NCBI RefSeq assembly: GCF_026421305.1
Contig: NZ_JAPJBQ010000008.1
Coordinates: forward strand, 1-64,000
Direction: 5' to 3'
DNA from: Dyella silvae
Lineage (GTDB): Bacteria > Pseudomonadota > Gammaproteobacteria > Xanthomonadales > Rhodanobacteraceae
Length of the DNA stretch: 64,000 bases
Below the pieces are notes generated by a model. The model was given only the letters and a program-made list of their open reading frames with translations. It was not told the DNA's origin and made no database searches. How positions within the stretch are numbered: the stretch's first letter is position 1; each line of letters starts with the position of its first letter. This document shows positions 1 through 64,000 of this stretch, one piece after another. The translations under genes and the position numbers were made by a program.

Positions 1-578
1 GGAAGGCGCGCCATCGGGGTGGCCTTTCTCTTGGTTACTTCTCTTTGGCCACGCAAAGAGAAGTGACCCGCTGTCCGGCAGGACAGCGGAAGCCCGCCGC
101 AGGCGAGCCAGGTCGCGGGAACGCTACGTTAGGGCGAAAGAGCAAAGTCACTGGATGACCAGCCTTCGGCTGTTGTGAAGCGCTTCCAGCCTTCGCTGGG
201 ATGACGGTGAGGGGAATAAACGTTACCGCGAGCACCCGCCCCTCACCCCAGCCCTCTCCCCGGAGGGGAGAGGGAGCCAGGAGCGGCGAGCGCGGCGCGA
301 TACGCGGAACATCCTTCGTTCGAACACACCACCATTGACCAAATAACACCGCCATCCCACGCCACCCATCCAGCCATAGGCAGTAAGGGATAGAGGCAGG
401 AATAGCCTTCATGGTCTAGGGAAAAAAACCCTTGATCAGCCGACAATCCACTGCAATCCAAGCAGTTCCGACTCGCGGGCTTTCGCCCGGCAACGCCAGT
501 CGAGAGCGGCGCGTTTCGAGCACCTAGGGGCTCTCATTCGGCAGGTTGTTCCGCACCACGCGGGGGAGGGTGTAAGCC
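1..578. repeat. Gene-free start of window with composite repeats
   Basis: I see no convincing gene here; open frames run through repeats. From about 35 to 290 there is a composite repeat. It has a segment with AAGTGAC and GCAAAGTCACTGGAT, a half of the dispersed inverted repeat (147-214, ending GGGATGACGGTGAGG), then CACCCGCCCCTCACC and the palindrome CTCTCCCCGGAGGGGAGAG near 253-271. The same order of blocks recurs at about 41600-41820. From 290 to 578 the sequence is lower in repeats and presumably holds the promoter of the downstream cluster, but I cannot assign -35/-10 boxes with confidence. Confidence 0.6.
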
Positions 579-1496
579 ATGCATGCCAGCACCGCCGCTC
601 TCATCGAGATGGATTGGGAGAACTTCGACCCATGGCGCATCCAGCCGGTACGCCACACGATGGCCGATCACCCGCTCCTGCAGCCGGATCAGCTCATCGC
701 CCTCGGCAAACGCTTCCAGGGCAGCAGCCACCTCTTCACCTTCAACAACAATGCCGGCGCCGACGCCAACTTTGATGATGTCGCGCGCCTGTATCCCAAC
801 CGGCGTTCTGTCACCGACACCGTGCAGGGCATCAATGACGCCAAGGCGTGGATGCTGCTTCGCCATGTGCAGGCCGACCCCACCTACCGTGCGCTGATCG
901 ATCGCGCGCTCGATCCGATCATGCCGCACATCGAACGCAAAGATCCCGGCATGTACTACCGCGCTGGGTGGATCTTCATTGCCTCCCCGCACACCATCAC
1001 GCCGTTCCACATCGACCGCAACCACGGCATCTTGCTGCAGATCAACGGCACCAAGAAGGTGTACGTGTGGGATGCGGAAGATATCGACGTGTGCAGCGAG
1101 CTGGCACGCGACTGCTTCCATTCGCGCCATGAGCTGGACAAGGTCAAGTGGCACGAAGAGTTTCGCGAACGCGCACACGTGTTCGAAGTGGGTCCCGGCA
1201 TGGGTGTGTACATGCCCATCACCAGCCCGCACATGGTGGAAACCGGCGACGAGCCATCCATCACCATCAGCCTCACCTACAGCACCAACGCCACGCGCAA
1301 GAACGCGATGGAACATGTCATGCACGACCTGATGCGACGCAAGGGCATCCAGCCGTCGGACATCGGTCAACACCCGCTGCTCGATCGGCTTAGCTACGTG
1401 GGCGCAGTGGCCATGATCGCCATGCGCGGTACCGGCAGCCACCCGCCAGCCTGTCCATCGCTGGCACACCGTACAGCCTACGCCGTGGCGGACTAA
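579..1496 (+). CDS. Cupin-like/JmjC-type Fe(II)/2-oxoglutarate oxygenase
   Basis: A 305-residue soluble protein with the double-stranded beta-helix signature of the cupin-8/JmjC oxygenases. Residues 142-146 read P-F-H-I-D, giving the metal-binding H144-x-D146. A strand follows (QINGTKKVYVW), and the distal histidine is H218 in T-S-P-H-M-V-E. The family hydroxylates amino acids or protein side chains using Fe(II) and 2-oxoglutarate. The gene is first in the plus-strand block and ends 24 bp before the NRPS-PKS gene, so a role in hydroxylating a precursor or the carrier-bound product is plausible. Some members act on proteins or have no known substrate. Family is fairly sure; substrate is unknown. 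Confidence 0.75.
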   Translation: MHASTAALIEMDWENFDPWRIQPVRHTMADHPLLQPDQLIALGKRFQGSSHLFTFNNNAGADANFDDVARLYPNRRSVTDTVQGINDAKAWMLLRHVQADPTYRALIDRALDPIMPHIERKDPGMYYRAGWIFIASPHTITPFHIDRNHGILLQINGTKKVYVWDAEDIDVCSELARDCFHSRHELDKVKWHEEFRERAHVFEVGPGMGVYMPITSPHMVETGDEPSITISLTYSTNATRKNAMEHVMHDLMRRKGIQPSDIGQHPLLDRLSYVGAVAMIAMRGTGSHPPACPSLAHRTAYAVAD

Positions 1497-1520
1497 GCAA
1501 CCGCCGCCGAGCCTGCCCCT

Positions 1521-4500
1521 GTGATCGAAGCGGATGTCGTGAATGCAATGAACGCACACAGCTCAACCACTGAAGACGTCGATTCGGCCGCCATCACGTT
1601 GTTTGATGTTTTGCCTCGCCAGCCGGGTGCCGCCGATAACGACTGGCGTCAGGCGTCGTTCGCTCTCGGCAATGTGCCGGCGAGCGCCCTGCCCTGCGCA
1701 CCGGTCCAGCTGGTGTACGCGGCGCTGGCTCTGGTCGAATCGAAACTCACCGGTGCAAGCAGCGTCAACGCGCTCACGCGCGTGGCTGGTCAATCGCATC
1801 ACACCCAGGTGGAAGTGCCGCGCTCCGCATCGCGTCGCGAATGGCTCGGCTATGTCGCTGGTGCCTTCAACGGAATGTCTGCTGCGTCGACGCATAACCC
1901 ATGGTGCGCCATCGACAGTGACGCACTGCCAACGGGCGACGCCGATGCACACAGCTACTGGCAACTCGATGCAGACGCATCGAACGTGCGGGTGAGCTAC
2001 CGTTCGCCGTTCGACGAGGCCAACGTCGCGGTGCTCGGGCGTTGTGTGCAGCTTGCGCTGAACGCGTTGCTTGCATCAGACACTGATCTTCTCGCAGACA
2101 TCGGCCTGATCGACGCGGCACAACGCCAACAGTTGCTGCACGAGTGGAACGATACCGCCGTGCCGCGCCAGCCCGGCGATACCGTGCATGCGCTGTTCGC
2201 CACCGTGGCGCGTCGTTATCCCGAGCGTCTGGCTGTCGTTTCCGGCGACACCTCACTGCGCTATGACGAACTCAATGATCGCGCCGATCGCGTCGCCACT
2301 GGCCTGGCTGCCGCGGGGATCAAGCCGGGCGATACCGTGGGTTTGCTGCTTGAGCGCTCGCCGGACGCCATCATCGCGATCCTCGCCATCCTCAAAGCCG
2401 GCGCCGCCTATCTTCCGCTCGATGCAGGCCATCCTGAGGAACGGCTGGCGTTCACGCTCAATGATGCAAAGACCGCACTGGTGATCGCGTCGCCCGGCAC
2501 TACACCGCCGGCGGGCGCCAACATGCCCTTTCAGCCACTCGATCGTCTGGAAGCACCGGTACCCAGGGCATCCTTTCCCGCACTGGACGGCGACGCCCTT
2601 GCCTATTTGATGTACACGTCCGGCTCGACCGGCACGCCCAAGGGCACGCAGATCATGCACCGCTCGATCATCCGCCTGGTGCGTGAGGTGGACTATGTGA
2701 CGTTCGGCAATGCCCCGCGCGTACTGCATGCCGCGCCGCTGGGCTTCGATGCGTCAACGCTGGAAATCTGGGGCGCCTTGCTCAATGGCGGCACCTGCAT
2801 CATCCACAACGAGCGCATTCCCACCGGTTGCGGCCTGGCGCGCACCATCCAGCGGCACGATGCGCGTATCGCATGGCTCACCGCCGCGCTGTTCAACGCC
2901 ATCGTCGATGACGACGCCACCCGGCTGGAAGGCTTGCGCCAACTGCTGATCGGTGGCGAAGCCTTGTCCGTGGCGCATGTGCGCAAGGCCTACGCTGCCT
3001 TGCCCGATGTCACCATCATCAACGGCTATGGCCCCACGGAATGCACCACGTTCTCGGCCACGTACGCCATTCCGCGCACGCTGGACGAACACGCACACTC
3101 CGTTCCCATTGGCCATCCCATTCCAAACACCACCCTGCACGTGCTCAACGCCCAGGGTGAACACGTGCCCGTCGGCGTGGCAGGCGAGCTCTACATCGGC
3201 GGCGCCGGTCTCGCGCGCGGCTATCTCGGGCAACCGGCGCTCACCGCCGAACGTTTCGTGCCCGATCCCTTCAGTGCGCCCGGCGAACGCCTCTATCGCA
3301 CCGGCGATCTGGTGCGCTGGCTGCCGGAAGGTGTGGTCGAGTTCATCGGCCGCACCGACCATCAGGTAAAGATTCGCGGCTTCCGCATCGAGCTCGGCGA
3401 AATCGAAGCGGCGTTGCAGCGCATCCCCGGCGTACGCGCCGGTGCGGTGCTGGCACGCGAAGACCATCCCGGCCAGAAGCGCCTCGTCGCTTACTACGTC
3501 AGCAGCAACGGAGACGTCACGGCACGCCAGCTGCGTGAACAGCTCGCGCGCGGCCTGCCCGAGTTCATGGTGCCGGCGATTTATCTGCGTCTGGACAGCC
3601 TGCCGGTCACACCCAACGGCAAGCTGGACCGGCGGGCGCTCCCCGCTCCCGACGGCCGCCGCCCAGAGCTGGCCAATCCTTACGCGTCGGCAGCCAATGC
3701 GCTGGAAGCGAAGCTCTGCACGCTGTTTGCCGATGCGCTCGGTCTGGATCAGGTGGGCCGCCACGACAACTTCTTCGAACTGGGCGGCCACTCACTGCTC
3801 GCCGTGCGCACGCTCGCCCGCATTCACGCCGAGCTGTCGCATACGCCAACCATCCCGGCGTTCTTCGGCAACCCGACGCCTGCCGCGCTGGCGGCATTGA
3901 TCGAAGGCCACGATACGCACACGGCGCTGGCCGCGCGCATCGGGCGCGGCCGCGAAGGCGATCCGGGCGAAGCTATCGCCATTATCAGCATGGCCGGCCG
4001 CTTTCCCGGTGCCAGCGATGTGGAGTCTTTCTGGACTCATCTGTGCGAAGGCCGGGAATCGATCCGCTACTTCCAACCCAACGAACTCGACCCCGCGGTA
4101 CCCGCCACGGATCGCGACGACCCCGCCTATGTCGCGGCCCGTGGCGTGATCGACGGCGTCGAGGATTTCGACGCGCCGTTTTTCGGCATGTCGCCGCGCG
4201 AAGCCGAGCTTACCGACCCGCAGCAGCGCGTTTTCCTCGAGCTGTGTTGGGAATGCATGGAACGCGCCGGCTATGTACCCGATACGCACAAGGCACCCGT
4301 CGGCGTGTTCGGCGGCATGCACAACGCCACCTATTTCCAGCGTCAGCTCAGCAGCCGCCCCGACCTGATCGACAAGCTCGGCGCGTTCCAGGTCATGCTG
4401 GCCAACGAGAAGGACTATCTCGCCACCCGCGTCGCGCACAAACTCAATCTCACCGGGCCGGCCATCAGCATGAACACGGCCTGCTCGACGTCGCTGGTGG

Positions 4501-7500
4501 CCATCTGTCAGGCCGTCGCCGCGTTACGTTCCGGGCAGTGCGATATGGCGCTGGCCGGCGGCTCGTCGATCACCTGCCCGCCCCGTAGCGGCTATCTCTC
4601 GCAGGAAGGGTCGATGCTGTCGCCCGACGGGCACACGCGCACGTTCGACGCGCAGGCTCAGGGCACCGTATTCAGCGATGGCGCGGCAGTCGTTCTGCTG
4701 AAGCGACTGTCGGATGCGCAACGCGATGGCGACGCCATCATCGCGCTCGTACGCGGTATCGCAGTCAACAACGATGGCGGCATCAAGGCCAGCTTTACCG
4801 CGCCGAGCAGCGCGGGCCAGGCGGCCGTCATTCGCATGGCGCTCGATGATGCGGGCGTCGACGCGCGTTCCATTTCCTACGTCGAAGCGCACGGCACCGC
4901 CACGCCGCTGGGCGATCCCATCGAAATTGAAGGACTGACCACAGCATTTCGCGAGTACACCGACGAACGCGGCTTCTGCGCCGTCGGCTCGGTGAAGAGC
5001 AACGTCGGCCACCTGGTGATGGCAGCCGGTGCCACCAGCGTGATCAAGACGGCGCTGTCTTTGCGCGAACGCTTGCTGCCGCCCAGCATCAATTTCCAGG
5101 CGACCAACCCCAAGATCGACTTTGCCAACTCGCCGTTCGTCGTCAATGACACGCTGCGCGAATGGCCCTCCGAGGCCGGTCCGCGCCGCGCCGGCGTCAG
5201 CTCGTTCGGCGTCGGTGGCACCAACGCGCATGTCATTCTGGAAGAACCTCCGGCCGTCCAACCCTCCGACGCCACGAGCGGGCCCCGGCTTTTGTTGCTC
5301 TCCGCACGCTCTGCAGATGCGGCGAGCCAGGCGGCCGCGCGTCTCGCCGATCACCTCACCGCGCGACCCGACGAGAACCTCGCCGACGTCGCCTACACCC
5401 TGTACCAGGGCCGCAAGGGTTTTGCTCAACGCTTGCACGTGGTGGCGAACAGTACCGATGAGGCAGTCGCCCGCCTGCGCGAACTGACATCCTCGAACGC
5501 ACGCGCCGCCACCAGCCCCGCACCGGACGTGGTGTTCCTGTTCCCCGGCCAGGGCTCTCAATATGCCGGCATGGGCCGCGCGCTGTATGCCGCCGAACCC
5601 GTGTTCTGCGCCGCCATCGATGAGTGCGCGCAGCTATTCCATGCCGAGCTCGGCTTCGATCTGCGCGAACGCCTGTTCGCCGACGATGCCGATGCGCTGC
5701 GCGAAACCTCGCTGACGCAGCCTGCGACCTTCGCCATCGAATACGCGCTGGCGAAACTCTGGATCTCGGTCGGCGTACACCCGATAGCCATGATCGGCCA
5801 CAGCGTCGGCGAGTTCGTCGCAGCCGTGCTTGCCGGCGTGATGAGCCTTGCCGATGGCGCGCGGCTGGTGGCACGACGTGGCCGCCTGATGCAGGCCATG
5901 CCAGCCGGTTCCATGTTGTCGGTGCGCATGGATGCCGCCCAGCTCATCGCTCGCCTGCCGCCAACGCTTCAATTGGCCGCCGAAAATTCTCCGCAGGCCA
6001 GTGTCGCCAGCGGCCCAACGGCAGAGGTCGAAGCGTTCAAAGCGACCCTCGACAACGAAGGCATCGCCTGTCGTCTGCTGCAGACCTCCCACGCGTTCCA
6101 CTCCGCAATGATGGATCCGGCGCTTCCGCCATTCCGTCAGGAAGTGGAAAGCGTCGCCTTGTCCGCACCGGCCATTCCCATCATTTCAACGCTGACTGGC
6201 GCACCGCTCAGCGACGACGAAGCACGCTCCGTCGATTACTGGACCAGCCATCTGCGCGGCACCGTGCGTTTCTCCAGTGCATTCGCCTCGCAACTCGAAC
6301 ACACCACGGCCCTGTTTGTGGAACTGGGGCCACGCACTGCGCTCACCACGCTCGCACGGCAACATCCGCAAAGCCGGGGACGCACCATCGTGCCGTCGCT
6401 GGCCGATACGCCCGACAACGAGCACACCGCCTGGCTAAACGCCGTAGGCACGCTCTGGTGCTCCGGTGCATCGCTTGGCCTGTGCGTGCTCGATCGCCGC
6501 CAGCGCCGTCATCGCGTGCGCTTGCCCACCTATCCGTTTGAACGCAAGCGCCACTGGATCGACGCCGCGCCGCTGGGCGCCGCCGCACCCGTGGCAGCGC
6601 CGGCTGTTGCGGCGCCCACCAACGTCGTTCCTCTGTTCAACCCAACGTCTGCACCACTTGCGGAGAGTCCCATGGATGCTGTTCTCCCCGATGCGAAGGC
6701 TGGTTCTGCGCGTGTCACCCGGCTGATGAACCAGCTCACCGAGCTGTTTGAAGACGTGGCCGGCACCGAGCTGCAAGGTGTGGATCCCACGGCCGGCTTC
6801 GTCGAACTCGGTCTGGATTCGCTGGCGCTGACCCAGGTGGCGCTGCAATTGCAGAAAACCTTCGCGCTGAAGATCACCTTCCGCGAACTGATGGAGTCGT
6901 TCTCCACATTCGAGCGTCTCGCCATGCACATCGATCAAATGTTGCCACCCGATACCGCCGCACCGGCCGCGCCCGCCGCCAGTGCGACCGCTCCCGCGCC
7001 GACCGTTGCCGCCGTTGCCATGCCCGCCATCCACGCCGGCGCGACCGGCAATGTGATGCAAGACGTGATCCAGCAGCAGATGCTGATCATGCAGCAGCAG
7101 CTGGCTTTGCTGGCCGCCGCGACTCAGGGCGTGGCGCCGGTGGCCGCACAGGCAGCGCCGCCACCGGCAGCCCCGGTCGCCGCACCGGCGCAAGCGGCCA
7201 GCGCCCAGGCACCGGCACCGGACGAGGAAGCCACGCTCGCCCACACCACTTACGACGTCAAGAAAGCCTTCGGCGCCATCGCGCGTATTCACTCCACCCA
7301 GACGGACCTCACCGAGCGCCAGCGTGCTCGCCTCGACGCCTTCATGCGCCGCTACATCGACCGCACACGCGCATCCAAGGAATACACGCAACGCCACCGC
7401 AATCACCTCGCTGATCCGCGCGTGGTCAACGGCTTCCGTCCGCTGCTCAAGGAAATGATCTACCAGATCGTCATCAACCGCTCCAAGGGTTCCAAGGTGT

Positions 7501-8795
7501 GGGATCTGGACGGTAACGAGTACGTCGACGCGCTCAACGGCTTTGGCATGAACCTGTTCGGCTGGCAGCCGGATTTCGTGCTCGACGCCGTACGCCGTCA
7601 GCTGGACTCCGGCTACGAAATCGGCCCGCAGCATCCGCTGGCCGGTGAAGTCGCCGAACAGATCTGCGAGCTCACCGGCTTCGACCGCGCCGCGCTGTGC
7701 AACACGGGCTCCGAGGCGGTGATGGGCACCATCCGCATCGCACGCACCGTCACCGGCCGCGACACGCTGGTGATCTTTACCGGTTCGTATCACGGCATCT
7801 TCGATGAAGTGATCGTGCGTGGCACCAAGAAGCTGCGCTCCGTGCCGGCCGCGCCGGGCATTCTGCGCAACACCTCTGAAAACGTGCTGGTGCTCGACTA
7901 CGGCACGCCGGAGTCGTTGCAGATCATCCGCGAGCGGGCCTCGAGCATCGCCGCCGTGCTGGTGGAGCCGGTGCAGAGCCGTCGCCCGGATTTCCAGCCG
8001 CGCGATTTCCTGAAGGAACTGCGCGCCATCACCGCCGACGCCGGCGCATTGCTGATCTTCGACGAAGTCGTCACCGGATTCCGCTCGCATCCGCGCGGTG
8101 CGCAGGCGGTGCTTGGCATCGATGCGGATCTCGCTTCCTACGGCAAGGTGGTGGGCGGCGGCTTCCCCATTGGTGTCATCGCCGGCAAGCGCCGCTTCAT
8201 GGACGCGCTGGATGGCGGCAGCTGGCAGTACGGCGACGCGTCGATTCCGACCGTGGGTGTGACCTACTTCGCCGGCACCTTCGTGCGCCATCCGCTGGCG
8301 CTGGCCGCCGCGCATGCGGTGCTCGATCACCTCAAGGCCAACGGCGCGGCCCTGCAGGAGCGCCTCAACGCGCGCACCGCGCTACTGATGGATGAACTCA
8401 ACGCCTTCTGCGCGAGCGTGGGTGCCCCGGTCCAGCTGGTGCATTTCGCGTCAGTGTGGAAGACCAGTTTCACCGAAGACCACCCGCTGCAGGACCTGCT
8501 GTTCGCCATGATGCGCAGCCGCGGCATCCATGTGCTGGACAACTTCCCCTGCTTCTTCACCACCTCGCACAGCGAGCAGGACTTCGTGGCCATCGCCAAG
8601 GCCTTCAAGGAGTCGGTGCTGGAAATGCAGGAAGCCGAATTCCTGCCGCGCAAGAAGAATGTGGAAACGCTGGCGTTTGACGCCAACCGCCCGCCGGTGA
8701 CGGGTGCCCGTCTTGGCAAGGATCAGGACGGCAGCCCCGCGTGGTTCGTTCCGAACCCGGACGTCCCCGGCAAGTACATGAGGGTGAACGCATGA
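1521..8795 (+). CDS. Hybrid NRPS-PKS-aminotransferase (A-PCP-KS-AT-ACP-AMT)
   Basis: A 2424-residue assembly-line protein. Residues 1-215 resemble the tail of a condensation domain but lack HHxxxDG. The A domain (about 220-690) has YTSGSTGTPKG at 365-375; its specificity positions read DALWLGGTFK by my alignment, close to valine codes. PCP serine is S758 (LGGHSLL). KS (about 815-1240) keeps C988 and both histidines (EAHGT, NVGHL). AT (about 1336-1640) has S1428 in GHSVGEF and HAFH at 1524-1527, the malonyl-type motif. ACP serine is S1767 (GLDSLAL). A class III PLP aminotransferase (about 1880-2400) has K2209. No KR or DH is present, so the beta-ketone should be transaminated directly. GTG at 1521 is used; ATG at 1548 is an alternative. 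The stop overlaps the next start (ATGA). Confidence 0.92.
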   Translation: MIEADVVNAMNAHSSTTEDVDSAAITLFDVLPRQPGAADNDWRQASFALGNVPASALPCAPVQLVYAALALVESKLTGASSVNALTRVAGQSHHTQVEVPRSASRREWLGYVAGAFNGMSAASTHNPWCAIDSDALPTGDADAHSYWQLDADASNVRVSYRSPFDEANVAVLGRCVQLALNALLASDTDLLADIGLIDAAQRQQLLHEWNDTAVPRQPGDTVHALFATVARRYPERLAVVSGDTSLRYDELNDRADRVATGLAAAGIKPGDTVGLLLERSPDAIIAILAILKAGAAYLPLDAGHPEERLAFTLNDAKTALVIASPGTTPPAGANMPFQPLDRLEAPVPRASFPALDGDALAYLMYTSGSTGTPKGTQIMHRSIIRLVREVDYVTFGNAPRVLHAAPLGFDASTLEIWGALLNGGTCIIHNERIPTGCGLARTIQRHDARIAWLTAALFNAIVDDDATRLEGLRQLLIGGEALSVAHVRKAYAALPDVTIINGYGPTECTTFSATYAIPRTLDEHAHSVPIGHPIPNTTLHVLNAQGEHVPVGVAGELYIGGAGLARGYLGQPALTAERFVPDPFSAPGERLYRTGDLVRWLPEGVVEFIGRTDHQVKIRGFRIELGEIEAALQRIPGVRAGAVLAREDHPGQKRLVAYYVSSNGDVTARQLREQLARGLPEFMVPAIYLRLDSLPVTPNGKLDRRALPAPDGRRPELANPYASAANALEAKLCTLFADALGLDQVGRHDNFFELGGHSLLAVRTLARIHAELSHTPTIPAFFGNPTPAALAALIEGHDTHTALAARIGRGREGDPGEAIAIISMAGRFPGASDVESFWTHLCEGRESIRYFQPNELDPAVPATDRDDPAYVAARGVIDGVEDFDAPFFGMSPREAELTDPQQRVFLELCWECMERAGYVPDTHKAPVGVFGGMHNATYFQRQLSSRPDLIDKLGAFQVMLANEKDYLATRVAHKLNLTGPAISMNTACSTSLVAICQAVAALRSGQCDMALAGGSSITCPPRSGYLSQEGSMLSPDGHTRTFDAQAQGTVFSDGAAVVLLKRLSDAQRDGDAIIALVRGIAVNNDGGIKASFTAPSSAGQAAVIRMALDDAGVDARSISYVEAHGTATPLGDPIEIEGLTTAFREYTDERGFCAVGSVKSNVGHLVMAAGATSVIKTALSLRERLLPPSINFQATNPKIDFANSPFVVNDTLREWPSEAGPRRAGVSSFGVGGTNAHVILEEPPAVQPSDATSGPRLLLLSARSADAASQAAARLADHLTARPDENLADVAYTLYQGRKGFAQRLHVVANSTDEAVARLRELTSSNARAATSPAPDVVFLFPGQGSQYAGMGRALYAAEPVFCAAIDECAQLFHAELGFDLRERLFADDADALRETSLTQPATFAIEYALAKLWISVGVHPIAMIGHSVGEFVAAVLAGVMSLADGARLVARRGRLMQAMPAGSMLSVRMDAAQLIARLPPTLQLAAENSPQASVASGPTAEVEAFKATLDNEGIACRLLQTSHAFHSAMMDPALPPFRQEVESVALSAPAIPIISTLTGAPLSDDEARSVDYWTSHLRGTVRFSSAFASQLEHTTALFVELGPRTALTTLARQHPQSRGRTIVPSLADTPDNEHTAWLNAVGTLWCSGASLGLCVLDRRQRRHRVRLPTYPFERKRHWIDAAPLGAAAPVAAPAVAAPTNVVPLFNPTSAPLAESPMDAVLPDAKAGSARVTRLMNQLTELFEDVAGTELQGVDPTAGFVELGLDSLALTQVALQLQKTFALKITFRELMESFSTFERLAMHIDQMLPPDTAAPAAPAASATAPAPTVAAVAMPAIHAGATGNVMQDVIQQQMLIMQQQLALLAAATQGVAPVAAQAAPPPAAPVAAPAQAASAQAPAPDEEATLAHTTYDVKKAFGAIARIHSTQTDLTERQRARLDAFMRRYIDRTRASKEYTQRHRNHLADPRVVNGFRPLLKEMIYQIVINRSKGSKVWDLDGNEYVDALNGFGMNLFGWQPDFVLDAVRRQLDSGYEIGPQHPLAGEVAEQICELTGFDRAALCNTGSEAVMGTIRIARTVTGRDTLVIFTGSYHGIFDEVIVRGTKKLRSVPAAPGILRNTSENVLVLDYGTPESLQIIRERASSIAAVLVEPVQSRRPDFQPRDFLKELRAITADAGALLIFDEVVTGFRSHPRGAQAVLGIDADLASYGKVVGGGFPIGVIAGKRRFMDALDGGSWQYGDASIPTVGVTYFAGTFVRHPLALAAAHAVLDHLKANGAALQERLNARTALLMDELNAFCASVGAPVQLVHFASVWKTSFTEDHPLQDLLFAMMRSRGIHVLDNFPCFFTTSHSEQDFVAIAKAFKESVLEMQEAEFLPRKKNVETLAFDANRPPVTGARLGKDQDGSPAWFVPNPDVPGKYMRVNA

Positions 8796-11700
8796 GCCCC
8801 AATGACACCACGCCGCTGTCAGCCGCCCCGGTGGCCGTGGATTACGACCCGTTTGCCGGTTCCGCACTTGAGCGCGTGGTGCCACCCACGGCACCCCAGC
8901 GCGAAGTGTGGCTGGCCTCGACGCTCGAACCTGCCGCGTCGCTGGCCTATAACGAATCGATCTCGCTGCGCCTGCGCGGCGAGTTGAACGTGTCGGCGCT
9001 GCAGACGGCGCTGCAGCAGTTGATGGACCGCCACGAAGCACTGCGCGCGACCTTCAGCAACGATGGCGACGAGCTCTATATCGCCGCACAACAGGACCTG
9101 CCCTGCCCCGTGCGCGACCTGTCCTGGCAGGGCGCGGACGAGCGCGAGGCCGAGATCGCCCTCACCCTGCAGCACGCGGTGACCACGCCCTTCGACCTGG
9201 AGAACGGCCCACTGGTCCGCGCCGAGCTGCTCCAGCTGGTTCCGCAGGATCATCTGCTGGTGTTCACGGCCCATCACATCGTGTGTGATGGCTGGTCGTT
9301 TGGCGTCATCGTGCGCGACCTTGCGGCGCTCTACGCACAGGCCATCGGTGCCGGTACCGAGCCCGCACCGGCCGACACCTTCGCCGACTACGCGCTGGCC
9401 GAAGCCGCGCATGAGCAAAGCGAAGAAGGCCGCAGCGCCGAGGCTTATTGGCTCAAGCGCTTTGCCGACGCCACGCCATCACTCGATCTCCCCACCGACC
9501 ACCCGCGCCCACGCCAGCGCAGCTTCAGCTCGCTCCGCGAAGACCTGATGCTCGATGCGTCGCTGATTGCAGATGTCAAACGCATGGGCGCACAGCGCAA
9601 CGCCAGCCTGTATGCCACCCTGCTGAGCGCGTTCGGCCTGTTGTTGCAGCGTCTGAGTGGGCAGGACGATGTGGTGATCGGCATTCCTTCCGCCGGCCAG
9701 GCCACCGGCGGCCACGACACGCTGGTAGGTCACTGCGTCAACGTGCTGCCGCTGCGCATCGCCATCGATCCGGCCACACCGTTCGCTACCAGTCTGCTGC
9801 AGGTGCGCAGCGATCTGCTCGATGCGTTCGACCATCAGCAGTACACGCTGGGCAGCTTGCTGGCGCATCTGGCCTTGCCGCGCGACCCGAGCCGGTTGCC
9901 GCTGGTCGGTGTGCTGTTCAACCTGGATCAGGCGCTGGACGAACGCAGCGTGACCTTCCCCGGGCTGTCGTTCGAATTCGCCGGGAATCCGCGCGCCTTC
10001 GAGAACTTCGAGCTGTTCGTCAATGCCGTGCAGGTCAACGGCGGCGTGCGGCTGGAGTGCCAGTACAACGCCGATTTGTTCGATGCCGTCACCATCCGTG
10101 CCTGGCTGGATGCGTATGCCACCCTGTTGCGCCACGCCACGCTCACGCCTGAAGCGGCCAGTGGCGCGCTGGCGCTGGTCTCCGATGCGGCGAGCGTCGC
10201 CCTGCAAGCCATGCAGCCGGCGCGCACGCCGTATCCTGCGCAGCAGCTCGCCCACGAATATTTTGAAGCGCAGGTGGATCGCGCACCGTCGCGCAGTGCC
10301 GTTGCTGCCGGCAGCGATCTGTTGACCTACGCGCAACTCGAAGCGCGTGCCAATCGCATCGCCCACGTGCTGCGTGCACGCGGCATCGGCGGCGGTAGTC
10401 TGGTCGGCCTGTCGCTGTCGCGCAGTCCCAACATGGTTGCTGCGCTACTCGCCGTGCTGAAGTCGGGCGCGGGCTATGTGCCGCTCGATCCGAGCTTCCC
10501 GCCGGACCGCCTGTCGTTCATGGCGGAAGACGCCGCACTGGCCGCATTGATCGTCGATGACGCCGCCTCCGCCGCCTTCTCGTTCCCCGAATCGCAGGTG
10601 CTGTCACTGACGCGCGACGCCGCCCTCATCGAAACGGCCAGCGCGGAGCGATTGCCACGCGACGACCAGGCAGCCACGCCGGAATCGGTGGCCTACCTCA
10701 TCTACACCTCGGGCTCCACCGGCAAACCCAAGGGCGTGCGCGTACCGCATCGCGCCACCGCCAATTTCATCAGCAGCATGCAACAGGCGCCGGGCATCAG
10801 CGAAGACGATCGTCTCGTCGCCGTCACCACGCTTTCCTTCGATATCGCCTTCCTGGAACTGATGCTGCCACTCAGCGTCGGCGCTGCCATCGTGCTGGCG
10901 AGCTATGACGACGTGCGCGACGGCACAGCGCTTCGCCGGCTGGTGGAAGAAAGCGGCGCGACCTTCATGCAGGCGACTCCGGCAGGCTGGCGCATCCTGC
11001 TGGAATCCGGCTGGGCGGGCCGCGACGGTTTCAAGGCACTGGCCGGCGGCGAACCGCTGCCGCTGGATCTGGCCGAGCTGCTGCTGGAACGCTGCGCCGA
11101 ACTATGGAATGTCTACGGCCCCACCGAAACCACCGTGTGGTCCACGCTGTGGCGCGTGCACGACCCGCGCGCTGGCATCTTCATTGGCCAGCCGATCGCC
11201 AACACCACCGTCTACATCCTCGACGGACACGGCTCGCTCTGCCCGCTGGGCATGCCCGGTGAAATGTATATCGGTGGCGACGGCGTCACCCTGGGCTATC
11301 TCAACCGCCCCGAACTGAATACCGAGCGCTTCTTGCCCGATCCGTTCGCCACGACCGCCGGCGCGCGCATGTATCGCACGGGCGACCGTGGACGCTGGCT
11401 CGCCAACGGGCAGCTCGAACATCGCGGCCGCCTGGATTTTCAGGTGAAGATCCGCGGCTATCGCATCGAACTCGGCGAAATCGAAACGGCGCTTGCCGAC
11501 CTGCCGGAAGTGGCGCGTGCCGTCGTGGTCGCCCGCGAGGATCGCCCCGGCGACGTGCGGCTGGTCGCCTACGTGGTGCCCAACGAAGGCGCCGCCATCG
11601 AAGAAACCGACCTGTGTCCGCGGCTGCGCCAGCGCCTGCCGGACTACATGGTGCCGCAGCACATGATGGCGCTAGCAGCCATTCCGTTGCTGCCCAACGG

Positions 11701-14700
11701 CAAGATCGACCGCAAGTCGCTGCCCGCACCGCCGGTGCAAACCGTGGCCGCCAACCGCGAACGCCAGGCACCGCAGACCGATACCGAGCAGCGCGTTGCC
11801 GCCGCCATGGAGTTGGTGCTGGCATTGCCCGGGCTCGACGTGCGCGACAACTTCTTCGCACTGGGCGGCCACTCGCTATTGGCAGCCCAGCTCACCTCAC
11901 GACTCAATCGCGAGTTTGAGATCACGCTTTCGTTCCGCACGCTGTTCGACGCACCCACCATCGCCAGCCTCGCCGCGACCATCGACCAGCTCAAGGCCAG
12001 CGGCACGGCCACCGCGGCACCTGCCATCGTGCGCCGCAACGATCAGCAACGCGCACCGCTGTCATTGATGCAGCGCCGCCTGTGGGCACTGGAAGAACTG
12101 CAACCCGGCCGCGTCACCTACAACGCGCCATCCGCCCATCGCCTGCGCGGCAAACTCAACGAAGCGGCGTTCGATCAGGCCATGCAGGAAATGATGCGCC
12201 GCCAGCCGATCCTGCGCACGGCGTTCCGGCGCAACGGCGATGATGTCGAACAAGTGGTGGAAGACCTCACGCTGACGCTGTTCCCGGCGGAAGATCTTTC
12301 CTCGCTGCCGGAAAGCGATCGCGAAGCGGTGCTGATGGAGCGCCTGCAAACGCTCACCGATACGCCGTTCGAGCTCACCCGCGCACCGCTGTTCAGCGCC
12401 CGCATGTTCAAGCTGGCCGACGACGAGCATGTGTTCTTCTTCATGCCGCACCACATCATCTGGGATGGCTGGTCGTTCGACATCCTGTATACCGAACTCT
12501 CGCAACTCTACAAAGCGTTTGCCGAAGGCCACCCCTCGCCGCTGCCTGAGCTGCCTGTGAGTTACGGCGACTTTGCTACCTGGCATGCCACCTGGCTGGA
12601 GAGCGAGCCCTTCAAGGCGCAGCTCGGCTATTGGCAGAACCGTCTGGGCAAAGCGGAAGAAACGCGCGCGTTGCCCACCGACCATCCGCGCCGCCCCGGC
12701 ATGTCCGGCGTTGGCCGCACCGAATGGATCCGCGTACCGAAAGACGCCACCGACGCCATGCACGAGGTCGCACGCAAGGCCGACGCCACGCTCAACATGG
12801 CCTTGCTCGCGCTGTACTACGTGCTGCTGAGCGGCATGACTGGCGAGCGCCATCTGGTGGTCGGCACGCCGGTACGTGCACGCAACCAGACCGAAGTCGA
12901 AGCCGTGATGGGTTACTTCAACAACCTGTTGCCGTTGCACATCACTGTCGATCCGTCGCAGCGCTTCATCGACTTCGTGCGCCAGGTGAAGGACGCTGCC
13001 ATCGAGAGCTTCGGCCACCCGGATGTGCCGCTGGAGTACCTGCAGCGCGAGCTGCGCAGCGGTCACGGCAACGGTGCCGTGCTCTATCAGGCGCTGTTCT
13101 CGTTCCAGGACGCGCGCCAGCGCATCGTCGACTGGGGCGGTCTGCATCACGAGCAGATCCTGCTGTTCCAGAGCGGCGCCACCGAAGACCTCGGCCTGTG
13201 GTTCCTGGAAAACACCAAGGGCCTGCTGGGCGGCGTCACCTACAACGCGGACATCCTGCAGGCCGCCACGGCCCGCTTGCAGCGCGATCGCTACCTCACC
13301 CTGATGGCACGGGTCAGCGCGGATCCGCTGCAGACCATCGACGCACTGGTCGCCGCCAATGACGACGAGTTGGCACAGCTGGCGCAATGGAACGCCTCCG
13401 CCAGCCCCGCCGAATCAACCTTCGCCGATGTCGTCACGCAATTCGAAACACAGGCCGATAGCCATCCGCAGCAACCGGCTCTCGCCGTCGGCAACTGGAA
13501 TACGTCGTACGCGGAGCTGGAGACGCGCAGCAACCGCATCGCCGCCTGCCTGCGTGCGCGTGGCGTAAGCACCGGAACCGCCGTGGGCCTGTGCGCCCCG
13601 GCGGGCGTAGGCCGACTGGCCGCATTGCTGGGCACGCTCAAGTCGGGTGGCACGCTCGTGTTGCTCGATCCCGAAGATCCGCCGGCACGGTTGCGCCATA
13701 TCATCGACGACGCCGATGTATCGGTGCTGGTAGGCAACTCGGAGCTCGACAACGCGCTGAGCTGGACGAAGGGCAAGACCCTCTGGCTGGATACGGATAC
13801 CAGCGAGATCATCGCCGCCTCCGCTGAGCGCTCGCCCGATCGTCGTATCTCGCCCGATGATCTCGCTTTCGCCGTGTACGTGCCGGGCGAGCTTGGACAA
13901 GCACGCGGCACCGCCGTAACGCATCGCACGCTTGCCCTGCTGATTCAGGGTTTGCGCACCGCGCTGGATACGTCGGAAGCCGACCGCGTGCTGGGAACCG
14001 CGCCTACCACCACCGGCCTTTCCGTCATCGAACGCCTCCTGCCGTTGTGCAACGGTGCGAAGTTCGTACTTGGCAATCATCAGGCCGATGGCGAATCGCT
14101 GGCCGGACTGATGCAGGCCAGCGACGCCAACGTCGTGTTCGCATCCCCCGCGCTGTGGCAATCGCTGCTCGCCACCGGTTGGCAAGGTCAACCGCAGCTC
14201 AAGGCCGTGTGCACCGTCAGCGCGCCACCACCGGCCCTGGCTGCGGAACTGGCCAAACGCACCGCCGGCGTGTGGAGCCTGCACGGCGCGGACGACAGCG
14301 CCATCATCGCCACCATCGGCAAGATCGATCGCCCGGAAGATGGCGTGCACAGCGGTCATGCGCTCGCCGGCACCATCGCCTGGATACTGGATGCGCAGCA
14401 GCGCCCCAGCCCCGTCGGCGCCATCGGCGAGTTGCATCTTGCTGGTGCCACGCTGAGCACGCCGTTCGGCAAGCGCGCGACAGCGCTGCGCACCATCAGC
14501 CTGCCCAACACACCAACACTCGTTTCCACCGGCATCCGCGCCCGCCGTCTCGCCGACGGTCAGTTGCAGGCGCTCGGCCGTTTCGATCGGCGTCTGCGGA
14601 TACTTGGCCATGACGTCGACCCCACGGCCGCGGAAACCCTGCTGCGTGCACAGCCCAGCGTGGCACAGGCGGTTGCCGTGGCACGCACGCATGCCGATGG

Positions 14701-15208
14701 CGAAAACCAGGTAGATGCCTACGTCGTCGCCGCACCCGGCCATGCGCCCGATCGCGAACAGCTGCGCACGTTGCTCAGCAACGCGCTTTCCGCCAACGAG
14801 GTACCGCGGCATCTGGTGCTGCTCGACCGGCTGCCGCTGCTCCCCGACGGCAGCGTAGATACGGCGGCCCTGCCCCTGCCCGGTGCTCACACCGACGATC
14901 TGTCGGAACTGGCCGTGCAGCCCAAGACACCGGGCGAGCAACTCTTGGCCGACATATGGCGCGATCTGTTGCACATCACCCAGGTACGCACCAGCGACAA
15001 CTTCTTCGATATCGGCGGGCACTCGCTGCTTGCCGTCGAGATGGCGGCGCGAGTGCAGCGTGACACGGGCGCGCGACTGAACTTGCTCGACATCGCCAAC
15101 GGCACGCTGGCCACGCTGGCGGCGGAGCTGCCGGATACCCCGCAGGCGCCGGCAGAGAAGCCAGCACCACTCGGACAAAGGTTACGGAAACTGTTTGGAA
15201 AACGCTGA
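8792..15208 (+). CDS. NRPS, C-A-PCP-C-A(degenerate)-PCP, no thioesterase
   Basis: A 2138-residue NRPS translated from the ATG overlapping the upstream stop. C1 has HHIVCDG (H161, H162, D166). The first A domain has YTSGSTGKPKG from 638 and specificity positions I read as DILQLGVVWK, eight of ten matching the usual glycine code. The first PCP has S1028. C2 has HHIIWDG (H1220, H1221, D1225). The second A domain is eroded: the A3 loop reads YVPGELGQARG (1696-1706), YGPTE is replaced by HGADD, the FD of core A4 is lost, and the catalytic lysine of NGK becomes serine (S2021 in PDGSVD). Its PCP is intact (S2078 in IGGHSLL). The protein then stops after a short basic tail. No TE, reductase or terminal C domain follows, so release is unexplained. 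Confidence 0.92.
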   Translation: MSPNDTTPLSAAPVAVDYDPFAGSALERVVPPTAPQREVWLASTLEPAASLAYNESISLRLRGELNVSALQTALQQLMDRHEALRATFSNDGDELYIAAQQDLPCPVRDLSWQGADEREAEIALTLQHAVTTPFDLENGPLVRAELLQLVPQDHLLVFTAHHIVCDGWSFGVIVRDLAALYAQAIGAGTEPAPADTFADYALAEAAHEQSEEGRSAEAYWLKRFADATPSLDLPTDHPRPRQRSFSSLREDLMLDASLIADVKRMGAQRNASLYATLLSAFGLLLQRLSGQDDVVIGIPSAGQATGGHDTLVGHCVNVLPLRIAIDPATPFATSLLQVRSDLLDAFDHQQYTLGSLLAHLALPRDPSRLPLVGVLFNLDQALDERSVTFPGLSFEFAGNPRAFENFELFVNAVQVNGGVRLECQYNADLFDAVTIRAWLDAYATLLRHATLTPEAASGALALVSDAASVALQAMQPARTPYPAQQLAHEYFEAQVDRAPSRSAVAAGSDLLTYAQLEARANRIAHVLRARGIGGGSLVGLSLSRSPNMVAALLAVLKSGAGYVPLDPSFPPDRLSFMAEDAALAALIVDDAASAAFSFPESQVLSLTRDAALIETASAERLPRDDQAATPESVAYLIYTSGSTGKPKGVRVPHRATANFISSMQQAPGISEDDRLVAVTTLSFDIAFLELMLPLSVGAAIVLASYDDVRDGTALRRLVEESGATFMQATPAGWRILLESGWAGRDGFKALAGGEPLPLDLAELLLERCAELWNVYGPTETTVWSTLWRVHDPRAGIFIGQPIANTTVYILDGHGSLCPLGMPGEMYIGGDGVTLGYLNRPELNTERFLPDPFATTAGARMYRTGDRGRWLANGQLEHRGRLDFQVKIRGYRIELGEIETALADLPEVARAVVVAREDRPGDVRLVAYVVPNEGAAIEETDLCPRLRQRLPDYMVPQHMMALAAIPLLPNGKIDRKSLPAPPVQTVAANRERQAPQTDTEQRVAAAMELVLALPGLDVRDNFFALGGHSLLAAQLTSRLNREFEITLSFRTLFDAPTIASLAATIDQLKASGTATAAPAIVRRNDQQRAPLSLMQRRLWALEELQPGRVTYNAPSAHRLRGKLNEAAFDQAMQEMMRRQPILRTAFRRNGDDVEQVVEDLTLTLFPAEDLSSLPESDREAVLMERLQTLTDTPFELTRAPLFSARMFKLADDEHVFFFMPHHIIWDGWSFDILYTELSQLYKAFAEGHPSPLPELPVSYGDFATWHATWLESEPFKAQLGYWQNRLGKAEETRALPTDHPRRPGMSGVGRTEWIRVPKDATDAMHEVARKADATLNMALLALYYVLLSGMTGERHLVVGTPVRARNQTEVEAVMGYFNNLLPLHITVDPSQRFIDFVRQVKDAAIESFGHPDVPLEYLQRELRSGHGNGAVLYQALFSFQDARQRIVDWGGLHHEQILLFQSGATEDLGLWFLENTKGLLGGVTYNADILQAATARLQRDRYLTLMARVSADPLQTIDALVAANDDELAQLAQWNASASPAESTFADVVTQFETQADSHPQQPALAVGNWNTSYAELETRSNRIAACLRARGVSTGTAVGLCAPAGVGRLAALLGTLKSGGTLVLLDPEDPPARLRHIIDDADVSVLVGNSELDNALSWTKGKTLWLDTDTSEIIAASAERSPDRRISPDDLAFAVYVPGELGQARGTAVTHRTLALLIQGLRTALDTSEADRVLGTAPTTTGLSVIERLLPLCNGAKFVLGNHQADGESLAGLMQASDANVVFASPALWQSLLATGWQGQPQLKAVCTVSAPPPALAAELAKRTAGVWSLHGADDSAIIATIGKIDRPEDGVHSGHALAGTIAWILDAQQRPSPVGAIGELHLAGATLSTPFGKRATALRTISLPNTPTLVSTGIRARRLADGQLQALGRFDRRLRILGHDVDPTAAETLLRAQPSVAQAVAVARTHADGENQVDAYVVAAPGHAPDREQLRTLLSNALSANEVPRHLVLLDRLPLLPDGSVDTAALPLPGAHTDDLSELAVQPKTPGEQLLADIWRDLLHITQVRTSDNFFDIGGHSLLAVEMAARVQRDTGARLNLLDIANGTLATLAAELPDTPQAPAEKPAPLGQRLRKLFGKR

Positions 15209-15267
15209 TTCTTCGAGTTGAGGGTTTGTTTGTGCCTAAACACGATGTCCCTAAAGCGTCAATGCCA

Positions 15268-15367
15268 CCTCACCGTCATCCCTGCGAAAGCAGGGATCCA
15301 GCGCCTTTAGTCGTTACGTAAAACCAAAAGACACTGGATCCCTGCCTACGCAGGGATGACGGTGAGG
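15268..15367. repeat. Dispersed inverted repeat between NRPS and glycan genes
   Basis: Two arms CCTCACCGTCATCCCTGC and GCAGGGATGACGGTGAGG face each other around a core with GGATCCAG and ACTGGATCC. Related elements occur at 147-214 (half), 41711-41749 (half), 48066-48181, 49204-49324 and 52384-52481. It separates the two assembly-line genes from the glycan operon and could act as a transcriptional attenuator or simply be a parasitic repeat. Confidence 0.75.
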
Positions 15368-15419
15368 GAACAGGGAAGCAAGGCGGCAATCGTGAAAGGG
15401 TTCACAGGGGGAATTGGAG

Positions 15420-16550
15420 ATGATCGGAATGGCCTACGCCGTGTTCATCGCCTGCTGGCTGCTGCTGGTCTATGTCTTTGTGGGTTATCCCGCCTGGATC
15501 TGGCTGCAGGCACGCTTTGCGCCGAAACCGGTAAACAAGCAAACCATCACACCCACCGTATCGGTCATCATCGCCGTGCGCGATGGCGCGCGCTGCATCC
15601 AGACCAAGCTGTCCAATCTGGGTACGCTCAATTACCCGCGTGACCTGATCGAAATCATCGTGGTCTGCGACGGCTGCAGCGATGCCACCGCCAGCCTCGC
15701 GCGTCACTTCGGCGACCCGCGTGTGCGCGTGCTGGATTACAAAGATCGCCGCGGCAAGGCCGCCTGCCTCAACGACGCCATCGCCGTCGCCAAGGGCGAG
15801 GTATTGCTGCTCACCGACGTGCGCCAGAAGCTTGCACCCGTAGCGCTGCGCGAACTGGTCGCCAACCTGGCCGACCCCACCATCGGTGCGGTCGGCGGCG
15901 AGCTGCTGCTGGCCGATGCAGAAACCGGCTTTGCGCACAGCGTGGATGCCTACTGGCGTTACGAGAAAATGATCCGTTACGCCGAGAGCCAGTCTGGCTC
16001 CACCATCGGCGTCAGCGGCGCCATCTACGTCATGCGCCGCGAACTGTACAAACCGCTGCCCGAAGGCACGGTGCTCGACGACGTGCTGGTGCCCATGCGC
16101 GTGATCGCGGCCGGCAAGCGCGTGATCTTCGAACCGCGCGCGCTCGCGTGGGATCGCGTCACCCAGCTGCCCGCCGAAGAACGCGTGCGCAAGATCCGCA
16201 CGCTCGCCGGCAACTGCCAGCTGGTGCAGATCGCGCCATGGCTTCTGGAGCCCTGGCGCAACCCGGCATGGTTCCGTTTTGTCAGCCACAAATTGCTTCG
16301 TCTGGTCGCGCCTTGGCTGCTGTTGCTGCTAGCCATGACCTCTACCTATCTCACCACCTATCACCTCGCCTGCACCGTCACCTTCGTGCTGTTGCTGCTG
16401 GGTGGCGCGCTGGTGCTGGCTGGCCGGATGTTGCCGGTGTTCGCGCACTGGCTCCCGGTGAAGCTGGCTGTGGCTTTCTTCTATCTCAATCTGTTCGCGG
16501 CGCAGGCACTGGTCACCTTCGCCCGCAATCGTGGCCTGAATTTATGGTGA
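15420..16550 (+). CDS. Membrane glycosyltransferase, family 2
   Basis: A 376-residue inner-membrane GT2 enzyme. One hydrophobic helix lies at about 5-25 and a C-terminal hydrophobic pair at about 290-360. The catalytic domain between them starts with TVSVIIAVRDG and carries DGCSD and LLTDVRQ, the acidic positions that bind the nucleotide sugar and metal. The overall layout matches processive or lipid-carrier GT2 enzymes of polysaccharide loci. ATG at 15420 is preferred over the in-frame TTG at 15414 because AGGGGGA sits 8-9 bases upstream. The stop overlaps the start of the deacetylase gene, so it is the first cistron of a translationally coupled operon. Sugar donor and acceptor cannot be told from sequence. 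Confidence 0.88.
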   Translation: MIGMAYAVFIACWLLLVYVFVGYPAWIWLQARFAPKPVNKQTITPTVSVIIAVRDGARCIQTKLSNLGTLNYPRDLIEIIVVCDGCSDATASLARHFGDPRVRVLDYKDRRGKAACLNDAIAVAKGEVLLLTDVRQKLAPVALRELVANLADPTIGAVGGELLLADAETGFAHSVDAYWRYEKMIRYAESQSGSTIGVSGAIYVMRRELYKPLPEGTVLDDVLVPMRVIAAGKRVIFEPRALAWDRVTQLPAEERVRKIRTLAGNCQLVQIAPWLLEPWRNPAWFRFVSHKLLRLVAPWLLLLLAMTSTYLTTYHLACTVTFVLLLLGGALVLAGRMLPVFAHWLPVKLAVAFFYLNLFAAQALVTFARNRGLNLW

Positions 16551-17650
16551 CTTCCATGCCAGACAGCGGCACGAAGGTGGGTCTGCGAGGGCAGCTTGGC
16601 GAGCTGTGCTACAGCAGCGGCCTGCTGCATTCGCTGCAAAAGATGCGCTCGTGGTGGCGCAAGGATCTGCGCGTGCTCGCCTATCACCGCGTGATGCCGC
16701 TGCCTGATCCGGCCACCTACGATTTTGATCTCGAACTGATCAGCGCCACGCCCGAAGGCTTCCGCGAACAGATGCAGCACCTGAAGGCGCGCTATCACCC
16801 CATGCGCCTCAGCGACGTCGCCGCCACGCTCAATGCAGGCAAGGAACTTCCTGCCGATGCCGTGGTGGTGACCTTCGACGACGGCTACGACGACAACTAC
16901 CACGTTGCCTATCCGATTCTTCGCGAACTCGGCGTACCTGCCACGTTCTTCGTGTCCACCGGCCATATCGACAGCGGCCGGCCCTACGCCTACGACTGGC
17001 TCGTGCACCTGATTCTGCTCAGCCCTGCCGAACGCCTGCAACTGCCAGAGCTGGGCATCGACCTGCCGATGCCGTCAGACCGCTATGAACGCCGCGCGAT
17101 GGCCGCCATGGTGCTCGACCACATGAAGGAATTGGACGCGCTGACGCAAACCGCACTGACGCGGCGGCTGGCTGTCGCATGGAACATGCCCGGCGAAGTG
17201 GCGCCACCCGAATGCCGTCCCATGACCTGGGACCAGGTGCGCGAGATGCACGCCGATGGTTTCGAGTTTGGCTCGCATGGCGTGCATCACCGCATGCTCT
17301 CCAAACTTCCGCCGGCCGAGCTGGCGTTTGAGATCTGCCAGTCACGCGACACCTTGTTGCGCGAAGTGGGCGACGCTCCGCTGCACATGTCCTATCCGGT
17401 GGGCGGCGAGCGTGCCTATGACGAGCGCGTGATGGATATGACGCGCGACGCCGGCTACGAGCTGGCCTGCAACTACATTCCCGGCACCAATCCGCAACCC
17501 GCGTCGAACCGCTACGCGCTCTACCGGCTTGCCGTGGAGCGCAACATGGGCACGGGCTGGTTCGCCGCCATGCTGACCTTGCCCAGGCTGATGAGCTATC
17601 CGCCATCCAGCCGTCCCACCATTCAGGGGGGACCGGCATGTTCCCACTGA
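16544..17650 (+). CDS. Polysaccharide deacetylase (NodB fold) 1
   Basis: A 368-residue NodB-homology (carbohydrate esterase 4 type) protein. TFDDGYDD at 110-117 supplies the catalytic aspartate and first metal ligand region, and the later GSHGVHH (histidines at 245, 248 and 249) is the second metal motif. An ATYDFDLELISATPEGF segment before the core resembles exopolysaccharide-locus deacetylases. No signal peptide is visible, so it may act on the cytoplasmic side on lipid-linked sugars. The start ATG at 16544 overlaps the upstream stop; ATG at 16556 is an alternative. The stop overlaps the following ligase gene. Expected role is removal of N-acetyl groups from an amino sugar, leaving a free amine. 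Confidence 0.85.
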   Translation: MVTSMPDSGTKVGLRGQLGELCYSSGLLHSLQKMRSWWRKDLRVLAYHRVMPLPDPATYDFDLELISATPEGFREQMQHLKARYHPMRLSDVAATLNAGKELPADAVVVTFDDGYDDNYHVAYPILRELGVPATFFVSTGHIDSGRPYAYDWLVHLILLSPAERLQLPELGIDLPMPSDRYERRAMAAMVLDHMKELDALTQTALTRRLAVAWNMPGEVAPPECRPMTWDQVREMHADGFEFGSHGVHHRMLSKLPPAELAFEICQSRDTLLREVGDAPLHMSYPVGGERAYDERVMDMTRDAGYELACNYIPGTNPQPASNRYALYRLAVERNMGTGWFAAMLTLPRLMSYPPSSRPTIQGGPACSH

Positions 17651-18900
17651 TCCTGCTCTATCTCGTGCTCACCATCGTGCGTCCACAGGATTACGTGGCC
17701 GCGCTGGTCGGCGTGCCCGTGCTGCCGGTGGTGCTGATTCTGGCTTTTCTCAGCTGGCTTGGCTCACGCGCACGCACCTTCGCCGCGCCGCAGTTCGCTC
17801 TGCTGCCTGCGTTTCTGTTCGTGCTGATGATCTCGCAGGCCACCAACGGCTGGGTGGGCGGCATGCTCGATCAGCTCGGCAAATTCGGTCCCGCGGTAAT
17901 CGCTTTCTTCATTCTCGCGGCCGCCTGCACCAGCCGCGAGCACGTCATCACCACCATGAAGGTGATCGTGGTCTGCTCGTTCGTGCTGGCCTTGCACGGC
18001 GTGGGACAAGCACAAACCGGCGTCGGCTGGACCGGCATACCCGTGGGCGAAGACGGCCGTATCCAGTACGTAGGCATCTTCAACGACCCCAACGACCTCG
18101 GCCTGCTGTTTGTCGCCGCCTTGCCGATGGCCGTCTATCTCAGCCGCCGCGCGGGCATCTTCGGCCGCATGTTCTGGCTGGGCGGTGCTGCGCTGCTGCT
18201 CTACGGTATCCGTCTCACCAACTCTCGCGGCGCGTTGCTCGCCGTGCTGGTGGTGGCAGGCGCCTATGTCTGGTATCGCCGCGGCCTGTTCACCGCCAGC
18301 GTACTCGGCGTGGTCGGCCTGGCCTGTCTGAAAGTGCTGTCCTCGCGCATGCAGGAACTCGACGCAGGCGAGGAGTCTGCCAACGGCCGCGTGGATGCCT
18401 GGTACTCGGGCCTGCACATGTTCATGTCGCACCCGCTCTTCGGCGTTGGCGCAGGCAACTTCACCGAATACAACGAACTCACCGCGCACAACTCCTTTGT
18501 GCTGGTGCTGGCTGAGGCCGGCTTCATTGGCTACGTGCTGTGGTTGGCTTTTGTCGGCTACAGCTTCTGGATGATGGCCGCCGCGCTCCGCTACAAGCCC
18601 GCGGCCGACAACACCGAGGCGATGGATGCCTGGCGATTGGAACGCCCGCTCGCGCTCACCCTGCTGTTGTCGCTGTGCGGCATGTTCACCACGGCGTTCT
18701 TCCTCAGCCGCAGCTACATGATCGTGCTCTATCTGATTCTGGCTGTGGTCACCGGGTACTACATCGGTGCACGGCAGCGCCTGCCCGGGTTGCGTTTGTT
18801 CACGCTTCACGATGGCGGCTGGCGCTGGGTACCCGCGGCCATGGGCAGCATCGCCGGGCTTTTTGTATTGGTGGCCGTTCTGTTGCGAACGGCGGGGTGA
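17638..18900 (+). CDS. O-antigen ligase / Wzy-like polymerase family membrane protein
   Basis: A 420-residue polytopic membrane protein with about ten to twelve hydrophobic helices. A large periplasmic-type loop begins near residue 240 (LDAGEESANGRVDAW) and ends with THNSF-like AHNSFVLVLAEAGFIG, the Wzy_C/O-antigen ligase signature. FNDPNDLG in the middle is typical of the exopolysaccharide-locus subgroup. Such proteins polymerise repeat units on undecaprenyl diphosphate or transfer a glycan to its acceptor. The start overlaps the deacetylase gene by 13 bases. Whether it works as polymerase or ligase is not decidable from sequence. Confidence 0.87.
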   Translation: MFPLILLYLVLTIVRPQDYVAALVGVPVLPVVLILAFLSWLGSRARTFAAPQFALLPAFLFVLMISQATNGWVGGMLDQLGKFGPAVIAFFILAAACTSREHVITTMKVIVVCSFVLALHGVGQAQTGVGWTGIPVGEDGRIQYVGIFNDPNDLGLLFVAALPMAVYLSRRAGIFGRMFWLGGAALLLYGIRLTNSRGALLAVLVVAGAYVWYRRGLFTASVLGVVGLACLKVLSSRMQELDAGEESANGRVDAWYSGLHMFMSHPLFGVGAGNFTEYNELTAHNSFVLVLAEAGFIGYVLWLAFVGYSFWMMAAALRYKPAADNTEAMDAWRLERPLALTLLLSLCGMFTTAFFLSRSYMIVLYLILAVVTGYYIGARQRLPGLRLFTLHDGGWRWVPAAMGSIAGLFVLVAVLLRTAG

Positions 18901-18916
18901 AACAGGAGGACCTCAC

Positions 18917-20272
18917 ATGAGCGTTTTCTACGAAACAGCATTTCGGCGGGTCCTTTTTCCCGCCTACGAAACAGGGTTGAGAAGGCGCGATACCTTGTCG
19001 TGGCTGGACCGCTACGAGCGCGACCAGTGGCTGTCACCCGCGCAGATCGCCCAGTTGCAGTGGGCGCGCCTGAAACAGTTGCTGGAACACTGCTATCGCG
19101 AAGTGCCCTATTACCAGAAGCAATGGCGCGCGCTGGGCATCACGCCGGATGACATCCGGACCATGGACGACTACGCCCGGCTGCCGCTGCTGACCAAGGC
19201 CGACATCCGCGCCAACTTCGAGGATCTCAAGGCCACCTCGGTGCGAGACAAGCTGCTGTACAAGGCCACCGGCGGCTCCACCGGCGAACCCATGCGTTTC
19301 GGCTACACGCGCGAAAGCAACAGCCGCCGCCATGCCGTGATGTGGCGCGGCTACAACTGGGCGGGCGCACCGCTCGGCAGCCGCAGCCTGCTGCTATGGG
19401 GCGCAGGCGTGGGCACGCTGCCGTGGAAGCAGAAGATGAAGGATCGTCTGTACCACGCCGCGTTCTCCCGCCGCATCGTCAACAGCTTCCACATGACGGA
19501 ATCCAATATGGCGGAGTACGCCGACGCCATCGACGAGTTCAAGCCGCAGGTGCTGCTCGGTTATATGGGACCGCTGGTGCGTCTGGCCGAGTGGATGCTG
19601 GCCACCGGCCGCCGCGTGCACCGGCCGCGCGCTTTCATCGCCTGTGGCGAAGCGCTGCATGATTTCCAACGCGTGCTTATCGAGGAAGCCTTCGGCTGCC
19701 CCGCGTTCAACACCTATGGCTGCCGCGAGTTCATGCTGGTGGCCGCCGAATGCGATCGCCACGAAGGTCTGCACATCAACAGCGACCACCTGGTGGTGGA
19801 ACTGCTGAAGACGCCCGACGCTCCCGAGGAAGGCAGCACCGGCGAAGTCATCGTCACCGATCTCTCCAACCACGGCATGCCGTTCATTCGCTATGCCACC
19901 ACCGACCTCGCCACGCCGGCCGAGCACACGTGTAGCTGCGGACGCGGCCTGCCCTTGCTCAGCCGCGTGGATGGCCGCGTGATCGACGCCATCCGCACAC
20001 CGGACGGCCGCATCCTGCCCGGCATGTTCTTCCCGTTCCTGTTCAAGGAGACCAAGGGTGTCAACCAGTACCAGCTGGTGCAGCGTGAGCTCGACAAGCT
20101 GGAGCTGTCGATCGTTCGCGGCCCGGCCTTTGACGACGAATCACTCGCCTTCATTCGCCACGAAATCTACAAGGTGCTGGGCGACAGCGTGCAACTGAAC
20201 TGCCATTTCGTAGACCACATCCCACTCACCAAGAGCGGCAAGACGCGGCTCACCATTTCGGACCTCACGTGA
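18917..20272 (+). CDS. CapK/PaaK-like adenylate-forming enzyme
   Basis: A 451-residue protein of the phenylacetate-CoA-ligase-like/CapK family within the ANL superfamily. Visible motifs are KATGGSTGEPMRF (phosphate-binding loop), YGCREF near the middle in place of YGxTE, and the C-terminal hinge region. Homologues are common in capsule and exopolysaccharide loci, where their reaction is poorly defined; PaaK itself makes aryl-CoA thioesters. AGGAGGA is located seven bases before the ATG, the strongest ribosome site in this operon. Because the downstream NRPS module has a dead A domain, this enzyme is a candidate to activate an acid for that orphan carrier or for a sugar, but this is inference only. 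Confidence 0.8.
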   Translation: MSVFYETAFRRVLFPAYETGLRRRDTLSWLDRYERDQWLSPAQIAQLQWARLKQLLEHCYREVPYYQKQWRALGITPDDIRTMDDYARLPLLTKADIRANFEDLKATSVRDKLLYKATGGSTGEPMRFGYTRESNSRRHAVMWRGYNWAGAPLGSRSLLLWGAGVGTLPWKQKMKDRLYHAAFSRRIVNSFHMTESNMAEYADAIDEFKPQVLLGYMGPLVRLAEWMLATGRRVHRPRAFIACGEALHDFQRVLIEEAFGCPAFNTYGCREFMLVAAECDRHEGLHINSDHLVVELLKTPDAPEEGSTGEVIVTDLSNHGMPFIRYATTDLATPAEHTCSCGRGLPLLSRVDGRVIDAIRTPDGRILPGMFFPFLFKETKGVNQYQLVQRELDKLELSIVRGPAFDDESLAFIRHEIYKVLGDSVQLNCHFVDHIPLTKSGKTRLTISDLT

Positions 20273-21402
20273 ACATTACCCACGTCGTCGAGAACCTCAA
20301 CCGTGGCGGCCTGGAGCGCATGGTGCTTGAGCTGGTGAAACTGCAGCACCGGCAAGGCCATCGCTGCCAGGTCGTGTGCCTGTTCGAGCCCGGCTCGCAG
20401 GCGCATGAACTCGACGCACTGGGTATACCCGTCAATGGCTGCAACAAACAGCGTGGCGTCGACTTTCGCGCGTTGTCGCGGGCACGCGACCTGATCCGCC
20501 GACATGACACCGAAGTGCTCCACACCCACAACGCCGTTGCGCATTACCTCGGTGTGCTGGCCAGTCTCAGGCTGGGCGTCCGCCGGGTGATCAACACCCG
20601 TCATGGCATGGGCATCAACCAGCACACCGCGCGGCGCGAATGGTTGTATCGCCGCGCGCTCACGCGCACCGATACCGTGGTGACCGTATGCGAGGCCGCA
20701 CGCCGCGACGCCATCACGTTGGGCATCGTGCCCTGGCCCAAGGCTCAGGTGGTGCCCAACGGCATTGCGCTGGAGGGCTTCGCGCCCGCCTCCACCAGCA
20801 TGCGCGAACGGCTGCACCGCCTGCTCAACCTGCCTGACGATGCCACGCTCATCGGCAACGTCGGCCGGCTCAACTGGGCCAAAGACCAGGTGGGGCTGAT
20901 CCGCGCGTTTGGCCGTCTGCACGCACAACGCCCGGATACCGCACTGGTACTGATCGGCGATGGCGAGCTTCGCGCCGAACTGCAACGCGAGGCTGCCGAC
21001 GAAGGTGTCGGCGACCGCGTGTACTTTCTCGGTGACCGCACCGATGTGCACGAACTGCTGCAAGGGTTGGACCTGTTCGTGCTTTCCTCACTAAGCGAGG
21101 GCTACTCCATCGCGCTGCTGGAAGCCTGCGCCGTGGCCCTGCCCATTGTCGCTACCGATGTCGGCGGCAATGCCGAGATCGTGCACGATGGCCATACCGG
21201 CCGGCTGGTGCCGCCCGGCGATCCCACGGCGCTGGCCGAGGCCATCCTGTCATTGCTGCGCGAACCCCTGCGCGCCACCGCCTGCGGCCGCGCCGCCCGC
21301 GAATGGGTGGAACAGAACGGCACACTGGAAACCATGGCCGGGCGCTATGCCCTGCTCTACCACGGCGTGACGGATCGAGCACCATGCGACTACGCATACT
21401 GA
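20269..21402 (+). CDS. Glycosyltransferase, family 4 (first of three)
   Basis: A 377-residue GT-B glycosyltransferase. The N-terminal half opens with NITHVVENLNRGGLERM, a motif of GT4 enzymes of exopolysaccharide loci. The C-terminal half has VGRLNWAKDQ and the donor-binding E(x7)E segment EGYSIALLEACA followed by VATDVGGNAEIV. It should retain the anomeric configuration and use an NDP-sugar, acting on a lipid-linked acceptor at the inner face of the membrane. GTG start overlaps the CapK-like stop (GTGA). The gene runs 19 bases into the next glycosyltransferase. Sugar specificity is not visible. Confidence 0.88.
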   Translation: MNITHVVENLNRGGLERMVLELVKLQHRQGHRCQVVCLFEPGSQAHELDALGIPVNGCNKQRGVDFRALSRARDLIRRHDTEVLHTHNAVAHYLGVLASLRLGVRRVINTRHGMGINQHTARREWLYRRALTRTDTVVTVCEAARRDAITLGIVPWPKAQVVPNGIALEGFAPASTSMRERLHRLLNLPDDATLIGNVGRLNWAKDQVGLIRAFGRLHAQRPDTALVLIGDGELRAELQREAADEGVGDRVYFLGDRTDVHELLQGLDLFVLSSLSEGYSIALLEACAVALPIVATDVGGNAEIVHDGHTGRLVPPGDPTALAEAILSLLREPLRATACGRAAREWVEQNGTLETMAGRYALLYHGVTDRAPCDYAY

Positions 21403-22562
21403 TCCTTACCAATCTGTTTCCCACGCCATGGGATCCACTGCGTGGAGCCTTCAATCGCCAGCAGTTCGAGCGGCTGGCACAGCACCACGACGTGGACGTG
21501 CTGACCTCGGTGAGCTTCACCGAGCGCCGCAATGCCCCCAGGCGCAAGGTGATCGTCAAGAACATCCGCACCGATCACTTCGTGTTCTATTACCTGCCGC
21601 GCATTGGCCGGCCGCTGCATGCCGTGTGCTGGCTGCTCTCCCTGCTGTGGCAGCGCGGCAAGCAAATACGCGCCGCCAACTACGACTGCGTGCTGGCGAG
21701 CTGGGCCTACCCCGATGCCGCCGCAGCCGGATGGCTGGCACGCCGCCTGCACATTCCCTATGTGGTGAAGGTGCATGGCAGCGATCTCAACGTGCAAGCC
21801 GAGCATGCGCTGCACCGCATGCAGATCCGTTCTGCACTGCGCGGTGCCAGTGCCGTGGTGGCAGTAAGCCGGGCGCTTGCCGAGAAATCGGTGACGCTGG
21901 GCGCGGCCCCCTCGCAGGTGCATGTGCTCTACAACGGCGTGGATCAGGACCTGTTTGCGCCCGGCTCGCGCCCACAAGCGCGTGAAAAACTGGGCCTGTC
22001 ACCTGAGGCACCGCTGATCCTCTACGTAGGCAACCTCAAGGAAAGCAAAGGCTGTGGCGATCTGCTGGAAGCCTTTCCCGCCCTGCTCGCGGCGCATCCG
22101 CACGCGCGGTTGGTGTACGTGGGCGATGGCACCTACGGCATGGCCCTGCGCGAACGCGCCGCCGCGCTGAACATCATCAAACGCGTCACCTGGGTGGGAC
22201 CGGTCGCGCATGATCGCCTCGGTGACTGGTTCCGTGCCGCCGATCTGCTGTGCCTCCCCAGCCATAACGAAGGCGTGCCCAATGTGGTGCTGGAAGCCAT
22301 GGCCTGCGGCACGCCGGTGGTCGCCACGCGCGTCGGCGGCATTCCGGAAGTGGTGCCTGACTGGGCTGGCACGCTGGTGCCACCGCACGATATCCCCGCA
22401 CTCAGCAAAGCACTCATCGAGGCCAGCCAGCGCGACTGGGACGACGAGCGCATTGCCGCACACGCCGCCAGCTTCCGCTGGGAAGACAACATCGACCGCC
22501 TCGACGCCATCATGCGTGGCGTTGCCCAACGCGCGCCCTCATCCGTGGGAGCCACCGCATGA
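21384..22562 (+). CDS. Glycosyltransferase, family 4 (second of three)
   Basis: A 392-residue GT-B enzyme. It starts MRLRILILTNLFPTPWD and has KVHGSDLN in the N-terminal domain, YVGNLKESKG at the interdomain region and the donor-site segment EGVPNVVLEAMACGTPVVAT. The architecture is that of GT4 enzymes that extend lipid-linked oligosaccharides. The start inside the previous gene was chosen because residues upstream lack homology-like character and ATG at 21384 gives the canonical beta-strand start. The stop overlaps the deacetylase ATG. A stepwise order of sugar addition with the neighbouring GT4 genes is likely but not provable here. Confidence 0.88.
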   Translation: MRLRILILTNLFPTPWDPLRGAFNRQQFERLAQHHDVDVLTSVSFTERRNAPRRKVIVKNIRTDHFVFYYLPRIGRPLHAVCWLLSLLWQRGKQIRAANYDCVLASWAYPDAAAAGWLARRLHIPYVVKVHGSDLNVQAEHALHRMQIRSALRGASAVVAVSRALAEKSVTLGAAPSQVHVLYNGVDQDLFAPGSRPQAREKLGLSPEAPLILYVGNLKESKGCGDLLEAFPALLAAHPHARLVYVGDGTYGMALRERAAALNIIKRVTWVGPVAHDRLGDWFRAADLLCLPSHNEGVPNVVLEAMACGTPVVATRVGGIPEVVPDWAGTLVPPHDIPALSKALIEASQRDWDDERIAAHAASFRWEDNIDRLDAIMRGVAQRAPSSVGATA

Positions 22563-23200
22563 CACTCCGGCCCAAAAAGCAGCAACTGCTGAACCTGCTG
22601 CCGAAAGGGTTAGTGCAAACGCGCGGCCCGGCGAAGGACAACGCGCTCTATCTCACCTTCGACGATGGCCCGCATCCGTCGTGCACGCCGCGCCTGCTCG
22701 ATCTGCTCGCCATGCACGGTATTCGCGCAAGTTTCTTCCTCGTCGGACACCGGGCAGAGCGGCACCCTTCGCTGGTCGAGCGCATCGTGGCCGAGGGCCA
22801 CATGATCGGCAATCACTCCTACAGCCACTGGTCGTTCCGGCCCATGTCGCTGCAACAGCAAGTGGACGAATTCCAGCGCGCCGATGATGTGCTGCAGGCG
22901 TTCGACCAGCGCCGCCACCATCGCGTGCGCCCGCCGCAAGGCCATCTGGCGCCCGCCTTGCTGCTCTATTGCGCCAGCCATCGGCGCAGCATCGTTTACT
23001 GGTCGTACGACAGCCTGGACTACCAGCAAGGCCCCAGCAGCGAGCTGGTGGCGCGTCTGCGCGCCCAGCCGCCGCGTGCCGGCGACATCCTGTTGATGCA
23101 CGACGACAGCCACAAGGCCACCGAAGCGCTCACCCTGCTGCTGCCCGAATGGCTGGCCAAGGGACACACCTTCCATCCACTGCCAGCGGACGGCGCATGA
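22559..23200 (+). CDS. Polysaccharide deacetylase (NodB fold) 2, short form
   Basis: A 213-residue protein that is essentially a bare NodB domain. It has TFDDGPHP (catalytic Asp and metal Asp), GNHSYSHW (the HSxxH metal pair), RPPQGHL (RPPxG motif 3) and a C-terminal LLMHDD motif. This is the most canonical of the deacetylases in the locus and should remove acyl groups from an amino sugar. It has no signal peptide. It overlaps both neighbours by four bases, indicating translational coupling. It is closest in layout to chitooligosaccharide or peptidoglycan deacetylases, so the substrate could be a lipid-linked amino sugar. Confidence 0.88.
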   Translation: MTLRPKKQQLLNLLPKGLVQTRGPAKDNALYLTFDDGPHPSCTPRLLDLLAMHGIRASFFLVGHRAERHPSLVERIVAEGHMIGNHSYSHWSFRPMSLQQQVDEFQRADDVLQAFDQRRHHRVRPPQGHLAPALLLYCASHRRSIVYWSYDSLDYQQGPSSELVARLRAQPPRAGDILLMHDDSHKATEALTLLLPEWLAKGHTFHPLPADGA

Positions 23201-24363
23201 AGATCATCTACCACCATCGCACGCAGGGCCGGCACGTCGAAGGCGTGCATATCCGCGGCATCGTGCATGCGTTGCGCGATCTCGGGCACGACGTGAGCGT
23301 CATCTCTTTCCCCGGCGCGGACCCGGAGCACGAGCCGCCCAGCCAGGCCACCAGTGGCCGCGGGCCGCTGCACGGCCTCATCGCACGCCTGCCTGGCGTG
23401 GTGTTCGAGTGCATGGAGCTCGCCTACAACCTCGTCACGCTGGTGCGCATGGGTTCGGCCATCCGCAAGCAACGTCCGCAACTGATCTACGAGCGGTACT
23501 CGTTGTTCCTGTTCGCCACGGTGTGGCTGGCACGCCGGCATGGCATTCCACTGGTGCTCGAGATCAACGACTCGGCGCTGGTGCATCGCGTGCGCCCGCT
23601 GCATCTGAAAACGCTGGCCCGCCGCATCGAAAGCTGGTGCCTGCGCCGCAGCACCGGACTGGTGTTCATCTCCAGCTACTTCCGCGCGGAAGCCGAAGCC
23701 GCTTACGGTGCTATCGCGCCCTCAGTGATCTCGCCCAACGCCGCCGACCTCCATCGCTTCAACCCCACGCGTTTCGACCGCGAACAGCTGCGCCGCGAAC
23801 GCGGGCTCACCGGGCATGTCGTGTGCGGTCATATCGGCGTGTTTGCGCACTGGCACGGCGTGGATGGTTTTGTGGAGGCTATTGCGGCACGCCTGCGCGA
23901 ACAGCCACAACTGGCCCTGGTGCTGGTGGGCGACGGCCGCACCCTGCCCGCCGTGCGCGCACTGGTGGAAGAACGCGGCCTCAGCGACCGCGTACTGCTT
24001 CCCGGCCGCGTACCGCACGACGAGATTCCCGCGTGGATCGCCTGCATGGATTACGCCGTGCTGCCCGACTCCAACCTCTACGGCTCGCCCATGAAGCTGT
24101 TCGAGCTGATGGCCATGGGCGTCGCCGTGGTAGCACCGGACTATGCGCCGGTGGCTGAAGTCATTCGCGATGGCCACACCGGCTGGCTGTTTCCCCGTGG
24201 CGACACCGCACTCTGCGTCGAACGCGTACTTGAGCTCACCGCACAAAACGACGAACGCCAGCGCATCGGCACCGCCGCCCGCGACTATGTGGTGCGTGAG
24301 CGCCAGTGGCGAAACAACGCCGAGCAATTGCTGACGCTGGTACCTGCGGGAGCCAACGCATGA
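23197..24363 (+). CDS. Glycosyltransferase, family 4 (third of three)
   Basis: A 388-residue GT-B enzyme beginning MKIIYHHRTQGRHVEGVHI, a start typical of GT4 proteins in exopolysaccharide loci. It has YERYSLF and LEINDSA in the N-terminal domain. The donor-binding region is GSPMKLFELMAMGVAVVAPD, in which the first glutamate of the usual E(x7)E is replaced by a serine/proline context while KLFELM keeps the second. ATG at 23197 overlaps the deacetylase stop. The gene is coupled by ATGA to the next one. Expected to add one sugar to the growing repeat unit. Confidence 0.86.
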   Translation: MKIIYHHRTQGRHVEGVHIRGIVHALRDLGHDVSVISFPGADPEHEPPSQATSGRGPLHGLIARLPGVVFECMELAYNLVTLVRMGSAIRKQRPQLIYERYSLFLFATVWLARRHGIPLVLEINDSALVHRVRPLHLKTLARRIESWCLRRSTGLVFISSYFRAEAEAAYGAIAPSVISPNAADLHRFNPTRFDREQLRRERGLTGHVVCGHIGVFAHWHGVDGFVEAIAARLREQPQLALVLVGDGRTLPAVRALVEERGLSDRVLLPGRVPHDEIPAWIACMDYAVLPDSNLYGSPMKLFELMAMGVAVVAPDYAPVAEVIRDGHTGWLFPRGDTALCVERVLELTAQNDERQRIGTAARDYVVRERQWRNNAEQLLTLVPAGANA

Positions 24364-25535
24364 TGCCCGGCACACTCACCCTCATCGCCCTGCTGCTGGT
24401 GGCCTGCGCCTTGCTCGCACTGGCCGCGGCCATACGTGCCCGCAACATGCAGATCTGGCTGGGCAGCTACCTGCGGCGGCGCGCGCCGGCACCCCAGGGC
24501 AAGGTCCACGTGATGTTCTGTTTCGTCGACCACTTCGAGCCCGCATGGGGCAAGGCCGACTTGACCACCCAACGCCAACGCGTCGACCGCTGGTGTCTCG
24601 ACTATCGCACGCTCGCCTCCGCGCATCGCGACGCCGATGGCCACCCACCGCAGCACACGTTCTTCTACCCCGAAGAGGAATACCTGGAAGAACACCTGGA
24701 GAAGATTGCCTCGCTTTGTGCTGAAGGCTACGGCGAAATCGAAGTACACCTTCACCACGACAACGACACCGAAGACAACTTCCGCGCCACCATCAGCCGC
24801 TTCAACGACGTGCTGCACGCGCGGCACGGCGCACTACCGCGCGACCCGCAAAGCGGCCGCCTGCGCTTCGGCTTCATCCACGGCAACTGGTGCCTGGACA
24901 ACTCGCGCGCCGATGGCCGCTGGTGCGGCATCAACAACGAGCTGGTGCTGCTGCGCGAACTGGGCTGCTACGCCGACTTCACCCTGCCCTCCGCGCCCAG
25001 CGACACGCAAACGAGCACCGTCAACGCCATCTACTACGCCACCGACGACCCCGCACGCCCCAAATCACACGACACCGGCGTACCCGTACGCGTGGGCGGG
25101 CAGCCCAGTGGCGACCTGATGATTGTGCAAGGCCCGCTCGGCCTGAACTGGCACGACCGCCGCTTCGGCATCATCCCGCGCATCGAAAACGCCGACGTAC
25201 GCCGCGCCTGCCCACCCACGCCTTCGCGCGTGGACGCCTGGGTACGCACCGGCATCCATGTCGAAGGCCGCCCGGAGTGGGTGTTCATCAAAGTGCATAC
25301 GCACGGCACGCAAGAGCGCGACATGGACACGCTGCTCGGCGCACCGGCCCACGCCATGTTCGAACACCTGGAACGCACCTACAACGATGGCCACCGGCAC
25401 GTACTGCACTACGTCACCGCACGCGAGATGTACAACATCATCAAGGCCGCTGAGGCGGGCAAGGATGGTGACCCTAATCAATGGCGCGACTATGAGTTGC
25501 CGCCGCCGTCTTATGGAGGAGCGCTTTCCTCTTGA
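24360..25535 (+). CDS. Membrane-anchored deacetylase-like protein of glycan locus
   Basis: A 391-residue protein with one N-terminal hydrophobic helix (about 5-27), then a soluble domain. The domain has MFCFVDHFEP, HTFFYPEEEY and EVHLHHDND, histidine/aspartate-rich strand ends that look like a metal-dependent beta/alpha-barrel related to polysaccharide deacetylases or glycosidases. I do not recognise a named family with certainty. It lies between a GT4 and a formyltransferase-like gene, and its 3' end is part of the local duplication (the sequence ATGGAGGAGCGCTTTCCTC occurs here and again about 250 bp downstream). Likely role is trimming or deacetylating a lipid-linked glycan. Confidence 0.65.
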   Translation: MMPGTLTLIALLLVACALLALAAAIRARNMQIWLGSYLRRRAPAPQGKVHVMFCFVDHFEPAWGKADLTTQRQRVDRWCLDYRTLASAHRDADGHPPQHTFFYPEEEYLEEHLEKIASLCAEGYGEIEVHLHHDNDTEDNFRATISRFNDVLHARHGALPRDPQSGRLRFGFIHGNWCLDNSRADGRWCGINNELVLLRELGCYADFTLPSAPSDTQTSTVNAIYYATDDPARPKSHDTGVPVRVGGQPSGDLMIVQGPLGLNWHDRRFGIIPRIENADVRRACPPTPSRVDAWVRTGIHVEGRPEWVFIKVHTHGTQERDMDTLLGAPAHAMFEHLERTYNDGHRHVLHYVTAREMYNIIKAAEAGKDGDPNQWRDYELPPPSYGGALSS

Positions 25536-25844
25536 CTCCCTCTCCCCTCCGGGGAGAGGGCTGGGGTGAGGGGCGGGTGCTCGCGGGAACCTACAACATG
25601 GCAGCGATCAATCGAACGACATCGCAAGATTGGCCCCTCACCCTAACCCTCTCCCCGGAGGGGAGAGGGAATAAAAAACGCGTGAAGCTTGGCTCATAAC
25701 ATGCGCACCATCCTCATCTGCCACGCCGCAGACACATTCGACCGCGAAGGCCTCGCCGCCTTCATATGGAGGAGCGCTTTCCTCTTTGCTCCCTCTCCCC
25801 GGAGGGGAGAGGGAATACAAAACGCGTGAAGCTCGGCTCATAAC
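25536..25844. repeat. Duplicated junction with palindromes and a false gene start
   Basis: This gap has three copies of the CTCTCCCC/GGGGAGAG palindrome (about 25537-25572, 25648-25671, 25790-25814). It also has a direct duplication: about 25650-25762 matches 25794-25906 with only a few mismatches, including the first 20 codons of the downstream formyltransferase-like gene (ATG at 25701 versus the real ATG at 25845, 144 bp apart). The 3' tail of the upstream gene is also partly repeated at 25765-25788. The first copy reads into the palindrome and stops, so it is a non-functional 5' fragment. Confidence 0.9.
25701..25762 (+). pseudogene. Truncated 5' copy of the formyltransferase-like gene
   Basis: Codons 1-20 (MRTILICHAADTFDREGLAA) are identical to the true gene start at 25845. 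The frame then enters sequence copied from the end of the upstream deacetylase-like gene and the palindrome. It carries the same upstream context as the true start, so a short futile peptide may be translated. Confidence 0.85.
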
Positions 25845-26633
25845 ATGCGCACCATCCTCATCTGCCACGCCGCAGACACATTCGACCGCGAAGGCCTCGC
25901 CGCCTGGCTCGCCTCGTTCTCGCAACTCGCCGGCATCGTGATACTCGATGAAACCGGCCCGCAGAAACGCGCCCGCATTCGCCGCGAAATCAAACGCGTC
26001 GGCTGGCTGCGCTTCCTTGACGTGATCGCCATGCGCTTCTACCAGCGCCTGGCCCTCGCCACCCGCGATCGCGCATGGATGGACAACGCATTGAACGCCC
26101 TGCGTCACCGCTACGGCCCGCCGCCCACCGTTCCGCACATCGTCGCCTCCAACGTCAACGACGAGGCCGTCGTGCAGTTCCTGCGCGACACCCGGCCCGA
26201 CATGGTGATTGCCCGCTGCAAGCAACTGCTCAAGAAAAAACTCATAGCCATCCCACGCATCGGCACCTTCGTATTCCATCCCGGCATCTGCCCGGAGTAC
26301 CGCAACGCCCACGGCTGCTTCTGGGCCCTGACGCGGCGCGACCTGCAACGCGTCGGCATGACGCTGCTCGCCATCGACGCCGGCGTGGATACCGGGCCCG
26401 TCTACGGCTACTACAGCTACCCGTTCGATGAACGCCACGAATCGCACGTAGTCATCCAATATCGCGTCGTGCTGGAAAACCTCCACGCACTCGAAGCCCG
26501 CCTGTGCGACATCGCCAACGGCCTCGCGCAACCGCTGGATACACGCGGCCACGCCAGCGCCAGTTGGGGCCAACCGTGGTTTACACGCTATGTGAGCTGG
26601 CGGCGCGCGGTAGCGAAGGCAGGTGCAGCGTGA
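25845..26633 (+). CDS. Formyltransferase-fold protein of glycan locus
   Basis: A 262-residue protein with the formyl-transferase N-terminal fold. The core reads FVFHPGICPEYRNAHGCFWAL followed by IDAGVDTGPV. These match the His-x-x-x-L-P and D-x-G-x-D-T-G region of methionyl-tRNA and sugar formyltransferases, which use 10-formyl-tetrahydrofolate. The catalytic histidine and the late aspartate are kept, but the asparagine two residues before the histidine (NxH) is valine. In a glycan locus with deacetylases, N-formylation of an exposed amino sugar would be the obvious role, but the missing Asn makes a changed or lost activity possible. ATG at 25845 is the second copy of a duplicated start. The stop overlaps the next GTG. 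Confidence 0.75.
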   Translation: MRTILICHAADTFDREGLAAWLASFSQLAGIVILDETGPQKRARIRREIKRVGWLRFLDVIAMRFYQRLALATRDRAWMDNALNALRHRYGPPPTVPHIVASNVNDEAVVQFLRDTRPDMVIARCKQLLKKKLIAIPRIGTFVFHPGICPEYRNAHGCFWALTRRDLQRVGMTLLAIDAGVDTGPVYGYYSYPFDERHESHVVIQYRVVLENLHALEARLCDIANGLAQPLDTRGHASASWGQPWFTRYVSWRRAVAKAGAA

Positions 26634-27409
26634 ATCCACCCTCGCTGATGTACCACGACGTAGTGGCGCCCGGTCACGAAGACGCCAGCGGCTTTCCCGG
26701 CCCCGCTGCCGCGCACTACAAACTCGACGGCGAAGCGTTCGAGCGGCAGCTCACTGCACTTGCCGGCAGCGGCCTGCAATTTCCCGCCGTCACCACTTCG
26801 CCGCTCGCCACCGATACCTCATGCCTGCTCACCTTTGACGACGGCGGTGCCAGCGCCGCCCACATCGGCACCTTGCTCAGCGAGCGGCGCATGGTCGGCC
26901 ACTTCATGGTCACCACCAGCCGCATCGGCACGGCCGGTTTTCTCAATGCCGATGCCATTCGCGACCTCGATGCCGGCGGTCATATCGTCGGCAGCCATTC
27001 GCACACCCACCCGGCGGAAATCTCGCGCATGCCGGCTGCCATGCTCGATGCCGAGTGGCGCATCAGCGTGGAACGCCTGCAGCAAATACTGGGTCGTCCC
27101 GTCAGCGTCGCTTCCGTACCCGGCGGCTTCTACTCACGCGCGGTCGCGCAGGCCGCGGCGGCGGCGGGCATCTGTTTCTTGTTTACGTCCGAACCGACCG
27201 TGCGCGAGCACATCGTCGATGGCTGCCTGATCCTGGGCCGCTACACGCTGTGGCGCGGCATGGAACCTGCGACGACCTTAGCCCTCGCGCGGGGCACGGG
27301 TGCGCTGCGGCAACGGCAGTGGCTTGAATGGAACCTCAAGAAACCACTCAAGCGATGCGCGCGACCTGTCTATCACCTGGTGCGGCGGCATTGGTTGGGT
27401 GAGGCGTAG
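26630..27409 (+). CDS. Polysaccharide deacetylase (NodB fold) 3
   Basis: A 259-residue NodB-type protein. It begins NPPSLMYHDV, the typical MYHxV opening of exported or lipid-substrate deacetylases. TFDDGG gives the catalytic Asp region, and GSHSHTHP supplies the HSxxH metal ligands. VPGGFYS resembles motif 3. No signal peptide is seen from the GTG start, which overlaps the formyltransferase-like stop (GTGA). It is the last gene of the overlapping operon. Three separate deacetylases in one locus suggest more than one N-acetylated sugar or different steps of assembly. Confidence 0.85.
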   Translation: MNPPSLMYHDVVAPGHEDASGFPGPAAAHYKLDGEAFERQLTALAGSGLQFPAVTTSPLATDTSCLLTFDDGGASAAHIGTLLSERRMVGHFMVTTSRIGTAGFLNADAIRDLDAGGHIVGSHSHTHPAEISRMPAAMLDAEWRISVERLQQILGRPVSVASVPGGFYSRAVAQAAAAAGICFLFTSEPTVREHIVDGCLILGRYTLWRGMEPATTLALARGTGALRQRQWLEWNLKKPLKRCARPVYHLVRRHWLGEA

Positions 27410-27508
27410 CGGAGGCTTCAGCGGCTCACCGCTGTATCGATGCGTCAGGTCATTCAGTCGGCATGCCGGCCGACACAGGGGTAGCGCGTCAAGGCAAACC
27501 CCTACAGC

Positions 27509-27523
27509 GGGCGGTAGCCGCCC
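27509..27523 (+). terminator. GC-rich hairpin downstream of glycan operon
   Basis: GGGCGG-TAG-CCGCCC forms a perfect six-base stem about 100 bp after the last operon gene. There is no T-run, so it could be a weak or factor-assisted terminator only. Confidence 0.35.
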
Positions 27524-27662
27524 TCAGTACTCTCGAAGGGTCGCTCGCGGTCTCTGTGTACCGGTTGCCGCAAGTGACCATGGCAGTAAAGTCATGAAGC
27601 GCGGGCCGCGAGTGTGTCAGCACTCACGACCCGCTGACCAAAGCCAACCTTAGGAGTTGATC

Positions 27663-27992
27663 TTGGCTACCCACGATCATACGGCACGCGCACGCCTGCC
27701 CGTTCCCGCCGGCAGCACCCACACTCCTCCACCCGACACCCTCACGGAGTCGGCGTCGGCACTCCCTCCTGAGCTCGTGTTCACCCGCGAAGACCTCGCC
27801 CTGGCTGCGTATGCCCTGACGCGTCTGCGCATCGATCACGAGCAGTGCCTGCACGCCCGCGCCCAAGGGTTTCCCCACAAGTCGCTGGAATGGCCGCTTT
27901 CGGCCACCGTGGCCATTGCAGTGGCCACCGCTATCCAGTGCCTTGAACGTCTGGTGGATGGGTACGGTGAGGCGTTGAGAGTGAACGCTTAG
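27663..27992 (+). CDS. Small hypothetical protein
   Basis: A 109-residue protein that I do not recognise. The N-terminal third is Pro/Thr-rich (PAGSTHTPPPDT) and probably disordered. The C-terminal part is helical (TREDLALAAYALTRLRI and AVATAIQCLERLVDGYG) with two cysteines and no membrane segment. TTG at 27663 is preferred because AGGAG lies six bases upstream; an in-frame TTG at 27657 is the alternative. A strong hairpin directly follows the stop. It precedes a HigA-like gene, but its length and sequence do not resemble HigB. Confidence 0.5.
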   Translation: MATHDHTARARLPVPAGSTHTPPPDTLTESASALPPELVFTREDLALAAYALTRLRIDHEQCLHARAQGFPHKSLEWPLSATVAIAVATAIQCLERLVDGYGEALRVNA

Positions 27993-28001
27993 CCCCGTCC
28001 T

Positions 28002-28058
28002 GTGATCGTTCCCCGTGGCGCGTCGATACCCATCGATGCGCCACACCTGGGCGATCAC
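28002..28058. promoter_or_regulatory. Extended inverted repeat between two small genes
   Basis: Outer arms GTGATCG (28002-28008) and CGATCAC (28052-28058) enclose an inner stem GTGGCGCGTCGAT/ATCGATGCGCCAC with one mismatch. A second hairpin, ACGCATC...GATGCGT, follows at 28086-28111, about 30 bp before the HigA-like start. They may be operators for that DNA-binding protein, a terminator of the upstream gene, or both. Confidence 0.5.
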
Positions 28059-28140
28059 GCACAGCGTCGCAGGACATTCCCCGACACGCATCGATGTCAT
28101 CCCTGATGCGTCGCCTTGCCGTGCCTGACCGGAAAACCCG

Positions 28141-28467
28141 ATGAACCTGATTCGCCTCGACCCGCATCTGCGGGTGGACCCTTCACAGCGTCTGCGCACC
28201 CCCGGCGAGGTGCTGAAGCACGACTACCTGATACCCCGCGCCATGACCCTCTCCGCCCTCGCCCGCCGCACGGGGATCACCGTGACCAGTCTGCGGCGAC
28301 TCATCATCGGCGAGGTCCCCATGCGCACCACCTACGCCATCCGCCTCGCCGTGGTACTCAACACCAGCGCGCTCTACTGGATGCTGCTGCAAGTGCAGTG
28401 CGACCTGGAGCGGGAAAGGCGTGGGCGCGATGTCGCGATAAAGGAGCCAAGTGCTTCTTCGCGTTAG
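28141..28467 (+). CDS. HigA-like XRE-family antitoxin/regulator without toxin partner
   Basis: A 108-residue helix-turn-helix protein of the HigA type. The family hallmark TPGEVLKHDYLIPRAM is followed by the HTH (TLSALARRTGITVTSLRRLI) and TALRLA-like TTYAIRLAVVLNTS. HigA neutralises the HigB ribonuclease and represses its own operon. No HigB-sized gene lies immediately upstream: the 109-residue upstream protein has no HigB features. The protein is therefore an orphan antitoxin or a regulator. Inverted repeats just upstream could be its operator. A degraded copy of the GGGGTCAGAGTGC palindrome begins at its 3' end (28448-28513), and the last residues of the protein may derive from it. Confidence 0.75.
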   Translation: MNLIRLDPHLRVDPSQRLRTPGEVLKHDYLIPRAMTLSALARRTGITVTSLRRLIIGEVPMRTTYAIRLAVVLNTSALYWMLLQVQCDLERERRGRDVAIKEPSASSR

Positions 28468-28572
28468 GTCGCCTAGAAAAGGAAGCAGGAAAGCACTCCG
28501 ACCCCTTTTCTGTAGGCTGGCTCAAACTATGAAAGAATCGCTCGTGCGCTCGGGAGCGCAACGAGGGGAACC

Positions 28573-28908
28573 ATGAGAAAGCTACTTCTATCCGTGATGT
28601 CGGTGGTTGCGCTTTTTCCTGTCACCGCTAGCGCAGCGCAGGGGTACAACACCGTAAAAGACCTGAGGCTATTGTCCGACGAATCGCGCGCCTTTTTTAT
28701 CGGTGGCGTTTACCTTGGCTTCAATGAAGGCCTTGGAGTCGGCGACAAGCCGACTTGCCAAGCACCAACTGGATCGTCCATCACTGCCATCTCTGCCATG
28801 GTGGAGAGTCAATGGCGTGCATTCCCGCAACAGTACGATGACCTGGAGTCGTCCATTGGCGTAGTGAAAGCAATTTGCACTCTATGGCCGCCAGCTAAGC
28901 CAAAGTAG
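28573..28908 (+). CDS. Small secreted hypothetical protein
   Basis: A 111-residue protein with a clear signal peptide (MRKLLLSVMSVVALFPVTASA, cleavage expected after ASA). The mature part, about 90 residues, has two cysteines (TCQAP and AICTLWP) that could form a disulphide. The layout, with GGVYLGFNEG and a C-terminal helix before a final cysteine, is reminiscent of Rap1a/Tai-type small periplasmic proteins, but the match is too weak to call. GAGGGG precedes the ATG. A rho-independent terminator follows directly. It stands alone in a region of small accessory genes. Confidence 0.6.
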   Translation: MRKLLLSVMSVVALFPVTASAAQGYNTVKDLRLLSDESRAFFIGGVYLGFNEGLGVGDKPTCQAPTGSSITAISAMVESQWRAFPQQYDDLESSIGVVKAICTLWPPAKPK

Positions 28909-28918
28909 TTTCCAAAGG

Positions 28919-28948
28919 AAAAGCCCAGCGCTAGGCCGGGCTTTTGTT
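28919..28948 (+). terminator. Rho-independent terminator
   Basis: AAAGCCC-AGCGCTAGG-CCGGGCTTTTGTTTT: a GCCC/GGGC stem followed by a T-rich run, placed just after the small secreted protein gene. Confidence 0.85.
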
Positions 28949-29052
28949 TTGCGTGTTCAGTATTGCGATCAGCGCTTCATGGCTCGGCCCTCGCAATCGG
29001 ACACAGCTATTCGATCATGCTAGTTTCGTGCAGGGCGAAACGATGTCAGGCA

Positions 29053-29220
29053 TCAGCCGCCGTTGTGCTTCTTCTTGACTGAGTCGAAGATCGCCTCATA
29101 GGCCTCAGCGACCTTGCGCTTCACGTCATCCGCAGTGCCATTGGTCAGAGCCGACCCGTGCGGGTTCGAAACGACTGCGACCAGGATGTCCTTTGCGATT
29201 TCAGATGCCGTTTGCGACAT
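29053..29220 (-). CDS. Small soluble hypothetical protein (55 aa)
   Basis: A 55-residue acidic-then-basic helical protein, starting MSQTASEIAKDILVAVV and ending KKKHNGG. The ATG is preceded by GGAGAG at good spacing, which decides the start; longer in-frame extensions run into the palindromic repeat and are not coding. It has no membrane segment or recognisable domain. It is divergent from the neighbouring small genes. Function is unknown. Confidence 0.5.
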   Translation of the reverse strand: MSQTASEIAKDILVAVVSNPHGSALTNGTADDVKRKVAEAYEAIFDSVKKKHNGG

Positions 29221-29311
29221 GCTCTCTCTCCGTTGGTTGTTGTAACCACTGGCATAAGGCCAAGGCCTCCACGTTTCAAGCCCAGTCCCACTGCCAATGT
29301 CACACGGAGAC

Positions 29312-29375
29312 GAAAAAGGGGTGAGAGTGCTTTTTCTAAAGATTTGAAAAAAAGCACTCTGACCCCTTTTCGCTC
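29312..29375. repeat. GGGGTCAGAGTGC palindrome, copy 1
   Basis: GAAAAAGGGGTGAGAGTGCTT and AAGCACTCTGACCCCTTTTC are arms of a near-perfect inverted repeat. It is the first full copy of a family seen again at 30857, 30962, 31209 and, degraded, at 28448, 30738 and 37653. Such palindromes often surround RAYT (REP-associated tyrosine transposase) genes, but none is present here. Confidence 0.85.
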
Positions 29376-29441
29376 GAAGGATTCGCCTTATAGAACGTAC
29401 ACGCCGGACATTGACCGCCATAGCTCAGCGCGACCCGACAG

Positions 29442-29570
29442 GTGATCGTCGAAACTGACGGCTACGCTCGGAAGACGGACGTCACTGATTGGGGCAAGGT
29501 GGCTCTGACCGTAGTGTTCGGCTTCGCCGGGATCGGTGGCATCGCCCGCGGTCCTCGCAAAAATCAGTGA
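29442..29570 (+). CDS. Possible 42-aa membrane peptide or gene remnant
   Basis: A GTG-initiated frame of 42 codons (VIVETDGYARKTDVTDWGKV ... ending PRKNQ) with a hydrophobic stretch LTVVFGFAGIGGIA. No good ribosome site is visible. It may be the surviving 3' end of a truncated gene, since it starts soon after the palindrome at 29312-29375. Confidence 0.25.
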   Translation: MIVETDGYARKTDVTDWGKVALTVVFGFAGIGGIARGPRKNQ

Positions 29571-29641
29571 CCCTCCAATTGGTATAGGCGTCTGGCTCCC
29601 AGGCGCCCCGTTATACTTCGACCCATCACAGGGGAGAGCCT

Positions 29642-29989
29642 ATGCGCTACTTCGGGTCAGCGATCATTCTTGCCGCAGCAGCTTGGCCTGCCAGTGCTTC
29701 AGCTCAGGGGGCGAACGAGCGGTTCACATTGAGCTGCACATACACCTATGGCCAGTCGGAGCCGATTACTGCCTCGCTGCTCGTGGACCCAGGAAAGCGG
29801 CTAGTTGGCGTCTATCCCGCCTCCATCACGGATAGACAGATCCGCTTCCACATCACGCAAAGTGCGTTTCCCGAGGAGACGACGACGACCATTGACCGCT
29901 TCAGCGGTGAGATCATGGTGCATGACGACAAGGCCGGCGTGACCCTCGCCAGCGGCACCTGCCACAAGGAAGATAAGCAGCGGTTCTGA
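29642..29989 (+). CDS. Small secreted hypothetical protein
   Basis: A 115-residue protein with a signal peptide (RYFGSAIILAAAAWPASASA, cleavage after ASA). The mature part of about 95 residues is predicted to be mostly beta-strand (FTLSCTYTYGQSE, IRFHITQSAFPEE, GEIMVHDD) and has two cysteines (LSCTY and GTCHK), likely a disulphide in the periplasm. CAGGGGAGAGCCT precedes the ATG. The next gene is 21 bp downstream and has a very similar leader (CAGGGGAGTGACTC), so the two are probably co-transcribed. No family is recognised. Confidence 0.6.
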   Translation: MRYFGSAIILAAAAWPASASAQGANERFTLSCTYTYGQSEPITASLLVDPGKRLVGVYPASITDRQIRFHITQSAFPEETTTTIDRFSGEIMVHDDKAGVTLASGTCHKEDKQRF

Positions 29990-30010
29990 CCATCGACAGG
30001 GGAGTGACTC

Positions 30011-30400
30011 ATGGAAGCCATCATCAGGCGGCTATTGATCGTGCTTACCGTGCTTGGTATGGCATTGGGCGCCGGCATTTCAGGATGGGCCCAGAGGCAG
30101 CATCGGGAGGAGGTCGCAGCCTCTTGGCGCATGTACGACATCGCTGCTGCAGCCTACAAACCATGCAAAGCAGATGCGAAGGGCGACTTGGCCGTGGAAC
30201 AGCTCTGCTGGGACATCTATTGGAAGATCAAGTTGGATTCCGACACTAAGAGAACCGAGGCCGACCGGCTCCGCACGCCGTTCTTCGCTGGCTTGTGGAT
30301 TATCGGCTGCTCCCTCTTCCTCTGGCCCATCTTCTTCCTGGCACGCTGGATCCTCACCGGAAGTGTTCGACGCGAGCGCAAGCCAGTTGGGGAGGTCTAA
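30011..30400 (+). CDS. Small two-helix membrane protein
   Basis: A 129-residue protein with hydrophobic helices at about 7-27 and 90-115 (FFAGLWIIGCSLFLWPIFFLARWIL). A soluble loop of about 60 residues between them has two cysteines. With both ends likely cytoplasmic, the loop would be periplasmic. AGGGGAG precedes the ATG. The gene is followed within three bases by another GTG-started gene with GGAGGT overlapping its own 3' end, so an operon of three is likely. I do not recognise a family. Confidence 0.6.
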   Translation: MEAIIRRLLIVLTVLGMALGAGISGWAQRQHREEVAASWRMYDIAAAAYKPCKADAKGDLAVEQLCWDIYWKIKLDSDTKRTEADRLRTPFFAGLWIIGCSLFLWPIFFLARWILTGSVRRERKPVGEV

Positions 30401-30402
30401 CT

Positions 30403-30726
30403 GTGTTCGGCTGGCTATTCAAGAAAAAGACACCGCCTCCGCTGCCCAAGAGCGATCCACTACAGCCCTACCGCGGCTCCGATATCAAGGAGAAGCTGGC
30501 CCACGATGATCAGCGGATGCTCGCAGCTGGCATCAAGTACGCCATCTGGCTCAGCTCTGGCGCGCCATGCGCCGATGACGAGATGACAGCGCTCCATCAG
30601 AAGCTCGACGGTAAGCGCTACTCCATTGCAAAGGGCATGAGGGTCGGCAAGCGCTACATCCGACCCGGAATAGAGGACGGCTGTCGGTGCTACCACAAGG
30701 CTGTGATCCCAGGTTTCAAAGAATGA
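30403..30726 (+). CDS. Small basic hypothetical protein
   Basis: A 107-residue cytoplasmic protein, lysine-rich at the N-terminus (GWLFKKKTPPPLPKSD) and ending in RPGIEDGCRCYHKAVIPGF. The closing C-R-C is reminiscent of the end of some phage head-morphogenesis proteins, but nothing else supports that. GTG at 30403 is chosen because GGAGGT ends six bases upstream. It follows the membrane-protein gene directly. A degraded palindrome (30738-30793) and then further palindromes begin just after its stop. Confidence 0.5.
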   Translation: MFGWLFKKKTPPPLPKSDPLQPYRGSDIKEKLAHDDQRMLAAGIKYAIWLSSGAPCADDEMTALHQKLDGKRYSIAKGMRVGKRYIRPGIEDGCRCYHKAVIPGFKE

Positions 30727-31021
30727 TCCAAGACAAGAGAAAGGGGGTCGGGTTCACTTCCGTACCTCAGAGGTGAACTTGGCCCCATTTCCAGCAGTCG
30801 AGGCAAAAACCCTGCGCTTCGCGAGCACACGCCCTACCCACCTACCACCCAGGGAGGGAAAAAGGGGTCAGAGTGCTTTTTCTAAGGACTAGAAAAGCAC
30901 TCTGGCCCCTTTTCGCTTATGGTCGAAATGCGCAAGACGTAGCCGTCCTTTATCGACTCCGAGAAAAAGGGGTCAGAGTGCTTTTTTCTAGTCCTTAGAA
31001 AAGTACTCTGACCCCTTTTTC

Positions 31022-31114
31022 TCTGAGGAGCTGTTCGATGAGGAGCTGCGGAAGTTTGAGGAGACGGTGTTTGGGTACAGCCGTCCCCCTTACAACTTCT
31101 ACGACAACTACTGA
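31022..31114 (+). pseudogene. 3' fragment of an unknown gene
   Basis: A frame leaving the palindrome at 30962-31023 reads SEELFDEELRKFEETVFGYS then RPPYNFYDNY and a stop at 31112-31114. The acidic helix and aromatic C-terminus look like a genuine protein end whose 5' part has been lost at the repeat. Confidence 0.5.
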
Positions 31115-31215
31115 GCCCGTTCGATAGGCCAACGTGTGAATGCGAAAACGTACAGCATCACAATGTTGACCAGCGGTATGAACATGACCAGAGATAAGAC
31201 GCCGCTGAAGAAATA
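31108..31215 (-). pseudogene. 3' fragment of a small membrane protein gene
   Basis: On the minus strand a frame leaving the palindrome at 31209-31270 reads YFFSGVLSLVMFIPLVNIVM then LYVFAFTRWPIERAQ and a stop. This is a typical hydrophobic C-terminal helix of a small integral membrane protein. Its 5' part is missing at the repeat boundary, and its stop overlaps the stop of the convergent fragment. Confidence 0.5.
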
Positions 31216-31411
31216 GGGGTCAGAGTGCTTTTTTTAAGGACTAGAAAAGCACTCTGACCCCTTTTCGCTCACCCCTTTTCGCTCTCAGGAATCAGCGCAT
31301 TAACTACGCGCGCCGATACCTTGCCTTCAATTCTTTCTGGCTTTTCTGCCTTGAAGCGCTCCACCGCCACATACCAATGCCACATCATCTGCTCACTGCA
31401 ACGAACGAGGA

Positions 31412-33607
31412 TTAGGCGTCGTTCGGAAGAGAGTGCACCGACGCCAACCACCCTTGGGCTTCGTCCAGATCCAGGTTCAAGCTCGCATACGTCGCGCGCA
31501 GAAGCTTCGGCGGCAGGGCCCAGTCCCACTTTTGTCGTTGCAGGTTCTTCGCCTCGGCCAGGAGGTCGTCAACTCCTGGCATCGCCTCATGGGCCAACGC
31601 CATCACGCGTTCAATGATGACCTCAGTCCGTAGATCGCCTTTGGTGACCTCAACTCCGAGTGGCGCAAGCGCTGATGGCAGACCTGCCGCCGACAGCCGG
31701 CATGCTAGTGCCTCATTGGCAGCATCCCCCAGCCAGGTCAGTAACAGGCAATAGGGCCCCTGATCAACCAACCAGCGCTCATCCAAGGCCAGTCCCTGGT
31801 ACGCCAATCGCCCCTCATCGAGGAATCGCTGGGCTGTGGGATCGAGGAATCGTACAAGCCCGCTGCCCCGATAGAGCTCTCGCATCCTCTGGCGCACGCG
31901 GGAATGGATGCGACCGCCTGTCCCACTGAACAGCGGCGGTGCACCACCCTTTGACGGGGTTACGAAAATGGTCTTGTCGGAGTCGTTCACGGACTCCACG
32001 AGCCAAGTGCGTCCGGCAAACAGGATGCGCTGCCCTGCAACCAATAGCTGGTGCACCGGGAGTGTACCTAAGGCCTTGCCGCCAGTGACGACCCGAAACT
32101 CTTCGTCGTTAAGGAAGGCCGCGTAGAACGTGTAGTGGTTGACCAGCTGATCGCCGCGAGGACCGTGCAGGAGCAACCCAGAGCCATCCTGCTGAAGGAT
32201 CTTCTCCTGACCGAGGTGCCGCAACAGCTCGGTAAACATGGCCGGACTAAGCCCCTCGAATGGCGCGCCTGATCCGCAGAGGAGCCGGTACGCCGACGAG
32301 GCATTCATGCCGCCGTACTGAGCAATGACGGACAGCAGCTGCTGCACCAAGGTAGAGAGGTGCGCCCCATGCGTGACGGGCGGCTCGAACCAATTTTCCA
32401 GCAGCAACGAAATGCTGGCAGCGATTTCGACAACGTCTAGGCGTAGCTGCGAGGAAAAGGTGGATTGGCTGCCGAGCGCGTCTTCAATCACGAAGCCGCG
32501 CAGAATCGCCGACTCACCACGGCGCCGGCCCGACCGCCCGAGCCGCTGACGCAGACTGGCCACCGACGGCGGCGGGCCGATCTGAGCAACGCTCTTGACG
32601 GCGCCGATGTCGATGCCAAGCTCGAGCGTACTGGTGCAGACAGCCGTGGCAGGCCTGTCCTTTTGCTTCAGCGCCACCTCAGTGTCGTTGCGGATCTCGC
32701 GAGACAGGCTGCCGTGATGGGGCCAGAACTCATTGGCGATCCGCGCTTCTTCGCACAGACCGCTCAGCAGGTGCGCATAGCGTTCCACCTCTCGGCGGCT
32801 GTTGGGGAAGACCAGGTTGTTGGATCCGCGAAGATTGGTGAAAAGATCCCGCGCGATCGCGGTGGTGGACAGGCCATCGTTGGGGCCAGGGGCCTTGTCC
32901 AACCGGGCCGGCTCCTCGAACCCCTTCACCAAAACCTTCAGCGTCGCACCGCCCGAGCCCGTCTCCACGATCGCCACCGGCCGGCCGCTGCGGAGGAACG
33001 TGGCAGCCAGCTGCATATCGCCAAGGGTGGCGGACAGCCCAATGCGCGGCACCTGCCGCCCTAGAACGGAATCAATTCGGTGCATCAAGGACTGAAGCTG
33101 CTTGCCGCGCTCCGAGCCAATGAACGCATGAAGCTCGTCAACGACGAAGTACACAGCGTTCGAGAACGCCCCGGCCACAGCCGTGCCCCGGTTGCAGAGC
33201 ATCGCCTCGAGGGATTCGGGCGTGATAAGGAGGACGCCGGACGGCTTCTTCAGGAATCGACTTTTGACCGAGCTGGACACGTCCCCGTGCCATGGCCAAA
33301 CCGGAATCTCCAGTGTCTCGCACAGACGCTCCAGTCGGCCGAACTGGTCGTTGATCAGAGCCTTGAGCGGACTGACATAGACGATGAGACCGGCAGGGTT
33401 GTGTTGGAGCAGGTGTGTCAGCGCCGGCAGAAATGCCGCCTCGGTCTTTCCCGCTGCCGTTGCAGCCGCAACGATAACGTCTTGGTCCCCGGCGACGATC
33501 AGCGGGATCGCTAGTTCCTGCACGTCCCGCAAAGCTTCCCATTGCTCCACCCAAAGGAAGCGCTGGATGCGTTCGTCGAGCAGATGAAAGGCAGTGGACG
33601 CCGTCAT
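31412..33607 (-). CDS. Lhr/BrxHI-like superfamily 2 DEAD/DEAH-box helicase
   Basis: A 731-residue SF2 helicase, third gene of a three-gene minus-strand operon. A Q-motif-like segment (23-34) is followed by motif I ATAAGKT (49-55), DELH (157-160), SAT (192-194), CTSTLELGIDIG (324-335) and motif VI QRLGRSGRR (354-362). The C-terminal half has a beta-rich segment (about 480-560) as in Lhr-type helicases and lacks nuclease motifs. Lhr-like helicases translocate on single-stranded nucleic acid; the BrxHI version belongs to type 2 BREX phage-defence loci. It starts six bases after the ATPase gene stops. GC is a little lower than the core genes. The partner set suggests DNA or RNA remodelling in a defence context. 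Confidence 0.85.
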   Translation of the reverse strand: MTASTAFHLLDERIQRFLWVEQWEALRDVQELAIPLIVAGDQDVIVAAATAAGKTEAAFLPALTHLLQHNPAGLIVYVSPLKALINDQFGRLERLCETLEIPVWPWHGDVSSSVKSRFLKKPSGVLLITPESLEAMLCNRGTAVAGAFSNAVYFVVDELHAFIGSERGKQLQSLMHRIDSVLGRQVPRIGLSATLGDMQLAATFLRSGRPVAIVETGSGGATLKVLVKGFEEPARLDKAPGPNDGLSTTAIARDLFTNLRGSNNLVFPNSRREVERYAHLLSGLCEEARIANEFWPHHGSLSREIRNDTEVALKQKDRPATAVCTSTLELGIDIGAVKSVAQIGPPPSVASLRQRLGRSGRRRGESAILRGFVIEDALGSQSTFSSQLRLDVVEIAASISLLLENWFEPPVTHGAHLSTLVQQLLSVIAQYGGMNASSAYRLLCGSGAPFEGLSPAMFTELLRHLGQEKILQQDGSGLLLHGPRGDQLVNHYTFYAAFLNDEEFRVVTGGKALGTLPVHQLLVAGQRILFAGRTWLVESVNDSDKTIFVTPSKGGAPPLFSGTGGRIHSRVRQRMRELYRGSGLVRFLDPTAQRFLDEGRLAYQGLALDERWLVDQGPYCLLLTWLGDAANEALACRLSAAGLPSALAPLGVEVTKGDLRTEVIIERVMALAHEAMPGVDDLLAEAKNLQRQKWDWALPPKLLRATYASLNLDLDEAQGWLASVHSLPNDA

Positions 33608-33613
33608 GCACGC

Positions 33614-34912
33614 TTACAACTGGAACGAGGCAAGCTCGTCGTCCTGTTCCACCGCCAAGTCTCCGGCGCCGCCGGTGTCGCGCGCAACATCGATGCCGCC
33701 CAGGAGAGCCTGCCAGTCCGCGCCTGGGTTCTGCTCCAGAACCGCCAGCAAGTTGATGAACGCAGTGATGGTTGTCCGGGGTGTGCGGTAAAACGAGTCG
33801 CCTATACGTCTGTCGCAATGCTCCATGAAGCGGCTGATGCCGTCATCAGGGATGAGGTATTTGGCGGAATCGCCGCTGGCGTACACGTGGCGGATGTTCT
33901 GCAGCAGGACAAAAAAGTCCTCAACTGTGAGGCTCGCAAGACGTATTACCGGACCGCTGAAGTCCACCAGGCCGTCCTGCGCAAACGTATTGCGGGCCAA
34001 TCGGCTCTCCAACGCCGGATAGCTGTACAGACCGCGCCGAGTATCGAGGAGAAACTCAGGGGTCCCACCAAGCACGAAGCCCAACCCCACTGCGGTGCCC
34101 TGGAAGGAGTCATTGAGCATGCGCAGCAGCTGCTCGTAGTTGGACTGGCGAGCCTGCGCGTTCGCCAGCTTAAAGAGATTCACCAGCTCATCGAGGCACA
34201 CAAGCAGGCCGGCATAGCCGGCGAGAGTGACGAAGCGCGCCATGAGCTTCAGCTGGTCGTAGATCGAGGCATCGTCCACGATCGTACGAACCCCCAACGC
34301 TGCCCGCGCATCGGTACGCGTGGCAAATTCGCCGCGCAGCCACCGAAGGGCATCTGCCTTCAGCTGTTCGTTGCCCTCCTCGAACCCACGATAGTAGGCC
34401 GCGATTACATCGGCAAAATCGTACCCGTTCACCAGCTCTGCGAGCTGCGCCAGCTTCGCGCGGATGACCTGGTCAGTGGGTTGCGCATTCGCCCTTGCCT
34501 CGCTGGCGGCAGTCGCGACAAATTTCTCGACCACAGCAGGGAGGGCACCACCTTCGGGCTTTGCTCGGGTGGCCACATTGCGCATCAGCTCGGCATATAG
34601 CGAGCGCGCCTGGCCGCCGGTCGCATGCAGCCGGCGATCCGGGTTCAGATCGGCGCTGGCGACGACGAGCTTACGCTCCATAGCTATGGCACGAACAAGA
34701 TTCAGGAAGAACGTCTTACCCGATCCGTACTCGCCGATCACGAGGCGAAAGGATGCCCCGGTATCGGCCACCCGATCGATGTCACCTACGAGCGTCTCGA
34801 CCTCACGCTTGCGACCGACCTGAATGAGATGTTGGCCGGTGCGAGGCACAACGCCGATCCGCAGCGATTGAATGACCGAATCCCGGTCCTTGGGTCGAAT
34901 GGGTGTGCTCAT
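33614..34912 (-). CDS. BrxD-like P-loop ATPase
   Basis: A 432-residue AAA-type P-loop ATPase of the DUF2791/BrxD type. The N-terminus, with VIQSLRIGVVPRTGQHLIQV then GR, is the family opening. Walker A is GEYGSGKT (60-67), with FFLNLVRAIAM after it, and Walker B is LLVCLDE (236-242). GGTPEFLLDTRRGLYSY is a sensor-like region. BrxD is an ATP-binding subunit of type 2 BREX loci and has a helicase gene next to it, as here. The start overlaps the TerB gene stop by four bases, so the two should be made at linked levels. The name BrxD is by resemblance; the locus is not a complete BREX. Confidence 0.82.
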   Translation of the reverse strand: MSTPIRPKDRDSVIQSLRIGVVPRTGQHLIQVGRKREVETLVGDIDRVADTGASFRLVIGEYGSGKTFFLNLVRAIAMERKLVVASADLNPDRRLHATGGQARSLYAELMRNVATRAKPEGGALPAVVEKFVATAASEARANAQPTDQVIRAKLAQLAELVNGYDFADVIAAYYRGFEEGNEQLKADALRWLRGEFATRTDARAALGVRTIVDDASIYDQLKLMARFVTLAGYAGLLVCLDELVNLFKLANAQARQSNYEQLLRMLNDSFQGTAVGLGFVLGGTPEFLLDTRRGLYSYPALESRLARNTFAQDGLVDFSGPVIRLASLTVEDFFVLLQNIRHVYASGDSAKYLIPDDGISRFMEHCDRRIGDSFYRTPRTTITAFINLLAVLEQNPGADWQALLGGIDVARDTGGAGDLAVEQDDELASFQL

Positions 34913-37362
34913 GCTTTCAGTCTCTCAGTAACGTCAGCGTTGACTTCAACGGGGTCGTCCCCTTCCGTAAGAGGGTAGTCAAAGGCATCGTAGGCAGCGT
35001 CATTGATGGTCTCCAGGGCGCCATCCAGCATCAGCGATAGGCTGGTTGCCAAACCCTGCAGCTCTGCACGCGTCCATTCCGCACGCTCTAGCAGCTCGCG
35101 AACAAGGGCACTGTGCGGGCCGTCGAGCCCCATGAGGCTATCGGTGTCGGGCAGCGCGAGCTCGATCGCCGGGTCCGTCGTGACATCCGCCGGATCTTCT
35201 TTAAATACATCGGCGAGCAGCGCAGTGACTGTCGCCGTCTCGCGCTGTAACGCCTCTATGCGCTTGGCATCGAGCTTAAGCCCCCTGGCCGGCTTACGTT
35301 CGGGGACGGCGCTACCAGCCGCCGCGGCATGCACGCTGCTGAAGAGGTGCTGGCTGTCCAGGCCAAGCATGGCGTAGACCTTTTCCAACAGCACCATCTC
35401 GGCGCGCGAGACCGTGCCATCAACCTGAGCCAGCGTGACCATAAGCGCAGCGATGCGCTCCTTGGAGGCGCTATCTGCTGAGCCCAGCTTTTTCTTCAGC
35501 GATGAGATGGCCACAGGAGCCGCCGTTAGCAACCTCAAATGCGCGCCGAGCCGGCGGCGCTGGGCCTCGGTGAGCTGGCGCCAGCTGCCAATCTCCTGCA
35601 ACAGATGCTGCTCCTCATCCGCGCTGAACTCGCCATCCGCATGGGCGCCAGCAGCCGCGACCTGCAAAGTGAGGGCGGCGACCTTGTATTCATCGCTGTC
35701 GCGCGACGCCTCGGGCGTAGCAATTAGCGGAAAAACGACGATGGGATCCGACATGCCAGGCACCCTTGCGCCCTGGAGAAGATCTGGCTCGACTCCCAGA
35801 CCCTGCGTCGCCAAAATACCTGCCAGTGCTCGGATCCTGTCTCCGGATAAGTCGGGAGTACCCACCTGCCTCAGGAAATCATCCAGCGGCAAAGTGAAGC
35901 CCGACTCGCCGGAGCAGCGGCCGCGCAAAGTCTCCACCTGCGCCTTCGCTTTAGTTGGCCACACCTCGAACGGCAGCAGTGTCCGTCCGGCAGGCGTGCC
36001 CCGCACGCTCGCATCTTTACCGAGAGCGCGGCTGTACCCGTCCAGCTCAGCCGTGCACTGATTGGCCAACTCAAGCAATTTCTCGATCGGCGCAGATAGG
36101 CCAGTCACGTCCGGCAGATCCCCGACTACTCGAGTCAGTTCGGTGCGCCCCTGCAGGCCGGCCGAAGCAGGACGGTAGACGACGGCCAATTTCTTTCGAT
36201 TCTTGGGTAACACCAGGCCAGTGCCATAGCGCTCCCCATACCGGGCACGGAATAGCTGATCAAATTCCTCGGCACAACGGCTCGCCGGAGTTCGAAGGTA
36301 GACCGTGGGGTTATAACGGACCCAAGCCAGTGCCAGCGACGCGGACAATGGCACGCGATCGATCGATGCTTGGCCCAGGGCGACCTTGAGCGGCCACGGC
36401 AAACTGTAGCTTCGAACCATCGGGGGCAGCGCTGACGCATAAGTGCGCTCTGGTACTGCAACGACTGCCATCCATTCCAATAAACCTTCGGCAAAAGTTC
36501 GAAATGATGGCGAACCGTCAGCGTAAACCGCCGACAGCTGTGTGATCTCGTCGCGAATGATCTGCCATTCCGTCGGGCCCACAACAGAATAGCCATCCAC
36601 GATAACGCGCTGCTCCAGGCCGTAGAAGAAAAGGAATACGTACCCTATATCGCAGTCTGGGTGACGGCGCCCCGCCACCAGCCAGTTGAGGTAAGCGCGA
36701 CGCGCCGTTGGGTCGAGCTCAGCGTAGCTGGGCCAGTAGGATGTCCGACTGACTGTGAAGTTCCCCGTACTCCTGACGTTCAAATGCGGCTGAATCAGGC
36801 TGGGGTTGTTGTAGCCGCCCGCTGCGCGGCCAGTGCCAACGTAGAGCAGGCCGCCGGGCACAGTGGTGCCAGCCACGTTGACGGTCTGTCCCTGGGGGAT
36901 CCATCGTGCCGCGCTCAGTTCCGGTGGGCGCTGCGGGAGCTGAAACTCGGACGGGTTGGCGGCATCTCGGCTGCCGGACAGTTGAAACTCTGCGGGCTCG
37001 GCTTCCTTGTCTACAAAGCGATCCGTGATTTGCGACAACATAGAGAAGAACTCCGGCTCTGTTGCCGGAGGTGGCACCTGTATGGGAAGGGCGGGCGGCT
37101 GCCCGCCTGCCGGCGATGATGAGGCACGCGCCGGCGGCCTGTGACTCGAGGCCATGATCTGCTCGAGCGTCCGGTAGTCGGAGCTCTTCTGGCGAGTGCT
37201 GAGGTGACGCTTGATCGCGCGCGCCCCCCAGCGCAGCACCATCAGCCCGATGCCGATAATGGCAAACCAACCCCAAATTCTCCACGGAATGAGTGCCACT
37301 ACGAAGGCGATGACGATGATTCCGATCAAGGCGTCGCCGCCATTCCCTGAGCGTCGGCTCAT
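34909..37362 (-). CDS. Membrane-anchored TerB-N/TerB domain protein
   Basis: An 817-residue protein, first gene of the operon. Two adjacent hydrophobic helices (about 11-28 and 31-45) are followed by a Pro-rich linker. The TerB-N domain (about 160-290) is marked by RWIPQGQTVNVAG, PGGLLYVGTG, WPSYAELDPTARRAYL and DIGYVFLFFYGLERR-like GLEQR. A TerB-like helical region near 600-690 has acidic loops (AHADGEFSADEEQHLL and QVDGTVSRAEMVLLEK), and a TerB-C-like end follows. TerB proteins bind metal and are linked to tellurite resistance and stress or phage-response systems. Membrane anchoring and coupling to an ATPase and helicase suggest it senses or recruits at the membrane. I do not know a characterised protein of this exact layout. 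Confidence 0.82.
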   Translation of the reverse strand: MSRRSGNGGDALIGIIVIAFVVALIPWRIWGWFAIIGIGLMVLRWGARAIKRHLSTRQKSSDYRTLEQIMASSHRPPARASSSPAGGQPPALPIQVPPPATEPEFFSMLSQITDRFVDKEAEPAEFQLSGSRDAANPSEFQLPQRPPELSAARWIPQGQTVNVAGTTVPGGLLYVGTGRAAGGYNNPSLIQPHLNVRSTGNFTVSRTSYWPSYAELDPTARRAYLNWLVAGRRHPDCDIGYVFLFFYGLEQRVIVDGYSVVGPTEWQIIRDEITQLSAVYADGSPSFRTFAEGLLEWMAVVAVPERTYASALPPMVRSYSLPWPLKVALGQASIDRVPLSASLALAWVRYNPTVYLRTPASRCAEEFDQLFRARYGERYGTGLVLPKNRKKLAVVYRPASAGLQGRTELTRVVGDLPDVTGLSAPIEKLLELANQCTAELDGYSRALGKDASVRGTPAGRTLLPFEVWPTKAKAQVETLRGRCSGESGFTLPLDDFLRQVGTPDLSGDRIRALAGILATQGLGVEPDLLQGARVPGMSDPIVVFPLIATPEASRDSDEYKVAALTLQVAAAGAHADGEFSADEEQHLLQEIGSWRQLTEAQRRRLGAHLRLLTAAPVAISSLKKKLGSADSASKERIAALMVTLAQVDGTVSRAEMVLLEKVYAMLGLDSQHLFSSVHAAAAGSAVPERKPARGLKLDAKRIEALQRETATVTALLADVFKEDPADVTTDPAIELALPDTDSLMGLDGPHSALVRELLERAEWTRAELQGLATSLSLMLDGALETINDAAYDAFDYPLTEGDDPVEVNADVTERLKA

Positions 37363-37687
37363 ACCACTATCCCCTTAGGGTGGAGATCGTCGAGGGCCTT
37401 CGTCTGGTCACAACTGGACCAAAGAGAAGCCTCGGTCGATGGCTCGACCCGTCGTCGAACAAACGGTTTCTATCCCATGGCTGCGCAGTCTATCCGAGAT
37501 GAGGTGACTGCTTGGATCTGTGTACCCGTGCACACCAGGCTCGGTGACAGCGAGCGTAGGCCCCGCTTCAACTCAAGCCTCCAGCGGGTCCAGTGTCGTC
37601 CGTGGACAACCGCCCTCCCCTAGAAAGAACCTGATTCCCTTTTCATCCAAAACCCGGGTCAGAGTGCACTTTCGGAATTCATTACTC
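37363..37687. other. Intergenic gap upstream of TerB operon
   Basis: No gene seen. It must contain the promoter for the TerB-ATPase-helicase operon (minus strand) at its left side, but I cannot place boxes reliably. A degraded GGGTCAGAGTGC palindrome lies at about 37653-37703 and overlaps the 3' end of the membrane-protein gene. Confidence 0.6.
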
Positions 37688-38158
37688 TTACTCTGATCCC
37701 TTACTTGGCTCGGGCATAACCGCTGCCTGCTCATGAGTTGTCGTGGCCATCATTGATGAAGACCGACTCCCTCGATACAGCGGACTGCCCGGATTCCCCA
37801 TCCGGCGTGCGAGCCACACCATCATGCCGAGTGCGAAAACATTCACGCCCATCTGGCCGAAGTTGATCCAGCCCAGCGAGAAGACCAGATTCAGGCCCAG
37901 CGTAAAGGAAAAAGTAAACGCACCGGTCACGAAGTGCAGTAGTTGCACTGCCCAAAACAGTTGACCCAACGGTGCAGATCTATCATCGCCGCGGAAACAA
38001 CCGACACCCGCAACAATGCCGAGCACGGCCAGCATCAGGTTGAGGGTGATGAAGAGTGCCGGGTAGCCGATCTTGGACGCTAACCAAATGGTCCAGACGA
38101 TGCCGGTTGTTCCGTGAAATACGAGAACGCCCGCGATGATCTTGTCTTGCTTTGCCAC
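37688..38158 (-). CDS. Small four-helix membrane protein
   Basis: A 156-residue integral membrane protein with four hydrophobic helices (about 8-28, 33-53, 66-88, 95-115) and a polar C-terminal tail rich in Ser, Thr and Glu. The last residues (PEPSKGSE) are read from the degraded GGGTCAGAGTGC palindrome, so the original C-terminus may have been altered. There is no recognised family; the arrangement resembles DUF-type small inner-membrane proteins. It is transcribed toward the TerB operon, with tRNA-Leu and a terminator upstream. Confidence 0.6.
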   Translation of the reverse strand: MAKQDKIIAGVLVFHGTTGIVWTIWLASKIGYPALFITLNLMLAVLGIVAGVGCFRGDDRSAPLGQLFWAVQLLHFVTGAFTFSFTLGLNLVFSLGWINFGQMGVNVFALGMMVWLARRMGNPGSPLYRGSRSSSMMATTTHEQAAVMPEPSKGSE

Positions 38159-38314
38159 ATGCTCTCCCTTGCAGCGTTATTCGCAGCCTGTCCCTTCGTA
38201 GCTGCGTGAGCGACATCGTACCGAACTAGGGGTATCTATCAAGGCGCTACGAATGGCTGCTAATGCCATGGCCCGTAAGCGACGAAAGCTTTAGCCACCA
38301 CTCGTCATCAACGC

Positions 38315-38343
38315 ACAAAAAAACCGCCTTTCGGCGGTTTCTT
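38315..38343 (-). terminator. Terminator of tpiA-secG-tRNA-Leu transcript
   Basis: On the minus strand AAACCGCC-GAAA-GGCGGTTT is followed by TTTTGTGCG, a good rho-independent terminator about 45 bases after the tRNA 3' end. Confidence 0.85.
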
Positions 38344-38386
38344 TGTTCTTCCGGATAGCGATGCAAAAGCCATCGATATCGCTTAT

Positions 38387-38471
38387 TGGTGCCCAAGGGG
38401 GGACTCGAACCCCCACGCCTCTCGGCGCTACCACCTCAAGGTAGTGCGTCTACCAATTCCGCCACCTGGGC
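38387..38471 (-). tRNA. tRNA-Leu (anticodon GAG)
   Basis: On the minus strand the sequence folds as an 85-base leucine tRNA with encoded CCA. The acceptor GCCCAGG pairs with CTTGGGC, the anticodon stem CTACC/GGTAG holds loop TTGAGGT (anticodon GAG, reading CUC/CUU), a long variable arm is present (GCGCCGAGAGGCGT) and the T-arm is GGGGGTTCGAGTCCCCC. It lies just downstream of secG, as in related bacteria. Its 3' end faces the accessory region. Confidence 0.95.
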
Positions 38472-38482
38472 AGGTGTCTTAC

Positions 38483-38929
38483 TTAGTTTTTCTTTGCCGG
38501 TTCCGTCGCGGCCGGTACATCACCCGCGGGCTTGGCCGGAGCCGTTGCCGCGGGGACGTCGCCCTGCGCCGGCTTGGTGGCCTGCGGAATTTCCGCGTTG
38601 GCCGGCGCGGCGGGCTGCGCATTCTGCGTTGCCGCCGGCTTGTTGGCAACCCCGGACATCACACCCAGATCGCTGCCGGTTGCAGGCTGCGGCCCACCGT
38701 GGTGACCGAGATACATACCCATGCCCAGGCTGAGCGCAAAGAACAGCGCAGCGAGCACCGCCGTGGAGCGAGTGAGGAAGCTGGCCGAGCCGCGCGCACC
38801 GAACACGGTAGCGGATGCACCGCCACCGAAACCGGAGCCCGCGTCGGCGCCTGCACCGCGCTGCATCAGAATCAGCACGATCATCGCCGCGGCGATCAAG
38901 ATGTAGAAAACGCTGAAGATGACGAACAT
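38483..38929 (-). CDS. secG: Preprotein translocase subunit SecG
   Basis: A 148-residue inner-membrane protein. The N-terminal helix (FVIFSVFYILIAAAMIVLIL) is followed by MQRGAGADAGSGFGGGASATVFGARG, the SecG hallmark loop that contacts SecY, then a second helix (about 53-73). The C-terminal half is an Ala/Pro-rich tail (PAATQNAQPAAPANAEIPQA and following) that makes it longer than E. coli SecG (110 aa); such tails are common in Xanthomonadales-type SecG. SecG assists SecYEG export. It lies 25 bases after tpiA in the same direction, followed by tRNA-Leu, a conserved arrangement. Confidence 0.93.
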   Translation of the reverse strand: MFVIFSVFYILIAAAMIVLILMQRGAGADAGSGFGGGASATVFGARGSASFLTRSTAVLAALFFALSLGMGMYLGHHGGPQPATGSDLGVMSGVANKPAATQNAQPAAPANAEIPQATKPAQGDVPAATAPAKPAGDVPAATEPAKKN

Positions 38930-38954
38930 GGTTCTCTTTAAGAGTCCGTGACGC

Positions 38955-39704
38955 TCAATACGCTGCAGCGCAGATACCCAGGAAATCAGCTGATGCCAGC
39001 GAGGCGCCCCCGATCAACCCACCATCTACGTCCGGCTGCGCGAACAATTCCGCAGCATTCGCCGCTTTGACACTACCGCCATAAAGCAGTCGGGTCAGAC
39101 TGGCAATCATAGCATCTTCTTTTGCGAGTTGGCTACGGATGAACGCATGAACGTGCTGCACCTGTTCGGGCGTGGCGGTGTGGCCGGTGCCGATGGCCCA
39201 GACGGGTTCATAGGCGATGACGGCGGTGTCGAACGCGGCAATGCCATTCATCTCGATGACGGCCTTGAGCTGGCGGGTCACCACGGCTTCGGTGAGGCCG
39301 GTCTGGCGCTCGGCCAGCGTTTCGCCCACGCAGAGAATCGGGGTGAGGCCACCGGCGCGGGCCGCAGCAAATTTGCGGGCCACCTGCTCGTTGGTTTCGT
39401 GGTGGTACTGGCGGCGCTCCGAGTGGCCTACCAGCACCCACTGCGCTCCGGTATCGGCCAGCATGGCGGCGGAGACTTCGCCCGTGTAGGCGCCCTGCCC
39501 GTCATGCTCGCTGACGTCCTGGCCGCCAAAACCAAGGCCCGAGCCTGCGTGCTGCGAGGCCAGTTCACCCAGATAAGGGAACGGAGGAAACACGGCTACG
39601 TCGATGGCGGGAGGCAATGCTGCGACGATGTCACCGACCAATGCTGCGGCCATGCTGCGGCTCCCATGCATCTTCCAGTTGCCGGCGACGAATTTCTTGC
39701 GCAT
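38955..39704 (-). CDS. tpiA: Triose-phosphate isomerase
   Basis: A 249-residue TIM-barrel enzyme interconverting dihydroxyacetone phosphate and glyceraldehyde 3-phosphate in glycolysis and gluconeogenesis. Visible signatures are FVAGNWKMHG (N-terminal Lys), GHSERR (catalytic His), AYEPVWAIGTG (catalytic Glu and flexible loop) and YGGSVKAAN with GLIGGASL (phosphate binding). Length is standard. The ATG at the start of MRKKFVAGN is used; longer frames upstream lack TIM features. It is first in the tpiA-secG-tRNA-Leu unit. Confidence 0.96.
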   Translation of the reverse strand: MRKKFVAGNWKMHGSRSMAAALVGDIVAALPPAIDVAVFPPFPYLGELASQHAGSGLGFGGQDVSEHDGQGAYTGEVSAAMLADTGAQWVLVGHSERRQYHHETNEQVARKFAAARAGGLTPILCVGETLAERQTGLTEAVVTRQLKAVIEMNGIAAFDTAVIAYEPVWAIGTGHTATPEQVQHVHAFIRSQLAKEDAMIASLTRLLYGGSVKAANAAELFAQPDVDGGLIGGASLASADFLGICAAAY

Positions 39705-39825
39705 GTTCCCATTCCGTTTCGTGTAAACCCGAAAGCTTACCGATCGACCATGCCACTGGCAATGAAAGGCTGACAAGCCCTTGCATTCACGACAAAAATC
39801 AACAACACCAGAAGGAGACCACTTC

Positions 39826-40641
39826 ATGCCCCCAGCCCGCCCACTGACCCTTATCACCGGTGCCTCCGCCGGCATCGGCGCGGCCTTCGCCCGCGATCTG
39901 GCTGCACGCGGCCACGACCTGGTGCTGACGGCCCGCAGGGTGGAACGGCTGGAATCCTTGGCGCAGGAGCTGCGCAGCCACCATCAGACGACGGTTACCG
40001 TGCTGCCCGCCGACCTGGCGGACCCTGCGGCCGCGCATCAACTGTGCGATGCCCTCGATGCGCGTGGACTCAAGGTGGACTGGCTGATCAACAACGCGGG
40101 CTATGGCGTTCCGGGTACGTTCGAGGCGAACGACTGGCCGGTGCACGAGGCGTTTATCCGGGTGCTGATGACCGCGCCGGCCGAGCTCGTGTGGCGTCTG
40201 CTGCCCGGCATGCGTGAGCGCGGTTATGGCCGCATCATCAATGTGGCTTCGCTGGCTGGCCACGTGCCGGGTTCGGCGGGCCACACGCTGTACGGCGCGA
40301 GCAAGGCCTACCTGATCAAGTTTTCGCAGTCGCTGGCGTTGGAAAACCAACATCTGGGCATCAACGTTTGTGCGCTCTGCCCCGGCTTTACCTGGTCGGA
40401 ATTCCACGACGTCACCGGCACACGGGAGCTGATGAACAAGCTGCCCGGGTTCATGTGGCAAACCTCTGAGATGGTGGTGCGCGAGGCGTATGACGCGGTT
40501 GAGCGTGGCGAGATTGTGCGCGTGACGGGTCGCGTGAATCGTTTTATCAAGGCGCTGACGAAGCTGCTCCCTGACCCGCTGACGTTGTGGCTGTCTGCAC
40601 GCGAATCGAAGCGCTATCGCGTGCTGGAAACGACTCACTAA
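39826..40641 (+). CDS. Short-chain dehydrogenase/reductase
   Basis: A 271-residue classical SDR. It has the cofactor-binding TGASAGIG, the structural NNAGYG, and the active-site Ser followed by YGASK (catalytic Tyr and Lys). The ADL segment after the third strand and an Arg at the end of strand two (TARR) suggest NADP(H). The start ATG follows GAAGGAG at good spacing. Divergent from tpiA, and convergent with the small secreted protein gene, whose stop overlaps its own. Substrate is unknown; related DltE-like/YqjQ-type SDRs act on diverse ketones or alcohols. Confidence 0.88.
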   Translation: MPPARPLTLITGASAGIGAAFARDLAARGHDLVLTARRVERLESLAQELRSHHQTTVTVLPADLADPAAAHQLCDALDARGLKVDWLINNAGYGVPGTFEANDWPVHEAFIRVLMTAPAELVWRLLPGMRERGYGRIINVASLAGHVPGSAGHTLYGASKAYLIKFSQSLALENQHLGINVCALCPGFTWSEFHDVTGTRELMNKLPGFMWQTSEMVVREAYDAVERGEIVRVTGRVNRFIKALTKLLPDPLTLWLSARESKRYRVLETTH

Positions 40642-41135
40642 CTCCGTGCGCGACGCTCGCAGTTGAGGGTGTCGCCAACGACCATGCGGCCATTGCGCTC
40701 CACTTCCCAGTCGATGCGGAGCCGCTCTGGCGTCACGCGTATGTATGAGAAGCGTTGCGCGGGTTTTACTTCGGGCGCGGAAGTCCAGATCAAGCGGCCG
40801 TCGCGCCAGCCTTCCGAAGAGAAGATGCGTGCGCCGCCGAAGTTGTCGAGGATGGTGGCGTTGTAGCGGCTTGCCTTGGGGTCATAGCCCCATGCTTCTA
40901 CGGCGTGATACATCGCCGGTGGTGATGTGTCGTCGTGGTGTTTGAGCAAGGCTTTGCCTGCGAGATCGCGTTCGAAATGCAGCTCGGAATCGATGGTTTT
41001 GCCGCTGGCGGGGAATACGCCGTGGCAGGTCCACTCGCCGGGTAGATCGGCGAAATCGTGGAAGGGGTCGTCGGTTGCGGCGATGGCATAGCTACTGAGC
41101 AAGTACAGACTGCATGCGATCAGCATCGGGCGCAT
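40638..41135 (-). CDS. Secreted hypothetical protein
   Basis: A 165-residue protein with a signal peptide (MRPMLIACSLYLLSSYAIAA; cleavage near AIA). The mature part is likely an all-beta barrel (LPGEWTCHGVFPASGKTIDS, LHFERDLAGKALLKHH), with two cysteines. It resembles small periplasmic lipocalin-like or DUF1579-type proteins, but no family is certain. AAGGAGTCCGCC precedes the ATG. Convergent with the SDR gene, overlapping its stop by four bases. Confidence 0.6.
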   Translation of the reverse strand: MRPMLIACSLYLLSSYAIAATDDPFHDFADLPGEWTCHGVFPASGKTIDSELHFERDLAGKALLKHHDDTSPPAMYHAVEAWGYDPKASRYNATILDNFGGARIFSSEGWRDGRLIWTSAPEVKPAQRFSYIRVTPERLRIDWEVERNGRMVVGDTLNCERRARS

Positions 41136-41825
41136 GGCGGACTCCTTGTCATGAGGAGTCCAGCGTAGCTTTGGGCTGATGGAACAGGATCGGTCGGAAG
41201 TCATGGGAGGACGTGTCTTCCCGCTCCCGAAGGCGGCTCAGATGAAATGGTGGGGCTAGATTGGCCCCTCACCCCAGCCCTCTCCCCGGAGGGGAGAGGG
41301 AGAAGTGGGGTGCACCGCAAGAATCACCGTGCAAGCCGAGAGGAAGCGAAGCGACGGTCCGCTTTAAGTCCTCTCCGCCGTGGCGCGTTGCGGTGTAGCC
41401 GTACCGCGTGTCGGATGGATCGATAGGTGCCGATTAACTTAAGCCCCAAGGCTTGTATTAATCACGACGCTACGAGCCCTTTAAGGCCATTTTCTTTGGG
41501 TTACTTTCGACGCGAAGCTAGTCCCCGTGGGATCTTTGACTCCGGGCATCCTGCCCTACGCCCTTCGGGCCGGCTTCGCCGTTCGCACGCGCTCCAAGCG
41601 CGTGCGTGGGCCAGCAAAAGAAAAGTGACTCGGCCTCCGGCAGGAGGTCGAAACGCCCGCTGCGTAAGCGGCACGCTGGCGGAAACGCCACGCTCAGAGC
41701 CAAGAGCAAAGTCACTGGATCCCCGCTTTCGCGGGGATGGCGGTGAGGGAAACTGACTTTGTCGCGAGCACCCGCCCCTCACCCCAGCCCTCTCCCCGGA
41801 GGGGAGAGGGAGAAGTGGGGCGTGA
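41136..41825. repeat. Long intergenic gap with composite repeats
   Basis: No gene is seen in 690 bp. Two CTCTCCCCGGAGGGGAGAG palindromes occur, at about 41262-41305 and 41771-41820, both with flanking GCCCCTCACCCCAGCC. Between about 41480 and 41770 lies a composite stretch (AAAAGAAAAGTGACTCGG, AGAGCAAAGTCACTGGATCC, half inverted repeat at 41711-41749, CGCGAGCACCCGCCCC) that repeats the block order seen at 35-290. The open frames here are repeat-derived and not coding. Confidence 0.8.
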
Positions 41826-42761
41826 TCAGATCAGCTTGATTTCGCGCAGGCGCTGCAGCAGGTACTCGTGCGAGGTAATGCTGGTGTCGTAGCGGCTCGG
41901 GTTATCGGCCGTCACTGTCTGCGGCAGCGGATCGAGCACCACATCCGGATTCGGATGCAGGAAGTACGGCACCGAGTAACGCGGCTTGCGTGCGTTATCG
42001 TTCTGAGGATTCACCACGCGATGCGAGGTGGATGGATACACGTGATTGGTAAGGCGCTGCAGCATGTCGCCGATATTCACCACGATGGCATCGCCTTCGG
42101 TGGTGATCGGGAGCCACTCACCTTCGCGAGTAAACACCTCGAGACCCTCGGCACTCGCACCCACCAGCAAGGTGATGAAGTTGATGTCTTCATGCGCACC
42201 CGCACGCACGTTGGGGATGTTTTCCTCGGTGATCGGCGGGTAATGGATCGGGCGCAGGATGGAGTTGCCCTGGTCGATCTTGTCGTCGAAGAAGCGCTCA
42301 GGCAGGTTGATGTGCAATGCCAGCGCACGCAGCACGCGCGAGCCAAGCTGGTCGAGCGCTTCGAACAAGCCGTAGCCGTTCTTCTTGAAATCGATGATTT
42401 CGGCCGGCCAGATGTTGGGCGGCATGACCTCGGCAAATTTCGAGTCGCGCGAAATCTCGCGGCCGATATGCCAGAACTCCTTGAGGTCGGCGAACTTGCT
42501 GTCCTTTGCCGTTTCCACTTTGTACGGCGTGTAGCCGCGTGCACCGCCGCTGCCGGCGATGTGGTACTTCATCTTGGTCTCGGTCGGCAGCGCGAAGAAC
42601 TGCTGGAACGACTCGTAAGCGCCGTCAATCAGCTCGCGCGGGATGCCGTGGCCGCTGATGCAGCAGAAACCGAATTCGCGATAGGCGTTGCCGAGTTCGG
42701 CGACGAAAGCGTCGCGGTCGGTGTCGTAACGACGAATGTCGAGGGTTGGAACTTTCTTCAT
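41826..42761 (-). CDS. 2-oxoglutarate/Fe(II) oxygenase, isopenicillin N synthase family
   Basis: A 311-residue IPNS-like dioxygenase. It has an N-terminal DIOX_N region (FGFCCISGHGIPREL) and a core with GAHEDINFIT (H190, D192), TSHRVV (H247) and the 2OG-binding R-x-S (R261, S263 in RYSVPYF). The family carries out oxidative reactions on small molecules, including plant-hormone and ethylene biosynthesis enzymes in bacteria; this sequence lacks enough to choose a substrate. The ATG giving MKKVPTLDIR is chosen over an upstream start. It faces away from the following glmM gene, with a 136-bp gap between them. Confidence 0.87.
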   Translation of the reverse strand: MKKVPTLDIRRYDTDRDAFVAELGNAYREFGFCCISGHGIPRELIDGAYESFQQFFALPTETKMKYHIAGSGGARGYTPYKVETAKDSKFADLKEFWHIGREISRDSKFAEVMPPNIWPAEIIDFKKNGYGLFEALDQLGSRVLRALALHINLPERFFDDKIDQGNSILRPIHYPPITEENIPNVRAGAHEDINFITLLVGASAEGLEVFTREGEWLPITTEGDAIVVNIGDMLQRLTNHVYPSTSHRVVNPQNDNARKPRYSVPYFLHPNPDVVLDPLPQTVTADNPSRYDTSITSHEYLLQRLREIKLI

Positions 42762-42897
42762 GGCTTGTCCACAGGTGTGCGTGCGGTCCACTTGTCTGTC
42801 CGCCACCGCAGGGGCGGGGCACGTCGGGCCAATCCTTGGCGACCTGGGTGTGGGGGCCGGCCTTATCCAGAAGGACGAAGGGCGGGCCCTGACAGGC

Positions 42898-44250
42898 TCA
42901 CGAGCGTTCAGCGCTAGATTTTACGACACCAGCAAGCTGTTCGGCCAACTGGCGCACTTCGGCCTCGTCGGCCGCTTCTACGGTGACGCGTACCAGCGGC
43001 TCGGTACCTGAGGCGCGCAACACCACGCGGCCGCGGCCGGCCAGTGCACGCTCGGTTTCGGCCAGGGCCTGCCGCACGGGCTCACTGTGAAGCGCTTCGC
43101 GTGCGCCATCGGCGCGTACGTTGATCATCACCTGGGGCATCTTGCGCAGGCCCTCGCGTGCCTGTGCCAGATCCTTGCCGGTATAGGCCAGCGCTTCGAG
43201 CACGGCGAGCGCGGAGACGATGCCGTCGCCGGTGGTGGCGCGATCCAGAACCAGGATGTGGCCGGAGGTTTCACCGCCAAGGTTGCCGCGATGTTCCTTG
43301 AGCTGCTGCAACACGTAGCGGTCGCCGACGTTTGCGCGAATCAGCTTGACGTCGATGGCGGCCAGCGCGAGCTGCAGACCATAGTTGCTCATCAGCGTGC
43401 CGACCACCGGGCCCAACAACATGCCCTGCGCATGCCAGGCGTTGGCCAGCACGTAAAGAATGTCGTCGCCATCGGCGGCGCTGCCGTGGCGATCTACCAG
43501 CTGCACGCGATCGCCATCACCGTCAAACGCAATGCCGATATCCGCGCCCTGCTCCACCACCGCTCGCTGCAGCGCCTGCGGATGGGTGGAACCGACGTCA
43601 CGATTGATGTTGAAGCCGTCGGGCTTGTCACCCATGACGATCACGTGCCCGCCGAGTTCGCTGAAGACCTTGGGCGCTACCTGATAGGTCGCACCGTTGG
43701 CGCAGTCGAGCACGATCTTCAGGCCGCGCAGATTGAAGTCTTCGGAGACGGTGGACTTGCAGAACTCGGCGTAACGCGTCACCGCGTCGGCAATGCGTGT
43801 GGCCTTGCCGAGCTGCTCCGACGGCACGGTGGAGAACTCGAGATCCAGCTCCTCTTCGATGGCTAGCTCCACTTCGTCGGAGAGCTTTTCGCCATTGGCG
43901 GAGAAGAACTTGATGCCATTGTCGTGGTGCGGGTTATGCGAAGCGCTGATGACGATGCCCGCATCCGCTCGCAATGAACGCGTAAGGTACGCCACGCCCG
44001 GCGTCGGCATCGGGCCAAGCAGCGCCACATCAGCGCCAGCTGCCACCAGACCCGCTTCCAGTGCCGACTCGAACATATAGCCGGAGACGCGGGTGTCCTT
44101 GCCGATCAGCACTTTCGGGCGAGGATGGCCATAGCGCGCCAGCACCACGCCCACCGCTCGACCCAGGCGCAGCATGAAGTCCGCACTGATCGGCCATTGG
44201 CCGACCAGACCGCGGATACCGTCCGTTCCGAAATATTTGCGTTGTGTCAT
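42898..44250 (-). CDS. glmM: Phosphoglucosamine mutase
   Basis: A 450-residue alpha-D-phosphohexomutase converting glucosamine 6-phosphate to glucosamine 1-phosphate for UDP-GlcNAc and the cell wall. It starts [14 protein letters not shown], has the phosphoserine in ISASHNP (S104), the metal loop DGDGDR and the sugar-binding [18 protein letters not shown] near the end is the phosphate-binding loop. It is the last gene of the orn-folP-glmM block, all on the minus strand. UDP-GlcNAc made from its product is a likely precursor for the amino sugars of the glycan locus. Confidence 0.96.
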
Positions 44251-44304
44251 GGCTCAGCTCCAGGCACCCGCATTTCGTTGCGGCGCCGCGTCCTGCGAAA
44301 AGGT

Positions 44305-45216
44305 TTATTCGTCGTCCGGCCAGCGCGGCGCGGCGGGTTTGGTGTCGCGGCGCACCGGCGTGTCACCTGCCTTGACGGCATGCCATACGGCCAGAGCGTC
44401 CACGGTAGCGGCCACATCATGAACTCGTACCACGCGAGCACCGCGCTGCACCGCGATAAGCGCTGCGGCAACGGACCCGGCCGCACGCTCGGCGGGCACT
44501 TGCCGACCTGTCATGGCGCCGATCATCGACTTGCGCGACAGGCCTGCGTACACGCCGCTGCCAAGGTTGGCGAACTGCTCCAGCGCGCGCAGCAGGGCAA
44601 GGTTGTGTTCGAGCGTCTTGCCGAAGCCGAAACCCGGGTCGACCATGACCTTGCGGCGGTCGATGCCGGCCAACTCGCAAGCGAACAGTCGGTCGGTGAG
44701 AAAACGATGCACCTCGCCCACCACGTCGTCGTAGTGCGGTTGATCCTGCATGCTGCGCGGCTCGCCCAGCATGTGCATCAGGCAAACCGGCACGCGCAAT
44801 TCGGCTGCCGCGTCCAGCGCGCCTTCGCGGCGCAGTGCATAGACGTCGTTGATCATGCCCGCGCCGGCAGCGACTGCCGCACGCATGACTTCGGGCTTGG
44901 AGGTGTCGATGGCGAGCGGCACCGTGGTGCGCGCGGCCAGCTGCTCCAGCACCGGTACGACGCGGCGCAGCTCTTCGTTCAAGGGCACGTCTTCGGAACC
45001 GGGGCGCGTGGACTCGCCGCCGATATCCAGCATGTCCGCGCCCTCTTCGACCATGCGCAGGCCGTGCGCTACGGCCTCTTCCACCGTGGCATGGCTGCCG
45101 CCGTCGGAGAACGAGTCGGGAGTGACGTTGAGAATACCGACCACACGCGGCCGGTCGAGCCGCAAGGGCCGGCCGGCGCAATCGAGCACGGGAGCAAACA
45201 GATCATCGAGGGACAT
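44305..45216 (-). CDS. folP: Dihydropteroate synthase
   Basis: A 303-residue TIM-barrel enzyme that joins 6-hydroxymethyl-7,8-dihydropterin diphosphate with p-aminobenzoate in folate synthesis, target of sulfonamides. It has the hallmark VVGILNVTPDSFSDGG, DIGGESTRPGS, and later VMVDPGFGFGKT. SRKSM and a final DVAATVDA helix complete the barrel. The C-terminal tail (KPAAPRWPDDE) is extra. It is flanked by orn upstream (30-bp gap) and glmM downstream, matching the usual folP-glmM pairing. Confidence 0.96.
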   Translation of the reverse strand: MSLDDLFAPVLDCAGRPLRLDRPRVVGILNVTPDSFSDGGSHATVEEAVAHGLRMVEEGADMLDIGGESTRPGSEDVPLNEELRRVVPVLEQLAARTTVPLAIDTSKPEVMRAAVAAGAGMINDVYALRREGALDAAAELRVPVCLMHMLGEPRSMQDQPHYDDVVGEVHRFLTDRLFACELAGIDRRKVMVDPGFGFGKTLEHNLALLRALEQFANLGSGVYAGLSRKSMIGAMTGRQVPAERAAGSVAAALIAVQRGARVVRVHDVAATVDALAVWHAVKAGDTPVRRDTKPAAPRWPDDE

Positions 45217-45246
45217 GGCGACTCCCGTGTACGCGCAAGGGTGATC

Positions 45247-45807
45247 TCAGGACTCGCCGCCCAGCGGCCCCATGAACCGGCGGTAATAACGCAGCTCGTC
45301 GATGGAGTCGCGAATATCGGACAGCGCGGTGTGCGCCGATTCCTTCGCAAAGCCCTTGCCGATGGCGGGCGCCCAGCGGCGCGCCAGTTCCTTCAGCGTG
45401 GATACGTCGAGATTGCGATAGTGGAAGTAGCGCTCCAGCCTCGGCATCTCGCGATGCAGGAAACGGCGATCCTGGCAGATGGAGTTGCCGCACATGGGCG
45501 ATTTGCCCTGCGGCACCCACGCCTTCAGGAACTCCAGTGTCGCCTGCTCGGCCGCTGCGTGGTCGTCCGTCGAGGCTACCACCTGGTCCCACAAGCCGGA
45601 TCGGCGATGCTGGTTGCGGTTCCACGCATCCATCCCCTCAAGCCGCTCCAGCGGGTGGCGGATCGCGAATACCGGTCCCTCGGCCAGAATGCGAAGTTCC
45701 TTGTCCGTGACAATGGTGGCGATCTCGAGAATGGAGTCGTTGTCCGTATCGAGCCCGGTCATTTCCAGATCGATCCAGATCAGATTGTCTTCGTTCGCTT
45801 GGCTCAT
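45247..45807 (-). CDS. orn: Oligoribonuclease
   Basis: A 186-residue DEDDh 3'-5' exoribonuclease that degrades nanoRNAs, including pGpG from cyclic-di-GMP turnover. Its DEDD residues lie in [10 protein letters not shown] (Asp and Glu), [12 protein letters not shown] (Asp) and [11 protein letters not shown] (His and Asp). Length is standard. It is divergent from sbcB with a 68-bp gap that must hold both promoters, and lies upstream of folP in the same direction. The PilZ protein gene further along makes a c-di-GMP link relevant. Confidence 0.96.
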
Positions 45808-45875
45808 GCGCCCTCCTGGACGCGCAGTCTACCATCCGCGCCTGCGCCAGCATCCACGGCTGGGACCGGCATGCG

Positions 45876-47336
45876 ATGATCCCCCGTATGCAGACCTTCT
45901 TTTGGCATGACTACGAAACCTTCGGGGCCGACCCCTGGCGCGATCGCCCGGTGCAGTTCGCCGGCATCCGCACCACGATGGACCTGGAGATCGTCGGCGA
46001 ACCGGTGATGTTTTTCGGCAAGCCGCCACGTGAAATGCCGCCCCACCCCGAGGCTTGCCTGATTACCGGTATCACCCCACAGCAGGCCGAGCGTGAGGGC
46101 GTGATTGAGGCCGATTTTGCCGCACGCGTGCATGAGCAGTTAGCCCAGCCCGGCACCTGTGGCGTGGGCTACAACTCGCTGCGCTTCGATGACGAAGTGA
46201 GCCGGCAACTGTTCTATCGCAACATGTACGAGCCCTACGGCCGGGAGTGGGAGAACGGCAATTCGCGTTGGGATCTGATTGATCTGGTGCGCATGTGCCA
46301 GGCGCTGCGCCCGGAAGGTATCGAGTGGCCAAAGCGCGAAGACGGCACGCCGAGTTTCAAGCTGGAGCATCTGGCCACCGCGAATCATCTGCGCCAGGAC
46401 CGCGCGCATGATGCATTGTCGGACGTTTACGCGCTGATCGACCTGGCGCGGTTGATCCGCGTACGTCAGCCGCGTCTCTGGGACTGGTATTTCGGCCTGC
46501 GGCGCAAGCAGCGCGTCTTCGAATTGCTTGACGTCGCTGCCATGACGCCCGTGGTGCATGTCTCGTCACGCTATCCGTCGAGCCGGCATTGTCTGGCCGT
46601 CGTGGCGCCGCTGGCCGCTCATCCGAGCCGCCCCGGGGAGATCATTGTCTATGATCTGTCGGGCGATCCTTCCGATCTGCTGGCATTGAACGACGAGGAG
46701 ATCGCCGACCGTGTGTTCACGGCACGCGCCGACCTGCCCGAAGGTGTCGAGCGGATTCCCTTGCGCACGGTACGCGCCAATCGCGCGCCGGCGCTTGCTC
46801 CGCTATCCGTGCTTAAAGGTGTGGATCTGGAACGGCTGCAGATCGACCTTGACCAGGTGCAGATGCATCGCGACATGCTGGCTTCTGCCGAGGGGTTGGC
46901 CGCCAAGCTTCGCCGTGTCTTTCAGCGCGCCGCCGATCTGCCGCCGCCGGAGGACCCTGAGCTGGCGATCTACGGCGGCTTTCTACCGGATGCGGATAAG
47001 CGCCTGCTCGCCGATATTCGCGCCACCCCACCCGAGCAGTTGGCGCAAGGGGCGTTTCCGTTCCGCGATCCGCGTTATCCGGAGCTGCTGTTCCGCTACC
47101 GCGCACGCAACTGGCCGGAAACACTAAACCTCGACGAACAGGCGCGGTGGCAGGCCTTCTGCCACGATCGCCTGACTCGCCCCTCGCCGCTGACCCACCT
47201 GACGCTCGATGAGTACTTCGCGCGTATTGCGGCGTTACGTGCAGACGACGCACATCACGACAAACTCGGCATCCTCGACCAGCTACAAGCCTGGGGCGAG
47301 ATGCTGGCTGCTGACATCGCCCCTCTTGCCGCCTGA
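45876..47336 (+). CDS. sbcB: Exodeoxyribonuclease I
   Basis: A 486-residue 3'-5' single-strand DNA exonuclease of recombination and mismatch repair. WHDYETFGADPWRDRPVQFA supplies the DEDD exonuclease Exo I motif, and ARAGN-like YNSLRFDDEV with HDALSDVYALIDL supplies the rest. The C-terminal domain matches the SH3-like and helical domains of ExoI. ATG at 45876 (MIPRMQTFF) is used; the ATG at 45888 is an equally plausible start. It is divergent from orn. Confidence 0.93.
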   Translation: MIPRMQTFFWHDYETFGADPWRDRPVQFAGIRTTMDLEIVGEPVMFFGKPPREMPPHPEACLITGITPQQAEREGVIEADFAARVHEQLAQPGTCGVGYNSLRFDDEVSRQLFYRNMYEPYGREWENGNSRWDLIDLVRMCQALRPEGIEWPKREDGTPSFKLEHLATANHLRQDRAHDALSDVYALIDLARLIRVRQPRLWDWYFGLRRKQRVFELLDVAAMTPVVHVSSRYPSSRHCLAVVAPLAAHPSRPGEIIVYDLSGDPSDLLALNDEEIADRVFTARADLPEGVERIPLRTVRANRAPALAPLSVLKGVDLERLQIDLDQVQMHRDMLASAEGLAAKLRRVFQRAADLPPPEDPELAIYGGFLPDADKRLLADIRATPPEQLAQGAFPFRDPRYPELLFRYRARNWPETLNLDEQARWQAFCHDRLTRPSPLTHLTLDEYFARIAALRADDAHHDKLGILDQLQAWGEMLAADIAPLAA

Positions 47337-47347
47337 CCACCGACATC

Positions 47348-48034
47348 ATGGCCAACACTTACTTCTCGCCCGCTACCTTCCGCTTTCTGCGTTCGCTGGA
47401 CCGCAACAACAATCGCGAGTGGTTTCAAGCTCACAAGGCGGAATACGACCGCGATGTGCGCGATCCGTTTCTTGCGCTGATCACCGACTTGCAGGCGCCG
47501 CTGACGAAGATCAGCCCGCATTACCGTGCCGATCCGCGCAAGAACGGCGGCTCGCTGTTTCGCATCTATCGGGATACGCGGTTTTCCAATGACAAGCTGC
47601 CTTACAAGCCGTGGCAGGGTGCGCGCTTCTTCCATGAGCGCCGGCATGAGATTCCCGCGCCGTCGTTTTACGTGCATATCCAGCCTGGCGACTGTTTTGC
47701 TGGTGGCGGCATGTGGCATCCGGAGTCGGACGCCCTCAAGAAGATCCGCGAATTTCTTGCCGACAACCCCGAGGCGTGGAAGCGTGCCACGCGTGGCAAG
47801 ACGTTTCGTGATCACTTTCAGTTCTGGGGCGAGTCGCTGACTCGCCCGCCGCGCGGTTTCGACGCGAATCACGAACTCATCGATGACATCAAACGCAAAG
47901 ATTTTGCGTGCGGCGAAGGCTTTGATGAAAAGCTGGCGTGTTCGGCCGAATTGCTGCCGTGGCTGGTCGATACGTACAAGCGCGTGTCGCCGATGATCGA
48001 CTATCTGTGTGCGTCGCAGGAATTGGATTTCTGA
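47348..48034 (+). CDS. DUF2461 (TIGR02453) family protein
   Basis: A 228-residue protein of unknown function, recognised by TFRFLRSLDRNNNREWFQAH near the N-terminus, then NGGSLFRIYRDTRFSNDKLPYK and GGGMWHPESDAL. The family is widely distributed, and structural work on relatives shows a mixed alpha/beta fold without an assigned activity. It starts 11 bases after sbcB stops, so the two may be co-transcribed. A dispersed inverted repeat follows its stop. Confidence 0.85.
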   Translation: MANTYFSPATFRFLRSLDRNNNREWFQAHKAEYDRDVRDPFLALITDLQAPLTKISPHYRADPRKNGGSLFRIYRDTRFSNDKLPYKPWQGARFFHERRHEIPAPSFYVHIQPGDCFAGGGMWHPESDALKKIREFLADNPEAWKRATRGKTFRDHFQFWGESLTRPPRGFDANHELIDDIKRKDFACGEGFDEKLACSAELLPWLVDTYKRVSPMIDYLCASQELDF

Positions 48035-48065
48035 AGGCTGCAATCCCACCGGCCCCTTCTGATTC

Positions 48066-48181
48066 GTCATCCCAGCGAAAGCTGGAGGAGCTTCACAACA
48101 GCCGAAGGCTGGTCATCCAGTGTCTTTACATGGTGAGGCACGGCATCAAAGTCACTGGATCCCAGCTTTCGCTGGGATGAC
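48066..48181. repeat. Dispersed inverted repeat
   Basis: GTCATCCCAGCGAAAGCTGG at the left faces ATCCCAGCTTTCGCTGGGAT-GAC at the right, about 115 bp overall. The interior holds GTCACTGGAT and AGGCTGGTCATCCAG. It is a member of the family also found at 15268, 49204 and 52384. Confidence 0.85.
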
Positions 48182-48202
48182 GAGCATTGGGCGTCGGGGC
48201 GA

Positions 48203-49114
48203 TCAGCTCGCTTCTTCCGCCAATCGCAAACCGGGCCTTTGCTTCGCCAGTTTGCGCAACAACGCTGCGAAATTCTGCAGATCCGCGTGCCACGGCGATG
48301 CTTCGCGCCAGTACAGGGCGATCTCTCGCCCAGGGGCCTGGCCCTTGAGCTTGGCGAGCACCACATTGGGCATGGAGGCAAGGCGGTCGTGGGCCAAAGC
48401 CGGCACGAGCGCATAGCCACCGCGCAGCTCCACCAGTGCGGCAAGACTCTCGAGGCTCACGTCCTGCACGTGGCCGCCACCTAGCACGTCCTCACAATGA
48501 CTCTCGGTCATGAGCGTGGCGTCGCTGGCCTCGAGCTGCTCGATGCCCACGCTGCGCTTGCCGGCGAGGGCATGGTCCGCACGGAACATCACTTCCCAGG
48601 GCTCGAAGAACAGCGGACGCATCGCCACGCCACTCACGGGCGGAACACGTGGCGCAAGCACGGCATCGAGCTCGCCTTCGTTCAAACGACGCAGCAGGCC
48701 TCGCGGCTTGCCTTCGGACAGGCTGAGACGTGTACCGGGGAAATGCTGGGGAAACGGCCCGATCAGATGCGGAAGCAGATAAGGCCCCAGCGATGCGGGC
48801 ACGCCAAGACGCAGCTCGCCACCAAAGGCAACCTCACCGGCGCGGGCAACCTGTTGCAGATGTTCGGCGGCGGCGAGCACGGCATCGATCTGCTCGAGCA
48901 ATCGCTGCCCGCCCGCGGTCGGTACGATGCGGCGGCCGCCACGCTCGAACAGCGGCGCACCCAGCGCCTGCTCCACCTTTTGAACCTGATGCGAAAGGCC
49001 CGACGGACTGATGTGCATCGCGCGCGCGGCGCTGTTGAAGCTGCCATGGCGGCGCACCGCCTGCACCAGCATCAAGTCGCGGAGCGAGACTACCGATAGG
49101 TGGGAAGAAATCAT
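48203..49114 (-). CDS. LysR-family transcriptional regulator
   Basis: A 303-residue LysR regulator. The N-terminal winged HTH is FNSAARAMHISPSGLSHQVQ, with a typical linker helix. The effector domain (about 90-295) has RLGVPASLGPYLLPHL and MTESHCEDVL with one cysteine. The arrangement is broadly OxyR/CysB-like, but redox cysteine spacing is not visible, so I do not assign a signal. It lies 339 bp from the acnB stop in the same direction and is separated from it by a repeat and a terminator, so a role in regulating acn genes is only a possibility. Confidence 0.85.
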   Translation of the reverse strand: MISSHLSVVSLRDLMLVQAVRRHGSFNSAARAMHISPSGLSHQVQKVEQALGAPLFERGGRRIVPTAGGQRLLEQIDAVLAAAEHLQQVARAGEVAFGGELRLGVPASLGPYLLPHLIGPFPQHFPGTRLSLSEGKPRGLLRRLNEGELDAVLAPRVPPVSGVAMRPLFFEPWEVMFRADHALAGKRSVGIEQLEASDATLMTESHCEDVLGGGHVQDVSLESLAALVELRGGYALVPALAHDRLASMPNVVLAKLKGQAPGREIALYWREASPWHADLQNFAALLRKLAKQRPGLRLAEEAS

Positions 49115-49203
49115 CCGCTGGGTGCTGGCCTGGCCTGTAACTGGGCGAAAGCATAAACGACAACGAAGGAGAGGAAGACCATCCTCCCTCTCGCCCTATG
49201 CTC

Positions 49204-49324
49204 GTCATTCCGGCGCAGGCCGGAATCCAGTAGCGAAAATGCTTGGTTATCGCGTTACACAGGGCAAGTCTCTGGAGAGAACCGACCGGTGACGTCACTG
49301 GATTCCGGCCTTCGCCGGAATGAC
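49204..49324. repeat. Dispersed inverted repeat
   Basis: Arms CATTCCGGCGCAGGCCGGAA and TTCCGGCCTTCGCCGGAATG around about 80 bp of interior. It is a member of the dispersed family in this window, here with the CCGGAAT version of the arm. Confidence 0.85.
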
Positions 49325-49401
49325 GACCACGAAGGGATGAGGCAACGTGCTGCTGTCGAATCCGTTGCAGCGTACAGAAACCGCGCCCGTTCGCACAAAA
49401 A

Positions 49402-49426
49402 AAGGGCGGCTTGCGCCGCCCTTCCC
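49402..49426 (-). terminator. Terminator downstream of acnB
   Basis: Minus-strand GGGCGGC-GCAA-GCCGCCC followed by TTTTTTTGTGC: a strong stem-loop and T-run about 25 bases past the acnB stop. Confidence 0.88.
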
Positions 49427-49453
49427 TTGCCATCTGACGATGACTTACCGCAT

Positions 49454-52045
49454 TCAGGCGGTGACCGTGTCGGCCACGTCCTGATAGTCGGCGATCTGGT
49501 TGAAGTTCATGTACTTGTAGATCTTCTCGCCATTGGCGTTGATCACGCCCACGTCGGCCATGTACTCCTCCTTGCTCGGGATCTTGCCCAGACGCGAGCA
49601 GATCGCGGCCAGCTCGGCCGAACCCAGGTACACGTTGGAGTTCTTGCCCAGACGGTTGGGGAAGTTACGGGTGGAGGTGGAGAACACCGTGGCGCCCTCG
49701 CGCACCTGCGCCTGGTTGCCCATGCACAGCGAGCAACCCGGCATTTCCATGCGGGCGCCGGCGGTGCCGAGCACGCCGTAGTGGCCTTCCTCGGTCAGCT
49801 GCTGCTGATCCATCTTGGTCGGCGGAGCCACCCACAGCTTGGTCGGGATGTCGCGCTTGCCTTCCAGCAGCTTCGACGCGGCGCGGAAGTGACCGATGTT
49901 GGTCATGCACGAACCGATGAACACTTCGTCGATCTTGGCGCCAGCCACGTCGCTGAGCGTCTTCACGTCGTCCGGGTCGTTCGGGCAGGCCACAATGGGC
50001 TCATGCACGTCGGCCAGGTCGATCTCGATGACGGCGGCGTATTCGGCGTCGGCATCGCGCTCCAGCAGCTGCGGGTTGGCGAGCCATGCTTCCATCGCCT
50101 TGATGCGGCGCTGCAGGCTGCGCGGGTCCTTGTAGCCCTGGGCGATCATGTACTTCAGCAGCGTGATGTTGCTGTTGATGTATTCGATGATCGGCGCCTT
50201 GTCCAAGTGCACCGTGCAACCGGCGGCCGAACGCTCGGCCGAAGCGTCGGACAGCTCGAACGCCTGCTCCACCTTCAGGTTCGGCAGACCTTCGATTTCC
50301 AGGATGCGGCCGGAGAAGATGTTCTTCTTGCCCTGCTTGGCGACCGTCAGCAGACCCTGCTTGATGGCGTAAAGCGGAATGGCGTTGACGAGGTCACGCA
50401 GGGTGACGCCCGGCTGCAGCTCGCCCTTGAAGCGCACCAGCACGGATTCCGGCATATCCAGCGGCATCACGCCCGTGGCGGCGGCGAAGGCCACCAGGCC
50501 CGAGCCTGCCGGGAACGAAATACCGATCGGGAAGCGCGTGTGGCTGTCGCCGCCGGTGCCGACGGTGTCGGGCAGCAGCATGCGGTTGAGCCAGGAGTGG
50601 ATCACGCCGTCGCCCGGACGCAGCGAGATGCCGCCACGGGTGCTGATGAATTCCGGCAGCGTGTGGTGGGTCTTCACGTCCACCGGCTTCGGATAGGCGG
50701 CGGTGTGGCAGAACGACTGCATGACCAGGTCGGCCGAGAAGCCCAGGCAGGCCAGATCCTTCAGCTCGTCGCGGGTCATCGGGCCGGTGGTGTCCTGCGA
50801 ACCCACCGAGGTCATCTTCGGCTCGCAATAGGTGCCCGGGCGCACGCCCTGGCCTTCCGGCAGGCCGACAGCGCGGCCAACCATCTTCTGCGCCAACGTG
50901 AAGCCCTTGCCCGTGTCGGCCGGCTGCTGCGGCAGGCGGAACAACGTGGAGACCGGCAGGCCCAGCGCTTCGCGTGCCTTGGCGGTGAGGCCACGGCCGA
51001 TGATCAGCGGAATGCGGCCACCGGCGCGCACTTCGTCGAACAGCACATCGGACTTCACCTGGAATTCGGCGATCACTTCGCCGTTCTTCAAGGCTTTGCC
51101 TTCGTACGGACGCAGCTCGACGACGTCGCCCATGTTCATGTTGGACACGTCGAGTTCGATCGGCAGCGCGCCGGCGTCTTCCATGGTGTTGTAGAAGATC
51201 GGGGCGATCTTGCTGCCCAGGCACACGCCGCCGAAACGCTTGTTCGGGATGAAGGGGATATTTTCGCCGGTGAACCACAGCACCGAGTTGGTGGCGGACT
51301 TGCGGCTGGAACCGGTACCGACCACGTCACCCACGTAGGCGACCAGATGGCCCTTTTCCTTGAGCGATTCGATGAAGGCGATGGGACCGCGCTTGCCGTC
51401 TTCTTCCGGCTGGAACGGGGCGCCATCGCGCTTGTTCTTCAGCATGGCCAGCGCGTGCATCGGGATGTCCGGGCGCGTGGTGGCATCCGGGGCCGGCGAC
51501 AGGTCGTCGGTGTTGGTTTCGCCCGGCACCTTGAACACGGTGATGGTCAGGCTTTCCGGCACTTCAGGCTTGCTGGTGAACCACTCGGCATCAGCCCAGC
51601 TCTGCAGCACGGCCTTGGCGTTGGCGTTGCCCTTGTCGGCCTTTTCCTTGACGTCATGGAAAGCGTCGAACATCAGCAGCGTGTGCTTGAGCGCGTTGGC
51701 GGCGACGGTGCCGACCTGTGCGTCGTCGAGCAGCTCGATCAGCGGATGGATGTTGTAGCCGCCGAGCATGGTGCCGAGCAGTTCGGTGGCCTTCTCGCGC
51801 GAGATCAGCGCGCTCTTCTCGGTGCCGAACGCCACGGCCGCCAGGTACGAGGCCTTGACCTTGGCCGCATCGTCCACGCCAGCCGGCACGCGGTTGGTGA
51901 TCAGATCGACCAGGAAGGCTTCCTCGCCAGCGGGCGGGTTCTTCAGGAGCTCGATCAGGTCGGCGGTCTGCTGGGCCGACAGCGGCAGCGGGGGGATACC
52001 CAGTGCGGCGCGCTCGGCGACATGTTGGCGGTAGGCGTTAAGCAT
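49454..52045 (-). CDS. acnB: Bifunctional aconitate hydratase B
   Basis: An 863-residue aconitase B, the major citrate-cycle aconitase and a candidate RNA-binding protein. It begins [20 protein letters not shown], the conserved opening that decides the start over a longer frame. It has [13 protein letters not shown] and [10 protein letters not shown], the three cysteines that bind the [4Fe-4S] cluster. The swivel domain motif [10 protein letters not shown] lies in the middle of the protein. Length is typical. It is divergent from acnA across a 546-bp gap. Confidence 0.97.
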
Positions 52046-52591
52046 GTGATCTCGTCCGGTGAACAACAAAAGGGGCAGCGTGCGGTTGCTCACACAACCG
52101 CTGCAGAGATCGCCCGACTGGGGAGTCCCGCGTGGCCGCTACCGGCGCTCAACAAGGCGCAAGGCCTTGTCGCCATGCCGTTTTGGGCGGCATAACAGCC
52201 CGCTATTTTGCCAGCCGCGGCACCAACGCCGCAACGCAAGACATCGCTTCCGGCTGCGTTCGAAATCTTGCAATGGGGATGTGGCGCAATCCCCATTCGG
52301 GTCTCTTGCGTGCCCCGGCTTTTGGCCCAAACTGAATAGCAACGCCGGCGGAGAGGATGCTTTACCTCAGTCCCCCACGAGGCGTCATTCCGGCGCAGGC
52401 CGGAATCCAGTCAGGTCAAGGGTAGGTGTTCGCGACAGCCTATCGTGATCGCAACTGGATCCCGGCCTACGCCGGGATGACGGCCTGGAAGACCGAGGCA
52501 TCTTTTGCAATTCCCCTCACGTTCCGTGCCCTAGGATCCCCAAGCTACGCGTACGCGCGTTCGCCAGACTCACGCAACAGGAGTTAGCACC
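52046..52591. other. Intergenic gap between acnB and acnA
   Basis: No gene is seen. It must contain two divergent promoters but I cannot define them with confidence. An inverted repeat occupies 52384-52481 (GTCATTCCGGCGCAGGCCGG facing GGCCTACGCCGGGATGAC). ACAGGAGTTAGCACC lies right before the acnA ATG. Confidence 0.75.
52384..52481. repeat. Dispersed inverted repeat
   Basis: Arms GTCATTCCGGCGCAGGCCGG and GGCCTACGCCGGGATGAC enclose CAGTC...ACTGGATCC. Member of the dispersed family in this window. Confidence 0.8.
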
Positions 52592-55348
<2,757 letters not shown>

Positions 55349-55363
55349 GGCTGACACCATGAA

Positions 55364-55394
55364 GAAAACGCCGCCTTCGGGCGGCGTTTTTTTG
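55364..55394 (+). terminator. Terminator downstream of acnA
   Basis: AAAACGCCGCC-TTCG-GGCGGCGTTTTTTT: a perfect stem with UUCG loop and T-run, fifteen bases after the acnA stop. Confidence 0.95.
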
Positions 55395-55453
55395 TTCGCG
55401 TCGCCTATTTCATCGGCGGGGCGCACCGGGTGCGCTCCCACCAGGGAACACGC

Positions 55454-55891
55454 TCAGTCAGACGTCCACGTGGCCGAATAGCAATGCCATTCGTGCCCCT
55501 CTTTCCGCCACGCCGTCTCCACTTTGTACACGCCCATCTGTGCAGGCAGCAGCTTGCCGCCACTGGTCAGCGTCACCGTGAAGCTGGCCACGTAGCGCTC
55601 GCCCCGAGCCTCTACGCTTACTGGGCCAACCAGTGCGTGGATGCTGTCCCCACGAAACGCCGCGGCGCGGAGCAGGCCCACCAGCTGGCGCCGATCCGCA
55701 GATCCCGCATTGCCGTCGAAGTCCCCGCTGAGTACATCGGCCAGCGCTGAAGCATTGGCGTGTTCGGCGGCATTTGCCGCCGCCTCGATGCCCTGTCTCA
55801 CCAGGGTTTCATCGGGCGCATGCCGGCAGCCGCCCAGCATCGCCGCCAGCAGGCCAAAAAACAGCGGTATCACCCAGCTCTTTCCCATCAT
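55454..55891 (-). CDS. Lipoprotein with SnoaL/NTF2-like fold (hypothetical)
   Basis: A 145-residue lipoprotein. The signal peptide (MMGKSWVIPLFFGLLAAM) ends in lipobox LGGC with Cys22. The mature domain has ADVLSGDFDGNAGSADRRQL and a run of beta-strands (SFTVTLTSG), consistent with an NTF2/SnoaL-like small domain. No further function is visible. GGGGAG precedes the ATG, which decides between it and longer frames. It is convergent with acnA. Confidence 0.7.
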   Translation of the reverse strand: MMGKSWVIPLFFGLLAAMLGGCRHAPDETLVRQGIEAAANAAEHANASALADVLSGDFDGNAGSADRRQLVGLLRAAAFRGDSIHALVGPVSVEARGERYVASFTVTLTSGGKLLPAQMGVYKVETAWRKEGHEWHCYSATWTSD

Positions 55892-56029
55892 CAGACGCTC
55901 CCCGAATCTCGTTGCGGCGCGGCTTGCTGCTATACGCGAGCGTATGCTCCAATGCCGCGTCGTCATTTTGCCGCACCCGTGCCATGCTTGAACTCACGGG
56001 CCGTTACATAGAGGAGCTTTGAATCCAAC

Positions 56030-57715
56030 ATGAGCAATGAGCGTCCGTGGCTGGCCCAGTACCCGGAAGGCGTTCCCGCGCAGATCGACATCAATCAATA
56101 CGCCTCCGTCGCCGCGGTCGTGGAAGAGGCGTTTGAGCGCTTTGGTCAGCGTCCGGCGTTCTCCAGCTTTGGCAAGCAACTCAGTTATAGCCAGATCGAT
56201 GAGCTGAGCCGTCAGTTTGCCGGCTATCTCACGGGTGTGCTCAAGCTTGCCAAGGGCGATCGCATCGCGATCATGATGCCCAACGTTCTGCAGTACCCCA
56301 TCGCCCTGATCGGCGCGCTGCGCGCTGGCCTGGTGGTGGTCAACACCAACCCGATGTACACCGCGCGCGAGCTCAAGCATCAGCTTGAGGATGCCGGCGC
56401 CAAGGTCATCGTGGTGCTCGACAACTTCGCATCGACGCTGCAGCAGGTGGTGGCGGAGACCCACGTCGAACACATCATTACGACGGGCATCGGCGACCTG
56501 CTGGGCGCCAAGGGCGCGTTGATCAACTTCGTGCTCAAGCACGTCAAGAAGATGGTGCCGCCTTTCAGCCTGCCGGGTGCGGTGCGCTTCGCCGATGCCC
56601 TTTCGCGAGGTGCTTCGCATCCGTTGCCGAAGGTGGCGCTGGGTCACGACGACATCGCCTTCCTGCAGTACACCGGCGGCACCACCGGCGTGGCCAAGGG
56701 CGCGATGCTCACCCACGGCAACATGGTCGCCAACATGATGCAGGCCGGTGCGTGGATCGGCAAAAACGTCAAGTATGGCGAGGAAGTGATCATCACGGCG
56801 CTGCCGCTGTATCACATCTTCTCGCTCACGGCGAACGGACTGGTATTCATGCGCCTGGGCGGCCTGAACTGGCTGATCACCAATCCGCGCGACATGCCCG
56901 GCTTCGTCAAGGAGCTGAAGAAGTCGAACTTCACCGCAATCACCGGCGTCAACACGCTGTTCAACGGCCTGTTGAACACGGCGGGTTTCGCTGAGCTGGA
57001 TTTCTCCCGGCTGCACCTGACCCTGGGCGGCGGCATGGCTGTGCAACGCGCGGTCGCCGAGCGCTGGAAGAAGGTCACTGGCTGCACGCTGGTGGAAGCG
57101 TACGGTCTCACCGAGACCTCGCCCGCCGCCTGCATCAACCCGCTGGACCTCAAGGACTACAACAGCTCCATTGGTCTGCCCATTCCGTCCACCGATGTTG
57201 CCATCTGGTCGGAAGACAACCAGCCGCTGGCGATCGGCGAAGTGGGTGAGCTGATGGTGCACGGCCCACAGGTGATGAAGGGTTACTGGCAGCGCCCGGA
57301 CGAAACCGCCAAGGTGCTCGGCGCCGACGGCTGGCTGCATACCGGCGATGTCGCCCGCATGGACGAGAACGGCTACGTCTATATCGTGGATCGGAAGAAG
57401 GACATGATTCTGGTGTCCGGCTTCAATGTGTATCCCAACGAAGTCGAAGACGTGGTGATGCAGCATCCGGGCGTCGCCGAAGTGGCGGCAGTCGGCGTCC
57501 CCGACGAGCATTCGGGCGAGGTGGTCAAGCTGTTCGTGGTCCGCAAGGATCCGAACCTCACCGTGGAAGAGCTGAAGAAGTTCTGCCACGACAATCTCAC
57601 CGGCTACAAGCGCCCGAAGATCATCGAATTCCGCGACGCGCTGCCGAAGAGCAACGTGGGCAAGATCCTGCGCCGCGAACTGCGCGACGAGAAGAAGGCC
57701 GCTGCCGCAGGCTGA
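56030..57715 (+). CDS. fadD: Long-chain fatty acid-CoA ligase
   Basis: A 561-residue ANL enzyme that activates fatty acids to acyl-CoA through an acyl-adenylate. It has the phosphate loop YTGGTTGVAKG, YGLTETSP, the hinge DRKKDMILVSGFNVYPNEVE and a catalytic Lys in the final NVGKILR. Length and layout match E. coli FadD. TAGAGGAGC lies upstream of the ATG. A terminator follows. It could supply acyl groups to the cluster, but no direct link is visible. Confidence 0.93.
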   Translation: MSNERPWLAQYPEGVPAQIDINQYASVAAVVEEAFERFGQRPAFSSFGKQLSYSQIDELSRQFAGYLTGVLKLAKGDRIAIMMPNVLQYPIALIGALRAGLVVVNTNPMYTARELKHQLEDAGAKVIVVLDNFASTLQQVVAETHVEHIITTGIGDLLGAKGALINFVLKHVKKMVPPFSLPGAVRFADALSRGASHPLPKVALGHDDIAFLQYTGGTTGVAKGAMLTHGNMVANMMQAGAWIGKNVKYGEEVIITALPLYHIFSLTANGLVFMRLGGLNWLITNPRDMPGFVKELKKSNFTAITGVNTLFNGLLNTAGFAELDFSRLHLTLGGGMAVQRAVAERWKKVTGCTLVEAYGLTETSPAACINPLDLKDYNSSIGLPIPSTDVAIWSEDNQPLAIGEVGELMVHGPQVMKGYWQRPDETAKVLGADGWLHTGDVARMDENGYVYIVDRKKDMILVSGFNVYPNEVEDVVMQHPGVAEVAAVGVPDEHSGEVVKLFVVRKDPNLTVEELKKFCHDNLTGYKRPKIIEFRDALPKSNVGKILRRELRDEKKAAAAG

Positions 57716-57723
57716 GAGCGAGA

Positions 57724-57751
57724 AGTGAGTGGAGAGGAGTGAGTAGTGAGA
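57724..57751. repeat. Left arm of inverted repeat flanking the fadD terminator
   Basis: GTGAGTGGAGAGGAGTGAGT then AGTGAGAG. The reverse complement recurs at 57845-57872 with only a few mismatches, so the two arms enclose the terminator at 57778-57810. Confidence 0.8.
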
Positions 57752-57777
57752 GTAAAGCTCAGCTACTCACTCGCAAC

Positions 57778-57810
57778 AAAAAAGCCCGGCTTGATGCCGG
57801 GCTTTTTTTA
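57778..57810 (+). terminator. Terminator downstream of fadD
   Basis: AAAAAAGCCCGGC-TTGAT-GCCGGGCTTTTTTT: a good stem and T-run. The A-run on the left also makes it a possible bidirectional terminator for the convergent PilZ gene. Confidence 0.93.
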
Positions 57811-57844
57811 TAGGTGACTGGCGCGCAGGGGAAAGTGAGCTCTT

Positions 57845-57872
57845 CTCTCACTACTCACTTCTCCCCACTCAC
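57845..57872. repeat. Right arm of inverted repeat flanking the fadD terminator
   Basis: CTCTCACTACTCACTTCTCC then CCACTCAC, nearly complementary to 57724-57751. Together they could form an outer stem around the terminator in a read-through transcript. Confidence 0.8.
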
Positions 57873-57881
57873 GCCTGCCCT

Positions 57882-58250
57882 TCAGTCATGCCACATCTCG
57901 AGAATGTCGGCATAGCCACCCAGCAGGTTCCACAGCGGCACCTGCTTGTCTTCGGGAATGCGTGTGAAAGCAAAGCCCAGATGCCGCTCGGAAATGCGCG
58001 TGACCTGAGCTTCCAGGTGAATGTGCAAGTCGTGACCGAAGATCATGTCCAGGATCCAGCTCTGACCGACCTCGCCTTGCCAGCCTAATGGCCGCCGCAA
58101 CAGTACGCCGGTGGCAGAAATGTCTACCAACTCAGTGGGCTGCGAATCGTCGCCACGGCTCATCAGTACCGTGGTTTCGATGCGCATGCGCGCTGGCCGC
58201 AACTGCTCCGGATCTGAGCCGTTTCTGGCGTTGTCACCCGCTTTGCTCAT
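57882..58250 (-). CDS. PilZ-domain protein
   Basis: A 122-residue small PilZ protein, a cyclic-di-GMP receptor domain. It has a basic RPARMRIETTVLM segment and DISATGVLLRRP, the D/NxSxxG motif of PilZ. The RxxxR motif is only weakly met (RPARMRIE), so c-di-GMP binding is probable but not certain. Such short PilZ proteins regulate motility, adhesion or polysaccharide export by protein contact. It faces the fadD gene and lies 98 bp from the 3' end of dinB. Confidence 0.83.
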   Translation of the reverse strand: MSKAGDNARNGSDPEQLRPARMRIETTVLMSRGDDSQPTELVDISATGVLLRRPLGWQGEVGQSWILDMIFGHDLHIHLEAQVTRISERHLGFAFTRIPEDKQVPLWNLLGGYADILEMWHD

Positions 58251-58348
58251 CCTGCCTCATCTCCCCGCGTCCGACGCACCCAGGCGCCGACTGTTTCATC
58301 CTGAAAAGCACACCTCACCGCATTGATGTGGAGAGCTTCCATCCGACT

Positions 58349-59524
58349 TCAATTCTGCCGCTTCGTTCGCAAAACGCCAGCGCGCACCAAGCTTCCCGTA
58401 CCGAACCGCAAATTGATCTTGTCCTGCACCCGGTCCGTTACGCGCGCGTCGGATACCGCATCGAACAGATCCTGCTGCCGCTCGGTCGCGAATCCGGAAA
58501 GACTCGCGCCCAGTAAGCGCAGGCGCGGCCTTCGCTGCGCCTGCCACCAGGACTTAAGCAAACCCCGTGCCACCGCGTATATATCGCTTGCGGAAGCACT
58601 GGGGGCGCGCAACTGCGCCTGGCGTGTATGAGTGACAAACGGCGGCTCGCGCAGTTTCACGGTGACCGTTCGGCCTTCCAGCCCGCGTTGACGCGCCCGC
58701 GCGGCGATACGTTCGCAATGCCGCAGCAGCCAGGACTCGGCTAGCGCCAGCTCGGCCACGTCGACATCGAAAGTATGCTCAGCACCGATGGATTGTTCAG
58801 CCTGGGCTGGCTCAACGCAACGGTCGTCTTCGCCCCGCGCCAGCGCCTGCAGACCTGACACCTGACGTCCCAGCGCACCAGCAAGACGCGCTGTGTCACA
58901 TGCTGCCAATTCGCCTATGGTGCGTATCCCCATCCGGTGCAACGCCTGCTCGGTCACCTTGCCCACAGTCCACAGCCTTCCCACCGGCAGCGGCGCGAGC
59001 TCATCTGCGGCACCTTGTGCCGTGATGCGATGAAAACCATCCGGCTTGGACATTTCGCTGGCCAGCTTGGCCAACAACTTATTGGGCCCCATGCCCACCG
59101 AAGCCACCAACCCCGTGCGTTCGCGGATCGCTTCCTTGATCCCCCGCCCGATGGTCTCGATGGAGCCCAGCAACCGCAGGCTGGCGGTGACATCGAGAAA
59201 CGCCTCATCGAGTGACAGGCCTTCCACCAGCGGGGTCACCTGATGGAACACGTCGAACACCTGGTCGGAGAGCTCCTCGTAGCGCGCCATGCGCGGCCAC
59301 ACGTAGACGCCATCCGGGCACAAGCGCCGCGCCTGGACGATCGGCATGGCCGAACGCACGCCAAACGTGCGCGCTTCGTAACTGCAGGTCGACACCACGC
59401 CGCGCGGGCCCAGGCCGCCCACGATCACCGGCAGCCCACGCAGCCCCGGCTGGTCGAGCACCTCCACGGACGCGTAGAAAGCGTCCATGTCGACATGAAT
59501 GATGGAGCGTTCATCGGGTGGCAT
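58349..59524 (-). CDS. dinB: DNA polymerase IV
   Basis: A 391-residue Y-family translesion polymerase. It has the catalytic HVDMDAFYASVE (two metal Asp), YEARTFGV and SLDEAFLDVT (third acidic pair), then a helix-hairpin-helix thumb and little-finger domain. It lacks proofreading. A C-terminal tail (VLRTKRQN) stands in for the clamp-binding peptide, which I cannot confirm. The 3' end lies 98 bp from the PilZ gene. No LexA box was identified in the short upstream gap. Confidence 0.93.
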   Translation of the reverse strand: MPPDERSIIHVDMDAFYASVEVLDQPGLRGLPVIVGGLGPRGVVSTCSYEARTFGVRSAMPIVQARRLCPDGVYVWPRMARYEELSDQVFDVFHQVTPLVEGLSLDEAFLDVTASLRLLGSIETIGRGIKEAIRERTGLVASVGMGPNKLLAKLASEMSKPDGFHRITAQGAADELAPLPVGRLWTVGKVTEQALHRMGIRTIGELAACDTARLAGALGRQVSGLQALARGEDDRCVEPAQAEQSIGAEHTFDVDVAELALAESWLLRHCERIAARARQRGLEGRTVTVKLREPPFVTHTRQAQLRAPSASASDIYAVARGLLKSWWQAQRRPRLRLLGASLSGFATERQQDLFDAVSDARVTDRVQDKINLRFGTGSLVRAGVLRTKRQN

Positions 59525-59993
59525 GCCCTGCTATTTTGCCGCCATATAACGTTGCGCGCGTACTGGACTTGCCGGCCTACAGCGGCTAATCTTGGTCCTG
59601 CGTGGGTCCTAGGGTGCGCGCACGATCGACCAGGATCGACCGCTACGGCACCCATCCCGATGCATTCAGCCGACCATTGGAAAGCCTGTGACGCGGGTTT
59701 CGTCACGTTGTGGCTTGCGCTTTTGCTGTGGCCTAAAGCCCGCTGAAGACGCACAAGGGTCGCTCACGGCCAGCCTGATCGAAACGCCAAGCGCGCGATT
59801 TCATCATGCATGCCCGGGACGGTGACGCAAGACGCACTGGCTAGGCATCGCGCAAGATAGCTTCAACGGGTCGCCAACCAGTAGGCGCGATTCGGGCGGG
59901 GACATTCGTCAAGCGAATGCCGGTGGGACATAACGTTTCCTAACGTGTTGAACGCAACGCAAGCCGTCGTGGACGGCCCAACGACATGTATTG
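59525..59993. other. Intergenic gap upstream of scpA
   Basis: No supported gene in 469 bp. A short frame of 28 codons (HSADHWKACDAGFVTLWLALL) is present but has no ribosome site and is not called. No repeats of the local families are seen. It should hold the promoters of dinB and scpA. Confidence 0.6.
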
Positions 59994-60905
59994 ATGAGCA
60001 CTGAGCCAGTCGAGCCTCAGGCGGTCACAGCACCGCAGGACGCATTTGCGTCGGTACCGCAACAGCAGGAAATGCCGCTGGCCATCGTGCGCGGCGAACC
60101 GATGTTGCAGATGCCGCAGGACCTGTACATCCCACCGGATGCGCTCGAGGTGATTCTCGAAGCATTCGAAGGCCCGCTCGACTTGCTGCTGTACCTGATC
60201 CGCCGGCAAAACCTGGACATTCTCGACATTCCTGTCGCCGAGATCACCCGGCAGTACATGAACTACATCGAGATGATGCGCGATGTGATGCGCCTGGAGC
60301 TGGCGGCCGAATACCTGCTGATGGCCGCGATTCTGGGCGAGATCAAGTCGCGGCTGCTGCTGCCCCGGCCACCAACCGAGGAAGGCCTGGAGGAAGACCC
60401 CCGCGCCGAGCTGGTCCGCCGCCTGCAGGAGTACGAACGCTTCAAGAGGGCCGCGGAGGATATCGAGGCCCTGCCCCGCATGGAGCGCGATTTCTCGCCT
60501 GCTCATGCCGACGTGGGCGAGCGCAATGTGATCAAGCTGCCGCCGCCGCTGGAACTGAAAGAGCTGCTGCTGGCCCTGAAAGATGTGCTGCATCGCGCCG
60601 AGCTGTTTGGGCATCACGCCATCAAGCGCGAGGCACTCAGCGTTCGTCAGCGCATGGGCGAACTGCTGGGCCGGCTGAATGACCGCAGTTTCCAGCGCTT
60701 CGAGACGCTGTTTGACGTGGCCGAAGGCCGCCTGGGCGTGGTGGTGACGTTCCTGGCCATGCTGGAGCTGGCCAAGGAAATGCTGGTGGAGATTGTGCAG
60801 GAAGCACCCATGGCACCGATTTACGTAAGAGCGAAGGCAGGACGCGGCGAAGAATCTGCCGTTGAGACCTTCGCCGACGACGAGCCGGCCACCGCTGCCG
60901 AATAA
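59994..60905 (+). CDS. scpA: Segregation and condensation protein A
   Basis: A 303-residue kleisin of the SMC-ScpAB chromosome condensation complex. The hallmark is FEGPLDLLLYLIRRQNLDIL, followed by DIPVAEITRQYMNYI, and a C-terminal winged helix ends in a short acidic tail (TFADDEPATAAE). ScpA bridges the SMC heads and binds ScpB. The ATG at 59994 is used; an immediately preceding TTG is in frame. It is 49 bases from scpB, forming an scpA-scpB-rluB operon. Confidence 0.93.
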   Translation: MSTEPVEPQAVTAPQDAFASVPQQQEMPLAIVRGEPMLQMPQDLYIPPDALEVILEAFEGPLDLLLYLIRRQNLDILDIPVAEITRQYMNYIEMMRDVMRLELAAEYLLMAAILGEIKSRLLLPRPPTEEGLEEDPRAELVRRLQEYERFKRAAEDIEALPRMERDFSPAHADVGERNVIKLPPPLELKELLLALKDVLHRAELFGHHAIKREALSVRQRMGELLGRLNDRSFQRFETLFDVAEGRLGVVVTFLAMLELAKEMLVEIVQEAPMAPIYVRAKAGRGEESAVETFADDEPATAAE

Positions 60906-60954
60906 GCAGCGCGGCCCGATCCATTCACTGAAGCATTGCATCCAGTCCGAGGCC

Positions 60955-61839
60955 ATGCAGATCGAGCAACTCAAACCCATCATCGAGGCGGCACTGCTGG
61001 CATCCACCCAGCCGATGACCATTCCTCAGCTGCTGGAACTGTTCGGCGAAGAGGACGAGGTCGGCCGCGAGGAAGTCGCCAGGACGATCGAGGCGCTGAC
61101 CGAAGACTGCGCCCACCGTGGCGTCGAACTGCGCGAGGTGGCCTCCGGCTTCCGCTATCAGGTGAAGCAGGATGTGCACCCGTGGATTTCCCGGATGTGG
61201 ACGGAGCGGCCCAGCCGCTACTCCCGCGCCCTGCTGGAAACGCTGGCACTGATCGCTTACCGCCAGCCGATCACCCGCCCGGAGATCGAGCAGATTCGCG
61301 GCGTGGTGGTGTCCTCCAACATCATCAAGACGATGGAGGAGCGCGAGTGGATCCGCGTGGTCGGTTATCGCGACGTACCCGGTAAGCCCGCCCTGTTCGG
61401 CACCACCCGCGCTTTCCTCGACTACTTCAACCTCAAGTCGCTGGACGAGCTGCCGCCGCTGTCGGAAATCCGCGACATGGAAGATCCGCAGATGAGCATC
61501 GCACCGGAGCCGCTGCCGGCTCGCGTCATACGCGACCTGCCGATCGATCCGGACGAAGAAAACGAAATCCTGGTGGTGGCTGCCGAAGATGCCGAAAGCA
61601 TCGTCCACGAGCCCACTGCCGACGAAACACCCGCTTTGGAGGAGAGCAACGAGCACCACTCGTCCGCGATCACTGAAGCACCCGCTGAAGAGCAACCTCT
61701 GGCGATGGAAGTCGCCAGTTCCGAATCCGGCGATGTCTCACACGCCGAAGCCCTGAATGACACTGCCGACGAGGCAGCGACCCGCGCGGACGCCGACGAA
61801 GGCGACGCCACGCAAGACACCAAGGAGTACCGCGCATGA
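60955..61839 (+). CDS. scpB: Segregation and condensation protein B
   Basis: A 294-residue ScpB, subunit of the SMC-ScpAB complex. The first about 180 residues have the paired winged-helix layout (MQIEQLKPIIEAALLASTQP, ETLALIAYRQPITRPEIEQI, GRDV-like GYRDVPGKPALFGTT). The remaining about 110 residues are an acidic, Glu/Asp/Ala-rich tail that is likely disordered and makes it longer than typical ScpB. It overlaps rluB by four bases (ATGA). Confidence 0.93.
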   Translation: MQIEQLKPIIEAALLASTQPMTIPQLLELFGEEDEVGREEVARTIEALTEDCAHRGVELREVASGFRYQVKQDVHPWISRMWTERPSRYSRALLETLALIAYRQPITRPEIEQIRGVVVSSNIIKTMEEREWIRVVGYRDVPGKPALFGTTRAFLDYFNLKSLDELPPLSEIRDMEDPQMSIAPEPLPARVIRDLPIDPDEENEILVVAAEDAESIVHEPTADETPALEESNEHHSSAITEAPAEEQPLAMEVASSESGDVSHAEALNDTADEAATRADADEGDATQDTKEYRA

Positions 61840-63386
61840 CTGCGCCGCAGAAATCTGTTTTGACCCTCAAGCGCGCACCGCGCGACGAGAGCACCCCCGC
61901 CCTTGAAGAGCGCCTGCACAAAGTGCTGGCGAATGCCGGCCTCGGCTCTCGCCGCATGCTGGAGCAGCGCATCCAGGCCGGTGAAGTCGAACTCAACGGC
62001 ACGCCCGCCACCATTGGCGCCAGCGTGCATGCCGGCGATCGCGTCGTGCTCGACGGCAAGCAGTTCATTGTTGCCACCGACAATCGCGACGAGACCGAAT
62101 TGCTGGTCTATCACAAGCCCGAAGGCGTGGTGACCACCCGCGAAGATCCCGAAGGCCGTCCCACCGTGTTCGAACAGCTGCCGCGCCTGAAGGGCGCGCG
62201 CTGGGTTGCCGTGGGCCGTCTGGACATCAACACCACCGGCCTGTTGCTCCTCACCACCGACGGCGAGCTGGCCAATGCCCTGATGCATCCCAAGAGCGGC
62301 CTCGAGCGAGAGTACCTGTGCCGCGTGCACGGCGAAGTGCCCGACGAGACCATCGAGAAGCTCAAGGCCGGCGTGGAGCTGGAAGACGGCCCTGCCCGCT
62401 TCGATGAAATCGCCGTCATCAGCCGCGGCGGCAGCCATAGCTGGTTCCGCGTGGTCATCCGCGAAGGCCGCAACCGCGAAGTGCGCCGCCTGTGGGATTC
62501 GCAGGGCTTCCTGGTGAGCCGCCTCAAGCGTATCCGCTACGGCAGCGTGGAACTGCCGCGCAACCTGCGTCGCGGTGATTGCGAAGCCCTGGGCGAAGAA
62601 GCCGTCAAGGAGCTGCGCAAGACCACGGGTCTTGGCGCATCGCAGCCGGTGCTCACGCTGAGCCCCGTGTTGCACCAGCGTCGCGCGCCGCGCAACGTCA
62701 CCGAGTATCGCCCCGAGCGCGGCGCAACCGGTGGCTGGAGCAGCGCTCACCAGGACGAGGCGCGTGAACTGCGCGCCTATGACCGCATCCGCGAAGAACC
62801 CGCGCGCGGCAAGCAGCAGCGCCGCCGTCCGGGCAAGGAAGTGAATGGCAATGTGGCACGCCCTGAGCGTCCCGCAGGTGGCATGCAGCGCAAGAGCAAG
62901 CGCGGCGTGGCACCGGGCCAGGAATTGCCGTCGGTCCGCACCTGGTTCGCTGGCGAAACCCGCGAAGGTGGCCGTGGCGGCCAGGGTGCTCGTGGCGGCG
63001 CCGGTGGTCCGGGCGGTGCAGGCGGTGCGGGCAATCGACGCGGCGGCAAGCCGTTTGGTGCTCGCGGTGGTGAAGGTGGCGGCAAGCCGTTTGCTGGCCG
63101 CGGCGGTGAAGGCGGCGGCCGCTCGTTCGGCGGTCGCAGCTCCGAAGGTGGTCACGGCAACAGCCCGTACGGCGGTTTCGGTGGCGGCAACGCCAGCGGC
63201 AATCGTGGTGGCAACAAGCAGGGTCGTCCCGGCCAGGGCGCCGGTGGACGTCCGCAGGGCCGTGGCGGCAATCGTCCGCAGGGTCATGGCGGTGGACGAC
63301 CGCAGGGGCATGGCGGTGGCCGTCCGCATGGCGGCGGTGGCGGTGGCGGCGGTGGTCGCGGCGGTAACCGCGGCGGCAATCACTGA
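61836..63386 (+). CDS. rluB: 23S rRNA pseudouridine synthase RluB with glycine-rich tail
   Basis: A 516-residue pseudouridine synthase of the RsuA/RluB family, which in E. coli modifies U2605 of 23S rRNA. An S4 domain starts at about residue 24, and the catalytic Asp is D130 in GRLDINTTGLLLLT. The catalytic domain ends near residue 270, and a basic linker follows. From about 375 to the end the chain is Gly/Arg-rich (GGRGG, GGAGGPGG, RGGNRPQG), forming a long low-complexity RGG-like tail. E. coli RluB has about 291 residues, so the tail is an addition of over 200 residues in total. Confidence 0.92.
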   Translation: MTAPQKSVLTLKRAPRDESTPALEERLHKVLANAGLGSRRMLEQRIQAGEVELNGTPATIGASVHAGDRVVLDGKQFIVATDNRDETELLVYHKPEGVVTTREDPEGRPTVFEQLPRLKGARWVAVGRLDINTTGLLLLTTDGELANALMHPKSGLEREYLCRVHGEVPDETIEKLKAGVELEDGPARFDEIAVISRGGSHSWFRVVIREGRNREVRRLWDSQGFLVSRLKRIRYGSVELPRNLRRGDCEALGEEAVKELRKTTGLGASQPVLTLSPVLHQRRAPRNVTEYRPERGATGGWSSAHQDEARELRAYDRIREEPARGKQQRRRPGKEVNGNVARPERPAGGMQRKSKRGVAPGQELPSVRTWFAGETREGGRGGQGARGGAGGPGGAGGAGNRRGGKPFGARGGEGGGKPFAGRGGEGGGRSFGGRSSEGGHGNSPYGGFGGGNASGNRGGNKQGRPGQGAGGRPQGRGGNRPQGHGGGRPQGHGGGRPHGGGGGGGGGRGGNRGGNH

Positions 63387-63400
63387 CGCGGCAGAACGCC

Positions 63401-63748
63401 ATGACCGTTCGCATCTTTCACAACCATCGTTGTTCGAAGTCGCGTGCCACGCTCACCCTGCTCGAAGAGCGTGGCATCTCGTGTGACGTCATCAACTATC
63501 TGGAAACGCCGCCGAGCGCAGCCGAACTCGAAAAGTTGCTGGATATGCTCGGCATGACGCCACGCGAACTGATGCGAAAAGGCGAGGCTGAGTACACCGA
63601 ACTCGGCCTCGATGATCCATCACTCGACGACACCGCGCTGATCGCGGCGATGGCAAGCCATCCGCGCCTGATCGAGCGGCCCATCGTGGTGGCGAACGGC
63701 AAGGCCGCGCTTGGAAGGCCGCCGGAAGCCGTACTCTCCATTCTCTGA
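63401..63748 (+). CDS. ArsC/Spx-family arsenate-reductase-like protein
   Basis: A 115-residue thioredoxin-fold protein. C11 lies in HRCSKSR, the ArsC active-site Cys, and IERPIVVANGKAALGRPPE matches the Arg-containing C-terminal part. The layout is close to YfgD/ArsC-type reductases that reduce arsenate or other oxyanions with glutaredoxin or glutathione. It starts 14 bases after rluB. Whether it has arsenate activity or a regulatory Spx-like role cannot be told. Confidence 0.87.
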   Translation: MTVRIFHNHRCSKSRATLTLLEERGISCDVINYLETPPSAAELEKLLDMLGMTPRELMRKGEAEYTELGLDDPSLDDTALIAAMASHPRLIERPIVVANGKAALGRPPEAVLSIL

Positions 63749-63775
63749 GTACTTGAGCACGCCAGATGCAAGGCA

Positions 63776-63806
63776 CAAAAAAAGGAGGCAACGCCTCCTT
63801 TTTTGT
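63776..63806 (+). terminator. Terminator downstream of the ArsC-like gene
   Basis: AAAAAAAGGAGGC-AAC-GCCTCCTTTTTT: stem of about six GC-rich pairs with T-run on the plus strand and A-run on the left, so possibly bidirectional with the convergent nitrilase gene. Confidence 0.92.
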
Positions 63807-63839
63807 GGATCGATCTTCGCTCCCCAATGAGGGCAGCTT

Positions 63840-64000
63840 TCAGATATCCAGCGTATAGCGATCGGCATCCATCCATGCAGGGAAACGCTCGCGATGCGCG
63901 AGCAATGGTGCGGGATCGATCGTCACCGTCACCACCTGCTCTTGCGGTCCCAGCTCCACCAGCGGTTCGCCAATAGGATCGAGCACCGCGCTGTCGCCGG
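63840..64000 (-). CDS. Nitrilase-superfamily amidohydrolase, C-terminal fragment
   Basis: Only the last about 53 residues are in the window; the gene continues past the right edge. They read GDSAVLDPIGEPLVELGPQE, then VTVTIDPAPLLAHRERFPAW, and finally MDADRYTLDI before the stop. This is the typical end of omega-amidase/YafV-type carbon-nitrogen hydrolases, in which a G-x-S-x-x-x-D-P strand precedes a domain-closing FPAW-D segment. The catalytic residues lie outside the window. It is convergent with the ArsC-like gene. Confidence 0.75.
   Translation of the reverse strand, partial: GDSAVLDPIGEPLVELGPQEQVVTVTIDPAPLLAHRERFPAWMDADRYTLDI

What the first reader, a model, noticed from the sequence alone, without database searches (positions are those of the whole stretch)
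31412..37362. TerB-N protein, BrxD-like ATPase and Lhr/BrxHI-like helicase as one operon
The three genes overlap or lie within six bases, in the order TerB protein, ATPase, helicase. The ATPase and helicase resemble BrxD and BrxHI from type 2 BREX, but no PglX methylase, PglZ or PglW is present; instead a membrane-anchored TerB-N protein leads the operon. TerB domains have been linked by comparative genomics to stress and phage-response systems. I cannot match this exact trio to a named, characterised system. A compact membrane-linked defence or DNA-processing module is the best inference.
Basis: partly seen in the sequence, partly recalled or inferred. Interest (0 to 1): 0.85.

Follow-up and report, generated by a model that had tools for sequence, protein, structure and literature searches.

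The report
A Shango anti-phage defence operon
The three genes are a copy of Shango, a bacterial anti-virus system already described and tested in other bacteria, so the find is a new example of a known system, although how Shango works is still not known.

Summary
Three minus-strand genes (34909-37362, 33614-34912, 31412-33607) overlap by 4 bases and lie 6 bases apart. The exact trio does have a name: it is Shango, SngA-SngB-SngC. PADLOC's Shango models match at E 2e-90, 2e-177 and 7e-260, and for the ATPase and helicase they beat the BREX models by over 400 bits. Shango cloned from Pseudomonas aeruginosa PA14 inhibits phages (PMC10250203, passages). So the defence reading is supported; 'no named system' is not.

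The locus lies beside tRNA-Leu(gag)-secG-tpiA, in an interval not shared by any of 18 relatives compared. None of 60 sampled relatives has SngA. The A-B-C order recurs in 14 of 15 loci fetched by SngA similarity.

What I can add is anatomy. SngA has an N-terminal membrane hairpin and a flexible linker; 18 of 25 SngA have such a hydrophobic start. SngB carries a conserved C-terminal tail. No nuclease or methylase domain was recognised in the three proteins. My mechanism, a membrane-tethered ATPase that loads a DNA helicase onto entering DNA, is inferred, not shown (about 0.35).

The parts
34909..37362 (-). sngA: 817 aa. N-terminal membrane hairpin (about residues 10-53), low-confidence linker (about 51-144), TerB_N (156-360), TerB (561-671), TerB_C (687-816)
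   Evidence: PADLOC SngA PDLC03958 E 2.1e-90; Pfam domains; AlphaFold2 model mean pLDDT 73.7, pTM 0.52; hydropathy
33614..34912 (-). sngB: 432 aa BrxC/BrxD-family AAA+ ATPase; Walker A GEYGSGKT, Walker B LDE; C-terminal tail DDELASFQL
   Evidence: PADLOC SngB PDLC03959 E 2e-177 against BrxD 5.1e-47; Pfam BrxC_BrxD E 1.1e-151; Walker residues invariant in 15 of 15 aligned
31412..33607 (-). sngC: 731 aa superfamily 2 DExH helicase, Lhr/BrxHI-like
   Evidence: PADLOC SngC PDLC03960 E 7e-260 against BrxHI 6.9e-117; motifs I, II, III, VI invariant in 13 of 13 aligned
38387..38471 (-). tRNA-Leu(gag) whose 3' side borders the variable interval
   Evidence: ARAGORN and Rfam; tpiA-secG-tRNA block conserved in relatives, similarity stops at or within 80 bases of the tRNA end
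28410..38306 (.). variable interval holding the operon; no match to it in the downstream flanks of 18 relatives
   Evidence: blastn, E 1e-8, flanks of 6.5-16 kb
29312..31269 (.). four copies of a hairpin repeat (GGGGTCAGAGTGC...GCACTCTGACCCC) on the 3' side of the operon, with a partial copy at 37656-37673 on its 5' side; looks like a REP element (label from recall)
   Evidence: the repeat finder; pattern scan

Best explanation
The operon is a complete Shango (SngABC) anti-phage system, most likely acquired horizontally next to tRNA-Leu. Identity as Shango: about 0.97, shown by profiles. Anti-phage function of this copy: about 0.8, inferred from intact catalytic motifs and published activity of homologs. 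Proposed mechanism, about 0.35, inferred: SngA is held at the inner membrane by its N-terminal hairpin and projects its TerB_N/TerB/TerB_C body into the cytoplasm on a flexible linker, where it senses entering DNA or recruits the other two proteins to it. SngB, an AAA+ ATPase, assembles on that DNA and, through its conserved C-terminal tail, hands it to SngC. SngC translocates on and unwinds the DNA, blocking its expression or replication or exposing it to host nucleases, because no nuclease or methylase domain was recognised in the operon itself.
For: All three PADLOC Shango models match over nearly their whole length and, for SngB and SngC, outscore BREX models (SngC 863 against 390 bits, SngB 589 against 159). 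Order A-B-C on one strand recurs in 14 of 15 fetched loci and, without intervening genes, in 6 of 7 annotated loci read. The S. faviae plasmid locus that this SngA hits (2e-85) was itself called Shango by DefenseFinder/PADLOC in PMC10221251. Published phage assays for PA14 Shango. Walker residues invariant in 15 of 15 SngB, helicase motifs in 13 of 13 SngC. Hydrophobic N-terminus in 18 of 25 SngA. SngB fold hits include RdrA, ORC2 and TnsC. SngC groups with BrxHI, DruE and DpdJ in a published tree (PMC12278908, passages).
Against: No experiment on this strain. A 2026 review lists the mechanism of Shango as unknown (PMC12926258, passage). Five of 25 SngA clearly lack the hydrophobic N-terminus and two fall just under my cut-off, so the membrane cannot be strictly required everywhere. 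The SngB fold search is unspecific: the top hit is the unfoldase HslU, only two hits pass E 0.001, and the RdrA, ORC2 and TnsC hits have TM (by query length) 0.34-0.42 and rmsd 6-12. The role of the SngB tail is a guess from conservation.
Confidence: 0.85

Rival explanations
1. Shango acts by abortive infection: TerB-domain SngA senses infection stress (metal or membrane state) and triggers SngB/SngC to damage DNA metabolism, so the culture survives while infected cells die.
For: Modest plaque effects but strong protection of liquid cultures are reported for PA14 Shango (PMC10250203, passages). Conserved acidic TerB residues D576, D648, E655 would fit metal binding (recalled property of TerB). 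A link of TerB domains to stress systems is recalled; of such a paper only the title phrase was matched in other papers' text.
Against: No recognisable toxic effector domain in any of the three proteins. [quoted passage not shown]
Confidence: 0.25
2. A BREX remnant or BREX variant that lost PglX, PglZ and PglW.
For: SngB hits BrxD (E 5e-47) and SngC hits BrxHI (E 7e-117); a shared clade of SngC and BrxHI is published.
Against: Shango-specific models score over 400 bits higher; NCBIfam BrxD equivalog cut-off of 350 bits not reached, 156 scored; a TerB gene leads the operon and the trio recurs as a trio.
Confidence: 0.02
3. A housekeeping or stress DNA-repair module rather than defence.
For: The helicase also hits the ligase-associated repair helicase model TIGR04121, below its cut-off (206 of 850 bits); no phage test in this strain.
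Against: Found in 1 of 61 sampled genomes of this genus, family and order, itself included, in an interval not shared by 18 relatives; repeated company of mobile and defence genes; published anti-phage activity of homologs.
Confidence: 0.05

Closest known systems
Shango (SngABC), Pseudomonas aeruginosa PA14 and Escherichia coli
   Same: Same three families and order; all three PADLOC models match strongly
   Different: SngA here has a two-helix hydrophobic N-terminus and long linker, like the two Xanthomonas and one same-order relative; many other SngA show one hydrophobic segment, five of 25 none. The PADLOC SngA match starts only at residue 109.
BREX type 2 (BrxD, BrxHI)
   Same: ATPase and helicase are distant relatives
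   Different: No PglX, PglZ or PglW among the ORFs scanned; scores far below Shango models and below the NCBIfam BrxD cut-off
Zorya (ZorABCD)
   Same: Works-like comparison only, recalled: membrane component plus cytoplasmic DNA-acting enzymes. A Zorya-like locus (zorA annotated, further genes recognised from recall) lies divergently next to Shango in Polymorphobacter
   Different: No ZorA/ZorB hit in the three proteins
Druantia DruE and Dpd DpdJ helicases
   Same: SngC grouped with them and BrxHI in a published helicase tree (PMC12278908, passage read)
   Different: Other subunits unrelated (recalled)
PG_1108, Porphyromonas gingivalis (PDB 2h5n)
   Same: Only solved protein found for any part of SngA: the TerB domain (E 4.8e-05 by profile; the four best Foldseek hits, E 0.05-0.1)
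   Different: Single small domain of unknown function

Membership tests
Shango | SngA: TerB-domain protein matching the SngA model | tested here: met
   PDLC03958 E 2.1e-90, 302.8 bits; TerB_N, TerB, TerB_C
Shango | SngB: BrxC/BrxD-type ATPase matching the SngB model better than BrxD | tested here: met
   588.7 against 159 bits; Walker A and B present
Shango | SngC: SF2 helicase matching the SngC model better than BrxHI | tested here: met
   862.7 against 389.5 bits; motifs intact
Shango | Three genes adjacent, one strand, order A-B-C | tested here: met
Shango | Anti-phage activity | not testable with these tools
   Published for PA14, not for this strain
BREX type 2 | PglX methylase, PglZ and PglW present with BrxD and BrxHI | tested here: not met
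   None among the 33 window ORFs scanned; this strain's other contigs were not scanned for them
BREX type 2 | BrxD equivalog score at or above NCBIfam cut-off | tested here: not met
   156.2 bits against 350
Zorya | ZorA/ZorB membrane motor proteins | tested here: not met
   SngA's only PADLOC hit is SngA, and SngB's are SngB, BrxD and a weak TmtA; Pfam shows no such domain

The most novel reading that the evidence does not exclude
Shango is a membrane-tethered DNA-entry sentinel: SngA's N-terminal anchor and long linker place a SngB ATPase ring and the SngC helicase at the site where phage DNA enters, and SngB's conserved C-terminal peptide is the docking tag for SngC or SngA. That would be a nuclease-free, methylation-free way to tell incoming DNA from host DNA, by place of entry.
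Probability: 0.3. Interest if true: 0.6.

Novelty: new member of a known kind. Interest (0 to 1): 0.2.

Why it matters
The operon itself is an ordinary further example of Shango. Its use is as a comparison case: a divergent SngA (42-44% identical to its nearest relatives found) next to a strongly conserved SngB (80%) shows which parts of Shango are fixed (ATPase, its C-terminal tail, helicase motifs, TerB acidic residues) and which vary (membrane anchor and linker). These give direct mutants for testing a system whose mechanism a 2026 review lists as unknown (passage).

Tried and rejected
BREX remnant: rejected on scores and missing genes. Nuclease hidden in the middle of SngA: no support; the Foldseek search gave no hit at E 0.001 and its four best were the TerB domain. 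Integrative element with a duplicated tRNA end in this genome: the 23-base tRNA 3' end occurs once with up to 2 mismatches in the 22 contigs, and no integrase was recognised in the ten nearby ORFs given to Pfam. Copies in named phage records: no match, though relatives lie on IMG/VR contigs (3 loci by SngA, 8 by SngB, two contigs in both). A solved structure for SngB by sequence: none at E 0.01. Enrichment near defence genes was not tested against a background set: 95 of 168 neighbour ORFs (180 aa or longer, with the 19 of the remnant locus L091 left out) were scanned, and only 25 of 89 matching families are shown. Rows dropped before counts: of 8 non-self SngA matches two weak ones were not fetched; of 12 non-self genomes five with partial, weak or fragmented matches were not fetched. 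L083 and L090 were left out of the SngC alignment (short ORF; wrongly started ORF). My first Walker expressions were too strict (24 and 21 of 26); looser ones gave 26 and 25 of 26, L102 being the miss for Walker B.

Full report
Observation. The three ORFs exist exactly where reported, all on the minus strand: 34909-37362 (817 aa), 33614-34912 (432 aa) and 31412-33607 (731 aa). The first two overlap by four bases and the last two are six bases apart. Pfam finds TerB_N, TerB and TerB_C in the first protein, BrxC_BrxD in the second, and DEAD plus Helicase_C in the third.

Identity. PADLOC holds models for exactly this trio, and they are the best hits by a wide margin: SngA E 2.1e-90, SngB E 2e-177 (BrxD second, 5.1e-47), SngC E 7e-260 (BrxHI second, 6.9e-117). 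The NCBIfam BrxD equivalog cut-off is not reached (156 of 350 bits). The operon is therefore Shango; DefenseFinder itself was not available to run. In the passages I read of PMC10250203, Shango of P. aeruginosa PA14 is a TerB-like protein, an ATPase and a DEAD/DEAH helicase. It gave a 10-100-fold drop in plating for many, not all, phages and strong protection of liquid cultures. That paper credits another report, in E. coli, with about 10-fold effects on two phages (its reference 22, which I recall as Millman et al. 2022 and did not read). A second link: the S. faviae plasmid locus hit by this SngA (record read) is the one that PMC10221251 lists as SngA/SngB/SngC at the same coordinates, using DefenseFinder and PADLOC (passages and table rows read).

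Distribution. SngA was found in 1 of 61 genomes (this one and 60 relatives), the window's own, in 9 of 369 genomes drawn from the class, two of them weak, and in 13 of 398 drawn from the phylum. All three counts include the window's genome. I fetched 13 of these loci plus two Xanthomonas loci. SngA, SngB and SngC lie in order on one strand in 14 of 15. One of the 14, L083, has a short SngC at a contig end, and the fifteenth, L091, is a fused or rearranged remnant. In 7 annotated records read, the three are neighbours in 6, and other genes separate SngA from SngB in the seventh. Nearest relatives found are the two Xanthomonas loci and one genome of the same order (SngB 80%, SngC 65%, SngA 42-44% identity). 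A Shango stretch from an IMG/VR contig finds a place covering at least 80% of it in 437 of 5,426 E. coli genomes. Plasmid records with a match to SngA number 678, of which 197 cover at least 80% of it; the shorter matches may be other TerB proteins.

Genomic setting. The operon lies on the 3' side of tRNA-Leu(gag), next to secG and tpiA. A long match to this block is found in 19 of 20 genus genomes, the window's included; the other, 86% complete, gave only a tRNA match. In the 18 relatives whose downstream flank I fetched (16 kb in 16 of them, 10.5 and 6.5 kb in two), DNA similarity stops at or within 9 bases of the tRNA end in 15 and 75-80 bases beyond it in three. No flank matches window 28410-38306 at E 1e-8. 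In 5 of 18 the small gene at 28141-28467 has a relative 3-15 kb from the tRNA, perhaps marking the far edge of the variable interval. Among 99 ORFs that I chose from those flanks are phage integrases (3 with PF00589, 4 with its arm domain) and transposase families. They also match 103 defence families; the 25 shown are nearly all methylase models hit by two ORFs each. One relative (G015) has a partial second tRNA copy about 7 kb away, and G001 a weaker partial match near its tRNA; the window genome has none. So this looks like a tRNA-side hotspot, but the element that brought Shango here is not identifiable.

Defence company. Ninety-five neighbour ORFs of 14 other Shango loci include matches to Wadjet JetA/JetB, a CBASS cyclase and 2TM effector, AbiEi/AbiEii, Lamassu LmuB and several PADLOC candidates, and seven phage integrases. 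On an E. coli chromosome Shango lies between transposase genes and an integrase beside tRNA-Arg. On a Polymorphobacter plasmid it is divergent from a Zorya-like locus and followed by a PD-(D/E)XK nuclease and a UvrD helicase. The same nuclease-helicase pair starts two bases after SngC in Sulfitobacter. The other annotated records read show many hypothetical genes, with HipA- or RelE-type toxin genes in two. I did not run a background control, so this shows company, not enrichment.

Anatomy. The SngA model (mean pLDDT 73.7, pTM 0.52) shows helices 10-23 and 27-53, a stretch below pLDDT 50 at 51-144, then a folded body. A strongly hydrophobic N-terminal segment (15-residue mean of 1.9 or more in the first 110 residues) is present in 18 of 25 SngA, two more are just below (1.75, 1.87), and five lack it; some of the 25 are close relatives of one another, and unannotated starts were taken as the longest frame. 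TerB residues D648 and G649 are invariant and D576 and E655 nearly so in 15 sequences. In SngB, Walker A (G60, G63, G65, K66, T67) and Walker B (D241, E242) are invariant in 15 of 15; in a wider set a Walker A pattern is found in 26 of 26 and a Walker B pattern in 25 of 26. The SngB tail fits a pattern like DDELxSFxL in 23 of 26, the other three being near misses. Foldseek matches of the SngB model (mean pLDDT 75.8) are generic AAA+: HslU is first, only HslU and the RdrA ring pass E 0.001, and archaeal ORC2 and TnsC are among the first 21 (TM by query length 0.34-0.42, rmsd 6-12 for RdrA, ORC2 and TnsC). I read the last three as the more telling because they act on nucleic acid (recalled). In SngC, GKT, DExH, SAT and QRxGRSGR are invariant in 13 of 13. 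PMC12278908 (passages read) puts SngC with BrxHI, DruE and DpdJ in a potentially distinct clade.

Mechanism. Shown: identity, intact motifs, the hydrophobic N-terminal hairpin in the sequence. Predicted: its helices and the flexible linker. Inferred from families: ATP-driven work on DNA by SngB and SngC. Guessed: that SngA tethers the machine to the membrane where DNA enters, that the SngB tail is a docking tag, and that blocked or unwound phage DNA is then dealt with by host enzymes. Abortive infection triggered by TerB sensing is the main rival. A 2026 review lists Shango's mechanism as unknown (PMC12926258, passage), and the listings of my other searches showed no paper on it. Most subscription papers are outside that library, so one may exist.

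Verdict. A correct and well-placed observation of an already named defence system: new member of a known kind, low surprise. The open part is how Shango works, and the conserved tail and variable anchor are concrete handles on that.

Noticed in passing
L103:6015-11496 and L107:13483-19544: A PD-(D/E)XK nuclease gene and a UvrD-helicase gene (AddAB-like pair, label from recall) follow Shango in two alphaproteobacterial plasmids, in one of them two bases after SngC; possibly an accessory effector missing from the window's operon.
   Followed up: partly
L107:1-12481: Shango divergently next to a Zorya-like locus (zorA, OmpA-family, EH-signature, helicase) on a Polymorphobacter plasmid.
   Followed up: no
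   Followed up: partly
L094:7314-8882: A 94-kb IMG/VR contig carries a 522-aa protein with a similar hydrophobic N-terminus and a stretch like SngA's TerB_N region, but the window's SngB and SngC find no match in the 16 kb held; perhaps a different TerB_N system.
   Followed up: partly
L097:6072-7985: In an IMG/VR contig a resolvase-like sequence (judged by eye) is in frame with the rear part of SngA, suggesting insertion of a mobile element into Shango.
   Followed up: no
window 29312-31269 and 37656-37673: Hairpin repeats with core GGGGTCAGAGTGC on the 3' side of the operon and a partial copy on its 5' side; REP-like.
   Followed up: partly
window 1521-15208: A hybrid PKS-NRPS gene (2424 aa) and an NRPS gene (2155 aa), followed by a polysaccharide/glycosyltransferase cluster to about 25.5 kb.
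   Followed up: no
L104:10031-20851: In a Burkholderia contaminans plasmid SngA is separated from SngB-SngC by about 5 kb of other genes.
   Followed up: no
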